64,000 bases of DNA from Planctomycetaceae bacterium (GTDB lineage Bacteria > Planctomycetota > Planctomycetia > Pirellulales > Pirellulaceae): assembly GCA_027487485.1 (NCBI GenBank), contig JAIYDN010000112.1:1-64000 (forward strand). Direction: 5' to 3'. Shown piece by piece: positions 1 to 64,000 of the stretch. The stretch's first letter is position 1, and each line of letters begins with the position of its first letter. A program made the position numbers and the translations under genes. Under the pieces are notes generated by a model that was given only the letters and a program-made list of their open reading frames with translations, was not told the DNA's origin and made no database searches.

Positions 1-1
1 C

Positions 2-574
2 ATCGGGCATGCGATGGCGGACGTCGATCGTGCTTCGCCGTACCGTGTAACCGCGAATGACCTTTCCCAGGTACGGGCAAGGGTATCCAACACCATCTTT
101 GTGCCGGTCAATGAAGATCGTGACGTGAACAAGGATGGTCGGATCACCGCTCTCGACTTGTCGTTCGTGCGGGGCAGGGTGTCTAACACCGCGATCTTGC
201 TCAACAACATCACGATTCCAGCTGCAGGGTCGAGCGAAGAAGGAGCGTCCGGCTCCGGTGGCGGCGGTGGCGGTGGCGGTGGCGGTGGCGAGTTGCCCCC
301 AGGGTCTACACCTTTTGTTGGGGAACCACCAGTACCACCCAAATTTCCAAAAGTGGATGGAAGCCAAACAGCATTGAATGACGGACTGAGCATGAGCGTT
401 AGAGCAGGATTATTGATCCTTTCCAACAACTCAGGAGACTACCGTTCACCTTCGCTTGAGACGTCCGTGATGAAAACAGATGCGAAAAAGTTAGAGACAG
501 TTAATTCGAAAGAGATTGTAGACGATCTATTTGCGGAACTTGCACAGGAAGAACTTAGAAAGCTCTTCCCGTAG
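2..574 (+). CDS. C-terminal part of a dockerin-type secreted protein (5' end outside window)
   Basis: The reading frame is open to the left edge, so this is the 3' end of a longer gene; the ATG at 14 lies inside the domain and is not a believable start. The first ~65 residues form a dockerin-like pair: two segments each ending in a RARVSNT/RGRVSNT helix, the second with a clear calcium loop (DVNKDGRITALD). A run of about eleven glycines (nt ~257-291) follows, then a proline-rich stretch and a charged C-terminal tail of ~60 residues that I do not recognise. Planctomycetes commonly end large extracellular proteins with such dockerin pairs; here the tail beyond the dockerin is unusual. The upstream catalytic or adhesive domains are not visible, so the job of the whole protein is unknown. 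Two other proteins in the window, at 4332-9086 and 23671-24867, carry cohesin-like and dockerin-like domains. Confidence 0.75.
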   Translation: MGHAMADVDRASPYRVTANDLSQVRARVSNTIFVPVNEDRDVNKDGRITALDLSFVRGRVSNTAILLNNITIPAAGSSEEGASGSGGGGGGGGGGGELPPGSTPFVGEPPVPPKFPKVDGSQTALNDGLSMSVRAGLLILSNNSGDYRSPSLETSVMKTDAKKLETVNSKEIVDDLFAELAQEELRKLFP

Positions 575-673
575 TAAGTAAAAGGTCTTTACCATGACGG
601 CCATTAACGAAAGTTTCTGGAGGCTTGAAAAAATTCATCCCTAGATTTGTTGGATGGATTGTGTGACTTGGCT

Positions 674-706
674 CGAAATGATTCATTCGCAAGGATGAAT
701 CTTTCG
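674..706. terminator. Hairpin between convergent genes, probable bidirectional terminator
   Basis: An inverted repeat CGAAA-t-GATTCAT / ATGAATC-TTTCG gives a 12-bp stem with one bulged T and an 8-nt loop. It lies between the stop of the dockerin gene (574) and the stop of the convergent metallo-hydrolase (712). There is no long U-tract, so intrinsic termination is inferred from position and symmetry only. The rest of 575-711 shows nothing else. Confidence 0.45.
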
Positions 707-711
707 AAGCG

Positions 712-1704
712 TCATTGAAGCCAAAGCTTCAAGCGTCCATCGAGCCGGTCGGGAAGTGCTTTATCGACCCAACGCTTGATCTGTGTATCGTTGTACCGCG
801 TACTGAAGTGGCCGCAGATGACAATCTCGTTTTGGAAGTCGTTTCGCCGTGCAACAATATCATCCAAGTGAGTGTGACCATGCTTGTGAATCTTCTCCTT
901 GCGATGGTCCGGGGCGACAAACGTCATCTCGGTAATTAAGATCTTCGCACGGTACATGTCTGGACAGTTGTCCAGACCTTCTGGAGCAGTGTCGCCCGTG
1001 TATGCCACCAAGGGGATTCGGATCTCTCGCGTGACATCAGTGCCAGAAAGTTTGATGTCGCGAATTTGATCCCCCGTTAAATTCACGAACTCGGGGCGAA
1101 GCTTACGGCGGCGTTCCCAAACGATAAATCCAAGCGAAGGAATTGAATGCTTCGTCGCACTTGTGGTAACAACCAACTCGCGAGACAACTCAATTTCCTG
1201 GTTCGCAGTTAACGGAACCAAGTCGCATGGCAGACGCCCACGATCCAACCTTGAAAAGCACTTCAGCATCGCGTCCACCGAAGAAACAGCAGACTCGGGC
1301 AAGTAAATGGTAGGCTTCTCCATTTTCATCATGCGACGCCGAGCGACGTAAGCAGGCAGAGCCGCGATGTGGTCGAGATGAGCGTGGGATACCATGAATC
1401 TTGGCAGGGCCATAAAATCCCAGGGTTGAGCCCCCAGGTCGAAACCAAGTTTCATTTCGGCGATGCGCCAATAAGTCTGAACCGCAGCACGCGAATAGCC
1501 ATCGATGGTCAGAGAATCATGAGTCAGGCTAAGCGTAGGGGCGTTATCGACCGACCCGATCGTTTCCGCAAGCTGCGAATCGATTCTTTGCGACGATGAT
1601 GATGCTTTCGGGCCTAGGGACTTGGCCCCTGGCTCGTTTTGATTCGACACTATAACCTCGAGTGTTTTTCGGTGACCGCTTTCAACGAACGCGTCACTTT
1701 TCAT
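712..1704 (-). CDS. MBL-fold metallo-hydrolase, RNase Z-like
   Basis: A metallo-beta-lactamase-fold hydrolase. The zinc signature HAHLDH is at residues 107-112, followed by a GDTAP segment (~residue 240), an HGHTHLDD segment and a final CGHFS histidine motif, the order expected for RNase Z and related phosphodiesterases. That family cleaves tRNA 3' ends or other phosphodiesters in the cytoplasm; the substrate here cannot be told from sequence. The gene starts 21 nt after recJ on the same strand, so the two are probably co-transcribed. The first ~55 residues are low in conserved features. The ATG at 1704 has no visible ribosome-binding site, whereas a GTG at 1650 has GAGG five bases upstream and may be the true start (312 aa). 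Confidence 0.8.
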   Translation of the reverse strand: MKSDAFVESGHRKTLEVIVSNQNEPGAKSLGPKASSSSQRIDSQLAETIGSVDNAPTLSLTHDSLTIDGYSRAAVQTYWRIAEMKLGFDLGAQPWDFMALPRFMVSHAHLDHIAALPAYVARRRMMKMEKPTIYLPESAVSSVDAMLKCFSRLDRGRLPCDLVPLTANQEIELSRELVVTTSATKHSIPSLGFIVWERRRKLRPEFVNLTGDQIRDIKLSGTDVTREIRIPLVAYTGDTAPEGLDNCPDMYRAKILITEMTFVAPDHRKEKIHKHGHTHLDDIVARRNDFQNEIVICGHFSTRYNDTQIKRWVDKALPDRLDGRLKLWLQ

Positions 1705-1725
1705 CAGGACGCCAATTCGACTGGA

Positions 1726-3549
1726 TTAAGAGAATTCACTTCCCGCAGGCAGGGAGGAAACGCTTTCCGCTTTGGACGTTCGCGGCGAGTGAGGGGATTG
1801 TGCAGCAATCCTGGAAACTCGCCAGTCCAACAATTGTAACTGAACGCTTTTCATTCCGTTGTAATCATTGATGTTTGGCCGAAAGGCGATATCAAACTGC
1901 CCCTTATGGCTATTCATGGGTTCAATCCAATCCGATTGGCCAAATGCAACGGCTCGCATTACAGAACCAAACTGAGTGAACCGTGCGGTCATGTGCCGAT
2001 CGCCAGCCCCCATGGCTTTGGCTGATTCAGTGAGTTCCACGTTGCTGGCCACCAAAACGGGCCGCGGATTGCCTGCCCCAAAAGGAGCCAGCTTTTCCAT
2101 CATCGAAACGGTATTGAGATTCATTTGCTTCAACGTCGTTTCGGCATCGATTTGAAGCTGAGCCACAGGTTGCTGGCCTTTCAAATGGCCGGAAACAGCT
2201 TCGCAAAAGGCATCGCGAAAAGATGCGATCTTACTTTCTTCGATTCGAAGCCCGGCAGCAGCAGCATGTCCGCCACATGAAACCAGATGCTCACGGCACA
2301 ATTCCAAGGTGGAGTGTAGATCGATAATACCCTGGGAACGAGCCGAACCGGTTGCGGGTTTTTGGCCGATGGGATCCATTCCAATGATCACTACGGGTCG
2401 ATGAAACTTCTCCGACAAGCGGCTTGCTACGACACCAATCACGCCCAAATGCCAGCCCGGCGCGGATAGAACCAACGCTGAATCATTCTCAATATCAAAC
2501 TGTTCTTTCGCCTGCTTGGTGGCTGCGATGACGATGCTTCGCTCAAGCGATTCACGGTCCGCGTTCAGTCGGTCGATATACTCCGCCAAGGTTTCCGCTC
2601 GCTTAGGATCCTGAGTTGTCATCAGCTCAATTCCCAGCTGCGCCTGCCCGAGCCGACCAGCCGCATTGAGACGCGGCGCGATCGTGAATGCAATGTCTTC
2701 CGCCGTTAGTGTCTTTTTCTCGTGTAACTTGGTCTGCTTTAGCAGTGCTTTCAGCCCCATCGGAGCATGCTCTTGCATCAGTTTTAAAGCGTGCCGCACG
2801 ATCAAGCGATTCTCATCCAATAACGGCACCACATCCGCTACAGTCCCGATCGCCGCAAGCGTCGTTGCCTGAAGCAGGAAATCTCGAAGCGCAATGGAGA
2901 CTTTTTTGGCCTGACTAGCGTGTTGGCAAAGAGCCCAAGCAAGCTTGAATGCCACACCGGCACCACATAAACCATGAAATGGGTATTGATGTCCTGGAAG
3001 AGCCGGATGAACGATCGCGGCCGCCAAAGGGAGCGTCTCGCCCATGCGGTGGTGATCCGTGATGATCAGCTCGATTCCAAGCTTGCGACAACGCTCGGCC
3101 TCTTGGATCGAGCCAATCCCGCAGTCGACGCTCACAAGCATCTTCCGACCGCGCTGAGCAAGCTTCTCAATCGCATCGCAGCTCAACCCGTAGCTATCTT
3201 CCAGCCGATTCGGCACAAAATACTGGACATCTGCTCCTAAGAGCCGGAGACAGTTGAACAAAATGGAGGTGCCTGTCATTCCGTCAGCATCGTAGTCACC
3301 GTAAACCGTGATTGGCGTTTTGGCCGTTACCGCGGCATAGATTCTTTGGGAGGCGTCAACGATACCTGGCAGAAGCTCAGGCTCCCGCAGATCGGAGAAT
3401 CTAGCCTCTAGGAACCTGGATATCTCGTCCCTATTGGTGATTTCACGGCCGTAGAGAAGTTGAGCGACGACCATGTCGACGTTCGCCGACCTTGCCAATT
3501 CAACGATGGCGGCTGAATCATGCCCTTTGAACAGCCATTGCTTTGCCAT
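1726..3549 (-). CDS. recJ: Single-stranded-DNA-specific exonuclease RecJ
   Basis: RecJ degrades single-stranded DNA 5' to 3' in recombination and mismatch repair. The DHH phosphoesterase motifs are present in order: GDYDADG (residues 84-90), SVDCGIGS, TDHHRMGE, and the later GGHAAAAG of the DHHA1 region, followed by the OB-fold C-terminal part. The 607-residue length is normal for the family. The longest frame begins at a TTG (3558), but ATG 3549 is preferred because GGAGG sits nine bases before it and would be too close to the TTG. The MBL-fold gene follows closely downstream; rpmG lies upstream on the same strand with a ~190-nt gap. Confidence 0.95.
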   Translation of the reverse strand: MAKQWLFKGHDSAAIVELARSANVDMVVAQLLYGREITNRDEISRFLEARFSDLREPELLPGIVDASQRIYAAVTAKTPITVYGDYDADGMTGTSILFNCLRLLGADVQYFVPNRLEDSYGLSCDAIEKLAQRGRKMLVSVDCGIGSIQEAERCRKLGIELIITDHHRMGETLPLAAAIVHPALPGHQYPFHGLCGAGVAFKLAWALCQHASQAKKVSIALRDFLLQATTLAAIGTVADVVPLLDENRLIVRHALKLMQEHAPMGLKALLKQTKLHEKKTLTAEDIAFTIAPRLNAAGRLGQAQLGIELMTTQDPKRAETLAEYIDRLNADRESLERSIVIAATKQAKEQFDIENDSALVLSAPGWHLGVIGVVASRLSEKFHRPVVIIGMDPIGQKPATGSARSQGIIDLHSTLELCREHLVSCGGHAAAAGLRIEESKIASFRDAFCEAVSGHLKGQQPVAQLQIDAETTLKQMNLNTVSMMEKLAPFGAGNPRPVLVASNVELTESAKAMGAGDRHMTARFTQFGSVMRAVAFGQSDWIEPMNSHKGQFDIAFRPNINDYNGMKSVQLQLLDWRVSRIAAQSPHSPRTSKAESVSSLPAGSEFS

Positions 3550-3742
3550 GCGTCCCAACCTCCGTGCAAACCGATAAAAACAATAGACGCGAAGTGGGAA
3601 AACCGAAAATCCAACCCCTCGGAACTCGCACGAATCACATAACGAAACTCAATCGTGCCGCAGGCCAATGCCACAGCACGAGAGTCTAGATAAGAATTAG
3701 AACCGACTTGTTTACCGCAATTCGAGGTAATTCCGTGAAGAA

Positions 3743-3907
3743 TTACTTTCGCTTTTCAAGATGCAGGGTAACGCGGCGAAGGCGTGGGCTGTATTTCTTC
3801 AGCTGCAGTTTCTCCCCACCAGGCTTACGCAACAAACAGTAGTTAATGTCGCCGGTTTCCTGACAAACGAGGAATGTAGTTTCCTTTTTCTTTTTGCTCT
3901 TGGCCAT
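3743..3907 (-). CDS. rpmG: 50S ribosomal protein L33
   Basis: A 54-codon gene. It encodes MAKSKKKKETTFLVCQETGD, then a basic segment containing GGEKLQLKKYSPRLRR, and ends in EKRK. This matches the planctomycete form of bL33 from end to end, including its lysine-rich start and C-terminal KKYSPRLRR core. bL33 is a small protein of the large ribosomal subunit near the E site. Only one of the usual zinc-ligand cysteine positions is clearly occupied, so this looks like the zinc-independent type. It stands alone upstream of recJ with its own leader. The opposite strand over the same bases is open for 76 codons, but that frame resembles nothing. Confidence 0.9.
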   Translation of the reverse strand: MAKSKKKKETTFLVCQETGDINYCLLRKPGGEKLQLKKYSPRLRRVTLHLEKRK

Positions 3908-3943
3908 GTTCTTAAGATTTCTGCATTCAAAAACTGCGGTTTT

Positions 3944-3973
3944 AGACTCTCCGACTCGCGTATTATGGAGTCT
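3944..3973 (-). promoter_or_regulatory. Possible rpmG promoter with flanking dyad
   Basis: On the minus strand a CATAAT hexamer (3962-3967) resembles a -10 box and lies about 55 nt before the rpmG start. It is flanked by the inverted repeat AGACTC (3944-3949) / GAGTCT (3968-3973). No good -35 was found at 16-18 nt, so this is a weak call. Confidence 0.3.
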
Positions 3974-4331
3974 GGCCAGTTTCCTGCCTAGTTCAATTGG
4001 GCAGTTTAGCCAGACGACTTACTATGGAACTTCCGTCGGCAAACCGCATCCAAAAAGACGCTTGTTTGGAAATACATCCAAATATGTGACCTAACCCTCA
4101 AATTCGGACCCCAACCGTTCCGAGAATGATGTGTTAGAGGACGCCACGCCCCTGCGAAGCAAGAAAACTCGTATATGCTTGAGTTTGCTAGTTGGGAAAG
4201 TGGTAAGGGCTAGGCCGCGGATACTATTAGTTTCACAACTAGTATTTTGCAGGAAGTGCACTTTCGAAGTATTTCTAGCTAGGTTCAAGGTTCTCGTGAT
4301 GGGCCCAAGTTTGGGAAAAGCAGGATTAGAT
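3974..4331. other. Divergent intergenic leader between rpmG and the giant surface protein
   Basis: This stretch separates two divergent genes. A plus-strand frame is open from a GTG at 4131 into the giant gene, but its ~67 extra residues precede the secretion and LEPR-type region and look like translated leader DNA. Short A/T-rich stretches are present, but I could not assign a promoter. I see no RNA gene. Confidence 0.4.
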
Positions 4332-7300
4332 ATGACAGATATGCAACGCCAAAATTCGATGAAGACTTCTGCAAGGAAATGGTTTGCGGCTCTTTTGAAA
4401 AGCGCTTTGCCTTCGGTAGAGAATCGAAAGTGTCGCCCTATCCACTTCGAGCCGCTTGAATCGCGTCAATTGATGGCTGCAGATTTCTACGACGCAGCAT
4501 CGATGGCGGCCGCATCGGCTGGTTCGGGCACGAGTATGCCTTCGCAATTCAGCAGCGCCCCAATGAATTCCAGCGGCTTAGTCGGAGAAGGGGAAGACGC
4601 GGCGCCGAACCTGGTTGAATTTGCTAGAGCTTTGCAGCAAGCTGGCGTTCGCTTTTTTGGAGCTGATTGGTGTCCCGTTTGCACCGAGCAGAAGAAGCTC
4701 TTTGATGACGGTGCTCAGTTCCTGCCATTTCTAGAAATGACGAATCCCGACCGAACTCGAAATGCAACTGCCATTGCCGAGGGGATTACTCAATACCCAA
4801 CTTGGGAATTTGGCAGTGGAAACCGAGTTACAGGGCTGCTAACGCTGCAAGAGATTTCGACTCGGTCTGGAGTCGCAATCCCAACAGGAACCAACCCAAC
4901 CTTCACTGCGATTCCAAACGTGACTGTGCTTAATGGTTCGCCCTTGCATGTCCCAGTCGACGCCTACGATCCGAACGGCGGAGCTATCGCAATTACCGTC
5001 ACGAGCAGCAACCCATCTGTTATCTCTGCGGAAATGGTCACCAACAACAAAGCTTGGCGTATCAGCGTCAACGGCTACGGCGATATGGTGTACCGTCTTT
5101 TTGCGGATGAGGCACCACGTCCCGTAAACCGAATCGAAACCCTAACCAACAGCGGCTTCTACAACGAAGCTGGCACCAACAAAATCATTTTTCACCGCGT
5201 GATCGATAACTTCGTGTTGCAGGCTGGCGATCCAACTGGAACAGGAAGTGGCGGATCGACGCTGGGCAATTTCGATGACCAATTCGATCTTGATTTGCAG
5301 CACAACCGTACTGGCATATTGTCTTACGCTAAGTCGAGCGACGATACGAACGACTCCCAGTTCTTCATTACCGAAGGGCCCCAGCGACACCTGGACTTCA
5401 ACCATTCGATCTTTGGCCAGCTGATTGAAGGGGATGCTGTTCGAGAAGGCATATCAAGAACTCCTGTCAATAACTCCTCGCAGAACAAGCCCGTCAACGA
5501 AGTATCGATCAAGTCCGCTCAGATCTTCAACGACACCGAAAACGGGCTGATCCGATTGAAGGCTTTGGCGAATTCGGGCACATCTACCATTACGGTTCAG
5601 GTGGAAGACGCAGCGGGCAATCGCTTCTCACGGACATTTGTGGCTACCGCAGCAGCCGATACCGCCGACGGAGCACCGTTCCTGAACGACATTACGGTTC
5701 CCGCCATCTCGCCCGGCCAAACAGTAAACATTCAGCTATCCTCACAGGATGCGGAAGGCCAAGCCGTTTTTTATGAGGCTGCACGGCGAGGATCGGCGGA
5801 CTACCAATTCAATGTCAATAGCTCGACGGGCCTTCTCAGCGTAACCGCTCCGACCAACTTTACAGGGTCGTTCGATGTTGCCGTCAGCGTGCGCGCAGTG
5901 GACCAAAATTCACCGACCACTGGCGACAAATTCGACACGGAAGTTCTAACGTTCAATGTTGCTGCGGGGCTTACGGCCCCTACTTCCATCGATTTGTTAG
6001 CAGCAACCGATAGCGGAACCAGCGATTCCGACAACATTACGAACTCTGCCTCGATGCAGTTTGTCATTTCCGGCACAACCCCGGGTGCGACCGTCAACTT
6101 ACGTGTTGGCGATCAAGTTGTTGGAACTGCCGTCGCAACAGGCTCGACAACGACCATCACGACCAACTTGGTCTCCCAACTTGGCAATGGCGTGCGAAGT
6201 ATCGTTGCGACGCAAACCCAGAACGGTGTAACAACTTCAGCCTCGCCAGCTCTATCGGTTACTTATGACTCAGTCGTGCCCGCTGCAATTGCCTCAACTG
6301 CTTTGCCGACGAGCGCGAACGTGAACACCCTATTGAGCTTTGACGTGAACAGTCCAGAAGAGGGGCAGGGACTGCGGTATTCGATTGAAAACGCGCCTTC
6401 CGGATGGACCATCAATCAAAGTACAGGTCTGATGACTTGGACCCCGACTAGCGGCCAGCTTGGTCCACAATCTGCCTTGCTTCGGTTGACGGATACGGCA
6501 GGCAACTCCACGACCCAAGCGGTGGGGGTAACGGTATCCGATGCAGCAAAAGTTCGCGTAAGTTTGCAAGCCTTTGACTCGACCAATACAACGGCGCTCA
6601 CCTCGCTGTCGATCGGTCAAGAATTTGTATTGCGAGTAGTCGTGAATGATCTTCGAGTGGGCGGGAACCCTGAGGGTGACGGCGTATTCTCGGCATACCT
6701 GGATATGCTCTTTGATTCGACCAAGATTGAATTGGTCGGTTCAACGCCAGTGACTTACGATTCACTTTTTGGCAATGGCCGAAGTACACCCAACCTATCC
6801 ACCCCCGGATTGATCGATGAATTCGGAGCGTTTTCCAGCTTCAATCTGGGCCCAGGCCGCGCCACTCAGACGGTTGCCACCGTACGCATGCGGGCGACAG
6901 CGTCAGGCCAAGCTTCCTTTAGCACGAACCCCGCAGAGCTTCCCAGCCGAGGATTTTCCATATTCAAAGAAGATGGACAAATCCCCGATGGTCGAGTTGC
7001 ATTCGGGACTTTAAACCTAGCGATTGGTCAAAACTTTGTCGCGAACCCGGACCTCTTCAATTTCGATGAAGATTCTACCAACAATTCACTCGCTGTTCTC
7101 GACAATGATACCATCGTTACGGGTTCGGGGGCTGTCTTGTCGATTCAATCGGTTTCGGCAGGATCTCGTGGGGGAACCATCACGATATCATCCGACAATC
7201 GACGTGTGATCTACACGCCGGCTGCGAACGTGAACGGTCAAGAGACCTTCACCTACACAGTTCGCGATCAAACCAATGCAACCGCAACTGCGACCGTGAC

Positions 7301-9086
7301 GGTACAGCTACGTGCAGTGAACGACAACCCTGTAGCGGTGAACGATTCGCTCGGAACTGTCCGTAACACAGACCGAGACGTATTCATTCCCGTTCTGACG
7401 AACGACACTCAGGGCGCCGACTCGGGCGAGACCCTTACCGTCACACAAGTTGGAACCCCAAGCCAAGGTGGAACAGTGCGTGTCGGCAGCGCAGGCTCAG
7501 GCGTTGTCTACACTCCACGATCCAACTTCACCGGAAATGAAACGTTTACGTACACCATCAGCGACGGAAACGGTGGCACATCCACCGCAACAGTTACTGT
7601 CACTGTATCACCCGCTGTTCCACCACCAACAGTCGTAGGGGAATCATTCGCAGTCACCGAAGACGCAGCGGCGGCTGATTTTGATGTATTGGCCAATGAT
7701 ACTCCTGCCGAAACCGGCAACACTCTTACCATTACAGAAGTTAGGGCACCTAACGGCACGGCCAGTGTCGTTAATGGAAAGGTGAACTACGCTCCTCGGG
7801 CTAATTTCAATGGCCCTGAGCAAGTGGTGTATACCGTGCGAAGCAGTAACGGCGGACTCGCCAGCGGCACCGTGACATTCAACGTGTCAGCGGTCAACGA
7901 CGTACCTGATGCGGTCAATGATTCGCTCAGCACACTTTCGTCGCCGGGCCAATCGCTCAACGTTTTGGCCAACGATCCTAACGTCGATTCCGGCGAAACC
8001 TATACCATCACTGCAGTGACACAGCCAGCGACCGGGCAAGGGACCGTGCAAATCGGCCCGAACGGACGCACTCTTTTGTATTCTGCTCCCAACACCGATT
8101 TTAAAGGGACGGTGACCTTCAGCTACACCATTAGCGATGGGGGAACAGCAACCGATACCGCAACGGTCACCTTGAATGTACAGAACTTTACGCCACGTAA
8201 TGTTGGCATTACCATTCCCGAAGGCCTGCGAGGTTTGCCGATTTCCGTCGAAGTGATCAATGGAGCAACGGGAAGCGAACCACTTACCTTGTTGAATTCC
8301 TTCGATGGCTTCGCGCTCAATGACGTCGGCCCTGGAGACTATAAATTCACTTTGCCAGATCTGCCCTTTGTTTCTGGCGAAACGAGATCGGTCGTCGTCA
8401 GTTCCGCTCCAACGGCAACCAGCTCTGTTTCAACCCCGCTCAGCTCCGGCCGAATTGAAGCTCGATTCATCGACCTGCGAGACTTTATGGGAAGTAACTT
8501 AAGAAGAGGTCTTACGGCAGCAGTACGACCTAATGCTGAAACAGTTTGGAACAATGGTGTTGGGGATTGGCGTACCTACAAGGATGTCAAAGTATCGCTC
8601 AACTCGGCGGGCAACCAATTGACCGTCAAAGCTACGAATCCTTCCAATCAGGCTGTTCAAGCAGTCTTGCCTGTAACCGATCCACGCGTTGAAGTCCGCG
8701 GCAAAGAAGGAGACGCTTCCTTGTTCCGAATCAAAGCGCATCCTACCGATTTGACGTTCACACCGGCTCCGGCCGTTAGCACATCGTCGACAAAAACCTC
8801 GTCGTCATCTTCCTCGAATAATGGACTGAGCGGTGAAGGAGAAGGCAGATCGACTGCACCAGTCATCACTTCTAATACCAACTCGAAAACGGTTGCATTA
8901 GATCCAGCAGCCGTGGATCAAGTTATTCAGCAAGTCAAAGCACCGGACCGCGCTCTTGCCTCCAACAGCACGGGAGACAGCACGAAAAAAGTGCTAACTC
9001 AGACAGAACAAGCTTCCACGAAAACTTCGCAAACTAGCTCCAATCCGATTTCCAACGGATTCAGAAGAGGGTTTCGAACGCGGTAG
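4332..9086 (+). CDS. Giant LEPR-type surface protein: thioredoxin-like, cyclophilin, cohesin-like and four cadherin-like repeats
   Basis: A predicted extracellular protein of 1584 aa. The N-terminus holds FEPLESRQLMAAD (residues ~39-51), a variant of the planctomycete LEPR-XLL motif. A thioredoxin-like domain follows (nt ~4608-4880) with a WCPVC active site, resembling the one fused to VKOR. Next is a cyclophilin-type prolyl isomerase (nt ~5055-5530): FHRVI, FVLQAGD, SQFFI and the late histidine are kept, while the tryptophan of human cyclophilin A is leucine. Ig-like segments lead to a cohesin-like domain (nt ~6550-7025, with YLDMLFDSTKIELV and TPGLIDEFGAF). Four tandem cadherin-like/Big_9 repeats with DND/ANDT motifs follow (nt ~7040-8190), and a serine-rich tail. 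The ATG at 4332 has AGGA six bases upstream and is preferred; ATG 4299 and GTG 4131 are in frame. The domain mix suggests a surface scaffold with folding functions, which is inference. Confidence 0.85.
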   Translation: MTDMQRQNSMKTSARKWFAALLKSALPSVENRKCRPIHFEPLESRQLMAADFYDAASMAAASAGSGTSMPSQFSSAPMNSSGLVGEGEDAAPNLVEFARALQQAGVRFFGADWCPVCTEQKKLFDDGAQFLPFLEMTNPDRTRNATAIAEGITQYPTWEFGSGNRVTGLLTLQEISTRSGVAIPTGTNPTFTAIPNVTVLNGSPLHVPVDAYDPNGGAIAITVTSSNPSVISAEMVTNNKAWRISVNGYGDMVYRLFADEAPRPVNRIETLTNSGFYNEAGTNKIIFHRVIDNFVLQAGDPTGTGSGGSTLGNFDDQFDLDLQHNRTGILSYAKSSDDTNDSQFFITEGPQRHLDFNHSIFGQLIEGDAVREGISRTPVNNSSQNKPVNEVSIKSAQIFNDTENGLIRLKALANSGTSTITVQVEDAAGNRFSRTFVATAAADTADGAPFLNDITVPAISPGQTVNIQLSSQDAEGQAVFYEAARRGSADYQFNVNSSTGLLSVTAPTNFTGSFDVAVSVRAVDQNSPTTGDKFDTEVLTFNVAAGLTAPTSIDLLAATDSGTSDSDNITNSASMQFVISGTTPGATVNLRVGDQVVGTAVATGSTTTITTNLVSQLGNGVRSIVATQTQNGVTTSASPALSVTYDSVVPAAIASTALPTSANVNTLLSFDVNSPEEGQGLRYSIENAPSGWTINQSTGLMTWTPTSGQLGPQSALLRLTDTAGNSTTQAVGVTVSDAAKVRVSLQAFDSTNTTALTSLSIGQEFVLRVVVNDLRVGGNPEGDGVFSAYLDMLFDSTKIELVGSTPVTYDSLFGNGRSTPNLSTPGLIDEFGAFSSFNLGPGRATQTVATVRMRATASGQASFSTNPAELPSRGFSIFKEDGQIPDGRVAFGTLNLAIGQNFVANPDLFNFDEDSTNNSLAVLDNDTIVTGSGAVLSIQSVSAGSRGGTITISSDNRRVIYTPAANVNGQETFTYTVRDQTNATATATVTVQLRAVNDNPVAVNDSLGTVRNTDRDVFIPVLTNDTQGADSGETLTVTQVGTPSQGGTVRVGSAGSGVVYTPRSNFTGNETFTYTISDGNGGTSTATVTVTVSPAVPPPTVVGESFAVTEDAAAADFDVLANDTPAETGNTLTITEVRAPNGTASVVNGKVNYAPRANFNGPEQVVYTVRSSNGGLASGTVTFNVSAVNDVPDAVNDSLSTLSSPGQSLNVLANDPNVDSGETYTITAVTQPATGQGTVQIGPNGRTLLYSAPNTDFKGTVTFSYTISDGGTATDTATVTLNVQNFTPRNVGITIPEGLRGLPISVEVINGATGSEPLTLLNSFDGFALNDVGPGDYKFTLPDLPFVSGETRSVVVSSAPTATSSVSTPLSSGRIEARFIDLRDFMGSNLRRGLTAAVRPNAETVWNNGVGDWRTYKDVKVSLNSAGNQLTVKATNPSNQAVQAVLPVTDPRVEVRGKEGDASLFRIKAHPTDLTFTPAPAVSTSSTKTSSSSSSNNGLSGEGEGRSTAPVITSNTNSKTVALDPAAVDQVIQQVKAPDRALASNSTGDSTKKVLTQTEQASTKTSQTSSNPISNGFRRGFRTR

Positions 9087-9113
9087 CAATTTCGACTTAG
9101 TAAGCAAAGCGTG

Positions 9114-9135
9114 AAACCGCTTTTCTAAGCGGTTT
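9114..9135. terminator. Bidirectional terminator hairpin
   Basis: A perfect 9-bp stem AAACCGCTT / AAGCGGTTT with a TTCT loop lies between the convergent stops of the giant surface gene (9086) and the AsmA-like gene (9134); it overlaps the latter's stop codon. The flanking A and T runs fit an intrinsic terminator on either strand. Confidence 0.65.
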
Positions 9136-12100
9136 ACTCGCGTGATGCATTTTCTGGTAGCACCTTGTCGAGAGTGTTCATGAAGAGTCGATGATGACGA
9201 ATCTGTGGGTCGTTGGTGGTACCATCGACCTCGATTTGCCATAACTTCGCACCGCTCGCGTTGGAAATGGGTCGGAATATCCCGCCGCGTCGGCCAACAT
9301 TAGCAAACATATCGAGGTGAACCTCGCGTCGCATGTTCACCCACCCCGTGCCGCGCATCGAGACAATATCTCCATCCAACGTCAGCTCTTGAATAGGGAA
9401 CTGATCTCCATCGATTGCGAATTGGACATCCGCAGAATCGAACGCTGCTTGACTGGGGCTTACGGACAAAATCTGGAACAACCGAATCATGGCCGGAAGT
9501 TCATACAGGTTGGCTCGACGCAACCAAGCCTGCCCTTGCCCCTCTAGGGATGAAGTGTTGGTCAGCGCTCCGTTAACGTCGCACTGAATCGAAAGCCTAC
9601 CCGACGTGCTGGTATTGGTCTCACCCAGGTCCACCAGGAACCCGTGCAGGTCGGCATCCACCAAACGGAATCGGTACCTAGCCCTTTCCCCAAGCCCAAG
9701 CGGTTCGGTTCCGCTTAAGAAGATGGTACCGCTTAACGAGCGCGCTCGAATATCGGTGTCTTTGATATCCAGGATGGGCACTTCGGGATTTGCAGAAACA
9801 GCATTGGGATTTTCCGGAGGGATTGGTTCCGATCGATTCAGGATGCCCGGTCTATTGGCAAGCGAGTCGCGGAACTCGCTTCGAAACGACGCTTGCGAAA
9901 CAGCATTCGAGTCCTGGTTCTGACCGAGATAGTCCGCAGCAACCACATCACTGCCTGGAATGCTTTGACGTAGGCTCGGGACCTGTAAGTTTTGTTTTTG
10001 CTGCCATTGGATGGCATCCCGACCAAACATTAATTGTTCGCGGTTGAATGCAAATGGTCCTCGCACCCCTGTCACTGCAACATTCTTGATGGCAAGCGCA
10101 TCGAGATCTAACATGCCATATGCCATAGGGCCAGCCGGGGTGCTCTTGCCCAAAAGAGACAGGGACCCACGAATGCCAGAAGCAATGCCACCTCCACCCA
10201 GTCTGCCATCTTCGATTTGCAATTCCAGATCCCATTCTCGAACGATCGAGACATCGCCCATCAATTCATCTGGATTTGTTGCGCTCGCAATCATTTGCGG
10301 TTGGTACGGAGTCGTGGGGGAAGAAACTCTTGTGTTGCCGGTGATACTGACTGGCCCACGAAAATCCATGCGAACCAACGGGTCGCGTAGATAGCTTGGC
10401 AAACAATTCAACAAGCTTTGATCTACCACGAGACGGGTGGACGGCAGCCAATAGAGCATCCCATCCCATGTGCCATCGGAGTGCAGGCGACACATGCCTT
10501 CGGTTTTCATTCGGCTGGAGTCATGCATTCCCGAAAGCGATTTGATGTCAATCTTTCCGGGCCGACACAAAATCTTGCAGGCGATATCATTGATCTGATA
10601 AGGAAGGGATATGGGGCGAACGGATACGGACCTTCCTGATCTTGTTTCCGACTCGCTCTTTTCGACCACTTCAACTCGATAGTCGATGGCCGGGCTCGTG
10701 CTCTTTCGAGTAATCTCCACGTTCACTTGATCGAGCACGCCGCTTGGCTGCAGTTGGTCCCACAATCCTCGAACGCTTTTTGGAAGTGCCAACTGGAGCT
10801 CTTCATCAAGCCCAACATCGAAGCCATCAAAGAATAGCTCAAGAGACTCTAGGGCGGCATTTTTCGTTTGGCATAACCCATACCCTTTGATTCGAGCGCC
10901 GTCATTTCGCCCGACAAAATCTCGAAGAAGAATACGTTCGTTGTCGATAGTCACTTCACCGTGGACATCTACAATAGGGTAGCGAAAGTTATCATACTTG
11001 ATGGAGCATTCTGAAAACGTTAGCTCGATCGCTTTGGAAATGGTGTCGGGTCGGTCGGCGGTCCGCGTAAAGCGACCTTGTTTCAACAGTACGGTTCCCG
11101 AGGGATGGAGCGAGGTAACAAATTGATTCACACCACTAGGTGTGGTCCCGCGAGGTGAAAGGGCTTTCAACAAGGCTTCGTCAATCGCTATGGGACCGTC
11201 CGCAGCCAAACGCAAATCCATAAGCCAACGCGGCTTGGCTTGCGTTAGCGTAAGCCCGCCGCGAATCGTTTGTTCCCCCGCCTGACCGACAAGATCATTG
11301 GCCGTGATGACGCCGTTCTCGTAAACAAACTCGCCATTGACGTTCTTGACCGGATAGGGAAAGAATTCAGGTTCCAAACCCGCATTCAATGCTTGAACCG
11401 TTACTCTTGGCTTCCATTGTGCACCATCAAACTGAAGGGTAGCTTGCGCATTGACCTTGCCGGCAACACCCATCTTGCGCCATGTTTCCTGGATGGAAAC
11501 GGGAAGCGCTTGATACAAACGCTCGTCAAGAGCCAAACCTTGAACCGCAAAACTGGCTTCCAGCGGCGCTGGAAAAGAATAACCGTGCACATGGCCAGCA
11601 AACGCAAGACTGGTGTCGCGACTGAATGCCTTGAAGTGGTTGAGATAAACGCTCCCTTTCTTGAAGTGAACTTCACCCGAAATGGATTCAAGCGGGTACG
11701 GAACTTTGGGATGCAACAACCGTCCCTGAGAAATGGTCGATTTGGCTTCAAAATCAAGAGTTCCTTGATTCGAAACAGCGGCAAACGATGTATTGAATTG
11801 ACCGCTAAAGCCCTCCACTTGGCTCAGATGCTTTTGAAACACCTTCGGAAGCTGCTCTGCCAAGCGTTGCGAATACTCGAACTTGGCAATCTGACCTTGA
11901 AGAGTCCAGTTGGTTTTGTCTTCATTGATTGTCGCCACCAAGTTTACGCTTCGAAAAAAGCTACTAGAGACACTTGACGTTACTTTGACAGCAAGCGGCA
12001 TCACTCTGCCTGCGATCATGCGAGGTAGAAGATTGGCCTGAACTCGTAAATCGTGGCAAATGATCTCTTGCCCTGTTTGTGCTGATTCATTGCCGATTCG

Positions 12101-12622
12101 AAGCAACCCGGACCGGACTTCGATCGCTGGAAAGCTTGCGTTCAGCGGCTTCTTGCTGGAAAGCTCCTGAACGCTGAAACGCCCATCCGCCATAGGCCAT
12201 AGCGACACCTCCAGTCCATCCGCAATGACCTTTTGAACAGGAAGTTGCCCTTGAGCTAGCCCAATCAACTCCAACGGACCGTAGCACACCAATCGTCCGC
12301 AACGAACTACGTCGCGAAGCCCTTGCTCGGTCGGCTTGGTGATTCGAATTCCTTCAATAGTGATCGATTGTCCGTGCTGCAAATGGGCCCGATCTACATT
12401 CACTTGGTGGCCTGGAAATTCGGTGCGCAGTCGCTTCAATATCTCCTTGGTCAACTTGTCATCGACTTGCCCCATCACGAAGAAGTAACCGGTTAGTCCC
12501 AGAATGGTCAGCAGTAAAAGCCAGACCATACGATGTTCCCAGACGCGATCTCGGCTGCGACGAATCTGTTCGTCGGTATTCTTTGCTTGGTTTTCTGGTA
12601 CTACTTGCGTCAGCCGTGACAT
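9134..12622 (-). CDS. AsmA/TamB-like inner-membrane-anchored protein
   Basis: A 1162-aa protein with one N-terminal transmembrane helix (residues ~32-51) and a very long periplasmic part made of repeated beta-rich segments (patterns such as GEVHFKKGSVYLNHF, NGEFVYENGVITANDL and HGEVTIDNERILLRDF). The C-terminus (LQIEVDG-type strands, NDPQIRHH) resembles the AsmA-like C-terminal region. Proteins of this type form hydrophobic grooves that carry phospholipids between inner and outer membranes; that role here is from family knowledge. It is the last gene of the run 15861-9134, 12 nt after the GT-C transferase gene. The ATG at 12622 is the only sensible start near the anchor. Confidence 0.7.
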   Translation of the reverse strand: MSRLTQVVPENQAKNTDEQIRRSRDRVWEHRMVWLLLLTILGLTGYFFVMGQVDDKLTKEILKRLRTEFPGHQVNVDRAHLQHGQSITIEGIRITKPTEQGLRDVVRCGRLVCYGPLELIGLAQGQLPVQKVIADGLEVSLWPMADGRFSVQELSSKKPLNASFPAIEVRSGLLRIGNESAQTGQEIICHDLRVQANLLPRMIAGRVMPLAVKVTSSVSSSFFRSVNLVATINEDKTNWTLQGQIAKFEYSQRLAEQLPKVFQKHLSQVEGFSGQFNTSFAAVSNQGTLDFEAKSTISQGRLLHPKVPYPLESISGEVHFKKGSVYLNHFKAFSRDTSLAFAGHVHGYSFPAPLEASFAVQGLALDERLYQALPVSIQETWRKMGVAGKVNAQATLQFDGAQWKPRVTVQALNAGLEPEFFPYPVKNVNGEFVYENGVITANDLVGQAGEQTIRGGLTLTQAKPRWLMDLRLAADGPIAIDEALLKALSPRGTTPSGVNQFVTSLHPSGTVLLKQGRFTRTADRPDTISKAIELTFSECSIKYDNFRYPIVDVHGEVTIDNERILLRDFVGRNDGARIKGYGLCQTKNAALESLELFFDGFDVGLDEELQLALPKSVRGLWDQLQPSGVLDQVNVEITRKSTSPAIDYRVEVVEKSESETRSGRSVSVRPISLPYQINDIACKILCRPGKIDIKSLSGMHDSSRMKTEGMCRLHSDGTWDGMLYWLPSTRLVVDQSLLNCLPSYLRDPLVRMDFRGPVSITGNTRVSSPTTPYQPQMIASATNPDELMGDVSIVREWDLELQIEDGRLGGGGIASGIRGSLSLLGKSTPAGPMAYGMLDLDALAIKNVAVTGVRGPFAFNREQLMFGRDAIQWQQKQNLQVPSLRQSIPGSDVVAADYLGQNQDSNAVSQASFRSEFRDSLANRPGILNRSEPIPPENPNAVSANPEVPILDIKDTDIRARSLSGTIFLSGTEPLGLGERARYRFRLVDADLHGFLVDLGETNTSTSGRLSIQCDVNGALTNTSSLEGQGQAWLRRANLYELPAMIRLFQILSVSPSQAAFDSADVQFAIDGDQFPIQELTLDGDIVSMRGTGWVNMRREVHLDMFANVGRRGGIFRPISNASGAKLWQIEVDGTTNDPQIRHHRLFMNTLDKVLPENASRE

Positions 12623-12634
12623 TGATATGAGAAG

Positions 12635-14065
12635 CTATCGATCCATCGACATTTTTTTCGACCCGTTCATTAATTTGTTCACAATCCATTGCATGCAGCA
12701 AACTAGCCCAATGCCACCGAGCACGCACAGCACCAACACCGCAGGCTGCCGGTATCGGACTGAACCGATAAAAAACATATGCAGGATGGCAAAGTACACC
12801 GCAGGCATCGCCATCAACCAGGCTCCAGACTGATTGCGAAGCCGCCACACTCCTACCCCGGACAGCAGCATAATCACGCTGTATCCAAACGCTTCAGCCC
12901 ACCGCACCGCACTGCTTCCCAATTCTCGAGCTACAGGCATGGGGGACCACGTCTTCACGAATTTTACCAACCCTAGCTGAACAGCGGCAGATGAGTTTTC
13001 CAGAGCCCAATCAATAGCAGCATTCCTCATCCGCCGGTCAAGCCGCGACTCAAACGTCCCAATTACCCCATTCCCCGCAGCCTGTTGCCTTTGATCCTCG
13101 TCCACTTGCTCTTTTGCAAACTGATCGACGAACGCCATGTTTTCGTCACTGCTTCCCGAAGCCCCTGGATGCAAGCCATCGTACAGACTGGCTCCCACCT
13201 GAAGTGTTGTCGGAACAAACGTTCCCGACACCCAGTAATTGCGAATCCACCACGGCGACATGCAGACTGCATTTCCTGTGCAAAACATCAGACAACACAG
13301 AATCCAAGTACGAAATCTACCCCATGTACGATTGTGGGCGACCGGTTCTGATCGCCAAATAATCCAAGCGAGATACGGAAGCATGATGACTGGCCATAGG
13401 CTCCAACTGGGACGACTTAGGCAAGCTGCTCCACTTAAAAACCCCGCCGCAAGCATCCAGAATATCGCTTTGGTATCCCGCGCGCGGTCGATGGCCACGA
13501 TAGAAAAAAAAGTCGCTCCGAGCCCCGTAATCATGAGCGGACAGAACAGTGATTCGCTGAGCACAAAGATACTCATGCCTACCGCTCCAGGATACAAAGT
13601 AGCAAGTAAACCGGCAGAAATAGCAACTAAGCCAGTAACTGACTTGGTATTCAGTTCACCGGATTGCCCCGACCAGCTTTTTGAAAGACTCGCAAGTCGA
13701 GCCGCCAGAAACATCAGCATCGCGACACTCATCGTGCCAACAATGCAACCCGCAACTCTAGCCCCAAAAATGGCTGTCCAAGAATTCGATTCCCCTGTTG
13801 GTAACAGCGCCGCAAAGGGAGACAAAAACATGGGATAGAGCGGCGCACGGAAAATCTGAGTATTCACACTGCCGTACTGATAGGGCTCACCATGGGCAAT
13901 GGTTCTTGCAAGATGCCAGTACGAATCGCTATCGCCGAACCGAAGATAGTCTTCCTGGGCGTTGTAGTTCTGCCAAGCCCAAGCCGCAAAGATTCGGACA
14001 AGAAGACAAACCACTAAAATGGCGGCGAGCCATGTTCTCATACTTGGCCTCGCACGCAAAATCAT
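12635..14065 (-). CDS. GT-C type membrane glycosyltransferase (GT39/PMT/ArnT-like)
   Basis: A 476-aa multispanning membrane protein with about ten hydrophobic helices. Near the N-terminus, after the first helix, the periplasmic loop has the pattern FGDSDSYWHLARTI followed by RAPLYPMFLSP. This matches the acidic-loop architecture of GT39-like transferases, which use polyprenyl-phosphate sugars to glycosylate lipids or proteins on the outer face of the membrane. Acceptor and donor cannot be deduced. Its ATG overlaps the stop of the transglutaminase-like lipoprotein gene by ATGA (14062-14065), indicating translational coupling; the AsmA-like gene follows after 12 nt. Confidence 0.75.
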   Translation of the reverse strand: MILRARPSMRTWLAAILVVCLLVRIFAAWAWQNYNAQEDYLRFGDSDSYWHLARTIAHGEPYQYGSVNTQIFRAPLYPMFLSPFAALLPTGESNSWTAIFGARVAGCIVGTMSVAMLMFLAARLASLSKSWSGQSGELNTKSVTGLVAISAGLLATLYPGAVGMSIFVLSESLFCPLMITGLGATFFSIVAIDRARDTKAIFWMLAAGFLSGAACLSRPSWSLWPVIMLPYLAWIIWRSEPVAHNRTWGRFRTWILCCLMFCTGNAVCMSPWWIRNYWVSGTFVPTTLQVGASLYDGLHPGASGSSDENMAFVDQFAKEQVDEDQRQQAAGNGVIGTFESRLDRRMRNAAIDWALENSSAAVQLGLVKFVKTWSPMPVARELGSSAVRWAEAFGYSVIMLLSGVGVWRLRNQSGAWLMAMPAVYFAILHMFFIGSVRYRQPAVLVLCVLGGIGLVCCMQWIVNKLMNGSKKMSMDR

Positions 14066-15861
14066 TTGGGAAGTACTTTGATCTCAAGATCCGCCATCAT
14101 TCGTACGACGTTCAAAAATGGATCATATGGGTTTGCGTCCGAGTAACTTGACTCGATCACCTTGATCCGATCCAACTTCAGGCCGGGATTCTTTTCCGTT
14201 GAATCGATGGGAATCCATCTGTCTCCGTCACGATACTCGACCCAAGCATGAAATCGCATTGCGGGCGCGTCCGATGAACCGTTGTATTGATAACCGAAAG
14301 CAATACGTGCAGGGATTTTGAGCGACCGACAAACTGCCGTCATGAGAATGGCATGCTCAACCGCATTCGCTTTTTTCAGTCGAATCACTTGATTGATCGA
14401 ATGGACTTGATTGTCAAACTCTTTGAATTGAACCCGTTTGAAGAGCTCTTTTTGACACACGCGAACTTTTTCTGAAACCGTTGCCTTCTCCGAATCCAAT
14501 TCCTGGTCGGAAGCAAGAATCGCACTCGCAAGCTTTGCCACGAAAGAACTGGAGGCGGGAATGAGCTCTGTCGATGCGAGCGTACTCGGATCGACTCGCT
14601 CCTCGGCCGCAATTCCACCAACCAACTCTTGCGATTCGTTCACAGGAAAGACCGATATCTCCACTGATTTTGCATCCACCGATCGGATCCGCTGGTTCGT
14701 TCGATCCGAGAAAAGTGCATAAGGGTCTTTCGACTCATGCGTGACTCGATAGGTGGTGGATTCGGAGACCGCCCCATCCAACTGCGACTGAACTACACCC
14801 TGCAAAGGAATCGACCGAACTTCCAAAGCCTGGAGCTCGAACAAGGAAGCGACTGCCTGAGCTGCAACGGGAGTAGTGCGAAAGGTACGGATGTTCGCGG
14901 ACGCAATGAAAGTCTTGTATCCTTCCCCATTGGAATCAACCCAAACCAGTGATCTCAAACCTGAATCGCCCATCAAAGCTGTATTTCGCACCTCCAGCAA
15001 CTCGCGAGTCCCACCTAACATGGTCGGAGTGCTAACGAACTCATCCGCTTCAATCAATCCATCCACCATACGAACCAGAATGGGATCAAAGTACTTCAGC
15101 TTGCGTCGCTCACGTTCTTGTATCGGTTTTCGGATCAAAGATTGTTCCACGGCGAATGGTCCGCGAAAAGACTCCTTCCAGTCAATTTTGGTCTGAGACA
15201 CTTTGCCATTGACCGTATTTGTCATACGTAGAACGCCAGACAAAACACTACCCTTAAACGATTGTTTGTTATCACCAATCTCCAGCGACCCTTCCAATTG
15301 AATCAAATCCCCGTTGTCTTGCTCGAGAGTCGCGACTCTTAGTTTCTGAATCTGAGACTTCCCCTGGATCGACACCCTTGTCGCACCGACCGTTTCGATT
15401 CGGAAGACTTTCTTTCCCTGAGTTTTAGAAACCTCTGCATGACGATGAAGATAGCCAACCGGCAAGTTCCCTAAATACTGCACCTCCCAAATGTCTCGAG
15501 GCAACTGATCTGCGGTGGTCCAAGGCTTGGCGGGATCGTCCACTGTGATGATTGAACTTGCTGTCTTTTTGTTAGGCGCCTGGGAGCCTCCCTGCTCGGC
15601 ATCCGCAATGACTGTGTTCGAACTCGCATCGCCACCCAAAAGGGACAAATCGGGCAGATCGACCGGTACTTCGGAATTTGCCTTGGAATCAGGAATGGGT
15701 TTCGTAGCAGACTCCAGCTGCGCCAATACCGCATCCGTCGCATCCAGTTCCTGCTTGGCGGATTTTGTCTCGCAACCAAATAGAAGCACCAGAACCAAGA
15801 TTGCAAACCAAGGAACGCAGTAAAACCGAACTGTCTTTTGGTGCGACTCGAACTTTGTCAT
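14062..15861 (-). CDS. Lipoprotein with transglutaminase-like domain lacking the catalytic cysteine
   Basis: A 599-aa protein. A hydrophobic segment ending in LLFGC (Cys ~30) fits a lipoprotein signal. The C-terminal ~130 residues are a transglutaminase-like domain: the IPARIAFGY stretch, a histidine in RFHAWVEY (His538) and an aspartate in PIDSTEK (Asp553) are in place. The nucleophile position, 19 residues before the Arg of IPAR, reads N-A-V-E-H and is Ala500 (GCG, nt 14362-14364) instead of Cys. The domain is therefore probably not a thiol protease or cross-linker and may act as a binding fold. The middle region is beta-rich and unrecognised. It is the first gene of the operon with the GT-C enzyme and the AsmA-like protein, which suggests envelope work. 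Confidence 0.75.
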   Translation of the reverse strand: MTKFESHQKTVRFYCVPWFAILVLVLLFGCETKSAKQELDATDAVLAQLESATKPIPDSKANSEVPVDLPDLSLLGGDASSNTVIADAEQGGSQAPNKKTASSIITVDDPAKPWTTADQLPRDIWEVQYLGNLPVGYLHRHAEVSKTQGKKVFRIETVGATRVSIQGKSQIQKLRVATLEQDNGDLIQLEGSLEIGDNKQSFKGSVLSGVLRMTNTVNGKVSQTKIDWKESFRGPFAVEQSLIRKPIQERERRKLKYFDPILVRMVDGLIEADEFVSTPTMLGGTRELLEVRNTALMGDSGLRSLVWVDSNGEGYKTFIASANIRTFRTTPVAAQAVASLFELQALEVRSIPLQGVVQSQLDGAVSESTTYRVTHESKDPYALFSDRTNQRIRSVDAKSVEISVFPVNESQELVGGIAAEERVDPSTLASTELIPASSSFVAKLASAILASDQELDSEKATVSEKVRVCQKELFKRVQFKEFDNQVHSINQVIRLKKANAVEHAILMTAVCRSLKIPARIAFGYQYNGSSDAPAMRFHAWVEYRDGDRWIPIDSTEKNPGLKLDRIKVIESSYSDANPYDPFLNVVRMMADLEIKVLPK

Positions 15862-16197
15862 GGATGGGAAATCAAACCGGGGTAAAGGAAAAACAACTGT
15901 CTCTGCAGGCTTGTCGTTCGGAACATCTTGTTAACGGAACAGGCCCCTCAGAAAAAGTTCCATCTGAGAGATAACGTCTATCGTAATTCCCAGCCCCGAA
16001 AAGCTCGATACGTTATCCGCGAACACTTCCGATTGTATCGAATGTACCACCGGAAATTTGATTGGAAAAGAAACGAAATCTAAGTGCATCGCAGCAAGTC
16101 GACCTAATCTTGGTTGTTCTTCGAATGACTTGAAGCAACATCCATTTTTACATTTTGCTACGCAACTTCCAACCCGAGAAAAGCACGAGCTATTCCC
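15862..16197. other. Divergent intergenic region
   Basis: This region holds the start sides of the transglutaminase-like lipoprotein gene (minus) and the hypothetical gene at 16198 (plus). A minus-strand frame of 127 codons crosses it but shows no family features and overlaps the start of the plus-strand gene. I see no RNA gene or strong repeat. Promoters for both directions must lie here, but none is convincing by eye. Confidence 0.4.
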
Positions 16198-16932
16198 ATG
16201 GGCAACGCTCCCGGTTACCAGCCGAACACCATGTCGACTGTTCCAGAAACTAACGCACGAACGAATCCAACCTCCAGCTTCAAATCGCTCAGCAGCGACG
16301 AGCTCGAAACGCACATGAATGTGTTTCGGTATGGCGCATTCGATTTAACCGATGCAATCCGACCTTCCTACGATTTGCAAGTCGTCCCCAGACAAGGCTA
16401 TCGTCACGATTCGTACACCGACCCGAAAACTAGTACCAAAGTACCGGTCATTATGGCCGCCGCATCTCGTGAAAGACTCTTCGACTTGTTCCTCGATTTG
16501 ATCGATTGTCTAGGGAATGAAGTGGATGTTGTGCTGGAATCAAGCCATTGTGGAGATTCGGAAGATCACGAGGACTTGTATCGTGAGCATATCGATGTCC
16601 CAGTGTTGAAGAGTATTTTCTACGATTTTGAAGATCTAATCCTTAACGATGGTTGCACCGGAATCGCGGTCCTTAATCCGCGTAAGCAACAAGAGATTCA
16701 ATTTGATGAACACAAGATGATCATCTGCTACGGATCACCCTTGGAACCATTTGAAAGAGTTCTCATCAAACACGACGTCTACCCTGACGAGCAAATACGA
16801 TTCATTACCGAAGCAGAACACGTCCATAGCAGCACAGACACTTATGTTCGCGATTTCCCTCGCATGCAATCGCAACTAGGAATCGATTCCGATTCGACGT
16901 CTGGACGAGATGACCTATCCTTCGAATGCTAA
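16198..16932 (+). CDS. Conserved-looking hypothetical protein, acidic, cytoplasmic
   Basis: A 244-aa protein I do not recognise. There is no signal peptide or membrane segment. The first ~35 residues are polar and probably disordered. The body is globular and acidic, with alternating strand and helix stretches (VPVIMAAASRERLFDLFLDL, VDVVLESSHCGDSEDHEDLY, KMIICYGSP). The C-terminus is polar and Ser/Asp-rich. Codon use matches neighbouring genes, and the frame holds for the full length, so it is a real gene. ATG 16198 follows a purine-rich GAGAAAAG; ATG 16231 is an alternative without a ribosome-binding site. It stands alone, and its stop overlaps that of the convergent DUF4832-like gene by three bases. 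I would expect it to be planctomycete-restricted, which needs a search. Confidence 0.7.
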   Translation: MGNAPGYQPNTMSTVPETNARTNPTSSFKSLSSDELETHMNVFRYGAFDLTDAIRPSYDLQVVPRQGYRHDSYTDPKTSTKVPVIMAAASRERLFDLFLDLIDCLGNEVDVVLESSHCGDSEDHEDLYREHIDVPVLKSIFYDFEDLILNDGCTGIAVLNPRKQQEIQFDEHKMIICYGSPLEPFERVLIKHDVYPDEQIRFITEAEHVHSSTDTYVRDFPRMQSQLGIDSDSTSGRDDLSFEC

Positions 16933-18233
16933 TCCGATAAATCAGCTTCGTATTCAATGATCTGACCAGGAATAAGCCGATCGCATTCGATGGAAAGCGA
17001 TGGACTGACGCCTCCCGCTTGAATCGAGAATGATCGCGTCTCGCCAGGAAGCAAACCTTTCAGCGATTCCGACGCTCTTTTTCGGTCAACCGACACGAAG
17101 GCGTCAAAGTAAATGGGGGCAATTCCTTCATTGCAGATACTAATGCGTGACCGTGTATCGTTGGTTTTGAACTCCGTCACACGAAAACGATATCCGCAAG
17201 CCTGCGAAGCGATTCTGATTCGATCCGCTGATTGATATTCTGGCTGGGAATCACCAATCATAAAAGTGATGTGAAACTTTGCGGCCTGCTTTTCGAACGA
17301 AGTTCCATACGGCCCCTTCTCGGCAAGAGCTTTGGTTTGGTCCACCTTCGCAAAAAAACTAAATTCTCCGCCCGTTGGCGCTCGCTTCCATCGTTCGCTT
17401 CCGAATACCTTCCAGTTAGGCTCGTTCTCTTTGGCATGCTTCTTATGATTAAACGAATCGTCGAATAGTCCGAATGGCAGCGACAGCAACAACGGATTGT
17501 CTTCGAACGGAGCGAAATCGCTGTCTGCCGCGTCGACGGAAATCATCCAAGGTGTTTGCTTTAAGACCTTCGATAAATGCTGAACAAATTGGGACTGGTA
17601 TTCCTTCGAGGGGAAGGTCTTTCCAAGAATCATGGGACCATCGTAAATATGGTATTCAGCCCAAAGACCAAACCCCACTTGGACAAATGCGATTCTCGGG
17701 TCTTGGTCGTAACGCTCTGAAAAACGTTCGAAGAACTCCAGGGTAAATCGTTGCAGCTCCGGATGAGTCCAGTCCGGAAACTCGGTTGACTTCCCTTCGC
17801 TTTTTCCCGTCGTTGTTTGATAGCCGGACAATGCCGTGATGTATTTTGGTACGCCAGTCTTCTTTCCAACATACGTATCGTGAAATCGCAAAATGGCTTG
17901 ATGTCCACGCTTAGCAACTTGGTCCAACAACAAATCGATGGCGTTCCAGTTGTATTGTCCTTGCTCATTCACTACTTCCGCATACGTGAAGTAGCTATAC
18001 TCCAGCTGAATTGGGGCCGTTTGTACTGCCTCATTCGTCGTCCACAATACAATGCCGGTCATGGGCTGAACTCGAGTGATCGAAGCATGAAGAGCTCGGC
18101 TCTTCATGTCCGAATCCTGCGCCATCCCCAAATCGCACGGCAACAAAACATATAGCAACAAAAGAAATGCTGCCCTCAAACAATTTCTACGCCTCAAGCG
18201 ATCCAAACTATTTTCTAAATACTGCTTTTCCAT
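16929..18233 (-). CDS. Secreted DUF4832-like, glycoside-hydrolase-fold protein
   Basis: A 434-aa protein with an N-terminal hydrophobic segment (AAFLLLLYVLLPCDLGMAQ) that looks like a signal peptide, cut near MAQ. The body resembles DUF4832 proteins: a TIM-barrel-like first part (the LEYSYFTYAEV, YNWNAIDLLLDQVAKRGHQAILRFHDTY and AFVQVGFGLWAEYH segments) reminiscent of GH42-type hydrolases, then a beta-sandwich C-terminus with an RFRVTEFKTND strand. Enzymatic activity on polysaccharide is possible but unproved. It has no close operon partner; the next minus-strand gene starts more than 100 nt away. The stop overlaps that of the convergent gene at 16932. Confidence 0.65.
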   Translation of the reverse strand: MEKQYLENSLDRLRRRNCLRAAFLLLLYVLLPCDLGMAQDSDMKSRALHASITRVQPMTGIVLWTTNEAVQTAPIQLEYSYFTYAEVVNEQGQYNWNAIDLLLDQVAKRGHQAILRFHDTYVGKKTGVPKYITALSGYQTTTGKSEGKSTEFPDWTHPELQRFTLEFFERFSERYDQDPRIAFVQVGFGLWAEYHIYDGPMILGKTFPSKEYQSQFVQHLSKVLKQTPWMISVDAADSDFAPFEDNPLLLSLPFGLFDDSFNHKKHAKENEPNWKVFGSERWKRAPTGGEFSFFAKVDQTKALAEKGPYGTSFEKQAAKFHITFMIGDSQPEYQSADRIRIASQACGYRFRVTEFKTNDTRSRISICNEGIAPIYFDAFVSVDRKRASESLKGLLPGETRSFSIQAGGVSPSLSIECDRLIPGQIIEYEADLSD

Positions 18234-18344
18234 CGTTCGACTGCTGGCTCAAGGAGGGACTCAACTTCTCCCAACAATCTTAATGAAATTGCATTAGCAA
18301 TCCAGGACTATTCCCGGTAACGGAATGACTTCCCAGGATTCCGC

Positions 18345-19436
18345 TTAACGTTGCACATACTCGTTGAGCGAAACGTTTCTAGCCGCAAGGCTGGGCACCT
18401 CGCGAGTCGCAGACATGGATTCGATCAAGTGCTTTTGATCCAGATAGCTCATAATGGCCACTCGGACATCCACCGGCAAATGCGACAACTTGGTTAGGTT
18501 GTAAGACACCCCTTGCTGATAAATCAAATCTTCAAGCCATCGTGCAGGAATGCTTGGTTCATACATGTCTAATTTTGCGCCCAACTTATGGATCGGGGTT
18601 GGGAAACTGCGCTGTTCGATCGTTTTCGCAAACGTCTTTGCGTAATTGCGTAAGCTTTGTTGCTGCCTTACATAGTTTCGAGCGACCCGTGCTGCGTGAT
18701 CATCGTTTTCAAGATAGACAGCAACAACGAATTGTTCGGATGATAAAATCCGAGCTCGCTTCGCCCCGCTATGCTCAAATCCCGCTGCCTCAATGGTCAC
18801 ATCTAGCAAGTCGGCTCGCCATGAATTCGGTACTTCGAATACAACTCGGAATGGTCGCGCACCTTCCAACGTAGTTTGAGACGATTGTCGCACTTTGAAA
18901 TAAACTCCACGACGTCGCTCAAGAGTCCCAGCCGCACTGACCATTTCCAATGCTGGCTTTCTTGCGTACTGAACATTTTCCTGATTCGTATCGTGATAAA
19001 ATGCGTAACCTTGGGCGGAACCAACGCCTGGGTAACCACCCATCCCGCGGATGGCAGCCTCGCGAACTCGATCCTGATTCGTGCTGACTTGCATCGTTCC
19101 AAAAACATCGCTTTGCATTTCCGTTCTAGGTGAAAAATCAGCCACTTGCACTTCTTCGTGCCTACTGACAACTCGCACGGTGTATTCCGTCACCACCGCC
19201 GCATCGCCGGGTGTAAACAATGCCGAAACGTCCAGCTGAATATCCACCAGCTTGGAATCGATCATCTGATTCATCAATCCAATAGAATCGCTGTTACGAG
19301 CCGCAGCAACTTGGTTCACATCAAACGCAACTTGGCTTTTCCCCACTGCGCAAATCAGAACCATATAGCCCATAAAGGCAGTGAACTGATGGAAGAAACG
19401 TGATTTGACAAAGTTCAAAGAATAGACAGCACTCAT
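18345..19436 (-). CDS. Secreted planctomycete hypothetical protein
   Basis: A 363-aa protein I do not recognise. Residues ~15-37 are hydrophobic (FHQFTAFMGYMVLICAVGKS), consistent with a signal peptide or signal anchor. The following ~180 residues contain beta-strand patterns (VDIQLDVSALFTPGDAAVVTEYTVRVVSR) and a glycine-rich loop (GMGGYPGVGSAQGYAFY). The second half is helical with several Arg/Gln-rich stretches. The longest frame begins at TTG 19442, but ATG 19436 has AAGGAG six bases upstream and is the start chosen. No neighbour gives a clue to function. Confidence 0.65.
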   Translation of the reverse strand: MSAVYSLNFVKSRFFHQFTAFMGYMVLICAVGKSQVAFDVNQVAAARNSDSIGLMNQMIDSKLVDIQLDVSALFTPGDAAVVTEYTVRVVSRHEEVQVADFSPRTEMQSDVFGTMQVSTNQDRVREAAIRGMGGYPGVGSAQGYAFYHDTNQENVQYARKPALEMVSAAGTLERRRGVYFKVRQSSQTTLEGARPFRVVFEVPNSWRADLLDVTIEAAGFEHSGAKRARILSSEQFVVAVYLENDDHAARVARNYVRQQQSLRNYAKTFAKTIEQRSFPTPIHKLGAKLDMYEPSIPARWLEDLIYQQGVSYNLTKLSHLPVDVRVAIMSYLDQKHLIESMSATREVPSLAARNVSLNEYVQR

Positions 19437-19734
19437 CGACAACTCCTTCTTGAATGCTTGATCGCTAGCTCATAAAAACATCAGCTAGCAAACAAACATC
19501 TCCCCCTGGTTTAGGATCCTTGTTACATGACGATCCTTGCATTGAAGCGATTCAAGACTGCCCTAGAGCAACCGCCGTTCCATCCTGGAAAGAAGCATCC
19601 AAAAAGTTGAAGATCGAGTGTTTCGCGTTAGCTATTTTGACTAACCCGCAAGATCTATCTCGAGGTGATTCCCATGCCTTGTAATAGTAACAAAGCCCAA
19701 GTGTCAGGCAAGCGGCGCGCGATGACTACAGTCT
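19437..19734. other. Intergenic region with a short inverted repeat
   Basis: This separates two minus-strand genes. GCTAGCT (19464-19470) and AGCTAGC (19483-19489) form a 7-bp stem with a 12-nt loop, ~30-50 nt before the start at 19436. It could be a leader hairpin or an operator. I see nothing else here. Confidence 0.35.
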
Positions 19735-21447
19735 CTAACCAAGAATCTCACGCTTCCGTTCCACGTAGTCCCAAAGCACAAATCGATCCAGGTCATTACC
19801 AGCGGTAAAGAAGACTCGACCTTTGGTTTGCTCCGCAAGGCGATACGCAAATCGAATGTCCTCTTCGGATTGAGACCAACTTGGTACAAGAAACAGATTG
19901 ATGACGATCCCCTCTTTGGCGCACTGGATTGCCTCTCGCATGGTTTCCTTTTCCGTCCTGGGGTCAGGCGGATATAACAGAAACAGGGTCTCGGACTCGA
20001 AGTGAGCAGTCGGCAATCCGTCGGTGATCAGAACAATTTGTTTGTTCGGGGTATCAGCCGTCGCTAAGTTCTGTCTTGCCAAACGGAGGGCGTGCTGGAT
20101 GTTGGTAAAGTGGGGTGGGACGTCTTGTTCGGAGACATTCTGATCGCTCATGTCTGCTTTTAGCCGAACCACCGGATTATGGATGGTGACTGGCTTCGGC
20201 ATCATGTCAACGATTTCAGAAGGACGCCGCATTTTGGCAAAGGTATACATCTCGATAAATCTCAAGAAGTCCCCTGGATATTCGCTAGAAATAAGTCCCT
20301 GCAGCGCCAAGCCCATTCGTTTGACGTTCATGTATTGGCCGTCATATCGCATGGAGCCGCTCATATCCATGGCAACTACCGTTGCGCACTTCGGGCTGTT
20401 CCGGGTCTTATGGATTTCCAGATCCTCCGGCAGCAATCTCAATGGACGTTGGTCGGGACGCTTTAGCATGGCATTGATCACCGACTGCGTCGTATCCAAA
20501 TTGGCGATCGAGTCACCGAACTCGTACTGTTTCGTCGCAGGCAGCTCGACACTTCCGTCGCCCACGATCCGGCCCGAATGGCGTCCCGTCCGAGAAGCCT
20601 TCAAGTGTTCGAAAATGCGACCCAAAAGCCGACTCTGGAAGATCTTATGAGCCTTGGGAGTAAGTTGATAATTCCCCTTCTCGTCTCGTTCTAAACCTTG
20701 CTGCTCGGCCATTTCCCGAACGTAATTGTTGATTTGATTTCGCAACTCTTCTAATTGGTTCAAATCAGCTGCTGGAGCAAATTCAGCTAAACCTTCCATG
20801 TCGATCAGGCCAATCTGAGCCGTTTTGGCGGCCTCCTTCAGCTGCTCGATCAATTCGTCGATTTTTTCGAGCTCTTGCTTTACCTCAATCGCAAGCGGAA
20901 TGTCCATTTTCTCGCGACCACTGAACGTGTACTTGCTGATCAGGTCGTCGATTTGATACTTGTCCCCAAGCGACTCCATTACGTTCAACACCTCGGCGGC
21001 GAAGTCACGCGATTCCCGATCGGCACGGTACCAGACCTGTTCGAGCAGATAAATTTGCTTCGACTGAACAGCCTTATGGAATTCGCCTTTCAGCTTGGAC
21101 GGAGGTGAAGCTCGTTTCGAAATCTTTTCAAACCGGTCGTTCGCTTTTTTGTCCAATCCGTCGGTTTGGTACTTCTCCAGAATTTTGCGTTTCCGCTCTT
21201 CCAGCATGGCAAGCAGCGAATCAATACTTGGTCCTAAGCCTGCAATCTGACTGGGATCCAGATGAATCGCGTTTGCCAGCTCCTCCTCCGTCAATTGACG
21301 GAAGCCGCCATAGGCAAGCGCATGCTCAAACGCTCCTGAGACCAAATCGACTGGTTCTGCCGTTGGACTCGGGAAGTCCGTCGGGTTGAACTTTTGATAG
21401 GTATGGACAATGCCTCCGATAGGAGACTTAGGTCTGGGCTTGTTCAT
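19735..21447 (-). CDS. VWA-domain protein (CoxE / chelatase-subunit type)
   Basis: A 570-aa cytoplasmic protein. The first ~330 residues are mainly helical and charged, with coiled-coil-like stretches (KQELEKIDELIEQLKEAAK). The C-terminal ~220 residues are a von Willebrand factor A domain with the MIDAS motif DMSGSM at ~358-363, a later threonine in HFTNIQ, and the ITDGLP strand. Related proteins work with MoxR-type AAA ATPases or resemble the D subunit of magnesium chelatase; no such partner is adjacent. The YqgE gene lies upstream on the same strand with a ~70-nt gap, so shared transcription is possible. ATG 21447 fits the conserved N-terminal start. Confidence 0.75.
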   Translation of the reverse strand: MNKPRPKSPIGGIVHTYQKFNPTDFPSPTAEPVDLVSGAFEHALAYGGFRQLTEEELANAIHLDPSQIAGLGPSIDSLLAMLEERKRKILEKYQTDGLDKKANDRFEKISKRASPPSKLKGEFHKAVQSKQIYLLEQVWYRADRESRDFAAEVLNVMESLGDKYQIDDLISKYTFSGREKMDIPLAIEVKQELEKIDELIEQLKEAAKTAQIGLIDMEGLAEFAPAADLNQLEELRNQINNYVREMAEQQGLERDEKGNYQLTPKAHKIFQSRLLGRIFEHLKASRTGRHSGRIVGDGSVELPATKQYEFGDSIANLDTTQSVINAMLKRPDQRPLRLLPEDLEIHKTRNSPKCATVVAMDMSGSMRYDGQYMNVKRMGLALQGLISSEYPGDFLRFIEMYTFAKMRRPSEIVDMMPKPVTIHNPVVRLKADMSDQNVSEQDVPPHFTNIQHALRLARQNLATADTPNKQIVLITDGLPTAHFESETLFLLYPPDPRTEKETMREAIQCAKEGIVINLFLVPSWSQSEEDIRFAYRLAEQTKGRVFFTAGNDLDRFVLWDYVERKREILG

Positions 21448-21518
21448 TGTGTCGCTTCGAGATTCCTGAGGGTGGGATCAATTGCTGTTGCGACACATTG
21501 TAGTGGGAAGGCGACTGG

Positions 21519-22124
21519 TCAGTTCCGCTCGGGATTCTGCAATCCAGGTTCTATTCCAGTTATGGAGGAGATAATGCCATCCGCAACTGCATGGATAGCG
21601 TTATGCCACATCGTTTGCTCATTGCAAAAGACCAGCTCTGGGATCGCAGGCAAGACGTGCCAGTCCCCATTTACAATTTCGCTCTCCAGTTTGGACGAAG
21701 CCCAAACGATGTTTCCAATAAAGAGCCTACATTGAGTCGGAGTTGCTAACGCCAATTTTTTCAGTGTTTCAGTTTGTGCCGAAAGGAAAACCCCTTGGTT
21801 GTTGCCCCCCTCAGCCAGCTCTTCATCATTGTGAATTGCCAGCAACGGACCATCCAACGGCCCCCCGAAATTAATATAGGACGCAGGGTTGACAGATACA
21901 CCCTCGCCTTTCAGCAATTCATTCCAAAGCCCGTCCGTTTTGATTGCCAACCGCCGATTCAGCATGATGCCAACCGACCTCTCGCGGGTATGTTCGACAA
22001 TGATGCAGACCGACCTAGCAAAAATCGGGTCTTGCACACCAGAAGAGGCAACCATCAAATAGCCAGCAAGCGATACTCGCTGAGGTGCGCTCCCATCCGG
22101 ATTTTGATTTGGCGTACGGTTCAT
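21519..22124 (-). CDS. YqgE/AlgH family protein
   Basis: 201 aa. The N-terminal hallmark of the YqgE/AlgH family is clear: SLAGYLMVASSGVQDPIFAR followed by SVCIIVEHTRERSVGIMLNR, then FGGPLDGPLLAIH. The family (UPF0301) is widespread, and its biochemical role is unsettled; a link to alginate regulation was reported for one member. Length is normal. It is divergent from pdxH, with start codons ~135 nt apart, and upstream of the VWA gene on its own strand. Confidence 0.85.
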   Translation of the reverse strand: MNRTPNQNPDGSAPQRVSLAGYLMVASSGVQDPIFARSVCIIVEHTRERSVGIMLNRRLAIKTDGLWNELLKGEGVSVNPASYINFGGPLDGPLLAIHNDEELAEGGNNQGVFLSAQTETLKKLALATPTQCRLFIGNIVWASSKLESEIVNGDWHVLPAIPELVFCNEQTMWHNAIHAVADGIISSITGIEPGLQNPERN

Positions 22125-22260
22125 TCTAGTAAAATTTGGTCTAGTGGATAAGCTCTTGGTGTATCACAGCTTAGATGCCAACCTCGTTGGGACCATCTTC
22201 GCCATTTTGACAAACGAATCAATCATCAGCAAATTCTATGCCACAAACGAGGATGTGACT

Positions 22261-22947
22261 TTGGCGATTCATCATTTGAGACGTGACTATATGTTTGGTT
22301 CCCTTTCCTTGAAGGATTTGCCGAGCGATCCATGGCAGCTTTTCGAATCCTGGTTCAAACAACTCCAAGAAGCCGAATTACCCAGTTGGTTCGAGTTGAA
22401 TGCAATGACGCTTTCGACTTCGTCCGAAGGAAATACTACGGCGCGAATCAAAGGGGCCCAAGATACTAAGGGCGTGAGCAGCCGCGTTGTACTCCTTAAG
22501 CATATCGATCAGGGTGGATTTACTTTTTTCACTAATTATGAATCCGAAAAAGGCCAACAGATTTCACTTCAACCGAGAGTTGCCCTCCATTTTTTCTGGC
22601 CAATCTTCGACCGTCAAGTTCGAGTAGAGGGGCTTGCCGAAAAGACCTCTGCGGAAGTTTCTGACGCCTACTTTGCTGCTCGCCCAAGGTCCAGCCAGTT
22701 AGGTGCCATCGCATCCCCTCAGTCGCAACCTATCGATGACGAAGCCAAACTAGAGCAAGCAGTTCGCGATCTAGAGTTTCAATTCGAAGGAAAGTCGATC
22801 CCCAGGCCGAAAAACTGGGGTGGTTACCGAGTCGTTCCTAACATGTTCGAATTCTGGCAAGGGAAGCCATCGCGACTTCACGACCGTTTTCAATATCGAA
22901 AAGAGGAATCGAAGGATTCTTGGAGCGTTACGAGGCTGGCCCCTTGA
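22261..22947 (+). CDS. pdxH: Pyridoxamine/pyridoxine 5'-phosphate oxidase
   Basis: PdxH oxidises pyridoxamine or pyridoxine phosphate to pyridoxal 5'-phosphate using FMN. The family is recognised from HLRRDY near the N-terminus, SSRVVLLKHID, the GFTFFTNYESEKGQQI phosphate/FMN region, RQVRVEG, SQLGAIASPQS and the C-terminal WGGYRVVPNMFEFWQG and RLHDRF. The frame is open from a GTG at 22144, but those 39 extra residues are unlike the family. A TTG at 22261 has GAGGA seven bases upstream and gives a normal 228-aa enzyme with the HLRRDY motif at residues 4-9. The next gene overlaps by TTGA, so the two are coupled. Confidence 0.9.
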   Translation: MAIHHLRRDYMFGSLSLKDLPSDPWQLFESWFKQLQEAELPSWFELNAMTLSTSSEGNTTARIKGAQDTKGVSSRVVLLKHIDQGGFTFFTNYESEKGQQISLQPRVALHFFWPIFDRQVRVEGLAEKTSAEVSDAYFAARPRSSQLGAIASPQSQPIDDEAKLEQAVRDLEFQFEGKSIPRPKNWGGYRVVPNMFEFWQGKPSRLHDRFQYRKEESKDSWSVTRLAP

Positions 22948-23594
22948 ATCGACTCGCCCACCAAACTGCTCCCCCTAGGGTATTGGTGCCCCATGACCCA
23001 TCGAAGGTTAGATTTACCCTCTATCTAATTCGTCATCCAAAGGTTTCTTCGGAATGGGAAGGCATTTGTTATGGTGATCATGATGTCGCGCTTGAATCGC
23101 AATGGCAAGCTTCTCTGGAGCCGAAGCTTGAATGCCTTCGGCAACTAACTGGCCCCGACCAAATTGCAGAAATTTGGCATAGCGATTTAAGTCGCACACA
23201 ACAGCCAGCGGAATGGCTCGGTTATCAATTGGGAATACCAACGGTCGGCGATGCACGATTGCGAGAACGCCACTTTGGAAGTTGGCAAGGTCTTGCATGG
23301 GCCGACATTCCACAGGATGAGATCATGAACGCTCATGATATGCTGGACCATCCAAGCACGTATCGTCCAGGCAATGGCGAGACCACCATGGAGATGATGG
23401 AACGCGTTACAGGATGGCTGGAAGAACGACTTGCCAAGGGATCGGAAATGCTTCCTCCCATCGCAATGATTGCCCACAGCGGAAGCATAACCTCGCTGTG
23501 CGGTTCGATCCTGGGGTTAGCTCCCAGAGATTGGACACCGTACTATCTCAAGCCATCCGAGTGGCTTGTCGTTTCCAATCAAAACGATAGCTGA
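22944..23594 (+). CDS. Histidine phosphatase, alpha-ribazole-phosphatase-like
   Basis: A 216-aa member of the histidine phosphatase superfamily. The first catalytic motif is LIRHPKV rather than RHG, followed by GICYGDHDV. This RHP...CYG combination is typical of CobC-like alpha-ribazole phosphatases and relatives. The acid motif LRERHFGSWQG and the second histidine in IAHSGS are present, so the enzyme should be active. A cobalamin role is only a guess, because no cobalamin genes are near. The longest frame starts at TTG 22920 with a badly placed ribosome site. TTG 22944 is chosen: GAGG lies eight bases upstream and the codon overlaps the pdxH stop. Confidence 0.8.
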   Translation: MNRLAHQTAPPRVLVPHDPSKVRFTLYLIRHPKVSSEWEGICYGDHDVALESQWQASLEPKLECLRQLTGPDQIAEIWHSDLSRTQQPAEWLGYQLGIPTVGDARLRERHFGSWQGLAWADIPQDEIMNAHDMLDHPSTYRPGNGETTMEMMERVTGWLEERLAKGSEMLPPIAMIAHSGSITSLCGSILGLAPRDWTPYYLKPSEWLVVSNQNDS

Positions 23595-23606
23595 CTGCAA
23601 CACCAA

Positions 23607-23657
23607 CATGAATGGTTGCTTACAGATTGGGCTGGAATAATCCAGCCCGATTCATGT
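23607..23657. terminator. Nested hairpin between convergent genes
   Basis: GGGCTGGA (23629-23636) and TCCAGCCC (23641-23648) form an 8-bp stem with an ATAA loop. It is nested within an outer ACATGAAT / ATTCATGT pairing. It lies between the stops of the phosphatase (23594) and the convergent dockerin gene (23671) and is a likely bidirectional terminator. Confidence 0.6.
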
Positions 23658-23670
23658 AGGTTGATCCACC

Positions 23671-24867
23671 TTATCGGCGAAGCCACCGCTCCAGGCCTGC
23701 GGGAATTTCTACTCCGTTTTCCCGAAGCAGATCAATGATTTGACGAGCAGTCAGTGGTTTGCCAGCTTCGGTTGCCAAAGTCATCGCCTTGGTCACAATC
23801 TCGATGGTAGCTGCAGGTACCTGAAATCGATTCAAGATCATAGTCACCAAACCAATCGGTGGTGTGATCTCGGTTCGTGGGGGGGGCGAGACGGGTGGAC
23901 GAACAACGGGAAACAGCTTGCTGACGTCAACGCCAAGCTCTGTCAATCTAGACTTGATTTGATCGAGCGATAGTGGATTGCCCGCTTCAATACTTGCCTT
24001 CAGTTCAACAACAATCGTTGACACAATTTGCTCTGTGACACCCGCATCACGCAGCCGCTTTGCAAATGCTTCCAATCGACCTCGGTGTTCATGCTCAACC
24101 GAATCACGTGGATCTTGGTCACGAGGTGGCGGGAAAATCTTGGATACATCAACGCCAAGTTCCGTTAGCCTTGACTTGATCTGCTCCAAAGTAAGCGGTT
24201 GCTTCGCATCGAATCCAGCCTTGATCTCGCTGGAAATGGTCGTGATAACCGAAACTGTGACGCCAGCTTCTGTTAACCGTTTTGCGAAACCCTCAATACG
24301 CTCTGCAATGGCCTTATCACGATGATCTTCATCAACTCGATCGGCTACCAAAACGGCCGATCGTTCATTCTCTACCCGTTGCACTTCGGATCGCTCAAGA
24401 ATCCGTCCTTCCATAAGTCGTTCACCGACTTCCGGGCGGCCCCCCGCTTTCAGCGTATCAAGAATCTCTTGAGCTTCCATCAATCCCATGTTGGGTGGAA
24501 GAGTGAAGTTAGCTAGGGCAGCTTCGATTCGAGCTATGCGATTCTCCGTCCGCACGCCGCTCGGCATAGACGTAGCGTCAGGCGATTTCGCGTTCAAATA
24601 ATTGATCACCACGAGAGCATCGAGCGGAGAAGTTCGACCGTCCGCATCCACGTCGATGAACCGGGTCGCTTCAGCCTTACCTGAATTCGGCTGGTTTAGT
24701 GAATTGATGACCATCAATGCATCGAGAGGCGACACACTACCGCTATTGTCGCAATCCTCTGGCATGATGAAATTGTGGAGCTCCATGAGATCACCTGCCA
24801 TCATGGCTCGTGGCTCTAAAGCTTCATACCGCAGCCAACGACGTGGGGAATCGCTCGATTTCTTCAT
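23671..24867 (-). CDS. LEPR-type secreted protein with dockerin pair and tandem helical repeats
   Basis: 398 aa. It starts with a short basic segment and YEALEPRAMMAGD, the planctomycete LEPR-type motif, then a dockerin pair (loops CDNSGSVSPLDA and DVDADGRTSPLDA, each followed by a VINSLN/VINYLN helix). The C-terminal two thirds hold two clear copies and one diverged copy of a ~75-residue helical unit. Each has a pattern FAKRL..AGV....I..I..E.KA and ends in IKSRLTELGVDVSK.FP. Here the dockerin lies at the N-terminal end, opposite to the usual order. The longest frame begins at TTG 24957; ATG 24867 is chosen because GGAG sits six bases upstream and the LEPR motif follows at normal distance. 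Its function is unknown; an extracellular protein-binding role is inferred. Confidence 0.75.
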   Translation of the reverse strand: MKKSSDSPRRWLRYEALEPRAMMAGDLMELHNFIMPEDCDNSGSVSPLDALMVINSLNQPNSGKAEATRFIDVDADGRTSPLDALVVINYLNAKSPDATSMPSGVRTENRIARIEAALANFTLPPNMGLMEAQEILDTLKAGGRPEVGERLMEGRILERSEVQRVENERSAVLVADRVDEDHRDKAIAERIEGFAKRLTEAGVTVSVITTISSEIKAGFDAKQPLTLEQIKSRLTELGVDVSKIFPPPRDQDPRDSVEHEHRGRLEAFAKRLRDAGVTEQIVSTIVVELKASIEAGNPLSLDQIKSRLTELGVDVSKLFPVVRPPVSPPPRTEITPPIGLVTMILNRFQVPAATIEIVTKAMTLATEAGKPLTARQIIDLLRENGVEIPAGLERWLRR

Positions 24868-25117
24868 CTCAAACTCCAAACAAGAATGAACCATTTCCGA
24901 AACTTGCTTTCGTTCCGAAATCGCAACACATCCAAAAAGACACCAGAATCCTATCAAATGTGTTTTGGCAATGCCACAAAAGTTGGCCAGATTTCTTAGA
25001 ATTTTAGAGTCCTTCAGAAGTCTCAGCCTCCAAAAAACACCGTCGCGGAAAATCGCCGCGCCCTGCTCAGCTTTGTTTCAAGCCATTTTGGATATGGCAA
25101 ACGAACAATAAAAACGG

Positions 25118-25143
25118 TTGACACCACTTGGGTGGGTAATGAT
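25118..25143 (+). promoter_or_regulatory. Possible sigma-70-like promoter of the flotillin cassette
   Basis: A perfect TTGACA (25118-25123) lies ~140 nt before the first gene of the cassette. The best -10 candidate is TAATGA (25138-25143) with a short 14-nt spacer, so only the -35 is convincing. The surrounding gap 24868-25261 holds no gene. Confidence 0.3.
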
Positions 25144-25169
25144 CCTAATTGAACTGAAGTGGCACTTGC

Positions 25170-25194
25170 AATGAATGTTCAGAATGAATGTTCA
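25170..25194 (+). repeat. Two tandem copies of a 12-nt motif upstream of the flotillin cassette
   Basis: AATGAATGTTCA occurs at 25170-25181 and again at 25183-25194, separated by a single G, giving a 13-nt period. Its place between the possible promoter and the first gene suggests a binding site for a regulator of the cassette, or of the divergent dockerin gene. No regulator gene is adjacent. Confidence 0.6.
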
Positions 25195-25261
25195 ATACGA
25201 GAAGTCCGAATCGTGAATTCGTCGTTCGCAAAAAATACCATATTCGAAAAGTGTAACGCTT

Positions 25262-25939
25262 GTGTTTGAACTGATTCAGCCACTTCTTGCTTCACCTGTT
25301 CTGCCGGCAACCATCTTGCTTCTGTTGGTCGTTTCATGGAGTCTGTTCACGATCGCTATAGGATACGGTATTGATCTGCAAGGGGATCTTCCTTTCCACA
25401 TTCCCAACCCCTTCCACGGGCTATTTCATGGACTGGATGACGCTGTCGGTGCCGTCGTTCTGGCCCCAACGAAGTGGCTTAACCTAAGAAGCGTTCCATT
25501 CATGCTGTGGCTTGGCGTTTTTGCAATTGCATGGTGGAGTATCTCGTTGATCTGGTGGTTGTCCCTAGACGATTGGTTCACTCCGAATCCAAGCTCCGTC
25601 GTGACTCTAGGCTTGATTCTTCGCAATATCGTTTGCACCCTGCCATTGGTGAAACTTGCCACACAACCGATGCAAGGATGGTTTAGCAATACGAACCAGC
25701 TTCATTCCAAATCGTTGATCGGACAAGAGGCAGAAATTTCCTCGTACGATGCAACGCCTGACAACGGGCAAGCCAAATACAAAACCGGCGCGGCCCCCTT
25801 ATTGTTGAACGTTCGAACTGATGGTCCGCATCTGCCTAAGGGCACCCGAGTGTGGATCACTCATTACGACGCCCAAAAACACATCTACCTTGTTTCTCCT
25901 ACCACTACTGATTCCAATTCCACGAGCACACACAGTTAA
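25262..25939 (+). CDS. YqiJ-like OB-fold membrane protein (DUF1449 type)
   Basis: 225 aa. The N-terminal part has about three transmembrane stretches (SPVLPATILLLLVVSWSLFT; FMLWLGVFAIAWWSISLIWW; a shorter one near residues 115-130). The C-terminal ~75 residues (GQEAEISSYDA, AKYKTGAAPLLLNVRT, GTRVWITHYD) look like the OB-fold of NfeD/YqiJ proteins. In other bacteria these are encoded next to flotillins and are thought to work with them in membrane domains. The start is GTG 25262; no better in-frame start is seen. The flotillin gene begins four bases after this stop, so translation is probably coupled. Confidence 0.75.
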   Translation: MFELIQPLLASPVLPATILLLLVVSWSLFTIAIGYGIDLQGDLPFHIPNPFHGLFHGLDDAVGAVVLAPTKWLNLRSVPFMLWLGVFAIAWWSISLIWWLSLDDWFTPNPSSVVTLGLILRNIVCTLPLVKLATQPMQGWFSNTNQLHSKSLIGQEAEISSYDATPDNGQAKYKTGAAPLLLNVRTDGPHLPKGTRVWITHYDAQKHIYLVSPTTTDSNSTSTHS

Positions 25940-25943
25940 TCCT

Positions 25944-27962
25944 ATGGACATCATTTTGTTTGCAGCAACAATCCCTCAATGGGCCGTCGGTGCTTTGATC
26001 TTGATCGGCTCGCTGATCCTGGTCGGCACGGCCTTTATCATCATTGCAAGTAAGTTCTACATCAAAGTAGGCCCTGACGAAGCGATCGTAAAAACAGGGA
26101 TGGGAGGAATGTCGGTCATTATCGATGGCGGAGCACTCATCTGGCCAGTGGTACATCGTTACGAAAAGATGGACCTTACTTTGAAGAGTTTTGAAATCGC
26201 TCGCGAGGGCTCCGAAGGATTGATCTGCAAAGATAACATCCGAGCCGACATCAAGACGGCTTTTTTCATTCGAGTCGACAAAACCAACGAAGAAATCAAA
26301 GAGGTCGCGCAATCCATTGGCTGCAAACGAGCTAGCCAAGTGGAAACCCTTCGCGAACTCTTCGACGCTAAGTTCTCCGAAGCCCTCAAGACCGTCGGCA
26401 AGCAATTTGAATTTGTCGAACTCTACGACAAACGGGACAAGTTCAAGAACGAGATTCTGAAGGTCATTGGTACCGATCTCAACGGCTACCGGCTTGATGA
26501 CTGCGCTATCGACTACTTGGAACAAACACGACTGGAACTGCTCAATCCCAACAACATCCTCGACGCCGAGGGGATTAAGAAAATCACAGAACTGACGTCG
26601 AACGAGAAAATCAAAGAGAACCATTTCACTCGCGAACGTGAGAAAACGCTAAAAAAGCAGGACGTCGAAGCCCAGGAAGCAATCTTGGAATTGGAACGTC
26701 AACGTATTGAAGCTACCGAACGGCAAAAGAGAGAAGTTGCCGAAATCCAGGCTCGCGAAAATGCTTCCGCCGCCAAGGTCCAAGAAGAGAACCGCCTGTC
26801 TTCCGAACGAGCCAAGATCGCAGTCGATGAAGAGATTGGCATCGCAACTCAGAATAAAGAACGAACAATCCTGGTTGCTCTACGCAACAAAGAACGTACC
26901 GACGCAGTCGAACTGGAACGTATCCTTCGCGACAAAACGCTTGAAGCAACGGAACGCGAACGGGTTGTTGGACTGGCAATCGTCGAAAAGGAAAAAGCAC
27001 TCGAAACCGAAAAGCGAAACATCCAAGAAGTGATTCGCGAACGAGTCATTGTCGAACGCGCGGTGGTGGAAGAGCAGCAAAAGATCAAGGACACAGAAGC
27101 CTTTGCGACTGCTGACCGGACCAAGAAGGTAGAGATCACGGCGGCGGAAGCGCTTGCCGAACAATCTCTTGTTCGCGAGATCAAGGCCGCGGAAGCTGGA
27201 CGCAAGGCTGCCGAGAGCACCGCGGCCAAAATCCGAATCGAAGCCGAAGCTCACCGCGATCAAGCCGAACAGCGTGCAGCGGCTTCCAAGCTAACCGCCG
27301 AAGCAGCGACGGCTGAACACGCCGCCCAAGGACTGGCCGAAGCACAAGTGCAACAAGCCAAAGCAGTCGCGACCCAAGATCAAGGGCTGGCGGAAGCTCG
27401 CGTGCTTCGCGAAAAATACACCGCAGAAGCCCAAGGCATCAGCGAAAAAGCTACGGCCATGAAAGAACTCGACGGAGTCGGTCGCGATCACGAAGAGTTC
27501 AAACTACGGCTCGAAAAGGACAAGCAAATCGAAATCGCCGCGATCACAGCGCAGTCGTCGATCGCCGAAAATCAATCCTTTGTGATCGGTGAAGCACTGA
27601 AGTCCGCCAAGATCGACATTGTCGGTGGCGATGGTCAATTCTTCGACCAAATTTCCTCAGCCATCCAAGGGGGCAAGGCAATCGATCGATTTGTTCTGAG
27701 CTCCAAAGTAGCGACAGACATCAAAGAGACATTCTTCAACGGAAGCCCGGATCACTTTCGCGAACAGCTGGGCGCGCTCCTAGGACAACTCCATCTGAAT
27801 TCAGGAGACATCAAAGACCTGAGTGTTGCAGCCTTGATTGCGAAATTGCTTGCGGGTGACTCAGCTGCCGGTATCCAATCTCAGCTGGTCAACTTGCTCG
27901 GCATGGCGGGCTCACTTGGCCTTGCCACCCAACCGGTCGCAACCTTTTTGCCCAAAAAATAG
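25944..27962 (+). CDS. Flotillin-like SPFH protein (YqiK type)
   Basis: 672 aa. An N-terminal membrane helix (residues ~12-35) is followed by an SPFH/Band-7 domain (FYIKVGPDEAIVKTG, IDGGALIWPVVHRYEKMDL, LICKDNIRADIKTAFFIRVD). A long Glu/Ala/Arg-rich coiled coil (~residues 220-530) follows, and a globular C-terminal end. This is the flotillin layout: proteins anchored in the membrane that oligomerise and organise membrane domains. The longest frame starts at 25821 inside the preceding gene; ATG 25944, just after that gene's stop, is chosen because the helix and SPFH domain follow directly. It is immediately followed by the giant AAA ATPase gene (15-nt gap). An antisense frame of 239 codons over its first third is a shadow. 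Confidence 0.9.
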   Translation: MDIILFAATIPQWAVGALILIGSLILVGTAFIIIASKFYIKVGPDEAIVKTGMGGMSVIIDGGALIWPVVHRYEKMDLTLKSFEIAREGSEGLICKDNIRADIKTAFFIRVDKTNEEIKEVAQSIGCKRASQVETLRELFDAKFSEALKTVGKQFEFVELYDKRDKFKNEILKVIGTDLNGYRLDDCAIDYLEQTRLELLNPNNILDAEGIKKITELTSNEKIKENHFTREREKTLKKQDVEAQEAILELERQRIEATERQKREVAEIQARENASAAKVQEENRLSSERAKIAVDEEIGIATQNKERTILVALRNKERTDAVELERILRDKTLEATERERVVGLAIVEKEKALETEKRNIQEVIRERVIVERAVVEEQQKIKDTEAFATADRTKKVEITAAEALAEQSLVREIKAAEAGRKAAESTAAKIRIEAEAHRDQAEQRAAASKLTAEAATAEHAAQGLAEAQVQQAKAVATQDQGLAEARVLREKYTAEAQGISEKATAMKELDGVGRDHEEFKLRLEKDKQIEIAAITAQSSIAENQSFVIGEALKSAKIDIVGGDGQFFDQISSAIQGGKAIDRFVLSSKVATDIKETFFNGSPDHFREQLGALLGQLHLNSGDIKDLSVAALIAKLLAGDSAAGIQSQLVNLLGMAGSLGLATQPVATFLPKK

Positions 27963-27977
27963 TTAGTCTCCATTACC

Positions 27978-30900
27978 ATGACCGATACTGCCCTCGCATC
28001 TGGCACGTACGAAGTTCTTCGTAATCGGCTTCGCGAAGCGTCTGCCGATCTTCGGAAACGCTTCTCAAGCCTGAACGAAGCACGCGCTGCTGTCTTCGGA
28101 AATCTAGAGACTCGGCTCCTGACAACGACGCATGTCACCACGGAACACAACTGTATCCCACGTGATATCTTCGCGTCCGAAGGGATCGTGCTGCTTGGCT
28201 ACAACGTGCAGTTTGGTCTCAAAACTGAGATCGAACCGGGCGATGTTCTTTCGGTGTATCGATTTGACGGTGAAAACGCCAAGCAGGAATCCCTAGAAAC
28301 AATTGCGGACTCTTCGTTCCGGCGCGACTTTCAAGAACTCTATCGCTACTATCGCAATGCAACGTTCACACGATTCTTTCGCAGCGGCGCCAATCTTTAC
28401 GCCATCTTTCAGATCGGCAAAGCGAGCGCTGGCATCAAGGCTTTCAAGTGGGCCATCGATGGCAATCAACTTCGTTACGTCGATAATCGAAGCGAGTCGG
28501 AGATCCGTCCGCCTGCCCAACATGCATTTCAATGGAAACGAGCCACTCGCGATCACCATCGCCACGGTAAACACCCCCATATTTCCATCGAAGATCGAGT
28601 CTTCGTGGAGTGCATTCAGGGTGACTTGACCATCAAGGTCGAGGACAATACCGAAGACGGACTCGGCATTTATCGCGAACCTGTAGACAGCCCTGATCAG
28701 ACGCTCGACGATGCCGAAACCTACTATGCCATTCTTGGTAATCTGATTCTCTTTAAGATCCGCCCCTATCAAGAACGGGACTTTCGATATCTTGTTTTCA
28801 GCACGAAACGCCTGTCGGTCGAGCGATTAGATTCGCTTGGACTCGCATGCGCTTTACTTCCGGACGACCATGGAATTATCTTCCCAAATGGATTCGTTCT
28901 GCAAACCGGTGCCTCCAAATTGTTTGATCATGGACTAAACAATTTGGCTTTCGATCGAATCATCAAGTCGCCTAACGGTGAAGATTTTCTATTCCTTTTT
29001 GCGAATATCGAAACCGGCGTCTATCTGCAACTCCGATACAACCTGATCCGCCAAGAGGTCGACACGCCCCTGGTGTGTCATGGTCAAGCCTTTTTCGAAA
29101 ATGGCACCATGCTTAGCATGCGAGCTAGTGATGCACCACAAAAACACCATGCACTGCAAGTATGGCAAACTCCCTTCACGGGCAGCAACTTTCGCCCAAG
29201 CGTTCAATCGGACTCTTTGCTGTTCAAAATTGGAAATCAAGATCTTGTACGCGGCATGGCAGAATGCCAAGAGATCCTTTCTCTCATCGACAAAGATGAA
29301 TCTTATGAAGATCTCTATGCCGATCTCGCGAAACGGGCTACGAATGTTCTTGACGCCTATTTTTGGCTAGAGCGCGAAGAAGCTTGTACTCTGGCAGAAC
29401 CGTTGCGGAAAATTCGCGAAGCTGCAACGGCTGCCGTAGACGAGTTTGAAAAGGTCATTCGTGTCCGCAACGAAACGAAAAAGGCGACGGACCAAGCCGA
29501 ATCCGATGCAATTGGAATCCTCAAGGCTAGCGAGCGATCACGCTTTGAAAAGGTCGAGGATTTCGTAAAGCAACTGGCGTCCATTCGAAGCCAGCGAGGA
29601 ATCATCATTCAGCTGCGTGAACTCCGATACTGCGATCTCGATCGCATCAACCTACTGGAATCGCAACTGGCGGAGGCAGCAGATCGGCTGGGCGTCCGGT
29701 GTGTGCAATTTTTGCTTGCGCCCGAATCGCTCAAGGGATATTCCCTTGAAATCGAAGCTCTTGCCAATCAAGTCCCCAGCTCCAACTCGACCGCTACCGC
29801 CAAGAAAATCGAAGAGCAGTTTGCGAACATCGCCGGCTCGCTTGAGCTGCTTATCGAAACGGTATCGCAGTTGAAGATCGAGGATCTTGCCCAACGAACC
29901 GCCATCGTGGATCGAGTCGGCGACGCACTCGCTCAATTGAACCGGTCTCGATCAGGTCTTAAGACCCGAATGCGAGAATTGACGACAGGGGAGCTCGAAT
30001 CCGACTTCGCCTCTCAGTCCAAGTTACTCGACCAAGCTGCCGCAAGCGCCATCGATTCCTCGGAGACACCCGAACGCGTTGACAACGCTCTGCTGAGAAT
30101 TCTCTTGCAAGTCGAAGAACTGGAAGGTCGATATGCAGACTCCGAGACACTCCTTCTTCGCTTAACCGAAAAACGCCAATCGCTTTGTGACCTATTTGAA
30201 TCCAAGCGACAGCAACTGGTAGAACAACAAACTCGACAAGCCAATTCACTGGTTGCCGCCGCCGATCGTATCTTGGCAGGTATCCAATCTCGAGCTTCGC
30301 GAATCGAGTCTCCACCGGAGCTCTTGGCGTATTTTGCTTCGGATTTGATGGTCGACAAGCTCCGGAAGATCGCGAACCAATTGTTGGACCTGGGGGATTC
30401 TGTCCGACGCGACGATGTCTTGTCAAGATTGAAGGCAATCTCCGACGATTCGATGCGTCAGCAGCGCGATCGACGCGAACTTCAGTCGGACGGCAACCGT
30501 TCGATACGCTTTGGTCAACATACTTTCAGTATCAATCAACAGCCGATCGAACTGACGACCGTAATTCGAAACGGGGTGATTCATGTACACCTTACCGGTA
30601 CCCAGTACTTCCAGCCGCTCGTCGACGAATCGCTTGATTCGGCTCGAGATCTTTGGGACCAAGCGTTGCCAAGCGAATCGCCGGAAGTATACCGGGCGGA
30701 ATTCCTAGCCTACATGCTTGTTACGGAACAGAACCACAAGAAAGAGCATCCGAACTTTCAAGATTCGTTTTTGTCCAAGTCGTCTGAACAGCAAGTGGCC
30801 TGGGTTCGTGAACAAATGCAAGCTCGCTACGAAGAGGGCTACGTTCGCGGCGTGCATGATGTCGATGCAGCAAAAATCCTTGCATCGCTGGTCCATTTGC

Positions 30901-33212
30901 AAAAATCTTTGGGACCGTTCATTCATTCGCCAAAAACGCGTAGCCTTGCGTGGTTCGTTTGGTTCCAAATGGTACCGAGCGCAGAACGTGAATCGGTTTC
31001 CCAGTGGGTTCAGTCAATCGCCACCGTCGATCGGTTGTTGCCCAATTCCGAACCCAGCCAGGCTTGCCTCCGGGCTATTTCCAAGTTGCTTCGCCTGCAC
31101 TCGGACGGGATGTTGCAAAGCGTTTCTCGATCGGAAGCCGCACGGTATCTTTTCGATTGGATTCGAAGTGAACACGGAACCGCCAAGGACAAAAAGATTC
31201 TCGAACCGAATCGATTCACTCCTTCGCAACGCGCGCAAGAACTGCTCGCAATGTTGCATCAGCATATGCTTGCGGACCAGTTGCATTCTCTCCAAAACGC
31301 GGTTCATGCACATGCGAAAAACCCTAAGGAAGCGTGGCATGTTGCGGCAAAGGCAGTAGACGCATTTTTTGAAAGTTTATTGGCAAAAGGCCCCGAAACT
31401 TCCAAAGCCGATCCCTTGGTGGATTACCGGGAAGAAATGACTTTGTTGTTGATGAACCATGAAAAATCGCACCCCCCTATCCATTCCGGCAGCCCTATCC
31501 ATTCCGGCCGGGCCGTCCCTTCCAAAGCCACGGCAACTCTTGTCGACATGGTGGGGGACCATCCAAGAATCACAGCAGGCGTCCTAGAGCTTCACTACCA
31601 TCACTTTGGTTCGCGATTGCGCAAATATGTTCGCGATGTGGTTCCAAGATGGCGTGCGCTGCAAGAGACCAAACATCGACTCCTTCAACAAGCCGACCGT
31701 CGCATCAAGTCTCAGGAGTTCAAGGCACGCGTTCTTACAAGCTTTGTTCGCAACCAATTGATCGACGAAGTCTACCTGCCTCGCGTCGGTGACAATTTGG
31801 CGAAACAGATGGGGACCGTGGGTGAAAATCGACGCACCGATCGTATGGGGTTGCTATTGCTCATTAGCCCCCCAGGCTATGGCAAAACCACATTGATGGA
31901 ATATGTTGCCAATCGATTGGGGCTGGTCTTTGTCAAAGTGAATGGGCCGGCATTGGGGCACGCGGTATCCTCGCTAGACCCCAGCGAAGCAACCAATGCA
32001 GCCGCTCGGGAAGAAGTGCATCGCATCAATATGGCCCTTGAAATGGGTGACAATGTGATGCTCTATTTGGACGACATCCAACATTGCAACGTCGAGTTGC
32101 TTCAGAAATTCATTCCGCTTTGCGATGCAACACGTCGAATCGAAGGTGTCTGGGACGGAGCATCTAAAACCTACGATCTGCGAGGACGAAAGTTTGCCGT
32201 CGTGATGGCTGGAAACCCTTACACAGAAACGGGACAGCGGTTCCAGATCCCCGACATGCTGGCCAATCGAGCTGATGTTTACAACATTGGGGAGATCATC
32301 GGCGACAGTCGCGTTGCCTTCGAGGAATCGTATTTGGAAAATTGCCTCACCAGCAACGTCACACTGCAACCGTTAGCTCGATGCTCCAATGCGGACCAGC
32401 AAGCGTTGATCGCTGCAGCCCGAAAAGGCACTCAGGATTCCATCGAACTGGAAAGCAACCTGTCGCGTGATAGCGTGCAAGAAATGCTGACGGTTCTGGC
32501 GAAACTGCAACGCGTCCGGAACGTCGTACTGACGATGAACCAAGCCTACATTCACAGTGCAGCACAATCCGATGAGTATCGGACGGAGCCTCCCTTTAAA
32601 TTGCAGGGTAGCTACCGAAACATGAACCGCATCGCCGAAAAAGTTTTTCCTGTCATGAACGACCAGGAACTGGAACGGCTGATTCTGTCTAGCTACCAGC
32701 AGGATTCGCAAACGCTCTCCCGCGATAGTGAATCCAACATGCTCAAATTCAAAGAGCTGATCGGAAGACTGGATGATACCGAACAGGCCCGTTGGAACTC
32801 CATCAAGAAAACATTTGTAGAGAAAAACCGCCTCAAGGGACTCTCAGGCGACGATTCCACCGCCCAATTCCTCAGCTCACTTCTGGGTATCTCTGTCGGT
32901 TTGGATTCGATTCGAGGAGCCTTGGAGCAAGCGGTGGCCAAGCAATCGGATCAAACCAAAAAGCAAGATCTGGATCCTCGCGTGATCGTACAACATGCAG
33001 TCCCTCGGGTGATGACGGAATTAATTCGCAGCCAGTTTCAATTGCTTTACGATGGACTAAGGCCCGTGCTGGAAAGCGTGGCCTTACAATCATCGAATGC
33101 TGATCGATTGCGGGCTGCCATTCAAGATCTGTTGCAACGGTATCAATCCATGGAAACCGCAGCCAGCAAAGCACCGGAAGCGACTCCTGAAGAAGACGAA
33201 CTCGAACGATAG
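27978..33212 (+). CDS. Giant DUF3686 / AAA ATPase
   Basis: 1744 aa. The N-terminal ~450 residues match DUF3686: TYEVLRNRL, LNEARAAVFGNLETRLL, THVTTEHNCIPRD and LLGYNVQFGL. A long charged, partly coiled-coil region follows (~470-860). An AAA-type ATPase domain has Walker A PPGYGKTT at ~1296-1303, Walker B VMLYLDDIQH at ~1360-1369 and the sensor-1 region VMAGNPYTETG at ~1410. The C-terminal ~300 residues are helical. Such proteins are often annotated as DNA repair ATPases, but nothing here points to DNA; the fixed neighbours are membrane proteins. It is the third gene of the cassette, 15 nt after the flotillin gene, with the CorA-like gene 38 nt downstream. A perfect 16-nt duplication at 31475-31508 gives the repeat PIHSGS-PIHSGR in a linker. 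Confidence 0.8.
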   Translation: MTDTALASGTYEVLRNRLREASADLRKRFSSLNEARAAVFGNLETRLLTTTHVTTEHNCIPRDIFASEGIVLLGYNVQFGLKTEIEPGDVLSVYRFDGENAKQESLETIADSSFRRDFQELYRYYRNATFTRFFRSGANLYAIFQIGKASAGIKAFKWAIDGNQLRYVDNRSESEIRPPAQHAFQWKRATRDHHRHGKHPHISIEDRVFVECIQGDLTIKVEDNTEDGLGIYREPVDSPDQTLDDAETYYAILGNLILFKIRPYQERDFRYLVFSTKRLSVERLDSLGLACALLPDDHGIIFPNGFVLQTGASKLFDHGLNNLAFDRIIKSPNGEDFLFLFANIETGVYLQLRYNLIRQEVDTPLVCHGQAFFENGTMLSMRASDAPQKHHALQVWQTPFTGSNFRPSVQSDSLLFKIGNQDLVRGMAECQEILSLIDKDESYEDLYADLAKRATNVLDAYFWLEREEACTLAEPLRKIREAATAAVDEFEKVIRVRNETKKATDQAESDAIGILKASERSRFEKVEDFVKQLASIRSQRGIIIQLRELRYCDLDRINLLESQLAEAADRLGVRCVQFLLAPESLKGYSLEIEALANQVPSSNSTATAKKIEEQFANIAGSLELLIETVSQLKIEDLAQRTAIVDRVGDALAQLNRSRSGLKTRMRELTTGELESDFASQSKLLDQAAASAIDSSETPERVDNALLRILLQVEELEGRYADSETLLLRLTEKRQSLCDLFESKRQQLVEQQTRQANSLVAAADRILAGIQSRASRIESPPELLAYFASDLMVDKLRKIANQLLDLGDSVRRDDVLSRLKAISDDSMRQQRDRRELQSDGNRSIRFGQHTFSINQQPIELTTVIRNGVIHVHLTGTQYFQPLVDESLDSARDLWDQALPSESPEVYRAEFLAYMLVTEQNHKKEHPNFQDSFLSKSSEQQVAWVREQMQARYEEGYVRGVHDVDAAKILASLVHLQKSLGPFIHSPKTRSLAWFVWFQMVPSAERESVSQWVQSIATVDRLLPNSEPSQACLRAISKLLRLHSDGMLQSVSRSEAARYLFDWIRSEHGTAKDKKILEPNRFTPSQRAQELLAMLHQHMLADQLHSLQNAVHAHAKNPKEAWHVAAKAVDAFFESLLAKGPETSKADPLVDYREEMTLLLMNHEKSHPPIHSGSPIHSGRAVPSKATATLVDMVGDHPRITAGVLELHYHHFGSRLRKYVRDVVPRWRALQETKHRLLQQADRRIKSQEFKARVLTSFVRNQLIDEVYLPRVGDNLAKQMGTVGENRRTDRMGLLLLISPPGYGKTTLMEYVANRLGLVFVKVNGPALGHAVSSLDPSEATNAAAREEVHRINMALEMGDNVMLYLDDIQHCNVELLQKFIPLCDATRRIEGVWDGASKTYDLRGRKFAVVMAGNPYTETGQRFQIPDMLANRADVYNIGEIIGDSRVAFEESYLENCLTSNVTLQPLARCSNADQQALIAAARKGTQDSIELESNLSRDSVQEMLTVLAKLQRVRNVVLTMNQAYIHSAAQSDEYRTEPPFKLQGSYRNMNRIAEKVFPVMNDQELERLILSSYQQDSQTLSRDSESNMLKFKELIGRLDDTEQARWNSIKKTFVEKNRLKGLSGDDSTAQFLSSLLGISVGLDSIRGALEQAVAKQSDQTKKQDLDPRVIVQHAVPRVMTELIRSQFQLLYDGLRPVLESVALQSSNADRLRAAIQDLLQRYQSMETAASKAPEATPEEDELER

Positions 33213-33250
33213 CCCAGCTCCAAATACAACTTGAGGGAAGAACCAAACAG

Positions 33251-33988
33251 ATGCCATCAACACCACTGATTCCGTCCAACTGGGCCTCGTTTCCAGACGA
33301 GTTCCGTAACCGACTCGGATCCACGGTCGGACGCCAGCGAATCATGCAATCCGAACAGGACCTACTGGTCGTTGCTCATCAAGTGCCAGAGCATGACGAA
33401 CTAGGACGCCGCGGAGTCCTGTTCTGGCGGGATGCTTCGGGCGAATGGCGATGTAGCAATGGGGATCCGGGAAAGGCAGCGCTGGGTTTGCATCTGGACC
33501 GATACGCGAAAAAGTTGGATACGTTCGAAAATGCCGTATCCAAAGCAATGCGAGCAGACGACTACCTGGCTTTGCTAGAAGGGCTGGCTCCCATCGTCAG
33601 ATCCAACCGCAATTTGTTTGAAACGCTGGAAGAAGCTCGGAAGGCTGTCCCATCCGACCGTTCCCTGATCGATCACCGAGACAAGGCATACGATCTTTCA
33701 CGACAAGCAGATCTGCTTTACGAGGATTCCAAAAACTCGATGGATGTGGCGATGGTCCGAAGAGCGGACGAGCAGGCTCAAGCATCGCACAAAATGATGG
33801 TCGCCGCGCATCGATTGAATACGCTAGCTGCCCTGTTCTTCCCGTTTGCGACACTAGGAGCCATCTTCGGGACAACCCTCACCGACAACTGGAACTGGTC
33901 CAAGTCGGCAGTTCCCTTTTTCATCTTTGTGATTGTCAGTGGGCTCACGGGCTTGGCACTTACTAAATTCGTTACCAAGCCCACTTGA
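33251..33988 (+). CDS. CorA-like two-helix membrane protein without GMN motif
   Basis: 245 aa. A soluble N-terminal domain (~180 residues) ends in a long helical region (EEARKAVPSDRSLIDHRDKA onward). Two C-terminal transmembrane helices follow (LNTLAALFFPFATLGAIFG and AVPFFIFVIVSGLTGLALT) with a short loop. This shape, and the LNTLAALFFP start of helix 1, recall the CorA magnesium channel family. The selectivity motif GMN that should follow helix 1 reads GTT (FGTTLTDN), so ordinary Mg2+ transport is doubtful. GAGG precedes the ATG at a good distance. It is the last gene of the flotillin/ATPase cassette; a channel or membrane sensor role in that system is inference. Confidence 0.65.
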   Translation: MPSTPLIPSNWASFPDEFRNRLGSTVGRQRIMQSEQDLLVVAHQVPEHDELGRRGVLFWRDASGEWRCSNGDPGKAALGLHLDRYAKKLDTFENAVSKAMRADDYLALLEGLAPIVRSNRNLFETLEEARKAVPSDRSLIDHRDKAYDLSRQADLLYEDSKNSMDVAMVRRADEQAQASHKMMVAAHRLNTLAALFFPFATLGAIFGTTLTDNWNWSKSAVPFFIFVIVSGLTGLALTKFVTKPT

Positions 33989-34006
33989 GATCCAGAGCCT
34001 AAGCCC

Positions 34007-35785
34007 CTACTTCAAAATCATGTCGTCGACCGTTTTCCCGGAAGGGATCATTGGCAGTACGTGCTCTTGGTAGGGAACTTCGACGTCCAGGACGAAAGCC
34101 CCTGGATAGTTAATCATCTCACGCAAGGCTTCTTCCAGGTCCGCCTTTTTACGCACTGTGGCACCACCGCATCCGTAGCCTTTGGCGATCTGCACAAAGT
34201 TTGGATAGCGGTTGGACGCGTAGGAGTGAGCAACCAGCGAACCAGGTCCTTTGGCTTCCTCATGGTCAATTGGGCCAAGATAAGTGTGAGCACGATTCGC
34301 ACCTTCGAATCGGTCTTCCCATTGAACCACCATTCCCAAATGCTGATTATTCAGCAAGAGAACTTTGACAGGAAGCTTCTCGCAATGCAAGGTTGCTAAC
34401 TCTTGGATGTTCATTTGGAATGATCCATCGCCATCGATATCGATGACCAACGCATCAGGGTGAGCTGCTTGAATCCCCATGGCGCATGGCAATCCGAATC
34501 CCATGGTTCCCAACCCGCTACTGCTCATCCAAGTCCGTGGTTTGCGGAATTGAAAGAACTGAGCGGACCACATTTGATGCTGTCCAACCCCGACAGAAAC
34601 GTAAGTCTCGCGATCTTTGGTCATGTTCGACAGAGTGCGAATTGCGTGTTGTTGAAGGATGCCGTCAAACTTGTCGTCATAGGCAAACGGGTGCTTGGCT
34701 TTCAAGGCATTGCAATTCGCGACCCAAGCGGAGATATCTTCGGGTTTCTCAACAATCTTATTCAGCTCTGCCAAGGCAAACTTGATATCGCTTCGAACCG
34801 AAATGTGTGCGACTTTGTTCTTGTTGAGTTCCGATGCGTCGATGTCCACGTGAACAATCTTTGCATTCTTTGCGAACGAGGCCAAATGGCCTGTTACACG
34901 GTCATCAAAGCGAACTCCGAAGGCCAACAGCAAATCGCAATCGCGAACGGCAAAGTTTGCGTACGCGCTGCCGTGCATCCCCAACATGTCGAGCGACAAT
35001 GGGCCGTCTGCAGGATACAATCCCAACCCCATAACAGTCATCGTCACTGGGATCCCGGTCAACTCAGCCAACATGCGGAGCTCGGCGGAAGCTTCGCCGT
35101 TAACAACTCCGCCACCGCAATAGATGACGGGGCGTTTGCTGTGCTTGATGGCCGCAGCGATCTGACGGATTTGTTCTGGTCTGGCATTGGGGTGCTTGGA
35201 AGGATTGTATCCAGGTAGATTCATGGGTACGTCCCAATCCACCTCGGTCGAGGTCATCTGGACATCTTTCGGCATGTCAACAAGAACTGGGCCCGGGCGA
35301 CCCGTCGTTGCGATGTGGAAAGCTTCTTTCATCACTCGCGGCACGTCCTTGACGTCCGTTACTAGGTAATGATGCTTGGTGATCCCGCGGCAGATTTCGA
35401 CCATCGGTGTTTCTTGGAACGCGTCGGTCCCGATTACCTTGGTCGGCACTTGGCCGGTAATGGCGAGCAGAGGAATACTGTCCATTTTCGCGTCGGCAAT
35501 GCTGGTTACCAAGTTGGTCGCACCAGGACCACTTGTTGCCATCACCACGCCGATTTTCCCGGTCGATCGCGCGTAACCTTGAGCCGCAAAAGCGCCACCC
35601 TGTTCGTGCCGAGGCAAAATGGTTCGAAGCTTGGATTCATACCGAGTCAAAGCTTGGTGCATAGGCATGCTGCACCCGCCAGGATAAGCGAAAATGACTT
35701 CAACGCCGTGATCCACTAGGGACTTGACCACAATGTCGGCGCCAGTCATGACAGTGGTTTTTGGGCGGTCGGAAACGGAAGCCAT
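34007..35785 (-). CDS. ilvB: Acetolactate synthase, large catalytic subunit
   Basis: 592 aa. The enzyme joins two pyruvates, or pyruvate and 2-ketobutyrate, in the first shared step of branched-chain amino acid synthesis. It is recognised from [22 protein letters not shown] with the catalytic glutamate, [10 protein letters not shown], the central FAD-binding region and the thiamine-diphosphate motif [11 protein letters not shown] with NNQHLGMV. The longest frame begins at GTG 35833. ATG 35785 is chosen because AGGAG lies eight bases upstream and the protein then starts like its family. No small regulatory subunit (ilvN) is adjacent. The leader to the possible promoter at 35926 is about 140 nt. 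Confidence 0.93.
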
Positions 35786-35925
35786 TCGATCTTCTCCTGA
35801 GATAACAAAACGTAGTTGGTTGAGGATTTCCACAAATCTCGAGCCAAAAGGACCGTCTTCGGCGGATTTTGTTCTTCGAATCCAACGAAATCGGTCTTTT
35901 TGCCCCGGAAAATGTGCGGGCCCCC

Positions 35926-35965
35926 AGTATACCAGACGTCACCAAAGGCGTCGAATGTAGACGCC
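35926..35965 (-). promoter_or_regulatory. Extended -10 promoter with overlapping palindrome upstream of ilvB
   Basis: On the minus strand TG-G-TATACT (TATACT at 35926-35931) is a good extended -10 element. About 16-34 nt upstream of it lies the inverted repeat GGCGTC-N7-GACGCC (35947-35965), covering the expected -35 position. That is where a repressor or activator would bind. The remaining 35786-36108 gap shows no gene; I saw no attenuator or riboswitch in the leader. Confidence 0.45.
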
Positions 35966-36108
35966 GGCAAAGTTCAAACAGCCTTTTTGGGCAGCGAAAT
36001 CGCGAGGCCATTCGGTCACAGAAAGCCGAAGTCGTCGGCATCCAGGGCAGACTTATCTCCGAGCAGGATTACAGGCCTCCAATCGGGCTGACAGGCCACA
36101 GAGAAAGC

Positions 36109-37434
36109 TTACAGGGTCAAGGCGTCCCCAAAGCGATCCCGTTCCATTTGAGTTATGCGATGCATGTCGTAAATGAGCTGAACATCACATCCGCGTTGCT
36201 GAACACTGCGCCGAGCGAACATGCGTTGTTGCGTACTGACCATAACTTCGGGCGGCAAGCTCGCAATTTGACCGAACAACCGAGCGTAATTGACGAAGCT
36301 CGGAACATTGCTCGTCACGAACCCATACATCATGCTGCACACACCGATGACCTTGCCGGTAAAGATGCCCGTATTGATCGCGCTTTTCGAATAGTCCCCC
36401 ATGATGCACCCCAGAAATTGCATGTTGGTGGACGCTTTGCCAAAGCTGTATTCCATGTTGACCGCTCCGTACGTATTTTTCAGGTCGCTATTGCAAGTCC
36501 CGGCCCCTAAATTGATCCAGCTACCGAGATAACTGTGGCCTAGAAAGCCGTGATGCTGCTTGTTGCTGTAAGGCTCGACGATCGACGCTTCGACTTCTCC
36601 GCCGATCTTGGTCGTGTGGGAAAGAGACACCGCGTCTTTAATCGCTGAGTGCTCCAGAATCTTCGCATTGCGTCCGATGTAAATGGGCCCTCGAAGCAGC
36701 GTGTACGGCCCAATCTGAGCCCCCTGGTCAATGATGATGGGACCTTTCTTGGTATCGGTGAGAACATACTCGCCTACCGTGGCTCCATTGGCCAGAAACA
36801 GCCCGTCGCCTACCTGCTTCAACGAACTAACAATCGGTTTCGATCTTGCGTGTTCGGATTGGTTTTCTCCGATCTCAATCCGCCATTCAAGATTCTCTCG
36901 AATGCATGCCATGTTGCACGCAATCACTTCATGCGGCACGGCCAACGTGGTCAAGTCACACTCAAGCACTTCAAAACTCTTGCACTTTTCGATCCATTCC
37001 TCCACTCCAAGGTATCCAAAATCGAAAAGCTGCTCGACGGTCCAAGGTGGATTGATGACCGCTGAAATGTAATCGCGATCCCAAACGACAATCGGACGCG
37101 CACCGGAAGAGGATGAACTCGCCATCCGATACAGCTTCTGGATCTGCTGAAAATGGTTCTTGGTGGGAGCAACTCTTGCATTCAGCAGCAACTTGACCGG
37201 GCGTTCAGGACGCGGTGCCCCCATGGGAATCTCATCCAATAACCGTAGCGACGGAAAGTCGATCCGCTGAAGAGTTTGCAAATACGGTCTGGAAATACCA
37301 AACACATCATCACATATTGGCCCAACAAGATCACACAACCGAAAACTACCACACGTAATGGCTGCGGCTAATCGAGCGAGTGTAATAGGAGCAAGCGATT
37401 CACACTGAGGGTCTTCAAAAACGACAATAGACAT
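36109..37434 (-). CDS. GlmU-like sugar-phosphate nucleotidyl/acetyltransferase
   Basis: 441 aa. The N-terminal half is a divergent nucleotidyltransferase-like domain (MSIVVFEDPQC, VKLLLNARVAP). The C-terminal half is a left-handed beta-helix with hexapeptide repeats (IIIDQGAQIGPYTLLRGPIYIGRNAKILEHSAI) and the stretch HGFLGHSYLGSWINLGAGTCNSDLKNTYG. That stretch is the hallmark of the alternative bacterial GlmU-type proteins found in Bacteroidetes and Planctomycetes. The likely job is to make UDP-N-acetylglucosamine for peptidoglycan or glycans, but the classic GxGTRM nucleotide loop is absent, so the first activity is less sure. ATG 37434 is kept. The gene is divergent from ispE. Confidence 0.75.
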   Translation of the reverse strand: MSIVVFEDPQCESLAPITLARLAAAITCGSFRLCDLVGPICDDVFGISRPYLQTLQRIDFPSLRLLDEIPMGAPRPERPVKLLLNARVAPTKNHFQQIQKLYRMASSSSSGARPIVVWDRDYISAVINPPWTVEQLFDFGYLGVEEWIEKCKSFEVLECDLTTLAVPHEVIACNMACIRENLEWRIEIGENQSEHARSKPIVSSLKQVGDGLFLANGATVGEYVLTDTKKGPIIIDQGAQIGPYTLLRGPIYIGRNAKILEHSAIKDAVSLSHTTKIGGEVEASIVEPYSNKQHHGFLGHSYLGSWINLGAGTCNSDLKNTYGAVNMEYSFGKASTNMQFLGCIMGDYSKSAINTGIFTGKVIGVCSMMYGFVTSNVPSFVNYARLFGQIASLPPEVMVSTQQRMFARRSVQQRGCDVQLIYDMHRITQMERDRFGDALTL

Positions 37435-37773
37435 GACGATGCTTCAGTATTTGAGACAAAAAGGTCGTAGCAATCCAACTTAGCCATCAAAACTGTTGCA
37501 ATGTCGGTTGCACAAGAACTGCAGTGTCGATTGTGCAGGAACATAGCCAATGCTCAAGGCATGATCTTCGGTCGGATTAAGAAAGTCGTGCCTTCAATGC
37601 GCGGGGTTCCGATTGGGCAAAGTCTAACGCCCTCACGATGATGCTTGACCAACGACTAGCGAATGAGGGGATGCACTTACGAGGCATTCGGTTGACCGCA
37701 GGGTTGAAAGACCCTACATTGATGAAAGTGCAGATTGTCGTTTCCAACGTGAACCTTCGAAGCGGTACATCCT
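37435..37773. other. Divergent intergenic region between the GlmU-like gene and ispE
   Basis: I see no gene here; small frames in both directions lack family features. The main structure is the pair of 22-nt direct repeats listed separately. Promoters for both neighbours should be in this stretch but are not clear by eye. Confidence 0.4.
37498..37542 (+). repeat. Two tandem 22-nt direct repeats, possible operator
   Basis: Positions 37498-37519 and 37521-37542 are related copies of GCA-R-TGTCG-R-TTG-Y-R-CA-R-GAAC. Seventeen of 22 positions match, and all five differences are transitions. The copies are one nucleotide apart (23-nt period, about two helical turns) and sit ~65-110 nt upstream of the minus-strand GlmU-like gene. 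Confidence 0.5.
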
Positions 37774-38757
37774 ATGATTCTCGTTCGAGAGAAAAACGGT
37801 CTACGCGCGACGGTCCCGTGTAAAGTCAATTTGTTTTTGGAAGTGCTAGGAAAACGCCCCGACGGTTATCATGAACTCGATACCGTCATGATGGCATTAT
37901 CCCTGACGGACGAAATTCACATCACGCGTCGTGATGACTCGGAGATACGCCTTCAAATTGAATTTCCAGAGGGTGCTGGTATACCGCTCGATGGCGAGGA
38001 TCTAGCATGGTCCATTCCGTCCGGCCCTACCAACCTTATCGTTCGCGCGTTACATCGACTTCGGCAGGTTCTTGGCAAACCCAACGAAGGAATGGATGTT
38101 GTTTTGACAAAGCGGATCCCAGCCATGGCAGGGCTTGGGGGAGGAAGTGCGGACTGTGCCGCAGCCTTAGTATTGGGGGCATTGCATTGGCAAAAGCAAT
38201 TTGCCTACGAACCGATCACCTCGATCGCCAGCGAATTAGGAAGCGACATCAATTTTTTTATCGAAGCCCATCAAAACGGCTTTTGGTTGGCTCGATGCTC
38301 TGGCCGCGGGGAAAAAATCCAGCCTTTAGAATGCCACAGGCCATTGCATTTCGTCATAGTGCATCCACCTCGCGGGTGCAGCACCAAAGAGGTGTTTGAC
38401 TCGTTACGTACTATCAAGGAGACGCAAGAAGTCTCCAAGAGAAACCCTGACAGCTTAATGGAATCCCTTCATCGGGGAGACACCGTAGCCATTGGGGGGG
38501 AGTTGTTCAATAGGCTTGAAGAGCCTGCAATGAGGACAACCGAATGGATTCTTAGCTCGAGAAGGCAGCTTGATCGATACAATCATCATGGTCAGTCCCT
38601 CTCCGGCAGTGGTTCGGCCAGATTTTGTTTGTGCGAGTCGACTGAACAAGCCGAGAAGATAGCCAGAGAAATACAACAACAAGGTGTAATGCGAGCTTTT
38701 AGCGCATCTTCCTGGCAGTCGCCAGGAATGGATGAGCAAGCCAAGAGTTTTTTTTGA
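37774..38757 (+). CDS. ispE: 4-diphosphocytidyl-2-C-methyl-D-erythritol kinase
   Basis: 327 aa. IspE phosphorylates CDP-methylerythritol in the MEP isoprenoid pathway. The GHMP kinase features are all there: KVNLFLEVLGKRPDGYHEL near the start, the ATP loop PAMAGLGGGSADCAAAL (residues ~116-132), LGSDINFFI and the C-terminal SLSGSGSARFCL. The start ATG 37774 fits the family, with the substrate lysine (PCKVN) at residue ~17. SpoVG follows 49 nt downstream on the same strand, a pairing probably transcribed together. Confidence 0.92.
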   Translation: MILVREKNGLRATVPCKVNLFLEVLGKRPDGYHELDTVMMALSLTDEIHITRRDDSEIRLQIEFPEGAGIPLDGEDLAWSIPSGPTNLIVRALHRLRQVLGKPNEGMDVVLTKRIPAMAGLGGGSADCAAALVLGALHWQKQFAYEPITSIASELGSDINFFIEAHQNGFWLARCSGRGEKIQPLECHRPLHFVIVHPPRGCSTKEVFDSLRTIKETQEVSKRNPDSLMESLHRGDTVAIGGELFNRLEEPAMRTTEWILSSRRQLDRYNHHGQSLSGSGSARFCLCESTEQAEKIAREIQQQGVMRAFSASSWQSPGMDEQAKSFF

Positions 38758-38806
38758 TGGGGTTCACTCGAACCGGCATGAAGCGAAAAGGATTGAAAGT
38801 GCTGCC

Positions 38807-39421
38807 ATGGAAATCACAGAGGTTCGAATCAAGTTAATGGAGGATTCCGAAGATCGGCTTCGAGCCTTCTGCTCTATCACATTGGATCACTGTTTTGTGA
38901 TTCGCGATTTAAAAATCATCGAGGGCTCGAACGGCCCATTCGTCGCAATGCCCAGCCGAAAAATGACCGCTCGTTGCGGAAAATGCGGAAACAAGAACCA
39001 CATGCGCAGCCACTACTGCAATCAGTGTGGTGCTAGACTACGCGGTCCACAGGACGTTCGCGAACCGGAGGGTGCCGGCTCAGGCTCAAACAAGCTCTAT
39101 GCAGACATCGCTCACCCTATCAATCAAGCGTGCCGCGACCTGATCCAAAACTCGGTTGTTCGCGAATATTCCGCGGAACTAGAACGCGCTAAACAGCCCG
39201 GCTACAAATCCAGATACGACGACGAGTATTTGGACTCGATTGCACACCCCACTTCTTCGGTCACTCCGATCGTGCCTACCCCGGATTTGCCAGGCATTCA
39301 GGACCTCCCGTCTGTTGCAAACTCCTCTGTGCCCAGGCCGCACATGCTGGACGAAAGAAATCCTTCCGTACCCAGCGAACGCAAGGAAGACAGGCCGTCC
39401 TTCGGCGACGGTATTTTCTAA
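38807..39421 (+). CDS. spoVG: SpoVG family protein with an inserted zinc ribbon
   Basis: 204 aa. The start, MEITEVRIKLMEDSEDRLRA and then FCSITLDHCFVIRDLKIIEG and GPFVAMPSRK, is the first half of SpoVG. Instead of running straight on, the chain holds four cysteines (57, 60, 71, 74) in a C-x2-C...C-x2-C zinc ribbon and a ~20-residue linker. It then resumes the second SpoVG half, ADIAHPINQACRDLIQNSV. A polar tail of ~65 residues ends it. SpoVG proteins are small nucleic-acid-binding regulators in Firmicutes; the zinc ribbon would add a second binding surface. The longest frame begins at 38732, but ATG 38807 gives the exact family N-terminus. It follows ispE by 49 nt. Confidence 0.85.
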   Translation: MEITEVRIKLMEDSEDRLRAFCSITLDHCFVIRDLKIIEGSNGPFVAMPSRKMTARCGKCGNKNHMRSHYCNQCGARLRGPQDVREPEGAGSGSNKLYADIAHPINQACRDLIQNSVVREYSAELERAKQPGYKSRYDDEYLDSIAHPTSSVTPIVPTPDLPGIQDLPSVANSSVPRPHMLDERNPSVPSERKEDRPSFGDGIF

Positions 39422-39465
39422 ACCTGCTCAATGACTGGGTTGCAAACAATGCAGAACGCTTTCAC

Positions 39466-39611
39466 AACCCGAAGCTTACCGGGCTGTTGATTTAATGGTA
39501 CGACGGACTTCCTAGTCCGTCGAATTCCCCATGGACGGACTAGGAAGTCCGTCGTACCGCCCTTACCCAATAACGACTTCATTAAAGCAACAAGCCGTCA
39601 CGCTTCGGGTT
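39466..39611. repeat. 146-bp palindromic MITE-like element
   Basis: Both ends carry AACCCGAAGC in inverted orientation (39466-39475 and 39602-39611). Inside are matching arms (GCTGTTGATTTAATG against GCTTGTTGCTTTAATG on the other strand, with a ~20-nt extra segment in the right arm). The centre is a perfect 25-bp inverted repeat, 39497-39521 and 39534-39558, with a 12-nt spacer. The core reads ACGGACTTCCTAGTCCGT, itself nearly palindromic. The element has no coding capacity and lies in the gap between spoVG and the DUF1549 gene. Confidence 0.75.
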
Positions 39612-39645
39612 ATGAGTAATCCGAGATAGCCGCGACTTGCGTTTA

Positions 39646-39667
39646 TTGCAGGGAATTTGCAGGGAAT
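39646..39667 (+). repeat. Tandem 11-nt direct repeat
   Basis: TTGCAGGGAAT occurs twice without a gap, at 39646-39656 and 39657-39667, just before a copy of the dispersed 22-nt repeat. It may be an insertion scar or part of that element. The rest of 39696-39923 shows no gene. Confidence 0.5.
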
Positions 39668-39673
39668 CCGTTT

Positions 39674-39695
39674 CGCGGCTAGCGCCCGCGGCTCA
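39674..39695 (+). repeat. Dispersed intergenic repeat unit, copy 1
   Basis: CGCGGCTAGCGCCCGCGGCTCA is one copy of a ~22-nt unit also found in pairs and triplets at 53216-53298 and 58553-58652, always between genes. This is the only single copy in the window. It lies ~230 nt upstream of the DUF1549 gene. Confidence 0.65.
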
Positions 39696-39923
39696 AGTTG
39701 CCCGATTCAAATTCAAACCTAGGCGGCTTTCGCGACACAAATAAGAACTGATGCGACCGTGAAGCCCCCGGAAGTCCCCGTGCTTTTGGGGATAATGGGG
39801 TGCTGCTGACTTGCAAATGGTAGTTTTCCGCTAAAATAGAGCGGTGAGCCATTGAGTGGTTCACTACCCCTGCCAAACTCGCTCCCACCTCGTTTTGTCG
39901 ATCCGACCAAGGATTGTTGCCCG

Positions 39924-42900
39924 ATGATTGCAGCCTCTCGCGTTTTTTCATTATTCGCGGCCTGTGTTACGTTGGTGTTCACCATCATTGCGCCCGCTCA
40001 TGCCAGCGGTCCGATCCAATACAACCGGGACATCCGGCCTATCTTGTCGGAGAATTGCTTTGCATGCCACGGGCCGGACGCGAACCATCGGGCCGCCGAT
40101 TTGCGACTGGATCAACGTGAGGATGCGATTGCCAAGGGAGCGATTGTTGCCAACAAGCCGGAAGAAAGCGAAATGGTTCGTCGGATCCTTTCTACCGATC
40201 CGGAAACAATCATGCCGACCCCCGAGTCGCATAAGTCTCTTACGGATCCACAGAAAGAACTGATTAAGGCATGGATCGCGCAGGGGGCCGAATATCAAAT
40301 TCATTGGTCCTTTTTGCCCGTCAAGAAACCGGAACTTCCCCAGGTCCGAAATACCACCTGGATTCGGAATCCCTTGGATCGATTCACTCTCGCCGAACTC
40401 GAACGTCAAGGGCTTGAACCCTCGCCGGAAGCTGAGCTTCGAGCCTTGGTACGTCGCGTTTGTTACGACCTCACCGGACTGCCTCCGACACCGGAAGAAA
40501 CGGAACGAGTCCTCGCAGATCCGTCTCCGGAACGATACGAGAACTACGTCGAAGAATTACTGAAGCGTCCGGAGTGGGGAGAACATCGAGGCAGATACTG
40601 GCTGGACTATGCCCGGTATGCGGACACTCACGGCATCCATTTCGACAACTACCGCGAGATGTGGTCGTATCGTGAATGGGTCATCAACGCATTCAATCGC
40701 AACATGCCATTCGATCAATTTACGATCGAGCAACTTGCGGGCGACCTTCTGCCTAATCCGGACTTGGACCAACGTATCGCCACCGGATTCAACCGTTGCA
40801 ACATCACCACGAACGAGGGTGGTGCAATCTCCGAAGAGTACAACGTGCTGTACACACGCGACCGAGTCGAAACGACGGGGCAAGTTTGGCTAGGTCTTAC
40901 CGTTGGTTGCGCAGTCTGTCACGATCATAAATTCGATCCGATCAGCCAACAAGAGTTCTATCAGCTAGCAGCCTTCTTCAATAACACGACCCAGGCGGCC
41001 ATGGATGGAAACATTAAGGACACGCCACCGATTGTTTCGGTTCCTCTTCAACAAGATCGAGCTCGCTTTGTCGAACTGGACACGCTGATCGCGCAAGCGA
41101 CGCAAGCCGTTGCGGCTCGTCGGGAAGCGGCGAAGCCTGCGTTCGCGGATATGCTGGCCAAGCGTGAAGAACTGGATCGGCTGCTTTGGCAAAAAGTTCC
41201 TGCGGCTGAATCCCTGGATACTCACATTCCCCTCTCGTCGAACGATGTGAAGAATGTTTCATTGATCCATCAAGGCCAATGGCGGCAAATGCCTAACGCA
41301 AAGGATGCAACCCTGGCCGCTGGTCATATTTCGGACATGGCTTGGCAAGTCAACGACGTCTTTCCTGAGTTTCCAATCGCTGACCTTGAAAGAACGGATG
41401 CGTTCACGGTTGCGCTGTGGGTCAAGCCAGGCAACGACAGTCAATCTGGCTCCTTAATCGCTCGCATGAATGAAGGGGACGCGCACCGTGGCTGGGACAT
41501 TTGGACCGAAGGTGGCGCGATCGGAATGCATTTGATTCACAAATGGCCAGAGAACGCGGCGAAAGCCGTTTCGCAAACCAAGCTGACATCGTCGCGATGG
41601 CAGCACGTGGTCATTACATATGATGGATCCTCCAAGGCCGAAGGAATCAAAATTTGGATCGATGGAAAAGAGTCCGCTGCAACGATTACTTCGAACGCCT
41701 TAACCGAAACGATTAAAACCTCGGTCCCATTCACTATCGGCCGACGCTCGACCGGCGCTCCATCGCAAGGGGCTCTGATTCAAGATGTACGACTTTACAA
41801 AAAGGTCTTGGCCGTCGAAGAATTGAAGGAACTGGGATCGACGCCGCGTCTGCAGTACCTTCTTGCCAAAACGACTCGGTCCGCAGACGAACAGGAATCT
41901 CTCTTTTCTTGGTTTCTTGGTTCTAAGGACGAGGAACACAAAAATCTAGTGGCTGCCCTGAATGGACTAACCACGGAGAAAAGCCAAATCACCCAGCGTG
42001 GCACCGTGGCTCACATCATGAATGAAGCTCCAACGCCAGCCAAAGCCTATGTGCTGATGCGAGGGGACTACGATAAACGCTCTACCGAAGTCGAACCAAG
42101 CACTCCCAAAGTACTGCCACCCATGTCTGCCGATATGCCTCGGAACCGGCTCGGTTTTGCGAAATGGTTGTTGCTTCCTGAGAACCCTCTAACCAGCCGA
42201 GTGACAGCCAATCGCTTTTGGCAAGAAGTTTTTGGCAATGGGCTAGTGGGCTCTACAGGTGACTTTGGAGCAACAGGTCAAATGCCAACCCACCCGGATC
42301 TTCTCGATCACTTGGCAATCAGTTTGCGTGAAGATGGTTGGAACGTCAAAAATTTCTTCCGGACCTTGGTCACTAGCGCCACGTACCGACAATCCTCCAG
42401 TGTCTCACCCGAGAAACTTGCAACGGACCCGTCGAACAAATGGTTGGCTCGGGGGGCCCGTTTCCGAATGGATGCCGAGATGATTCGCGATACCGCTTTG
42501 GCGACAAGTTCCCTGCTAGTCAATAAGATCGGTGGCCCTAGCGTGCGGCCTTATATGCCCGCCGGTGTTTGGGAAGCCGTTGCAATGCCAGGAAGCAACA
42601 CGCGTGACTATATGGCGGATCAAGGCGAAGGTCTCTATCGCCGCAGCATGTATACCTTTCTCAAGCGATCAGCACCGCCACCGAATATGGACGTGTTCAA
42701 CGCAACGGCGAGAGAAACTTGTACGGTCAAACGCGAAAGAACGAATACGCCACTTCAGGCTTTGGTCACGCTCAATGATGTTCAGTTTATCGAAGCAGCC
42801 CGCGCGTTGGCCGACAAAATCTTGTCGGATGCTTCCATACCTGCCGACTCGAATTCACGAATCCAGGCAATCGCCAATCGTCTTGTGGCCAGACCATTCC

Positions 42901-43097
42901 GAGCCGAGGAATTAGGGGTCGTGAATGCAAGTCTGAGCGACTTGCAACAGTTCTACACACAGACTCCTGACCAAGCTCAACAGTTGATCGCGATTGGCCA
43001 TTCCAAACCCAACGCGAACCTCAACGTTTCCGAACTTGCTGCGTGGACCATGTTGGTCAACCAACTTATGAATTTAGACGAAGTGCTCACCAAATAA
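39924..43097 (+). CDS. Secreted cytochrome-domain protein with DUF1549, LamG-like and DUF1553 domains
   Basis: 1057 aa. A signal peptide (residues ~1-28, ending APAHA) is followed by a planctomycete cytochrome domain with one haem motif CFACH (residues 45-49). DUF1549 comes next (YWLDYARYADTHGIHFDNYREMWSYR, FTIEQLAGDLLP, GCAVCHDHKFDPI, a second CxxCH). A concanavalin/LamG-like insert follows (FTVALWVKPG, RWQHVVITYDGSSKAEGIKIWIDGK), then DUF1553 (NRFWQEVFGNGLV, TPLQALVTLND). This family is very expanded in planctomycetes and tied by genomics to polysaccharide or sulfated-glycan use; its activity is unproved. The longest frame begins at TTG 39852; ATG 39924 directly precedes the signal peptide. 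The DUF1501 partner follows 22 nt later. Confidence 0.9.
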   Translation: MIAASRVFSLFAACVTLVFTIIAPAHASGPIQYNRDIRPILSENCFACHGPDANHRAADLRLDQREDAIAKGAIVANKPEESEMVRRILSTDPETIMPTPESHKSLTDPQKELIKAWIAQGAEYQIHWSFLPVKKPELPQVRNTTWIRNPLDRFTLAELERQGLEPSPEAELRALVRRVCYDLTGLPPTPEETERVLADPSPERYENYVEELLKRPEWGEHRGRYWLDYARYADTHGIHFDNYREMWSYREWVINAFNRNMPFDQFTIEQLAGDLLPNPDLDQRIATGFNRCNITTNEGGAISEEYNVLYTRDRVETTGQVWLGLTVGCAVCHDHKFDPISQQEFYQLAAFFNNTTQAAMDGNIKDTPPIVSVPLQQDRARFVELDTLIAQATQAVAARREAAKPAFADMLAKREELDRLLWQKVPAAESLDTHIPLSSNDVKNVSLIHQGQWRQMPNAKDATLAAGHISDMAWQVNDVFPEFPIADLERTDAFTVALWVKPGNDSQSGSLIARMNEGDAHRGWDIWTEGGAIGMHLIHKWPENAAKAVSQTKLTSSRWQHVVITYDGSSKAEGIKIWIDGKESAATITSNALTETIKTSVPFTIGRRSTGAPSQGALIQDVRLYKKVLAVEELKELGSTPRLQYLLAKTTRSADEQESLFSWFLGSKDEEHKNLVAALNGLTTEKSQITQRGTVAHIMNEAPTPAKAYVLMRGDYDKRSTEVEPSTPKVLPPMSADMPRNRLGFAKWLLLPENPLTSRVTANRFWQEVFGNGLVGSTGDFGATGQMPTHPDLLDHLAISLREDGWNVKNFFRTLVTSATYRQSSSVSPEKLATDPSNKWLARGARFRMDAEMIRDTALATSSLLVNKIGGPSVRPYMPAGVWEAVAMPGSNTRDYMADQGEGLYRRSMYTFLKRSAPPPNMDVFNATARETCTVKRERTNTPLQALVTLNDVQFIEAARALADKILSDASIPADSNSRIQAIANRLVARPFRAEELGVVNASLSDLQQFYTQTPDQAQQLIAIGHSKPNANLNVSELAAWTMLVNQLMNLDEVLTK

Positions 43098-43119
43098 TTC
43101 TCGATCGAGTTCAAGTCCT

Positions 43120-44622
43120 ATGCAACCAAACAACATTCATCCGCTTCTCGAACAATACGTGCGAAGCGAAACGCGTCGACAATTTTTTCGCCAAGGCGGA
43201 AACGCCCTGGGGGCCGCTGCACTTGCCGCTTTAGGGATGCCTCTTGCAGCTTATGGCGCAGAGAACTCTGACGCGGCAGGCGCCAATAGCGCTGCCGCTA
43301 ACGGCTTAGGGACTCTTCCTCATTTTCCTGCCAAAGCAAAGCGAGTCATCTATTTGCACATGGTCGGTGGCCCCTCGCAGATGGATTTGTTCGATTACAA
43401 GCCCCAAATGAATGATTGGTACGATAAGGATCTGCCGGAATCGATCCGCAACGGTCAGCGTTTAACGACCATGACCAGCGGCCAATCCCGTTTCCCCATC
43501 GCGCCATCCAAGTACAAGTTTGCTCAGTACGGCAAGAATGGCATGTGGATCTCCGAATTGCTGCCAGAGACCGCGAAAGTCGTCGACGATCTGTGCTTTA
43601 TTCGCTCGATGCATACCGAGGCCATCAATCATGAGCCCGCAATTACTCTGATGCAAACCGGCAACATGGTGACGGGCCGCCCTTGCATCGGTTCGTGGAT
43701 GTCTTACGGCCTTGGCTCGATGAATAGCAATCTGCCCACCTTCGTCGTGCTAGTGGCGCAGCCTACCAACACAGAACAGATCCAGGCGATTTCCGCTCGA
43801 CTTTGGTCTTCGGGGTGTTTGCCTGGCGAACATGCAGGGGTCAGCTTCCGATCTGCAGGCGACCCGATTCTTTATATCAACAACCCATCGGGAGTCCCGT
43901 CTGAAGTCCGTCGCAAAACGCTCGATGGCTTGAAGTCGCTCAACGAGATGAACTTTAAAGCGGTCGGCGACCCTGAAATTCATACTCGCATTCAGCAATA
44001 TGAACTGGCGTTTCGTATGCAGTCGAGCGTGCCCGAATTAACAAGCATTGCCAGCGAACCAGAAAGCACGTTCGAACTGTACGGAGATCAAGCGAAAAAG
44101 CCTGGTACCTTTGCAAACTCGGTTCTTTTAGCAAGGCGAATGATCGAACGCGATGTTCGTTTCGTGCAGGTCTACCTGAATAATTGGGATCACCACGGCA
44201 ACGTCGCCCAGCGGCTTCCTTCGCAATGCAAGGACATCGATCGAGCGACCTACGGATTGATCACCGATCTCAAGGCCCGCGGACTCTTGGATTCTACCTT
44301 GATCGTATGGGGCGGGGAATTTGGTCGCACAATCTACTCGCAAGGTGGGCTATCTAAAGACAACTATGGGCGTGACCATCACCCACGTTGCTTTACCATG
44401 TGGATGGCTGGGGGTGGAATCAAGGGGGGCGAGGTGTACGGTGAAACCGACGACTTCTCCTACAATATTGTCAAAGACCCTGTGCATATTCGAGACTTTC
44501 ATGCGACAATCCTGCATCTGCTGGGGATTGACCACCAACGCTTCTCTTTCCGTAATCAAGGCTTGGATCTAAAGCTAACGGGTGTCGAGCCAGCCCGGGT
44601 CATTCACGAACTGCTTGCCTAA
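43120..44622 (+). CDS. DUF1501 protein with Tat-type signal
   Basis: 500 aa. The N-terminus TRRQFFRQGGNALGAAALAALG is a twin-arginine signal, so the protein is probably exported folded. The body shows the DUF1501 features: IYLHMVGGPSQMDLFDYKP, FIRSMHTEAINHEPA, NWDHHGN and the late VWGGEFGRT...GRDHHPRCFTMWMAGGG. The fold is related to alkaline-phosphatase-like sulfatases. These proteins are nearly always encoded next to a DUF1549/DUF1553 gene, as here (22-nt gap), and the pair probably works as one exported system. Metal ligands are suggested by the Asp/His pairs, but the substrate is unknown. Confidence 0.9.
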   Translation: MQPNNIHPLLEQYVRSETRRQFFRQGGNALGAAALAALGMPLAAYGAENSDAAGANSAAANGLGTLPHFPAKAKRVIYLHMVGGPSQMDLFDYKPQMNDWYDKDLPESIRNGQRLTTMTSGQSRFPIAPSKYKFAQYGKNGMWISELLPETAKVVDDLCFIRSMHTEAINHEPAITLMQTGNMVTGRPCIGSWMSYGLGSMNSNLPTFVVLVAQPTNTEQIQAISARLWSSGCLPGEHAGVSFRSAGDPILYINNPSGVPSEVRRKTLDGLKSLNEMNFKAVGDPEIHTRIQQYELAFRMQSSVPELTSIASEPESTFELYGDQAKKPGTFANSVLLARRMIERDVRFVQVYLNNWDHHGNVAQRLPSQCKDIDRATYGLITDLKARGLLDSTLIVWGGEFGRTIYSQGGLSKDNYGRDHHPRCFTMWMAGGGIKGGEVYGETDDFSYNIVKDPVHIRDFHATILHLLGIDHQRFSFRNQGLDLKLTGVEPARVIHELLA

Positions 44623-44659
44623 GCCAGCTTTTCACCGCCTTGCCTTGGAAGACTGCTTT

Positions 44660-45385
44660 ATGAACGTTCCCTCAAGTGGCAAAGCGCCCGACGCATCCGC
44701 GAACTCCTTTGTTGAGTCGTTGGCTTTGATTGGCAAACGCTCTGCCAGCGTCAAAAGCCTTAGCGGATTCAAGAAAGGGCACTCAATTCCTGATCGTGCG
44801 AACACATCTTCGCAGATCTTTATTGCCAAGCTGGCAGAAGAGGAACTCAGTGCGGATCTCAACGATGTCTTTAAGCGGATGAGAGCGGAATTTCAGTTCA
44901 AGCGAACTCAAATGACCGTGTTCGACTCAAAAGACGGAACAGGCTCCATCGCGACCCCATGGTTCAGTTACTCGATCAGCATCGAACACGATCCGTCCGA
45001 TCCCGCTTCCGCGGTTTGGCGAAGAGCCGTTGAGAAGATCAGTAATTCCGATGCCGTCTTTTCCGAAGCCTTTTCCGAGGTCTTCCCAAACGTATTTGAT
45101 ACTCTTGAATTGCGTACCTTCACCAAAGTCGATATCGAATCGCTGGTGGATTCTCTCGAAGAACTTGACGACGACCGATTAGAGCTTGAGTACGACCACG
45201 GCTTGACCGAGTGCCATGTGACGATTGAAGGCGTTCCCGGCGAGATTCATATCGACGCCAGAACACTTCGGATGGTGCACTCGATCCCGCGGCTCCCCAG
45301 CTACATGCTTCGATCCTTCCTGGCAATCCAAAGCGCTTTGTTGGGCACGAGTGGCGTCAGCATGGTTCCAATCGATGCATTGTAA
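44660..45385 (+). CDS. Hypothetical protein
   Basis: 241 aa, not recognised. No signal peptide or membrane helix. The first ~60 residues are Ser/Lys-rich and probably disordered. The rest alternates acidic helices (EEELSADLNDVFKRMRAEFQ) and strands (WFSYSISIEHD, CHVTIEGVPGEIHIDA), suggesting a compact alpha/beta domain. The longest frame begins at GTG 44582 inside the DUF1501 gene; ATG 44660 is chosen because GGAAG lies eight bases upstream. It follows the DUF1501 gene by 37 nt and could be co-transcribed, although nothing shows a functional link. Confidence 0.65.
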   Translation: MNVPSSGKAPDASANSFVESLALIGKRSASVKSLSGFKKGHSIPDRANTSSQIFIAKLAEEELSADLNDVFKRMRAEFQFKRTQMTVFDSKDGTGSIATPWFSYSISIEHDPSDPASAVWRRAVEKISNSDAVFSEAFSEVFPNVFDTLELRTFTKVDIESLVDSLEELDDDRLELEYDHGLTECHVTIEGVPGEIHIDARTLRMVHSIPRLPSYMLRSFLAIQSALLGTSGVSMVPIDAL

Positions 45386-45455
45386 GACGAGCAACGGGCG
45401 GGCATTAGCCCTGTGGCATCTACTTTGTTATTCCTGGATCAGTAATATCGAATTT

Positions 45456-45521
45456 CGAATAAGGAATGTCGAAATCCGAAGGAACCAACACGCTATTTCG
45501 TCATTCGACATTCCTTATTCG
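45456..45521. repeat. 18-bp perfect inverted repeat between convergent genes
   Basis: CGAATAAGGAATGTCGAA (45456-45473) and its exact reverse complement (45504-45521) are separated by 30 nt. They lie between the convergent stops at 45385 and 45550. The surrounding sequence is rich in TTCGAA-like words. It may act as a terminator or be an inactive mobile palindrome; the arms are A/T-rich, unlike the 22-nt repeat family. Confidence 0.6.
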
Positions 45522-45549
45522 GTGTTCGACTTTCAAAACAGCTTGAAAC

Positions 45550-47910
45550 CTAGCCAGCAGTCTGCTGGTCTGGATACTTGACTCTTCCGTGATAGATGGC
45601 TGTCAAGCTTTTGATAAGCGATCGCTTGATGGTATCGAGTTCCTGCAGAGTCAATCCGCATTCGTCGAATTGACCATCGAGCAGTTTCTTCATGGCGATT
45701 TGGTCGACCAGGTTTTGCAATCGCGATGCGGTAGGTTCCACTAACGCACGAGATGCACTTTCAACCGCATCGGCAATCATGAGAACAGCGGCTTCACGCG
45801 TTTGCGGTTTTGGTCCCGGGTAACGAAACGTAGACTCGGAGATCTCTTCTCCGTGCGGATCTTGTTCGCTCTTCTTGGCAGCCAATCGATAAAAGTACTC
45901 GACAAGAGTTGTTCCGTGATGCTGTTCGATAAAGTCGATCACCGGTTTGGGAAGACGATGTTGACGGGCCAAGTCAGACCCATCTTTAACGTGCGCGATA
46001 ATGACCAGCGTGCTCATGGCTGGCTGCAGGGTGTCGTGCCGATTGCTCCCTGGTGCTTGATTTTCCACGAAGTAATTGGGCTTAAACATCTTTCCGATGT
46101 CGTGGAAACAAGCTCCGACCCGCACAAGCAGACCATGCGCACCAATGCTGTCCGCAGCCGATTCTGCCAATGCAGCAACCGAAATGCTGTGGTTGTAGGT
46201 GCCTGGGGCACGTTGGGCTAATTGCCGCAAAAGAGGATGGCTCATGTCGCTAAGCTCAAGCAGGCTAAGATCCGTTTGGACCCCAAATAACTTTTCGGCG
46301 AAGGGCAATAAACCGGTCATCAGCGGACCGCAAAGCAAAATGCAGATCGCTTGCCATGCAGCTTCCCGAGCAAGCTGCACAGGAAAAAGAGAAAATTGAG
46401 TTCCCTGCAAGCTCCCCACTGCAGGGCCATCGGTTACAACACCTCCCGCTTGCCCAGTCATGACCCCCAACCCAATAAACGTCATGAAAACGATCGCTGC
46501 AACTCCTGCCCCAACGTAGATCAAACGCGTCCTGGTGCGGATGCGACCGCAAAGTAAGGTCGAACCTGCCGCAGCGCTCGCAAGTACGATGAATTCCGAC
46601 AAGTCAACTCGAGTACTAAATGCAACTACCAGAGACAATGCTGCCATCAACATGAGGGAGGTAGGCCGGCCGAAAGCGATGGTTGCAATAATGGCTGTCA
46701 GCGTGACTGGAATCACCTCCGCGCGAAAAGGGTCGCTGGATGCCAAGACCGCAAAGATAATGCACAACACGCACAAGGTCAGCATGCGAAGCAACTGAAG
46801 CGAATTCGTTATCAGCGAACGATCGAGAGATTGATAGATAAAAAAGCCGCACAACATGTACAAGGCCACGATCAGACCTGCGAAGGCTGCGGTTCTTTGA
46901 ACGCGTTCTTGGATGCTCAGCTGACTCGTGTATGCAGCGTGTTCGGCTCGTAGTAAATCCAATTCCTTCTGGTCCAGTGTCTTTCCGATGGGCACGAGGG
47001 CTCCAAAGGTCGGGTCGTAAGAGATCGTCGCATCTTTGACGCTCGCGATCGCATCGATACGAGCCTGATTGCTAAGGTCTTCTCGCAGGGTCAACGTCAC
47101 TGGCAATTGGCTAGCCATGTAGCTGTGGATCATGCGAGCTAACAAGATTGCATTCGCATTTCCAAACTGGTTCCTGAACTCTCGTTCCAAGGAACTTCGG
47201 AGGGTCACAGCGACCTCGGCAACTCGAATCCGCTGAACGTCCGCTTCGATTTTCTTGGTCTCGTCGCCAATCTTGAAGACGCGTATGTAGCGTTGGTTCC
47301 CTTTCTCAATATCATGGCTCAATGACCGCAGCAACCCAATTTCTTCGATGGGATCAAGCACCTCTCGCATTGCGGCATCAAATTTGGAGATGTCTGCATC
47401 CGTTGCAAGTGTTGCGTGGATGGCTTCTAACGCTCGCTCATGACTCAGCGGCGTCTCATCGAAGTCCAGAACGGTTGCTCCCAATTGGTCTAAGCTGTGG
47501 GAATGTTTGGCCGTTAGTTCCGTTGCGTTCGTGGCTTCTCGAACCGCGAACAAAGCGTCCTTCACAGCATCTCGAAGCTGCACGATCGGCTCTTTGTTGT
47601 TTTCGTAGATGCACAAAACCTCGCGCCCCGCTTGAATGCGAAGAGCGTACGTCTTTTCTTGATCGACGACCTTGAATGCAACTCGCGGAAGAATAGCTCG
47701 CTGCGGAATAAAACCTTTTCGATACGCGAACGGTGGCTCCCACCCACGAACGAAGATAACCAGGACGATGGCAGCCAAAATTGCCATCCCCAAGCGCATC
47801 AAAGCCTCTACCGAAGTAAATCGTTCGATGACACGTCGCCAGGGATACCCTTCCACCCGTAAGTTGGCGGCGCGTTCGCTACGAGTTTTTGCGTTCGAAG
47901 TCGAGGACAT
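45550..47910 (-). CDS. 7TM-HD family phosphodiesterase (PgpH-like)
   Basis: 786 aa. One N-terminal helix (~residues 36-57) is followed by a large extracytoplasmic domain, then about seven transmembrane helices (~residues 335-560) and a cytoplasmic HD domain. The HD motif reads ACFHDIGKM, with later HVKDG and EQHHGTTLVEYFY metal-ligand segments. This is the layout of PgpH/YqfF, which degrades cyclic di-AMP in Firmicutes; the same substrate here is likely but unproved. It is the last gene of the lysS-ychF-cdsA-phoH run, starting 8 nt after phoH; the phoH-HD pairing is common in bacteria. No ybeY follows. Confidence 0.85.
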   Translation of the reverse strand: MSSTSNAKTRSERAANLRVEGYPWRRVIERFTSVEALMRLGMAILAAIVLVIFVRGWEPPFAYRKGFIPQRAILPRVAFKVVDQEKTYALRIQAGREVLCIYENNKEPIVQLRDAVKDALFAVREATNATELTAKHSHSLDQLGATVLDFDETPLSHERALEAIHATLATDADISKFDAAMREVLDPIEEIGLLRSLSHDIEKGNQRYIRVFKIGDETKKIEADVQRIRVAEVAVTLRSSLEREFRNQFGNANAILLARMIHSYMASQLPVTLTLREDLSNQARIDAIASVKDATISYDPTFGALVPIGKTLDQKELDLLRAEHAAYTSQLSIQERVQRTAAFAGLIVALYMLCGFFIYQSLDRSLITNSLQLLRMLTLCVLCIIFAVLASSDPFRAEVIPVTLTAIIATIAFGRPTSLMLMAALSLVVAFSTRVDLSEFIVLASAAAGSTLLCGRIRTRTRLIYVGAGVAAIVFMTFIGLGVMTGQAGGVVTDGPAVGSLQGTQFSLFPVQLAREAAWQAICILLCGPLMTGLLPFAEKLFGVQTDLSLLELSDMSHPLLRQLAQRAPGTYNHSISVAALAESAADSIGAHGLLVRVGACFHDIGKMFKPNYFVENQAPGSNRHDTLQPAMSTLVIIAHVKDGSDLARQHRLPKPVIDFIEQHHGTTLVEYFYRLAAKKSEQDPHGEEISESTFRYPGPKPQTREAAVLMIADAVESASRALVEPTASRLQNLVDQIAMKKLLDGQFDECGLTLQELDTIKRSLIKSLTAIYHGRVKYPDQQTAG

Positions 47911-47918
47911 AAAGGTTC

Positions 47919-48929
47919 TTAGGGGGTCCCATGATCGCCGGTCGAACCATTTCGACCGGTACTTGGTGTCTTGTCACTTGCAAGACTACTGCTTGGGCCA
48001 TCGTAGGCCGCCACAATTTTTCTCACGAGAGGATGTCGCACGATGTCATTTTCGTTCAATCGAATAAAAGAGATACCGGGGATACCATTGAGTCTCTGAA
48101 CTGCATCGCGAAGCCCGCTGGTCACTCCGGGGGGCAAGTCCACTTGAGTGATGTCGCCTGACACAACGATTTTGGACCCTTCACCCATCCGAGTCAAAAA
48201 CATCTTCATTTGAGCCACGGTCGCGTTCTGAGCTTCATCCAATATAACAAAAGCTTGATTCAGTGTGCGGCCACGCATGTAGGCCAGCGGGATAACTTCA
48301 ATCACATCCTGTTCCCGCAAGAACTTGACCTGATCAAAATCAACCATTTCGTTGATGGCATCCAACAAGGGACGAAGGTAGGGGTTTAGTTTTTCCTGCA
48401 GATCGCCTGGCAAATAACCAAGACTTTCACCCGCCTCGACCGCAGGCCGAACCAAAACAATCTTCCGAATCGACTTTGTTTTCAGAGCTTCAACGGCAGT
48501 CGCGACCGCTAAATATGTTTTTCCGCAACCTGCCGGCCCGATACAAAACGTCATGTCGTGCTGACGAATCGCATCGACATACGCTGCTTGCCCTTCGGTT
48601 CTTGGCCGAATCCTGCGTCCTGCGTTTCCGATAGCCAGCTCGCTCTTTTCATGAGCCATAGCGGCTCGAGGGCCTGTTGCATGGGCTAATGCGTCACCCA
48701 CTTCCTCAGGACCAATTTTGCCCTGACGTACCACTTTGTCCTTGAGCCGTTCCAGAATCTCTGTCGCCAAACGGACCGAGTCCGCAGGACCGGAAATGCG
48801 AATTTGACCACTTCGATGCGTGATCGCGACGCCCAACTGGTTCCGGACCAAACGCAAATTGTTGTCTTGAGGCCCAAACAGTTGCAACGCAAGCTGAGGG
48901 TCCGAGAGAGTCAATGTCGATTCAGACAT
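47919..48929 (-). CDS. phoH: PhoH family ATPase
   Basis: 336 aa. Residues ~110-310 are the PhoH ATPase domain: Walker A GPAGCGKTY (131-139), VRPAVEAGESLGYLPGDL, FVILDEAQNAT as Walker B, and SGDITQVDLP. An N-terminal KH-like region (~20-75) and a short disordered C-terminal tail frame it. The protein matches the PhoL/YbeZ type, linked to ribosome and RNA maturation with YbeY, more than a true phosphate-starvation gene. ATG 48929 is kept. It sits 74 nt after cdsA and 8 nt before the 7TM-HD gene on the same strand. Confidence 0.9.
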   Translation of the reverse strand: MSESTLTLSDPQLALQLFGPQDNNLRLVRNQLGVAITHRSGQIRISGPADSVRLATEILERLKDKVVRQGKIGPEEVGDALAHATGPRAAMAHEKSELAIGNAGRRIRPRTEGQAAYVDAIRQHDMTFCIGPAGCGKTYLAVATAVEALKTKSIRKIVLVRPAVEAGESLGYLPGDLQEKLNPYLRPLLDAINEMVDFDQVKFLREQDVIEVIPLAYMRGRTLNQAFVILDEAQNATVAQMKMFLTRMGEGSKIVVSGDITQVDLPPGVTSGLRDAVQRLNGIPGISFIRLNENDIVRHPLVRKIVAAYDGPSSSLASDKTPSTGRNGSTGDHGTP

Positions 48930-49003
48930 ATGGCAATGAGCCCGTTCCTATTCTTTCGATCCGATGAGCACAGGTGTATTCAACAAGAGTATGCCACGGG
49001 AAT

Positions 49004-49933
49004 TTAGGTGAGTTTGGCGATTACGCCAAGATAGCCGATAATTGCGGTCGGGAGCAAGGAATCTGTTACGTCCCAAACTCCTCCCAGCCCCGGCAGCAGT
49101 CCGCCACTATCCTTCGCCCCCACAGTCCGCTTCACCATCGATTCCAGCAAATCACCTACAAGCCCTACCATCGTCAGAAGACAGCCCAAAAGGGCAGGCC
49201 CCCAGATGTAGGTTCCTGGCTGACCACCAAGGCTCGGCAAGATCCATCGAAGGAATAAATAAGCAACAGCAACGCTCATCAAAAGCCCCCCGATGAGACC
49301 TTCGACGGTTTTGCCGGGACTGATAGACGGCACAAGCTTGCGTCGACCAAACGCCTTCCCCGCGAAGTAAGCACCGGTGTCTGCGAACTTCGTGATCGCA
49401 AGCATCGCAATCAAGTTCAGCATTCCGTGTACCGAATCGCCAGTCATGCGGACCAGCCACCAAATGCTCATGCAGCCCACCACGTAAACCAGCACAAAAC
49501 TAGACAGGAACCACGCTAACGAGGTTCGCTCTAGTTCCGATTTGGCCTCCTCCGTTGGAATACGAGCAAGATGAACCAACGCATGAACACCAACACTACC
49601 AACCCCAGCGAACAACCCGAGCAGCACCCAGCCGGGCCGTCCGACAGGACAATCCGTTGGATAAGGTGCGCCCAGAGCTAAACTATACCAAAGCGGGAAT
49701 ATACAAACCGTGCAAGCAAGCAGGCAATGAACAAGAAGCTGCCCCGAACTAACCGGCCATTTCCGAGCCAGCAATTGGCTCGCTTCCCAACTGGTCGCAA
49801 GCGTAAAAAAATAATAGAGCGGGATCATCCAAATACCGGCTTGGCCTCGAATAGGCATCCAAAGATCCAAACCGATTAGCCCAAGCGCGACTCCGATCAA
49901 AACAAAAGCGGACAAGAGTCGTCGATAGAGCAC
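49004..49933 (-). CDS. cdsA: Phosphatidate cytidylyltransferase
   Basis: 309 aa. CdsA makes CDP-diacylglycerol from phosphatidic acid and CTP in the membrane. Around eight hydrophobic helices are visible, with the family segments SPGKTVEGLIGG, GLVGDLLESMVKR and the signature AKDSGGLLPGLGGVWDVTDSLL; two usual positions of that signature (His and Arg) are Leu and Val here, while the acidic residues remain. A much longer frame runs upstream to 50368, but it lies over ychF in another frame and has no family meaning. GTG 49933 is chosen because AGAGGA precedes it by six bases, just after the ychF stop (49944). Confidence 0.88.
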   Translation of the reverse strand: MLYRRLLSAFVLIGVALGLIGLDLWMPIRGQAGIWMIPLYYFFTLATSWEASQLLARKWPVSSGQLLVHCLLACTVCIFPLWYSLALGAPYPTDCPVGRPGWVLLGLFAGVGSVGVHALVHLARIPTEEAKSELERTSLAWFLSSFVLVYVVGCMSIWWLVRMTGDSVHGMLNLIAMLAITKFADTGAYFAGKAFGRRKLVPSISPGKTVEGLIGGLLMSVAVAYLFLRWILPSLGGQPGTYIWGPALLGCLLTMVGLVGDLLESMVKRTVGAKDSGGLLPGLGGVWDVTDSLLPTAIIGYLGVIAKLT

Positions 49934-49943
49934 AGCGATTCCT

Positions 49944-51035
49944 CTAGACGTTGAACAAAAAGTGGCAAATGTCGCCATCTTGCATGACGTAGGTCTTGCC
50001 TTCGGTTCGGAGCTTGCCAGCCTGGCGAATCTCCTTTTCCGTTCCAAATTTCTCAAGGTCCTCGAGCGAAAAGACTTCGCATCGAATGAAACCGCGTTCG
50101 AAATCGCTGTGAATGACCCCAGCACCTTGCGGAGCTGTCGCACCCACAGGAACCGTCCAAGCCCGCACTTCCTTCTCGCCGGCGGTAAAATAGCTTTGCA
50201 GGCCGAGCGTTTGATAGGCCTTTCGAGCCACTGCTTGCAATGCGGGTTCTTGCAAACCAACCGACGCCAGCATCTCACTTCGATCCGGTTCATCCAATTC
50301 CGCGATCTCAGCTTCAAGCTTGGCACACACAGGTACAACCTGGGCTCCAACTTGTTCTGCGAAAGCACGAATTCGCGTCACCATTTCTCCCTTACCTTGC
50401 AAGTCGTCTTCATCCACATTGGCAATGTAGAGAATCGGCTTGGCCGTCATCAAGCCATAGCTTGAAATGGCCTTGGCAATCGTTTCTTCCAACTTCAGCT
50501 TCCGCAATGGCAGTTCTTTGTTCAACTGTTCCATACATAATTGGATGCCAGTCACCCGAAGCTTAGCTTCCTTGTCGCCACCTTTGGCGGCCCGTTCTGC
50601 TTTGGGTAAGGCGTTTTCCAATGTTTGAATGTCTGCGAACATCAGCTCCATTTCAATGGTTTCAATGTCCGCAAGAGGATCTACCTTTCCGCCGACGTGA
50701 GTCACGTCGGGGTCGCTAAAGCAACGAACCACCTGAAGGATCGCGTCCACTTCCCGAATGTGGCTGAGGAACTTATTCCCTAGCCCTTGACCTTCGCTGG
50801 CCCCTTTGACGATTCCGGCGATGTCGACAAGCTTCAACATGGCCGGGATGACCTTTTGCGGTCCAACCAGCTTGGCAATTCGGTCCAACCGATCGTCAGG
50901 AACGCTAATGATCCCTTCGTTTGGGTCGATGGTGCAGAACGGATAATTGGCGGCTTGTGCAGCCCCCGAACCGGTCAACGCATTAAACAGAGTACTTTTG
51001 CCCACATTGGGTAGGCCAACAATTCCAGCTTCCAT
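49944..51035 (-). CDS. ychF: Redox-regulated ATPase YchF
   Basis: 363 aa, the same length as the E. coli protein. The Obg-family fold is seen in GLPNVGKST (residues 7-15), [10 protein letters not shown], the [19 protein letters not shown] switch and the NVDE-type base-recognition segment. The C-terminal TGS-like domain ([32 protein letters not shown]) completes it. YchF binds ATP more than GTP and acts at the ribosome and in oxidative stress response. The longest frame starts at 51089; ATG 51035 gives the exact family N-terminus. It follows lysS by 16 nt and precedes cdsA by 10 nt. Confidence 0.95.
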
Positions 51036-51051
51036 ATTACGACTAGTTGTC

Positions 51052-52629
51052 CTAGCTTTCGTGACGCATGAGTGGGAACAAGACAACATCGCGAATGCTT
51101 CGCGAGTTCGTCAACAACATTATCAGTCGATCGATACCGATGCCTAAGCCACCCGCAGGAGGCATGCCGTAACGCAACGCGCGAACGAAATCGGTATCCA
51201 TTTTGGCCATCGAGTCTTCTTCTGCCATGCCATCCAATTGCGTCTTGAAGAGCTCTTCCTGAAGGATGGGATCATTCAATTCTGTGTACGAATTGGCTAG
51301 TTCCATTCCATGGATAAACAACTCGAAACGTTCCGCAATGTCTGGGTTGCCGGCTTTTCGTTTGGTAAGCGGGCAAATGCTGGCAGGGTAATCGGTGACG
51401 AAGATAGGTCCGATCAACGAATCCTCTACCTTTTCCTCGAACACTTCGCTCTTGATCACATCGGGATGCTTGCCATTGGTATCCAAGCCCAACTTGCGAG
51501 CCAACTGAGCAATCCCTTCGGCGTCTGTTACCTTCAGGCCAGTGTGTTCTTCGAACAGATCGCTGTAGGTTCGGCGTTGGAATGGCGGGGTGAAGTCGAT
51601 GTCCAAATCGCCCCATTTGAGCTGATACCCTTGGCCGGTAGCTTCGATCGCTTCCACAATGATTTGCTGGGTCAAATCCATCATGGTCTCGTAGTTGGCG
51701 TAAGCCCAATACAATTCGATCATCGTAAACTCGGGATTGTGCTTGGGGCTAATCCCTTCGTTGCGATACACGCGCCCCATTTCATAGACGCGTTCGATGC
51801 CCCCCACCAACAATCGCTTTAGGTGCAGTTCCAGGGCGATTCGCAAAAACAACTTCATATCCAACGCATTGTGATGCGTCGTAAAAGGTCGAGCAGCTGC
51901 CCCGCCCGCAATCGTGTGCAAGGTAGGCCCTTCGACCTCCACGAATTGATGCTTGGCCAAGGTCGCGCGAATCGAATGAATGATCTTGGTTCGGTTCAAA
52001 AATGTCTGGAGCGAACTGACGTTGTAAGTCAAATCGACATACCGCATGCGCTGCCGAAGTTCCGCATCTTGCAATCCAGCATGCTTCTCCGGTGGTGGCT
52101 CCAAGGTCTTGGTCATAAAGTGAAGCTTGGTCGCAAACACGGTCAGTTCCCCTGTGTTGGTGCGTCCCAAACGTCCATCGATACCGACCAAGTCACCGAA
52201 GTCCAAAAGCTTCGCCAAATCAAAGTCGGCGTCGGAAACCTGTCCCTTTGCTAATAGGATTTGGATGTCACCGGTCCAGTCGCGGATATTCAAGAAGTAC
52301 AGCTTGCCAGCCGTGCGAAGCAGCATGATTCTGCCAGCCACTCGAACCACAGGCCCAATTTCCTCGCCCGCTCCTTGGCTTGCCTTCCATGCCTTGTAGT
52401 CGATTGGCTCCGCCGCCCCATCAAAGTCGGGCAACTCAATCTCACTTCCGTCTTCTTTACGGAACTTCACTTGAGCGGCCATCTCCCGCACCGGCTTGAC
52501 GAAAGTCCGGTCGTCGAATCGTGCACCCCAAGGATCCAGTCCGAGCGCCTCGATTTTCTTGAGCTTTTCAAGCCTTGCTGCCTGATGGACTCCTAAACCG
52601 GTGTTGTCTTGATCGAGAGAATCGGCCAT
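51052..52629 (-). CDS. lysS: Lysyl-tRNA synthetase, class II
   Basis: 525 aa. It charges tRNA-Lys. An N-terminal OB-fold anticodon-binding domain ([23 protein letters not shown]) precedes the class II core with motif 1, motif 2 ([26 protein letters not shown]) and motif 3 ([13 protein letters not shown]). The longest frame starts at TTG 52746; ATG 52629 gives a family-like N-terminus ([20 protein letters not shown]), although its ribosome site is weak. It heads a five-gene minus-strand run ending at 45550 and is divergent from the receiver-like gene at 52735. Confidence 0.95.
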
Positions 52630-52734
52630 GTTGGAAGAATTGTTGAGTTGGTGTTTTTCGAGTGAACAAAATGAGGCGGGCTTGAACTTTACGGGTCGCT
52701 GTCCGCCATCGAGTGCAGATTGTAGGAAAAAGTG

Positions 52735-53190
52735 ATGGAAAACCAAGCAGTCAAACCACCAATGGTACTAATTGTTGAAAGCGATCCGCTTTTGTTGACC
52801 GGCTTATCCGCCATTTTAGATCAAAAAGGCTACCGCTGCTTCTTGGCCAGGGATGTTGCCGTCGGGAAAAAAGCTACCCAGGCCATGGCATTTGATCTGA
52901 TTGTTTTATCGTTTGCGAGCGACGCATTGCAGGCTGCCAAAGATGCTTGCGAGCTACGCGGAGAAATCGAATCTCGCGATCTACCTGTCCTGTTTCTTGC
53001 GGATGCGTTCGAACCCGCCTGGATCGAACCTCTGAATTTGGCCGGCGGAGTTTACTGTTTACCCAAGCCTTTTGACCCCGAGATATTCTTGGATTTGGTC
53101 GAAAAGGCTCTGTGCTTGCCTCATTTGGCCTTCGCGAAAATCGCCCCGCCCAAAGTGCACTTTGCAAAAGATTGGGTAAAACTAAGCTAG
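52735..53190 (+). CDS. Degenerate response-regulator receiver domain protein
   Basis: 151 aa made of a single receiver-like domain: VLIVESDPLLL at the start, the YRCFLA strand, FDLIVLSFAS, PVLFLADA and the lysine motif CLPKPF. The phosphorylated aspartate, expected in DLIVLD, is serine (Ser59), the first acidic pair is E15-S16, and the usual Thr/Ser is alanine. It is therefore probably not phosphorylated and works as a protein-binding pseudo-receiver. There is no output domain and no kinase nearby. ATG 52735, preceded by AGGA at seven bases, is chosen over GTG 52732. It is divergent from lysS. Confidence 0.7.
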   Translation: MENQAVKPPMVLIVESDPLLLTGLSAILDQKGYRCFLARDVAVGKKATQAMAFDLIVLSFASDALQAAKDACELRGEIESRDLPVLFLADAFEPAWIEPLNLAGGVYCLPKPFDPEIFLDLVEKALCLPHLAFAKIAPPKVHFAKDWVKLS

Positions 53191-53215
53191 CGAGGATTGA
53201 TGCCGGCGTTCGAGT

Positions 53216-53298
53216 TGAGCCGCAGACGCTAGCCGCTTGAGCCGCGGGCGCTAGCCGCGATACATGTTTTTTCAGGTAACCATCTCGCGGCTAGCGTT
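53216..53298. repeat. Dispersed intergenic repeat, two direct units and one partial inverted unit
   Basis: TGAGCCGCAGACGCTAGCCGC (53216-53236) and TGAGCCGCGGGCGCTAGCCG (from 53238, running to 53259) are tandem units. A partial inverted copy, CGCGGCTAGCGTT (53286-53298), follows 26 nt later. They lie between the pseudo-receiver gene and hpt. The same unit occurs at 39674 and 58553. Confidence 0.7.
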
Positions 53299-53397
53299 AA
53301 TCACTAGTTTCGCACCTACAGTGGACCGCAGAGCTTTCGATCGATAAAATCGCCCCCCAACTCGAATGCATTCACAGCCCACACGAAAGAATTCACT

Positions 53398-53937
53398 TTG
53401 AAGATACTTCTCAACGAGAGTCAAATTGGTCAGGGAATCGATCGGCTTGCGAAACAACTAAAAGCGGAATACTCAGACCGACCTTTGACAATCGTGGCAA
53501 TCATGACGGGCAGCCTTGTCATGCTTGCCGACTTGATTCGACGCCTGGAAATGCCGGTTCGAATCAGTCTGATCCAAGCCAGCTCCTACCGTGGGGGGAT
53601 GAAATCGGGCGATCTCACGGTTCAAGACCACATGATGCTGGACATCCGTGGCCGCGAGGTGCTTCTCATCGACGATATCTTTGACACAGGGAAAACTCTG
53701 GTTCATGTGACTCAGTTGCTAGAACAGTTAGGCCCTGCATCGGTCAAAACCGCTGTCTTTCTCAACAAACTGGGGCAAAGCGTGGTCTCCGCAAAGCCTG
53801 ACTATGTTGTCTTCGAAATACCGAACGAGTTCGTCGTTGGGTACGGTCTCGATTATTCGGATCTCTATCGGAATCTACCTTTTGTTGGGGTACTCGAGGA
53901 ATCAGATCTACAAAAACATGCCAATATCGAGCATTGA
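53398..53937 (+). CDS. hpt: Hypoxanthine phosphoribosyltransferase
   Basis: 179 aa. It salvages hypoxanthine or guanine with PRPP. The PRPP-binding motif EVLLIDDIFDTGKTL is exact, and the AIMTGSLVMLADLIRRL, QASSYRGGMKSGDL and C-terminal YVVFEIPNEFVVGYGLDY segments match the family. The start appears to be TTG 53398, giving MKILLNESQIGQGIDRLA like other family members; no in-frame ATG lies before the first conserved motif. The first glycosyltransferase gene begins 10 nt after the stop, so they may share a transcript without sharing a pathway. Confidence 0.92.
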   Translation: MKILLNESQIGQGIDRLAKQLKAEYSDRPLTIVAIMTGSLVMLADLIRRLEMPVRISLIQASSYRGGMKSGDLTVQDHMMLDIRGREVLLIDDIFDTGKTLVHVTQLLEQLGPASVKTAVFLNKLGQSVVSAKPDYVVFEIPNEFVVGYGLDYSDLYRNLPFVGVLEESDLQKHANIEH

Positions 53938-53947
53938 TCCGTAACAA

Positions 53948-55138
53948 ATGCATCAGCCAATGCGGCGGCCTAGAGTCCTTTTTGTAACGCGACGGTTCTG
54001 GCCGTTTATCGACGACGCTTGCCTTCGTTTGCTTTACCAAACGGAGGTCATGAAACGATCCGAGATGGATGTTACCGTGTTGACGGCTCGTTGGCATTCA
54101 AGCTGGCCCGAATTTTGTCTATGCCGCGAGGTTCCCGTCTTTCGCTTGCTTCCAGGCCCAAACAACAATTGGAACGAAAATCACTTCCAAAAAAACTGCT
54201 TGGCTTGGATCACGAAACATCTAGCCAATTTTGATTGCATCTATGTCGATCGTTCCGATTCCTTGCTCAGCTCTATCGCCAGCAAAGCCGCCAAATGGAA
54301 CATCCCGGTCATTGCTCGGTTTGCTCCGGATGACACCGGTTTCGGACTCTGCAACGGCCTAAAGATCAATCAGCATGCGATGGCAGAACATTGCCGTCGT
54401 AGCTCCTATGTCGTGTGCTCCAGCCCACGAGCCCATCGATTGCTGATTTCGCAAGGTATCTGTGAACCCAAAATCGTACGCATTTCCGACTGTGATTGGG
54501 ATCGTGCGAGCGGAATCAGCAGAGCTACCACCGAACAAAAAACGGCTGCCAGTAGGGCATTGTTCGAAATGAGCAGCGATTTCGTTACCCCAGCACGCAC
54601 CGCTGTGGTCGTCCATCTTGGGATCTCAGAGGCCAAGCGCCTCCGAGCCGTCATCAAGTCCGTTTGCGATCTTCTGGACGCAGGTGGCTTGGTGCGAATG
54701 TGGATCATCGGCTACGGACTGCCTCCCAACTTGCTTCACGATTTAATCAAGTCGCGAGGCTGGCATCGTGAGATCCTGCTGTTTGATGGTTTTGACGACC
54801 TGCAGGAATTGGTCCAGGTTGCAGACTTGGCAATCGTCTCCAATCCCGAAGAAACGTTACAATACTCGCTTCCCTTGATTGCTCAGGCAAGTCTCCCCGC
54901 GATCATTTCGGATTGTTCGGAAGCTCGTGCTTGGCTTCCAAGCTCCCATCACTCTCAACTCTATTCCAGCGACCCCATGTTTGACGAGAAGCTCAACGAC
55001 TGGTTAAGCCATCGAGCTACCTGGCAAGATCAAGCCGCTACTTTACGACAGAGCCTTCGACGAATCGGATCGGCGGAAGAATCCGCGCAAAAGTGGCTCT
55101 CCCTGTTCCGCGAATCCTGCATCGACCCAACTCCATGA
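53948..55138 (+). CDS. GT4-like glycosyltransferase
   Basis: 396 aa. The N-terminal domain begins PRVLFVTRRFWPFIDD and has a TVLTARWH strand. The C-terminal domain has the GT-B pattern: IIGYGLPPNLLHDLI, ILLFDGFDDLQELVQVADLAIVSNPEE and LPLIAQASLPAIISD. This fits a GT4-type retaining transferase of the GT-B fold. No signal peptide is seen, so it acts in the cytoplasm, perhaps on membrane-linked glycans. Sugar and acceptor are unknown. It overlaps the next GT gene by ATGA (55135-55138), and hpt lies 10 nt upstream. Confidence 0.75.
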   Translation: MHQPMRRPRVLFVTRRFWPFIDDACLRLLYQTEVMKRSEMDVTVLTARWHSSWPEFCLCREVPVFRLLPGPNNNWNENHFQKNCLAWITKHLANFDCIYVDRSDSLLSSIASKAAKWNIPVIARFAPDDTGFGLCNGLKINQHAMAEHCRRSSYVVCSSPRAHRLLISQGICEPKIVRISDCDWDRASGISRATTEQKTAASRALFEMSSDFVTPARTAVVVHLGISEAKRLRAVIKSVCDLLDAGGLVRMWIIGYGLPPNLLHDLIKSRGWHREILLFDGFDDLQELVQVADLAIVSNPEETLQYSLPLIAQASLPAIISDCSEARAWLPSSHHSQLYSSDPMFDEKLNDWLSHRATWQDQAATLRQSLRRIGSAEESAQKWLSLFRESCIDPTP

Positions 55139-56247
55139 AGACTCGTGTCTGTCTGATTATCCCTACTCTGGATCAAGGTGGCGCCGAGAAGCAGCTGTGC
55201 TTACTCGCTCAAGGCTTGGCCCAACACCACCCTAACATCGAACCCATCGTTATTGTTTTGACTCGGACGGGACCGCGCGAATCGGAACTGATCGCTTCCG
55301 GCATTGCGGTGCATCACGTTCATAAGCGATTCAAATTAGATCCCTTCGCTTGGCTCAGGCTGAAAGCACTTCTGACTCAACTTAAGCCTGATGTCGTACA
55401 TACATGGTTGTTTGCCGCCAATGCCTATGGACGTACCGCAGCGATCGCAGCCAAAGTGCCCGTCATCTTGGGCTCGGAACGTTCGGTCGATCCCTGGAAA
55501 GGCAGTGTTCAGCTCTGGATCGATCGTGCTCTCGCCGGTCGAACCAACGGCCTCACCGCCAACAGCCAAGGCACCATCGATTTTTATTCCAAACATGGTA
55601 TCGCCTCCAGCCATTTTACCCTTATCCCCAACGGCATTGAACCGTCGGCTGCGCCCAGCATCTCCAAGGAAGAAGCCTTTGAACGAATGGGAGTCTCGCC
55701 CAACCAACGAGTGATCTTGTCGGTCGGACGCCTCTGGCATCAAAAAGGCTACAAAGAACTGATCTGGACCGCCGAACTTGTGCGTATCGCACGCGGTGAC
55801 ACTTGCTACGTGATCATTGGTGAAGGCCCGGAACGGCAGCGACTGGAGCAATACCGCGATAATGTCCAAGGTGGCGCAAGCGTCAAGCTGCTTGGCGAAA
55901 GAACCGATGTTGCCTCGTTGATGCCCCACTGCGATGTTTTGTGGAACGGCAGCCTCTACGAAGGGCAATCGAATGTCATTCTGGAAGCGATGCAAATGGG
56001 CCTGCCCGTCGTTGCATCCGACATACCTGGCAACGCAGAACTGATCCAGCAAGACAAAACGGGAATGCTGTATCCCGTCGGACAATCCGAACCGCTCGCG
56101 AGACTTACCAACCGAATCTTCAATGATCCTGCCCTTCGAGATTCGCTTGTTGAAAACGCAAAGCACCGCATAGAATCTAACCATTCCGTCAAGGAAATGG
56201 TCCAGCGCCATGCGACTCTCTACCTCGAAAAATCCTCACGGTCATGA
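55135..56247 (+). CDS. GT4 family glycosyltransferase
   Basis: 370 aa. The start MKTRVCLIIPTLDQGGAEKQL is the typical GT4 N-terminus. The donor-binding C-terminal domain reads VILSVGRLWHQKGYKELI, VIIGEGPERQRLE, VKLLGERTDV, and NGSLYEGQSNVILEAMQMGLPVVASDIPGN with the EAMxxGxPVVA signature. This is a GT-B retaining transferase of cytoplasmic glycan assembly. The longest frame starts at GTG 55093; ATG 55135 is chosen because it overlaps the previous stop by ATGA. It overlaps the following LarA-like gene in the same way. A 291-codon antisense frame over it is a shadow. Confidence 0.85.
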   Translation: MKTRVCLIIPTLDQGGAEKQLCLLAQGLAQHHPNIEPIVIVLTRTGPRESELIASGIAVHHVHKRFKLDPFAWLRLKALLTQLKPDVVHTWLFAANAYGRTAAIAAKVPVILGSERSVDPWKGSVQLWIDRALAGRTNGLTANSQGTIDFYSKHGIASSHFTLIPNGIEPSAAPSISKEEAFERMGVSPNQRVILSVGRLWHQKGYKELIWTAELVRIARGDTCYVIIGEGPERQRLEQYRDNVQGGASVKLLGERTDVASLMPHCDVLWNGSLYEGQSNVILEAMQMGLPVVASDIPGNAELIQQDKTGMLYPVGQSEPLARLTNRIFNDPALRDSLVENAKHRIESNHSVKEMVQRHATLYLEKSSRS

Positions 56248-57437
56248 TCCAATCCACCCATTACGAGCTCCGAATCGGAGACCGAGTTCTCGCGTTGAAG
56301 CTTCCGTCGCACGCGATCGAGCTGCGTCCCAACACAATCGCCACCGATCGAACCATGCAAGATTGGATCGAATCTTGCCTGAATGAACCCCTAGAGTTTC
56401 CGCCGCTGCCTCTCGCGATTTTGGATGATGACCGAATCGCTATCGCCGTTGAAGATGGCGTGCCCGAAGCCAACGCGATTGTCTGCGCTCTGGTGCGTTA
56501 TTTGGTTCAACACGGGACACAGCAAACACTGATTACGGTTGTCTTGGGTTCAGACAATCAAGACTGGCGCGACCGATTGCTTGGCGAACTTGCTAACGAT
56601 GACCTCAACGAGGTGCGAATTGTCAAACACGACCCCACCAACCAAGAATCGCATGGCTACGTAGGGGCAAGCCAATCCGCAGACCCTATTTACATCCAAC
56701 GCGATTTGTTTGAAGCGGAAGTGGTCCTGCCGATCTATTGCATTCGCACCCCAGAATCGCCCAGCGCTAGCGACAAGTACGGAATGTCCCCAAGCTTTGC
56801 AAATGCCGACACACAGCATCGCTGGAATTTAGCTTGGCTTGAAGACAACATTCAACACCTGCATCTTCAGGAAAAACTGAGCCATGAAGCTGGATGGTTG
56901 ATGGGGGTACAATTCGCAATCGCGGTAGTTCCTTCAAGCGATGGCCGCGTCTCTGCAATACTTGGCGGGAACGCAGATCATGTCTTCCGTCAAGCAAGCG
57001 AACTGGTCCGAATCGAAAGCAAACCTCTCAACGGCAACCATTCTTTGGTCCTGGCGTTCGTCGAAGGGGACCGATCTCAACAATCTTGGATGAATATCGC
57101 TAGAGCCGCAGCCCACGCAGACATGCAATTGGATTCTCAAGGAAGCGTCGTCATCTGCTCCGACATCGACCACCTTTCCATCGGTATGCAACAGCTTGCA
57201 ACCGACGAACAAGATGAACACCTCCAACGAAGATTGCTGAAGAGCGATTTGGAGGATGCGTTTGCGGCTGCTGTTATCAGCTCCATCCAAGGCCGCCGCA
57301 GTGTTTATTTGATGTCCAAAATCCCTGCTTCCCAAATTGAAAGCCTGGGTCTTGCTTTCATTGAAACCGCGGAGGATATCGAACGGCTTTGCGCTTCGGC
57401 CGACGGCGTTTGCGCCATGCGATCCGCCCAATTCTAA
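56244..57437 (+). CDS. LarA/DUF2088-like protein
   Basis: 397 aa. The N-terminal half resembles the LarA (lactate racemase) N-domain: PPLPLAILDDDRIAIAVEDG, ALVRYLVQHGTQQTLITVVLG and VRIVKHDPTNQESHGYVG. In true LarA the strand after ITVVLG carries a GTH(R) motif with a catalytic histidine; here it reads GSDNQ, so that histidine is missing. The downstream cofactor-lysine region is also not clear. It may have lost racemase activity or use another sugar or hydroxy-acid substrate. Its ATG overlaps the stop of the GT4 gene (ATGA), so it belongs to the glycosyltransferase run. The convergent M50 protease gene lies 15 nt further. Confidence 0.6.
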   Translation: MIQSTHYELRIGDRVLALKLPSHAIELRPNTIATDRTMQDWIESCLNEPLEFPPLPLAILDDDRIAIAVEDGVPEANAIVCALVRYLVQHGTQQTLITVVLGSDNQDWRDRLLGELANDDLNEVRIVKHDPTNQESHGYVGASQSADPIYIQRDLFEAEVVLPIYCIRTPESPSASDKYGMSPSFANADTQHRWNLAWLEDNIQHLHLQEKLSHEAGWLMGVQFAIAVVPSSDGRVSAILGGNADHVFRQASELVRIESKPLNGNHSLVLAFVEGDRSQQSWMNIARAAAHADMQLDSQGSVVICSDIDHLSIGMQQLATDEQDEHLQRRLLKSDLEDAFAAAVISSIQGRRSVYLMSKIPASQIESLGLAFIETAEDIERLCASADGVCAMRSAQF

Positions 57438-57452
57438 AGTCCGCCTTCAAGT

Positions 57453-58511
57453 TCACATCACGATGATGGGACGCAAAGGAATGCACAAAAACGGAATCGC
57501 CAACGACAGTGCACCAATGATTATTCGTGCCGTCCCGAGCGGAACGTCATCGTCTCGGCTGGGGGGATGCGTTATTCCCATCAATGGGATCAACAACAAC
57601 ATGATGATGAACTCCGGCTGTCCGTAGGTGTAGCTCGTGTAAATCACGTAGCCAATGCATGCCAGATATGCAAACCAAGCCAAGGGTCTGGAGCCACGTC
57701 CCAGCAATCCGAATATCACGTGTCCGCCGTCGAGTTGACTTATCGGAACCATATTCAGACCCGTCACCAAAAAACCGACCCAAGCAGCCATCAACAACGG
57801 ATTCATAGATTCGTTGCTGATGCTGTTGCTCTTGAGCATCGTTCCACCTGCGATGTCCACCTCTTCCCCTGCCGGATCGGTTAACGGCAACGCTGCAGAT
57901 AACCACTGAATCACCAAAGGTTGACCAAACTGAATGGATTTTCCTCGAGTTTCGGGGGGCTCACCATACATGAGCCCAAGGGCTGCGATGGGAATGGCAA
58001 AGACAAGTCCCGCCAATGGCCCCGCGAGTCCAATATCAAAGATCTGTTTTCTATCCGCTTTGAGTCCATCCATCAGAATAACAGCACCACACGTGCCGGC
58101 TGGACTGATTGGGAACGGAATGAAAATCGGTAGACTCGACTGGATACGATACCAACGCGTCACAAAGTAATGCCCCAGTTCGTGCGCTCCTAAAATGATC
58201 GTCAACGAAACGGAAAACAAAAGTCCGGGAAACCAATTCGCTAACACATGCCGACGGACTTCGAATAGAGAGCCGCGTTGCTGCGCCTCCTCCATCAAAT
58301 AAACAGGTGACCAAGCCGTAATTCCCGCCCACGTCATCGACAGAAGAGTTGCAAACAACAACAGCGTTGGGACCAACCATTTCGGCCTTGTCGGCTTACG
58401 TATCGGAATCGTTGGTTGCGCAGCATCCTCTTGATGGACGCGATCAAGATTCAAGCCGAAAACTGCGAGCGTCCGTTCGGCTCCGTCTGCAAGTTTACCC
58501 TGATTGCTCAT
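57453..58511 (-). CDS. Membrane site-2 metalloprotease (peptidase M50)
   Basis: 352 aa. Residues ~110-114 are HELGH in ILGAHELGHYF, the zinc site of M50 proteases, and the partner LNMVPISQLDGGHV supplies the third ligand. About six hydrophobic helices surround them. Such enzymes cut peptide bonds inside the membrane, for example anti-sigma factors. An N-terminal ~45-residue soluble stretch precedes the first helix. The longest frame begins at TTG 58562, inside a copy of the dispersed repeat; ATG 58511 (MSNQGKLADGAER) is chosen, although its ribosome site is weak. No sigma or anti-sigma gene is adjacent. Confidence 0.8.
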   Translation of the reverse strand: MSNQGKLADGAERTLAVFGLNLDRVHQEDAAQPTIPIRKPTRPKWLVPTLLLFATLLSMTWAGITAWSPVYLMEEAQQRGSLFEVRRHVLANWFPGLLFSVSLTIILGAHELGHYFVTRWYRIQSSLPIFIPFPISPAGTCGAVILMDGLKADRKQIFDIGLAGPLAGLVFAIPIAALGLMYGEPPETRGKSIQFGQPLVIQWLSAALPLTDPAGEEVDIAGGTMLKSNSISNESMNPLLMAAWVGFLVTGLNMVPISQLDGGHVIFGLLGRGSRPLAWFAYLACIGYVIYTSYTYGQPEFIIMLLLIPLMGITHPPSRDDDVPLGTARIIIGALSLAIPFLCIPLRPIIVM

Positions 58512-58552
58512 AGAAATCGTGTGCGTCTTCAAGTCGAAGGAATGGTTTTCAC

Positions 58553-58652
58553 TGAGCCGCAAGCGCTAGCTGCGACGAATCAATGTTGCGATGCATAACG
58601 CGGCTAGCGCCTGCGGCTCAGTGGGAATAGCGCGGCTATCGCCTGCGGCTCA
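58553..58652. repeat. Dispersed intergenic repeat, one direct and two inverted units
   Basis: TGAGCCGCAAGCGCTAGCTG (from 58553, running to 58574) faces CGCGGCTAGCGCCTGCGGCT (from 58599, running to 58620) as an imperfect inverted pair with 24 nt between. A third unit, CGCGGCTATCGCCTGCGGCT, starts at 58631 and runs to 58652. The cluster lies between the start of the M50 gene and the end of apt. It is the clearest copy of the family also seen at 39674 and 53216. Confidence 0.75.
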
Positions 58653-58675
58653 AATGGTTGGAAACCTTCGACATT

Positions 58676-59206
58676 CTAGTACTGAAGCAAGCTGAAAATA
58701 TTGAACGGTTGCAACCGCGATCGACCCTTCAAGCCGGTTAGCTCAATGCAAAACAAGCAGCCAGCGACCTCTACGTCGTTGTTGGCTAACAGCTTGCAAC
58801 ACGCCTCCACGGTTCCCCCGGTCGCCAAGAGATCGTCAACGACGAGAACGCGTTGCCCAGCGACAACAGCATCCTTATGCATTTCAAGCGTATCGCTTCC
58901 GTATTCCAAGTCGTAGCTAAATGAGTGCTTCTCAAACGGCAGCTTGCCTGGCTTGCGTACTGGTACAAAAGCCGCTCCAAGCTCCAACGCTAGGGGGGCA
59001 GCAAAAATGAATCCTCGCGCTTCAGCAGCCACCAGACTATCGATCTTCTGACCTCGAAAGGGATCCGCCATCCGTGCAATCGTCTCGCGAAACGCGTCGA
59101 CATTGCCCAACAGCGGGGTGATATCCTTGAACAAAATCCCAGGCTTAGGAAAATCGGGAACATTGCGGATGTATTGTGTCAGGTCCAAGGAAGGATTGCG
59201 TACCAT
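58676..59206 (-). CDS. apt: Adenine phosphoribosyltransferase
   Basis: 176 aa, the usual length. It salvages adenine to AMP. The family start [21 protein letters not shown] is exact, followed by [29 protein letters not shown] and the PRPP motif [16 protein letters not shown] 59206 fits the family N-terminus. It lies downstream of the GT9 gene on the same strand with a 63-nt gap that shows no special structure. Confidence 0.95.
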
Positions 59207-59269
59207 AGAAATTTGCGTCTAGAAAGAAATGGCTTAAATCGTGCGACAAGCCGCAGATTGTAACACCAA

Positions 59270-60388
59270 TCAAGCCGCGGTTCTAGGAAGCATGACACCC
59301 TGATTCAGGATCGGTAAGCGATCGCGGGGCGAATCCCAACCCGGTAACGACAATTGCAACTGATCCAGAACTGCAGCGACCACCATCGGATAGGTCAGCC
59401 CGTGCATGCAATTGTTGTGAACCAACGGGCATTTGTCCTTGCCACAGGGCTGACAAGCCATCGGAATATTCACAACCCGCTCAGGCAGATTGTACGTTTT
59501 GTACTTGTCGGCCGCAGTCGGCCCAAACAATGCCACGACGCGACGATTCAAAGCCGCCGCCATATGCCTAGGCCCACTGTCCGAAGAAACAACCACGCTG
59601 GCTTGTTCCATCACAGCTTTGCTCAACCCCATCGGCAAGTGTTCGACTCGTCCCATGCTCTTGACTCGTGGATGCCCAGCTCCAAACTCGATGGCATTCG
59701 ACTTCTGGCGGTCACCAGGCCCAGAGTGAATGATCACTTGCAGCCCATGCTGAACGGCGAGCTCCTTAGCCGCCCGGCTGGCATGACCGGCGGGCCACTG
59801 CTTCGCTTCGGACATGGCTGCCGCAGAATTGATGACGACCGTCGGATGATTCCAATCAAATCCGAAGGAATCAAACATGTCCTTCGCTGCCGATCGGTCG
59901 GATTCCGTAACCCAAATCTTCATGGATGGGTCATTCACCTCGCAACCAAGATAGTCAGCAATCTTTAGGTAATAATCGATGGTTGATAGCTCTCGGTTGT
60001 CCACCCCATTTTGCAAGACTGGGATCCGATCGGTAAGCAACCACGACCTGCCATCTTTGGCAAACCCAACTCGCTGCTTGGCTCCACTCAGGTATCCAAT
60101 CAATCCCGCCGAAAGTGAGTTCGGGAGCAAAATGATAGAGTCAAATTCCTGACGCTTCAGCTCTTGAACCAAGCCTCGACGGGAAAACACCTTGGGATCC
60201 TTCGACTTCGGCTTGAAGGTGATGGATTGATCAACCTCTGGCATTCCTTCCAGAACCGCAATCGGTGCGTACCTTCCTACAAGGCACAGATGAGTTATCT
60301 TGCTCAGCCCTTGTCGGATCGCTCGAATCGTAGGTGTTGCCATGCAAGCATCACCCACCCAAGTTGGTAGTAGTATTGCGGTCTTCAT
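59270..60388 (-). CDS. GT9 family heptosyltransferase (WaaF-like)
   Basis: 372 aa. The GT9 features are present: MKTAILLPTWVGDACMATPT at the start, ILLPNSLSAGLIGYLSGAKQRVGF, and the later SSDSGPRHMAAALNRRVVALFGPT nucleotide-sugar segment. A CQPCGKDKCPL run with cysteines near the C-terminus is typical of WaaF-type proteins. It should transfer a heptose or related sugar to a lipid A-like core, in agreement with the reported lipopolysaccharide genes of planctomycetes; the true acceptor is unknown. ATG 60388 is the natural start. It is 44 nt downstream of the FtsK/EssC-like gene. Confidence 0.85.
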   Translation of the reverse strand: MKTAILLPTWVGDACMATPTIRAIRQGLSKITHLCLVGRYAPIAVLEGMPEVDQSITFKPKSKDPKVFSRRGLVQELKRQEFDSIILLPNSLSAGLIGYLSGAKQRVGFAKDGRSWLLTDRIPVLQNGVDNRELSTIDYYLKIADYLGCEVNDPSMKIWVTESDRSAAKDMFDSFGFDWNHPTVVINSAAAMSEAKQWPAGHASRAAKELAVQHGLQVIIHSGPGDRQKSNAIEFGAGHPRVKSMGRVEHLPMGLSKAVMEQASVVVSSDSGPRHMAAALNRRVVALFGPTAADKYKTYNLPERVVNIPMACQPCGKDKCPLVHNNCMHGLTYPMVVAAVLDQLQLSLPGWDSPRDRLPILNQGVMLPRTAA

Positions 60389-60432
60389 GATCTGGGTAAG
60401 AGATAGAAGATCGGCAACTTACAAGTCAAGAT

Positions 60433-63400
60433 CTATCGCGACAACTTTTCCAAAGTCTGACCGAGTGCATAGGGACGCAGTTTGATAGCTTTCCCTTCGA
60501 CATCATCATGGACCAACACCACGTACCGATCAAGTCGATTGGCCGTATTGGCATCGATCAGCTGGTTCGAATCGGAAGCACTCATCTGCATCAGAATTCG
60601 GAGCTCGATGTCTCGCAAAGCTTGCCGTGAAATCCATCGTGTTAAGGTCCCAGCCGAATCCGACCATATCCAAACATGCATGCCAAGCGCAGGCCCATCG
60701 CGCAAAAGATTAGCAAGAACCGCGTCTGGCTTAGCGGGACCTCCTGCATCGTCGCCAAACGAATACTCCTCTCCTTTTCGAAGCTCTCGAAAACGCGCAA
60801 TGTTCGCTACCGCAATAATCATGCTGGGATGCAAGTCGTCGGGCAAAGCCGATCTTCGATCCAGCTCTACTTGCAGGGATTCCATGGCAGAATCCAATCC
60901 ACGCACGTCGGCAATCTGAATCGTACCAGCTGGTCTCTCGCGGAGAACATTCACTAACTGACTCATGTGAGTGTCTTCCTTGCGAGCGCCGTCCAAAAGC
61001 CAGACAGGCGGAAGCCCCGAAGATTCACGGGGTGGCTTTATGGCATCCACAACTCCTACAATCATGGAGGCTAACAGATTGGCTGCACATCCTTCGTCTT
61101 GTCCAACCACCATCACATTTCTTCCAGCGCTGCGCGACAGCACCTTGACCACCGGTGGGTCGATCGACACGCTATCCCCAAGAATCAATGGGCAATTCCC
61201 TTCCTCTTTCGAAAGCGACGATGTCGCCAAGGCAATACTGGCGTCGTCCCATAATGCTGGCTTGTGCCCTTCGAAAACAATTTGTCTCCCCAGCGGATTG
61301 ATCGTTTGCGATTGAGGTGTCGGAAACCGATTCAATTGGGACAGCATCGCAACTTGCGAGTTCTTTTCGACGTAAGCCACTTGGAAGTTTTGATTGCTTT
61401 CAAAACGTCCGCCAGCATCGTTGTAGATAGCCTGACCGGAGTGCCTAAGTCTTTCGGCAACGGTGTTGTCTTCGCTCAAGATGAGCATTGCATCGGCGCT
61501 GTCGCACTGCAATGCAATGCGCACTCCCATTTGCGAAAGAGTCGTTCTCGGTAAAGAATAGGCGCCGCCCAAAGTTTGCGATGCAAGAATCAAATGCACG
61601 CCAAAAGAACGCCCCTGCCGAACGATTCGGTCCATCAACAAAGAAGCTTGTTGAGAAACCTTATCATCCTCTACAAACAGTTCCTGGAATTCATCGATCA
61701 AGATTAAGATTCTCGGCAATGCGTGCTCGGGGTGTTTCTTGGCAAGACTGCCCAGATCCTGAACTCCCCATTGCCGAAACGCTTCGCCCCGAGCGGTCAA
61801 AATCCGATCGACATATTCGAGCGTGCTCACTCCGAATTCACGCTTGCTTTCGATTCCAATCACGTCCGCATGGGAGATCGCGGACTCGGCGTAGACTTGA
61901 AACTCCACCCCCTTCTTAAAATCCAAAAGCACAAGACGCAGTTGGTCCGGTCCATACTTCATCGCCGCACTGGTGATCAAGGTGTGTAGCAAAGAAGACT
62001 TTCCTGAACCCGTTTTGCCCGCAATCAAAACGTGTTGGGCGGTTCCTTGCCCCAGTTTTAAAGAATGAGTTCTTCCGGAGTCCGCAATTCCAATGGGAAT
62101 GGCAAGCCCATCAGCACTTCTCGCTTGTTGCCGTTCTTGCTCAGCAAGCTCGATCGATTCAAAGGGAATAACGCGTTTCCCAAGATTGGTAGTCGCTTCC
62201 ACCTGATGCTCCATGAGCATTTTCAATCGCTCCTCGTCGGGCGGAGACTCGATCTGCAATTCAAATTCTTCCAAGTCAGGATGATCGATGGTTACCAAGG
62301 CAGTTGGCGTATCGTCCCGTGTTGAAGGAGCAAAGTTGAGCTTCAAGCCAAACTCGCGCACCTTAGCCGGATCCGCAAAGGTGGGCCAAGCATGGGTGTC
62401 CGATATCTGAAGAATAACCCCAACACCACATTTCCCGCCCGATGAGAGAATGGAACACAATGACTGCCATGCGTGATCATCGAGCCCAAACGGAAAATTG
62501 GCCCAAACAATCAGCCGGTATGGTACAGCCATCGGCCCCGCGACTTGATTGTACTCGATCAAGTTCTTGTACTTGTCGCGCAGGCTCTGTTGGATGATAT
62601 CTTCGACATGCCTAGCGGCAATCGACAACTGCTCTGCAATATGAATTGGCTGAGTCCATACGCGGTGATTGACAAGTGAGGGATCGACATCTGCCAAGGA
62701 CATCAACCAAGAAAACTGCTTGCCCAACCCCTCGGGATCAATGATCGTGACATTGAGGCTGCCTGGCGGTAATGACGTTTCCGCCCGTAGCACGGTGTTG
62801 CGAAGTAAATCATTCGAAGCTTGCTTGCAATCCGGATGCGTTTCCAGAATCAACGCTCCATGGGACAACAGATCAAAGAAGACAGGCCAACGCACTCCTT
62901 CGTCAAGTCGCGTTTCTGGTAGCCCATCCAACGCAGGGCTGAATGAAGAATTGGGATCGATCTCTCCGATCGGCCACGCAAGAGAATTCCCTTCGCGGAC
63001 CCATGTTCCTTGACTAAAGCTTTCAGCGTTCCAAGTCGGAAACAAGTGCTCCCTTGCTTTTTGAAGATGCTCCATCCGCCCAACGGCTCCATCGCAACCA
63101 AGTCGCCAGCGATTCACAACCAACGCTTGCGATTCCACAAACCGGCTCTGCAGATCCTGAAGGCGCGATTCCAAACTGGACTTTGCCCGCTTAACTTCCT
63201 CGACCTGCTGTTTGGATAACTGCTCGACTTTGGGCTTGCGATCCGAATCGATTTTTCCATGCTGAGTCACTCGGGTCTGAGCAACCTTCTCTCGGAGCAA
63301 TGCACTATTGCGTTGAAGTGATGCCAGATTTTGATTGTAATCCTGCAACAAGCGTTCTCGATTGGCCCGATGGTCCGACTCCAACTTCGCTTGATTCTCA

Positions 63401-64000
63401 GCTGTCAAACGCTCGCGACGCGCAAGTTCATTTTGGTACGATGCATCCGCGATACGATGGCCAATCGCAAGTACTCGAAATGCCAATTGCTCTTGCTCCA
63501 CCACCGCAGGAAACAATCGCCGTATCGTTTTTGCGACCAACGGTGCGGTGCTGAAGTGCAGTAACGCTACAAACACAACCGACGCAACCACGCCTACCAA
63601 ACCAATGATAAGAGGCACGGCTGCAAAGGCCCAAGCCACCGCACCAGCAACGGCTCCTAAGACCAGCCCAAGACACAAGAACCAAATCGAGCCAACGAAC
63701 CGCACGATCGGATGAGACCGCAATCGATTCATCTCGCGCAGCATGTTTCCCTTGGCCGTCTCGAACCGTGCTGAAACTTGCTTGAGATCTTGGATGGTCG
63801 ATAGATCTTTGGTCGCTTCGTCCGAAAGCTTCCCTTCCAGACTCTGCAATTTCATATCGCCCGTTTTGAGCCCAACCCATTCGCGGCATTCATGAACCAG
63901 TTGGTCGAGCGACAATCGCTCCTGCTCGAGCTTCCCTTTGACGCTATCCTTCGTTTTTTGTAACGTCGAGCGGGAGTTCTCCAGATCCGTTTTAAGCTCC
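60433..64000 (-). CDS. FtsK/SpoIIIE (EssC-like) ATPase with membrane helices and coiled coil (5' end outside window)
   Basis: At least 1189 aa; the frame stays open to the right edge, so the TTG at 63915 is not a reliable start. The visible N-terminal part is coiled coil, followed by two transmembrane helices (nt ~63530-63710) and a second long coiled coil (nt ~63100-63450). An FtsK/SpoIIIE ATPase domain has Walker A GKTGSGKSS (nt ~61995-62025) and Walker B ILILIDEFQELF (nt ~61680-61715). A second P-loop-like unit near nt 61060-61130 reads VVGQDEGCAANLL and lacks GKS, so it is degenerate. One active and one inactive FtsK unit in a membrane protein resembles EssC/EccC of type VII secretion more than cell-division FtsK. 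No secretion partners are visible in the window. Confidence 0.8.
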   Translation of the reverse strand, partial: ELKTDLENSRSTLQKTKDSVKGKLEQERLSLDQLVHECREWVGLKTGDMKLQSLEGKLSDEATKDLSTIQDLKQVSARFETAKGNMLREMNRLRSHPIVRFVGSIWFLCLGLVLGAVAGAVAWAFAAVPLIIGLVGVVASVVFVALLHFSTAPLVAKTIRRLFPAVVEQEQLAFRVLAIGHRIADASYQNELARRERLTAENQAKLESDHRANRERLLQDYNQNLASLQRNSALLREKVAQTRVTQHGKIDSDRKPKVEQLSKQQVEEVKRAKSSLESRLQDLQSRFVESQALVVNRWRLGCDGAVGRMEHLQKAREHLFPTWNAESFSQGTWVREGNSLAWPIGEIDPNSSFSPALDGLPETRLDEGVRWPVFFDLLSHGALILETHPDCKQASNDLLRNTVLRAETSLPPGSLNVTIIDPEGLGKQFSWLMSLADVDPSLVNHRVWTQPIHIAEQLSIAARHVEDIIQQSLRDKYKNLIEYNQVAGPMAVPYRLIVWANFPFGLDDHAWQSLCSILSSGGKCGVGVILQISDTHAWPTFADPAKVREFGLKLNFAPSTRDDTPTALVTIDHPDLEEFELQIESPPDEERLKMLMEHQVEATTNLGKRVIPFESIELAEQERQQARSADGLAIPIGIADSGRTHSLKLGQGTAQHVLIAGKTGSGKSSLLHTLITSAAMKYGPDQLRLVLLDFKKGVEFQVYAESAISHADVIGIESKREFGVSTLEYVDRILTARGEAFRQWGVQDLGSLAKKHPEHALPRILILIDEFQELFVEDDKVSQQASLLMDRIVRQGRSFGVHLILASQTLGGAYSLPRTTLSQMGVRIALQCDSADAMLILSEDNTVAERLRHSGQAIYNDAGGRFESNQNFQVAYVEKNSQVAMLSQLNRFPTPQSQTINPLGRQIVFEGHKPALWDDASIALATSSLSKEEGNCPLILGDSVSIDPPVVKVLSRSAGRNVMVVGQDEGCAANLLASMIVGVVDAIKPPRESSGLPPVWLLDGARKEDTHMSQLVNVLRERPAGTIQIADVRGLDSAMESLQVELDRRSALPDDLHPSMIIAVANIARFRELRKGEEYSFGDDAGGPAKPDAVLANLLRDGPALGMHVWIWSDSAGTLTRWISRQALRDIELRILMQMSASDSNQLIDANTANRLDRYVVLVHDDVEGKAIKLRPYALGQTLEKLSR

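What the first reader, a model, noticed from the sequence alone, without database searches (positions are those of the whole stretch)
25262..33988. Compact cassette: YqiJ-like protein, flotillin, giant DUF3686/AAA ATPase and CorA-like membrane protein
Four plus-strand genes lie with gaps of 4, 15 and 38 nt, which argues for one transcript. YqiJ/flotillin pairs are known; a 1744-residue AAA ATPase and a two-helix CorA-like protein in the same run suggest a membrane-remodelling or stress machine in which the flotillin scaffold recruits an ATPase. The usual 'DNA repair ATPase' label for DUF3686 proteins has no support from this context.
Basis: partly seen in the sequence, partly recalled or inferred. 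Interest (0 to 1): 0.75.

Follow-up and report, generated by a model that had tools for sequence, protein, structure and literature searches.

The report
Flotillin gene cluster with giant ATPase

Summary
The four ORFs, their coordinates and the gaps of 4, 15 and 38 nt are real. YqiJ-flotillin-DUF3686 is a conserved unit: a flotillin lies just upstream on the same strand in 75 of 78 planctomycete loci and 64 of 67 named loci from many phyla, counting two overlapping ORFs. In the five loci without this arrangement that are not simply divergent, the close flotillin is kept elsewhere, and all 47 DUF3686 genomes in a 392-genome sample carry it. The core matches operons already in print (Ravi et al. 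2024, PMC11237479, passages read: PspA/CesT + YqiJ + flotillin + 'novel AAA+ ATPase', and shortened forms). The 'DNA repair' label rests on similarity of the ATPase core alone. The fourth protein has a CorA-type membrane end but adjoins DUF3686 in 4 of 68 loci, lies over 1.6 Mb away in the 12 single-contig genomes of the two samples that have both, and shows no association within the family (p=0.50). Most likely: an envelope-stress module, a flotillin/NfeD-like scaffold served by an AAA+ remodelling motor, often with PspA. The mechanism is inferred; no structure could be predicted.

The parts
25262..25939 (+). YqiJ/YuaF-like (NfeD-type) membrane protein, 225 aa; three hydrophobic stretches, C-terminal part like the YuaF domain; core gene 1
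   Evidence: NfeD E=0.018, below cut-off; YqiJ_N in 5 of 17 relatives; YuaF 2K14 E=0.0074; same-strand upstream neighbour in 73 of 78 planctomycete loci
25944..27962 (+). Flotillin-like SPFH protein, 672 aa, strong N-terminal hydrophobic stretch (17-35) and a weak one at 626-644; core gene 2
   Evidence: adjacent to DUF3686 in 75 of 78 loci
27978..33212 (+). DUF3686-DUF7902-AAA+ ATPase, 1744 aa; Walker A 1297-1305, Walker B 1360-1369 (Asp-Asp), sensor-1 Asn 1413, candidate arginine finger R1431 (names of motifs assigned by me); core gene 3
33251..33988 (+). 245-aa protein with a CorA-type two-helix C-terminus; local neighbour, not part of the conserved core
   Evidence: adjacency in 4 of 68 loci

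Best explanation
A three-gene envelope-stress module. The YqiJ (NfeD-like) protein and the flotillin assemble at the inner membrane as a scaffold that holds stressed membrane regions or unfolded clients. The DUF3686 protein is a cytoplasmic AAA+ ATPase dedicated to this flotillin type; it is recruited to the scaffold and uses ATP to remodel or release what the scaffold holds: client proteins, or oligomers of PspA, which shares the operon in a part of the loci and is encoded elsewhere in this genome. Shown here: conserved gene order, near-perfect co-occurrence with the flotillin, retention when unlinked, invariant ATPase residues. Inferred: binding, substrate and motor action. The fourth gene is a lineage-specific neighbour.
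For: Gene order: 75 of 78 planctomycete loci; 62 of 67 named loci plus two with overlapping ORFs (L235, L240) and one divergent pair (L250); 5 of 5 plasmid-collection loci read, of 12 records with a match. Co-occurrence: close flotillin in 47 of 47 DUF3686 genomes and in 2 genomes without DUF3686, both incomplete (68 and 72%), of 392. Unlinked but kept: G490, G529, and G519 (3.7 kb away, opposite strand), and the genomes of L211 and L222; G507 and G446, which are not among the 91 DUF3686 genomes, also have no such flotillin. PspA on the same strand in 21 of 80 named loci, a CesT/Tir-like cluster in 16; both confirmed by Pfam in L220. One PspA in the own genome, on another contig. P-loop, Walker B, sensor 1 and R1431 invariant in 47 of 47 rows. 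In print: an SPFH protein is needed to localise PspA to the membrane in B. subtilis (PMC8581546, Discussion read); FloA-NfeD holds unfolded proteins without ATP (PMC11222466, passages); the P. aeruginosa bac operon is co-transcribed (PMC10948618, passages), its PspA-like protein accumulates on osmotic shock (PMC2587700, passages), and PA3728-PA3732 were up in all phage-infected samples of one study (PMC12041424, passage).
Against: By my narrow profile PspA is present in only 1 of 81 planctomycete loci (L055), so it is no obligate operon member. Walker B carries Asp-Asp, not Asp-Glu, so hydrolysis is unproven. The ATPase domain scores best against RuvB among three comparison profiles. In P. aeruginosa PA14, deleting paFlo3 (the flotillin of the bac operon) or all nine SPFH genes did not affect growth, and paFlo3 loss cost only about 20% of biofilm; no oxidative-stress or Galleria virulence role was found (PMC13086221, passages). 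A pa3728 insertion mutant grew well on glucose, succinate and fumarate (PMC12599236, passages).
Confidence: 0.6

Rival explanations
1. DUF3686 is a DNA-repair or branch-migration ATPase, as its Pfam and RefSeq names say, and the flotillin merely tethers it or is an unrelated neighbour.
For: Profile comparison of the ATPase domain: RuvB set score 88.4 over 148 columns, classical AAA set 73.6 over 42, MoxR set 37.4 over 118 (all profiles of low diversity). NCBIfam's best match is RuvB, below cut-off, and RuvB is in the PDB list. Annotated plasmid records name it 'DNA repair ATPase'.
Against: Pfam at E<=1 shows no RuvB C-terminal or other DNA-binding domain (HMMER drops most matches above 0.1). 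RuvB_N is below its cut-off (23.9 against 27 bits). The best PDB matches are p97/Cdc48, and nearly all matches sit around the P-loop. The conserved context is membrane proteins, PspA and, on pQBR103, polyamine-type genes, not repair genes.
Confidence: 0.08
2. A protein quality-control device without PspA: YqiJ-flotillin holds unfolded membrane proteins and DUF3686 unfolds or refolds them.
For: FloA-NfeD stabilises unfolded proteins (PMC11222466, passages); SPFH-AAA partnerships exist (HflK/C-FtsH; seen only in a search listing with abstracts); PspA was found in 1 of 81 planctomycete loci.
Against: PspA linkage in 21 of 80 named loci and CesT/Tir-like genes in 16, and on a Hymenobacter plasmid.
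Confidence: 0.3
3. The four genes are one four-part machine in which the CorA-like protein is an ion-conducting or sensing subunit.
For: The same order is found in G401, G461 and G483. In the 20-kb stretch of G401 only one flanking ORF matches anything in the 64-kb window, at 30% identity and about 9 kb beyond the window's cassette, so the set stayed together while flanks changed. The DUF3686 tree places G483 outside the genus, so the linkage may be old in that small clade; the tree of the CorA-like protein is poorly resolved at that point. Phylum-wide co-occurrence, 20 of 31.
Against: Apart in 12 of 12 single-contig genomes with both genes (coordinates); adjacent in 4 of 41 family genomes with both; no association within the family (41 of 91 against 30 of 58, p=0.50); G446 keeps the gene but has no such flotillin.
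Confidence: 0.07

Closest known systems
CesT/Tir-PspA + flotillin + YqiJ + AAA+ operons and their abbreviated forms (Ravi et al. 2024, PMC11237479; passages read)
   Same: YqiJ/YuaF-type protein, band-7/flotillin protein, and an AAA+ ATPase with N-terminal coiled coil and propeller; shortened forms without PspA are noted there.
   Different: No PspA or CesT gene beside the window cassette. That DUF3686 is their 'novel AAA+ ATPase' is my inference from gene order; the passages do not use the name and the supplement was not seen.
Pseudomonas aeruginosa bac operon bacABCDEF (PMC10948618, PMC2587700, PMC13086221; passages read)
   Same: NfeD-like bacC, flotillin bacD, then bacE; PA3728, which I take to be bacE, is called ATPase in one table (PMC8190622); co-transcribed by RT-PCR.
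   Different: Begins with DUF2170 and PspA genes and ends with bacF. That PA3728/bacE is a DUF3686 protein was not tested by sequence here.
Bacillus subtilis PspA-YdjGHI (PMC8581546; outline and Discussion read)
   Same: An SPFH protein and membrane proteins working in a membrane-stress system.
   Different: No AAA+ ATPase of this kind is mentioned in what I read; PspA is in the operon.
HflK/C-FtsH (search listing only)
   Same: An SPFH assembly paired with an AAA+ enzyme.
   Different: FtsH is a membrane protease; Pfam shows no protease domain in DUF3686 and no membrane helix was predicted.

Membership tests
YqiJ-flotillin-AAA+ (DUF3686) envelope module | YqiJ/YuaF-type protein upstream of an SPFH/flotillin protein | tested here: met
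   Weak or below cut-off for the window's single proteins, better with family members or profiles.
YqiJ-flotillin-AAA+ (DUF3686) envelope module | Giant AAA+ ATPase directly downstream with conserved nucleotide site | tested here: met
YqiJ-flotillin-AAA+ (DUF3686) envelope module | Beta-propeller and coiled coil before the AAA+ domain | tested here: inconclusive
   A profile of residues 1-850 matches only a coiled-coil protein in the PDB at E<=1 (best 0.0013); no propeller match by sequence.
Full PspA/CesT operon | PspA and CesT/Tir genes in the same run | tested here: not met
   No such gene beside the window cassette; one PspA elsewhere. The window is filed as the abbreviated form.
CorA metal transporters | Two C-terminal helices related to CorA, with the Gly-Met-Asn motif (motif recalled) | tested here: inconclusive
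   CorA-type membrane end supported; Gly-Met-Asn in 7 of 21 rows, P0004 reads Gly-Thr-Thr there. The similarity covers only the membrane end.
RuvB / DNA repair ATPases | RuvB ATPase domain with C-terminal DNA-binding domain | tested here: not met
   RuvB_N 23.9 bits against cut-off 27; no C-terminal DNA-binding domain. Similarity limited to the ATPase core.

The most novel reading that the evidence does not exclude
DUF3686 is the dedicated motor of a widespread bacterial membrane-repair machine, working on flotillin/PspA assemblies as Vps4 works on ESCRT-III, and is tied to one whole clade of flotillins even where the genes are no longer neighbours.
Probability: 0.3. Interest if true: 0.75.

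Novelty: new member of a known kind. Interest (0 to 1): 0.42.

Why it matters
It ties a Pfam and RefSeq family with a probably misleading name (DNA repair ATPase) to one flotillin type by gene order and co-inheritance, including genomes where the genes are unlinked. That makes a direct test possible: does a flotillin scaffold have an ATP-driven partner, and does that partner act on PspA, the bacterial ESCRT-III relative?

Tried and rejected
Fourth gene as partner: the phylum-wide association looked strong (20 of 31 genomes with P0004 relatives also have DUF3686, odds ratio 22, p=2e-13), but it vanishes inside the family and is put down to shared ancestry.

MoxR-type ATPase: suggested by eye from the sensor-1 region and by AAA_5; not supported when compared with MoxR, RuvB and classical AAA sets, where RuvB scored best. 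The ATPase class is left open.

Anti-phage defence system: PADLOC gave only mad8 at E=0.0055 and Csn2 at 0.029 for DUF3686 and nothing for the other three; no match in 50,697 phage records. Induction in phage-infected P. aeruginosa fits a phage-shock-type response.

DUF3686 in print: no paper in the library holds the term, and none holds both 'DNA repair ATPase' and 'flotillin'. The published operons were found through YqiJ/flotillin and PspA terms.

Rows set aside and biases: in the flotillin count I set aside 15 of 64 genomes as not close; 14 match at 29-33% identity, and one (G312, 62% complete) is a 95-aa stretch at 64% identity that may be a close flotillin without DUF3686. That search scored only the three best candidates per genome. 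Of the 91 DUF3686 genomes of the family sample I fetched 32 beyond those already in hand, chosen by me (all listed genus members, then mostly long contigs), not at random. My PspA profile was built from two sequences at first and misses divergent forms. Two of the 'plasmid' records that I looked at or list are of chromosome size (Proteus 4.1 Mb, Nonomuraea 11.9 Mb).
Full report
What is there. Four plus-strand ORFs lie at the stated coordinates with gaps of 4, 15 and 38 nt. A divergent gene lies 304 nt upstream and a convergent gene 18 nt downstream. No plus-strand terminator-like site falls in the gaps, and the scan as a whole is at chance level.

The proteins. Gene 1 has three hydrophobic stretches and, through its family profile, matches the domain of YuaF (2K14, E=0.0074); Pfam YqiJ_N hits 5 of 17 relatives at E<=0.1. 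Gene 2 is an SPFH/flotillin protein by family (Band_7 in 2 of 17 relatives at E<=0.01), though P0002 itself passes no cut-off; the profile's one PDB match, QmcA at E=0.0023, lies in the helical region and not in the SPFH domain. Gene 3 has PF12458 at 24-462, DUF7902 at 584-667 and AAA-type hits between 1293 and 1416; Walker A, a Walker B with Asp-Asp, sensor-1 Asn and a candidate arginine finger are invariant in 47 of 47 aligned rows. It has no predicted membrane helix. Gene 4 ends in two helices related to CorA: 20 of 21 rows of its family hit CorA in Pfam at E<=1, P0004 itself not, and the profile's seven best PDB matches are CorA sequences, E about 0.003.

How constant the neighbourhood is. 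DUF3686 occurs in 47 of 392 genomes of the phylum sample and 91 of 149 of the family sample. I fetched the loci of the first set and 32 further ones of the second, giving 81 loci with a DUF3686 ORF, the window included. Of 78 with more than 2.5 kb upstream, 75 have the flotillin within 3 kb on the same strand and 73 have YqiJ as well. The three exceptions are G519, G529 and G490, all in the window's genus. Of 80 named loci from GTDB genomes (Planctomycetes, Bacteroidetes, Verrucomicrobia, Desulfobacterales, Clostridia, Myxococcus and others), 67 have room upstream: 62 have the flotillin as above and 60 have YqiJ, two more flotillins overlap by a few bases (L235, L240), one pair is divergent (L250), and two loci (L211, L222) have none.

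Broken linkage, kept partners. G490 (one contig, gene 3.7 Mb away by coordinate), G529 (another contig) and G519 (3.7 kb away, opposite strand) keep a flotillin 77-81% identical to the window's. The genomes of L211 and L222 keep one at 54 and 60% in the best segment. G507 and G446 lack it and are not among the DUF3686 genomes. In the phylum sample all 47 DUF3686 genomes carry a close flotillin, and two genomes have one without DUF3686 (68 and 72% complete; Fisher p=7e-59; not corrected for ancestry; 15 distant or fragmentary rows set aside, one of which may be close). So the ATPase appears tied to this flotillin type whether or not the genes adjoin.

The fourth gene. Relatives occur in 31 of 392 and 71 of 149 genomes. 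It adjoins DUF3686 in 4 of 68 loci with more than 1 kb downstream: the window, G401, G461 and G483. In the family sample 41 genomes have both, and by coordinates only those four have them side by side; draft contigs can hide some. In the 12 single-contig genomes with both (seven: G048, G069, G181, G238, G299, G385, G389; five: G397, G459, G469, G488, G490) they lie more than 1.6 Mb apart by coordinate. Its neighbourhoods in other lineages differ and hold no cassette (25 contexts shown, the window included). The phylum-wide association disappears in the family (41 of 91 against 30 of 58; p=0.50). In its favour: the four-gene order is shared by the window and G401 while their flanks are not (one distant match at 30% identity), and the DUF3686 tree allows an old linkage in this small clade, later lost in part.

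Wider context. PspA lies on the same strand in 21 of 80 named loci, and a CesT/Tir-like gene in 16; in L220 both were checked by Pfam (PspA 3.8e-45, CesT_Tir_1 6.3e-57). In the 81 planctomycete loci my profile finds PspA only in L055, three copies. The window's genome has one PspA on another contig. Twelve records of the plasmid collection hold DUF3686 (some are of chromosome size). In the five that I read, a flotillin of this family and a YqiJ-like ORF lie upstream in order. On pQBR103 the run is DUF2491, DUF350, DUF1190, glutathionylspermidine synthase, YqiJ-like, SPFH protein, 'DNA repair ATPase'; a Hymenobacter plasmid has Tir chaperone, PspA, DUF1449 (the YqiJ-like ORF), flotillin, 'DNA repair ATPase'. 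No phage record has it.

What is known. Ravi et al. 2024 (PMC11237479; [quoted passage not shown] I equate their ATPase with DUF3686 from gene order; the passages do not give the name. The P. aeruginosa bac operon looks like the same system with PspA: six genes, co-transcribed (PMC10948618, passages), with NfeD and flotillin at PA14_16160 and PA14_16180 (PMC13086221). Mutants of bacA or of the PspA-like gene have biofilm and rhamnolipid defects (PMC10948618, PMC2587700, passages), but the flotillin mutant loses only about 20% of biofilm and has no other strong phenotype in the passages read. PA3728 is called 'ATPase' in one table (PMC8190622), PA3728-PA3732 rise in phage-infected cells (PMC12041424), and a pa3728 mutant grew well on three carbon sources (PMC12599236). 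I did not test PA3728 by sequence.

Mechanism. An SPFH protein is needed to bring PspA to the membrane in B. subtilis (PMC8581546), and FloA-NfeD clamps unfolded proteins without ATP in S. aureus (PMC11222466, passages). The simplest reading is that DUF3686 adds an ATP-driven step to such a scaffold. Whether it acts on clients, on PspA or on the flotillin itself is open. The 'DNA repair' name fits similarity to the RuvB ATPase domain (best of three profiles), but no DNA-binding domain was found and the neighbours are membrane genes.

Limits. No structure was predicted. Gene calls are mechanical ORFs. Genome samples share ancestry. Genus and family are the tool's own groups.

Noticed in passing
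L048 (1885-12126, - strand) and L209: DUF3686 ORFs of 3413 and 3320 residues, about 1500 longer than the other full-length ones: a possible fusion; L209 is from a Gimesia MAG.
   Followed up: no
L055 3618-5093 and 13241-13957: Three PspA-like genes flank one YqiJ-flotillin-DUF3686 cassette, two upstream and one downstream.
   Followed up: partly
L065 3795-6629; L051 4347-5204: Downstream of DUF3686 lies a protein that looks like a coiled coil, weakly like PspA in L065 (Pfam E=0.011) and without such a hit in L051, followed in L065 by a second AAA protein of 622 aa.
   Followed up: partly
L212, L220, L223, L233 and others (21 loci hold the cluster): A helix-turn-helix-type gene (by eye) lies divergently upstream of the operon in 20 of the 21 loci that hold it, a candidate local regulator.
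   Followed up: no
L286 (pQBR103) 71-11205: The cassette sits behind polyamine-type genes (glutathionylspermidine synthase, DUF350, DUF1190, DUF2491), joining two operon types that the passages of Ravi et al. list apart.
   Followed up: partly
window 23671-24957, - strand: The divergent upstream gene carries a dockerin-like repeat region by eye (motif recalled).
   Followed up: no
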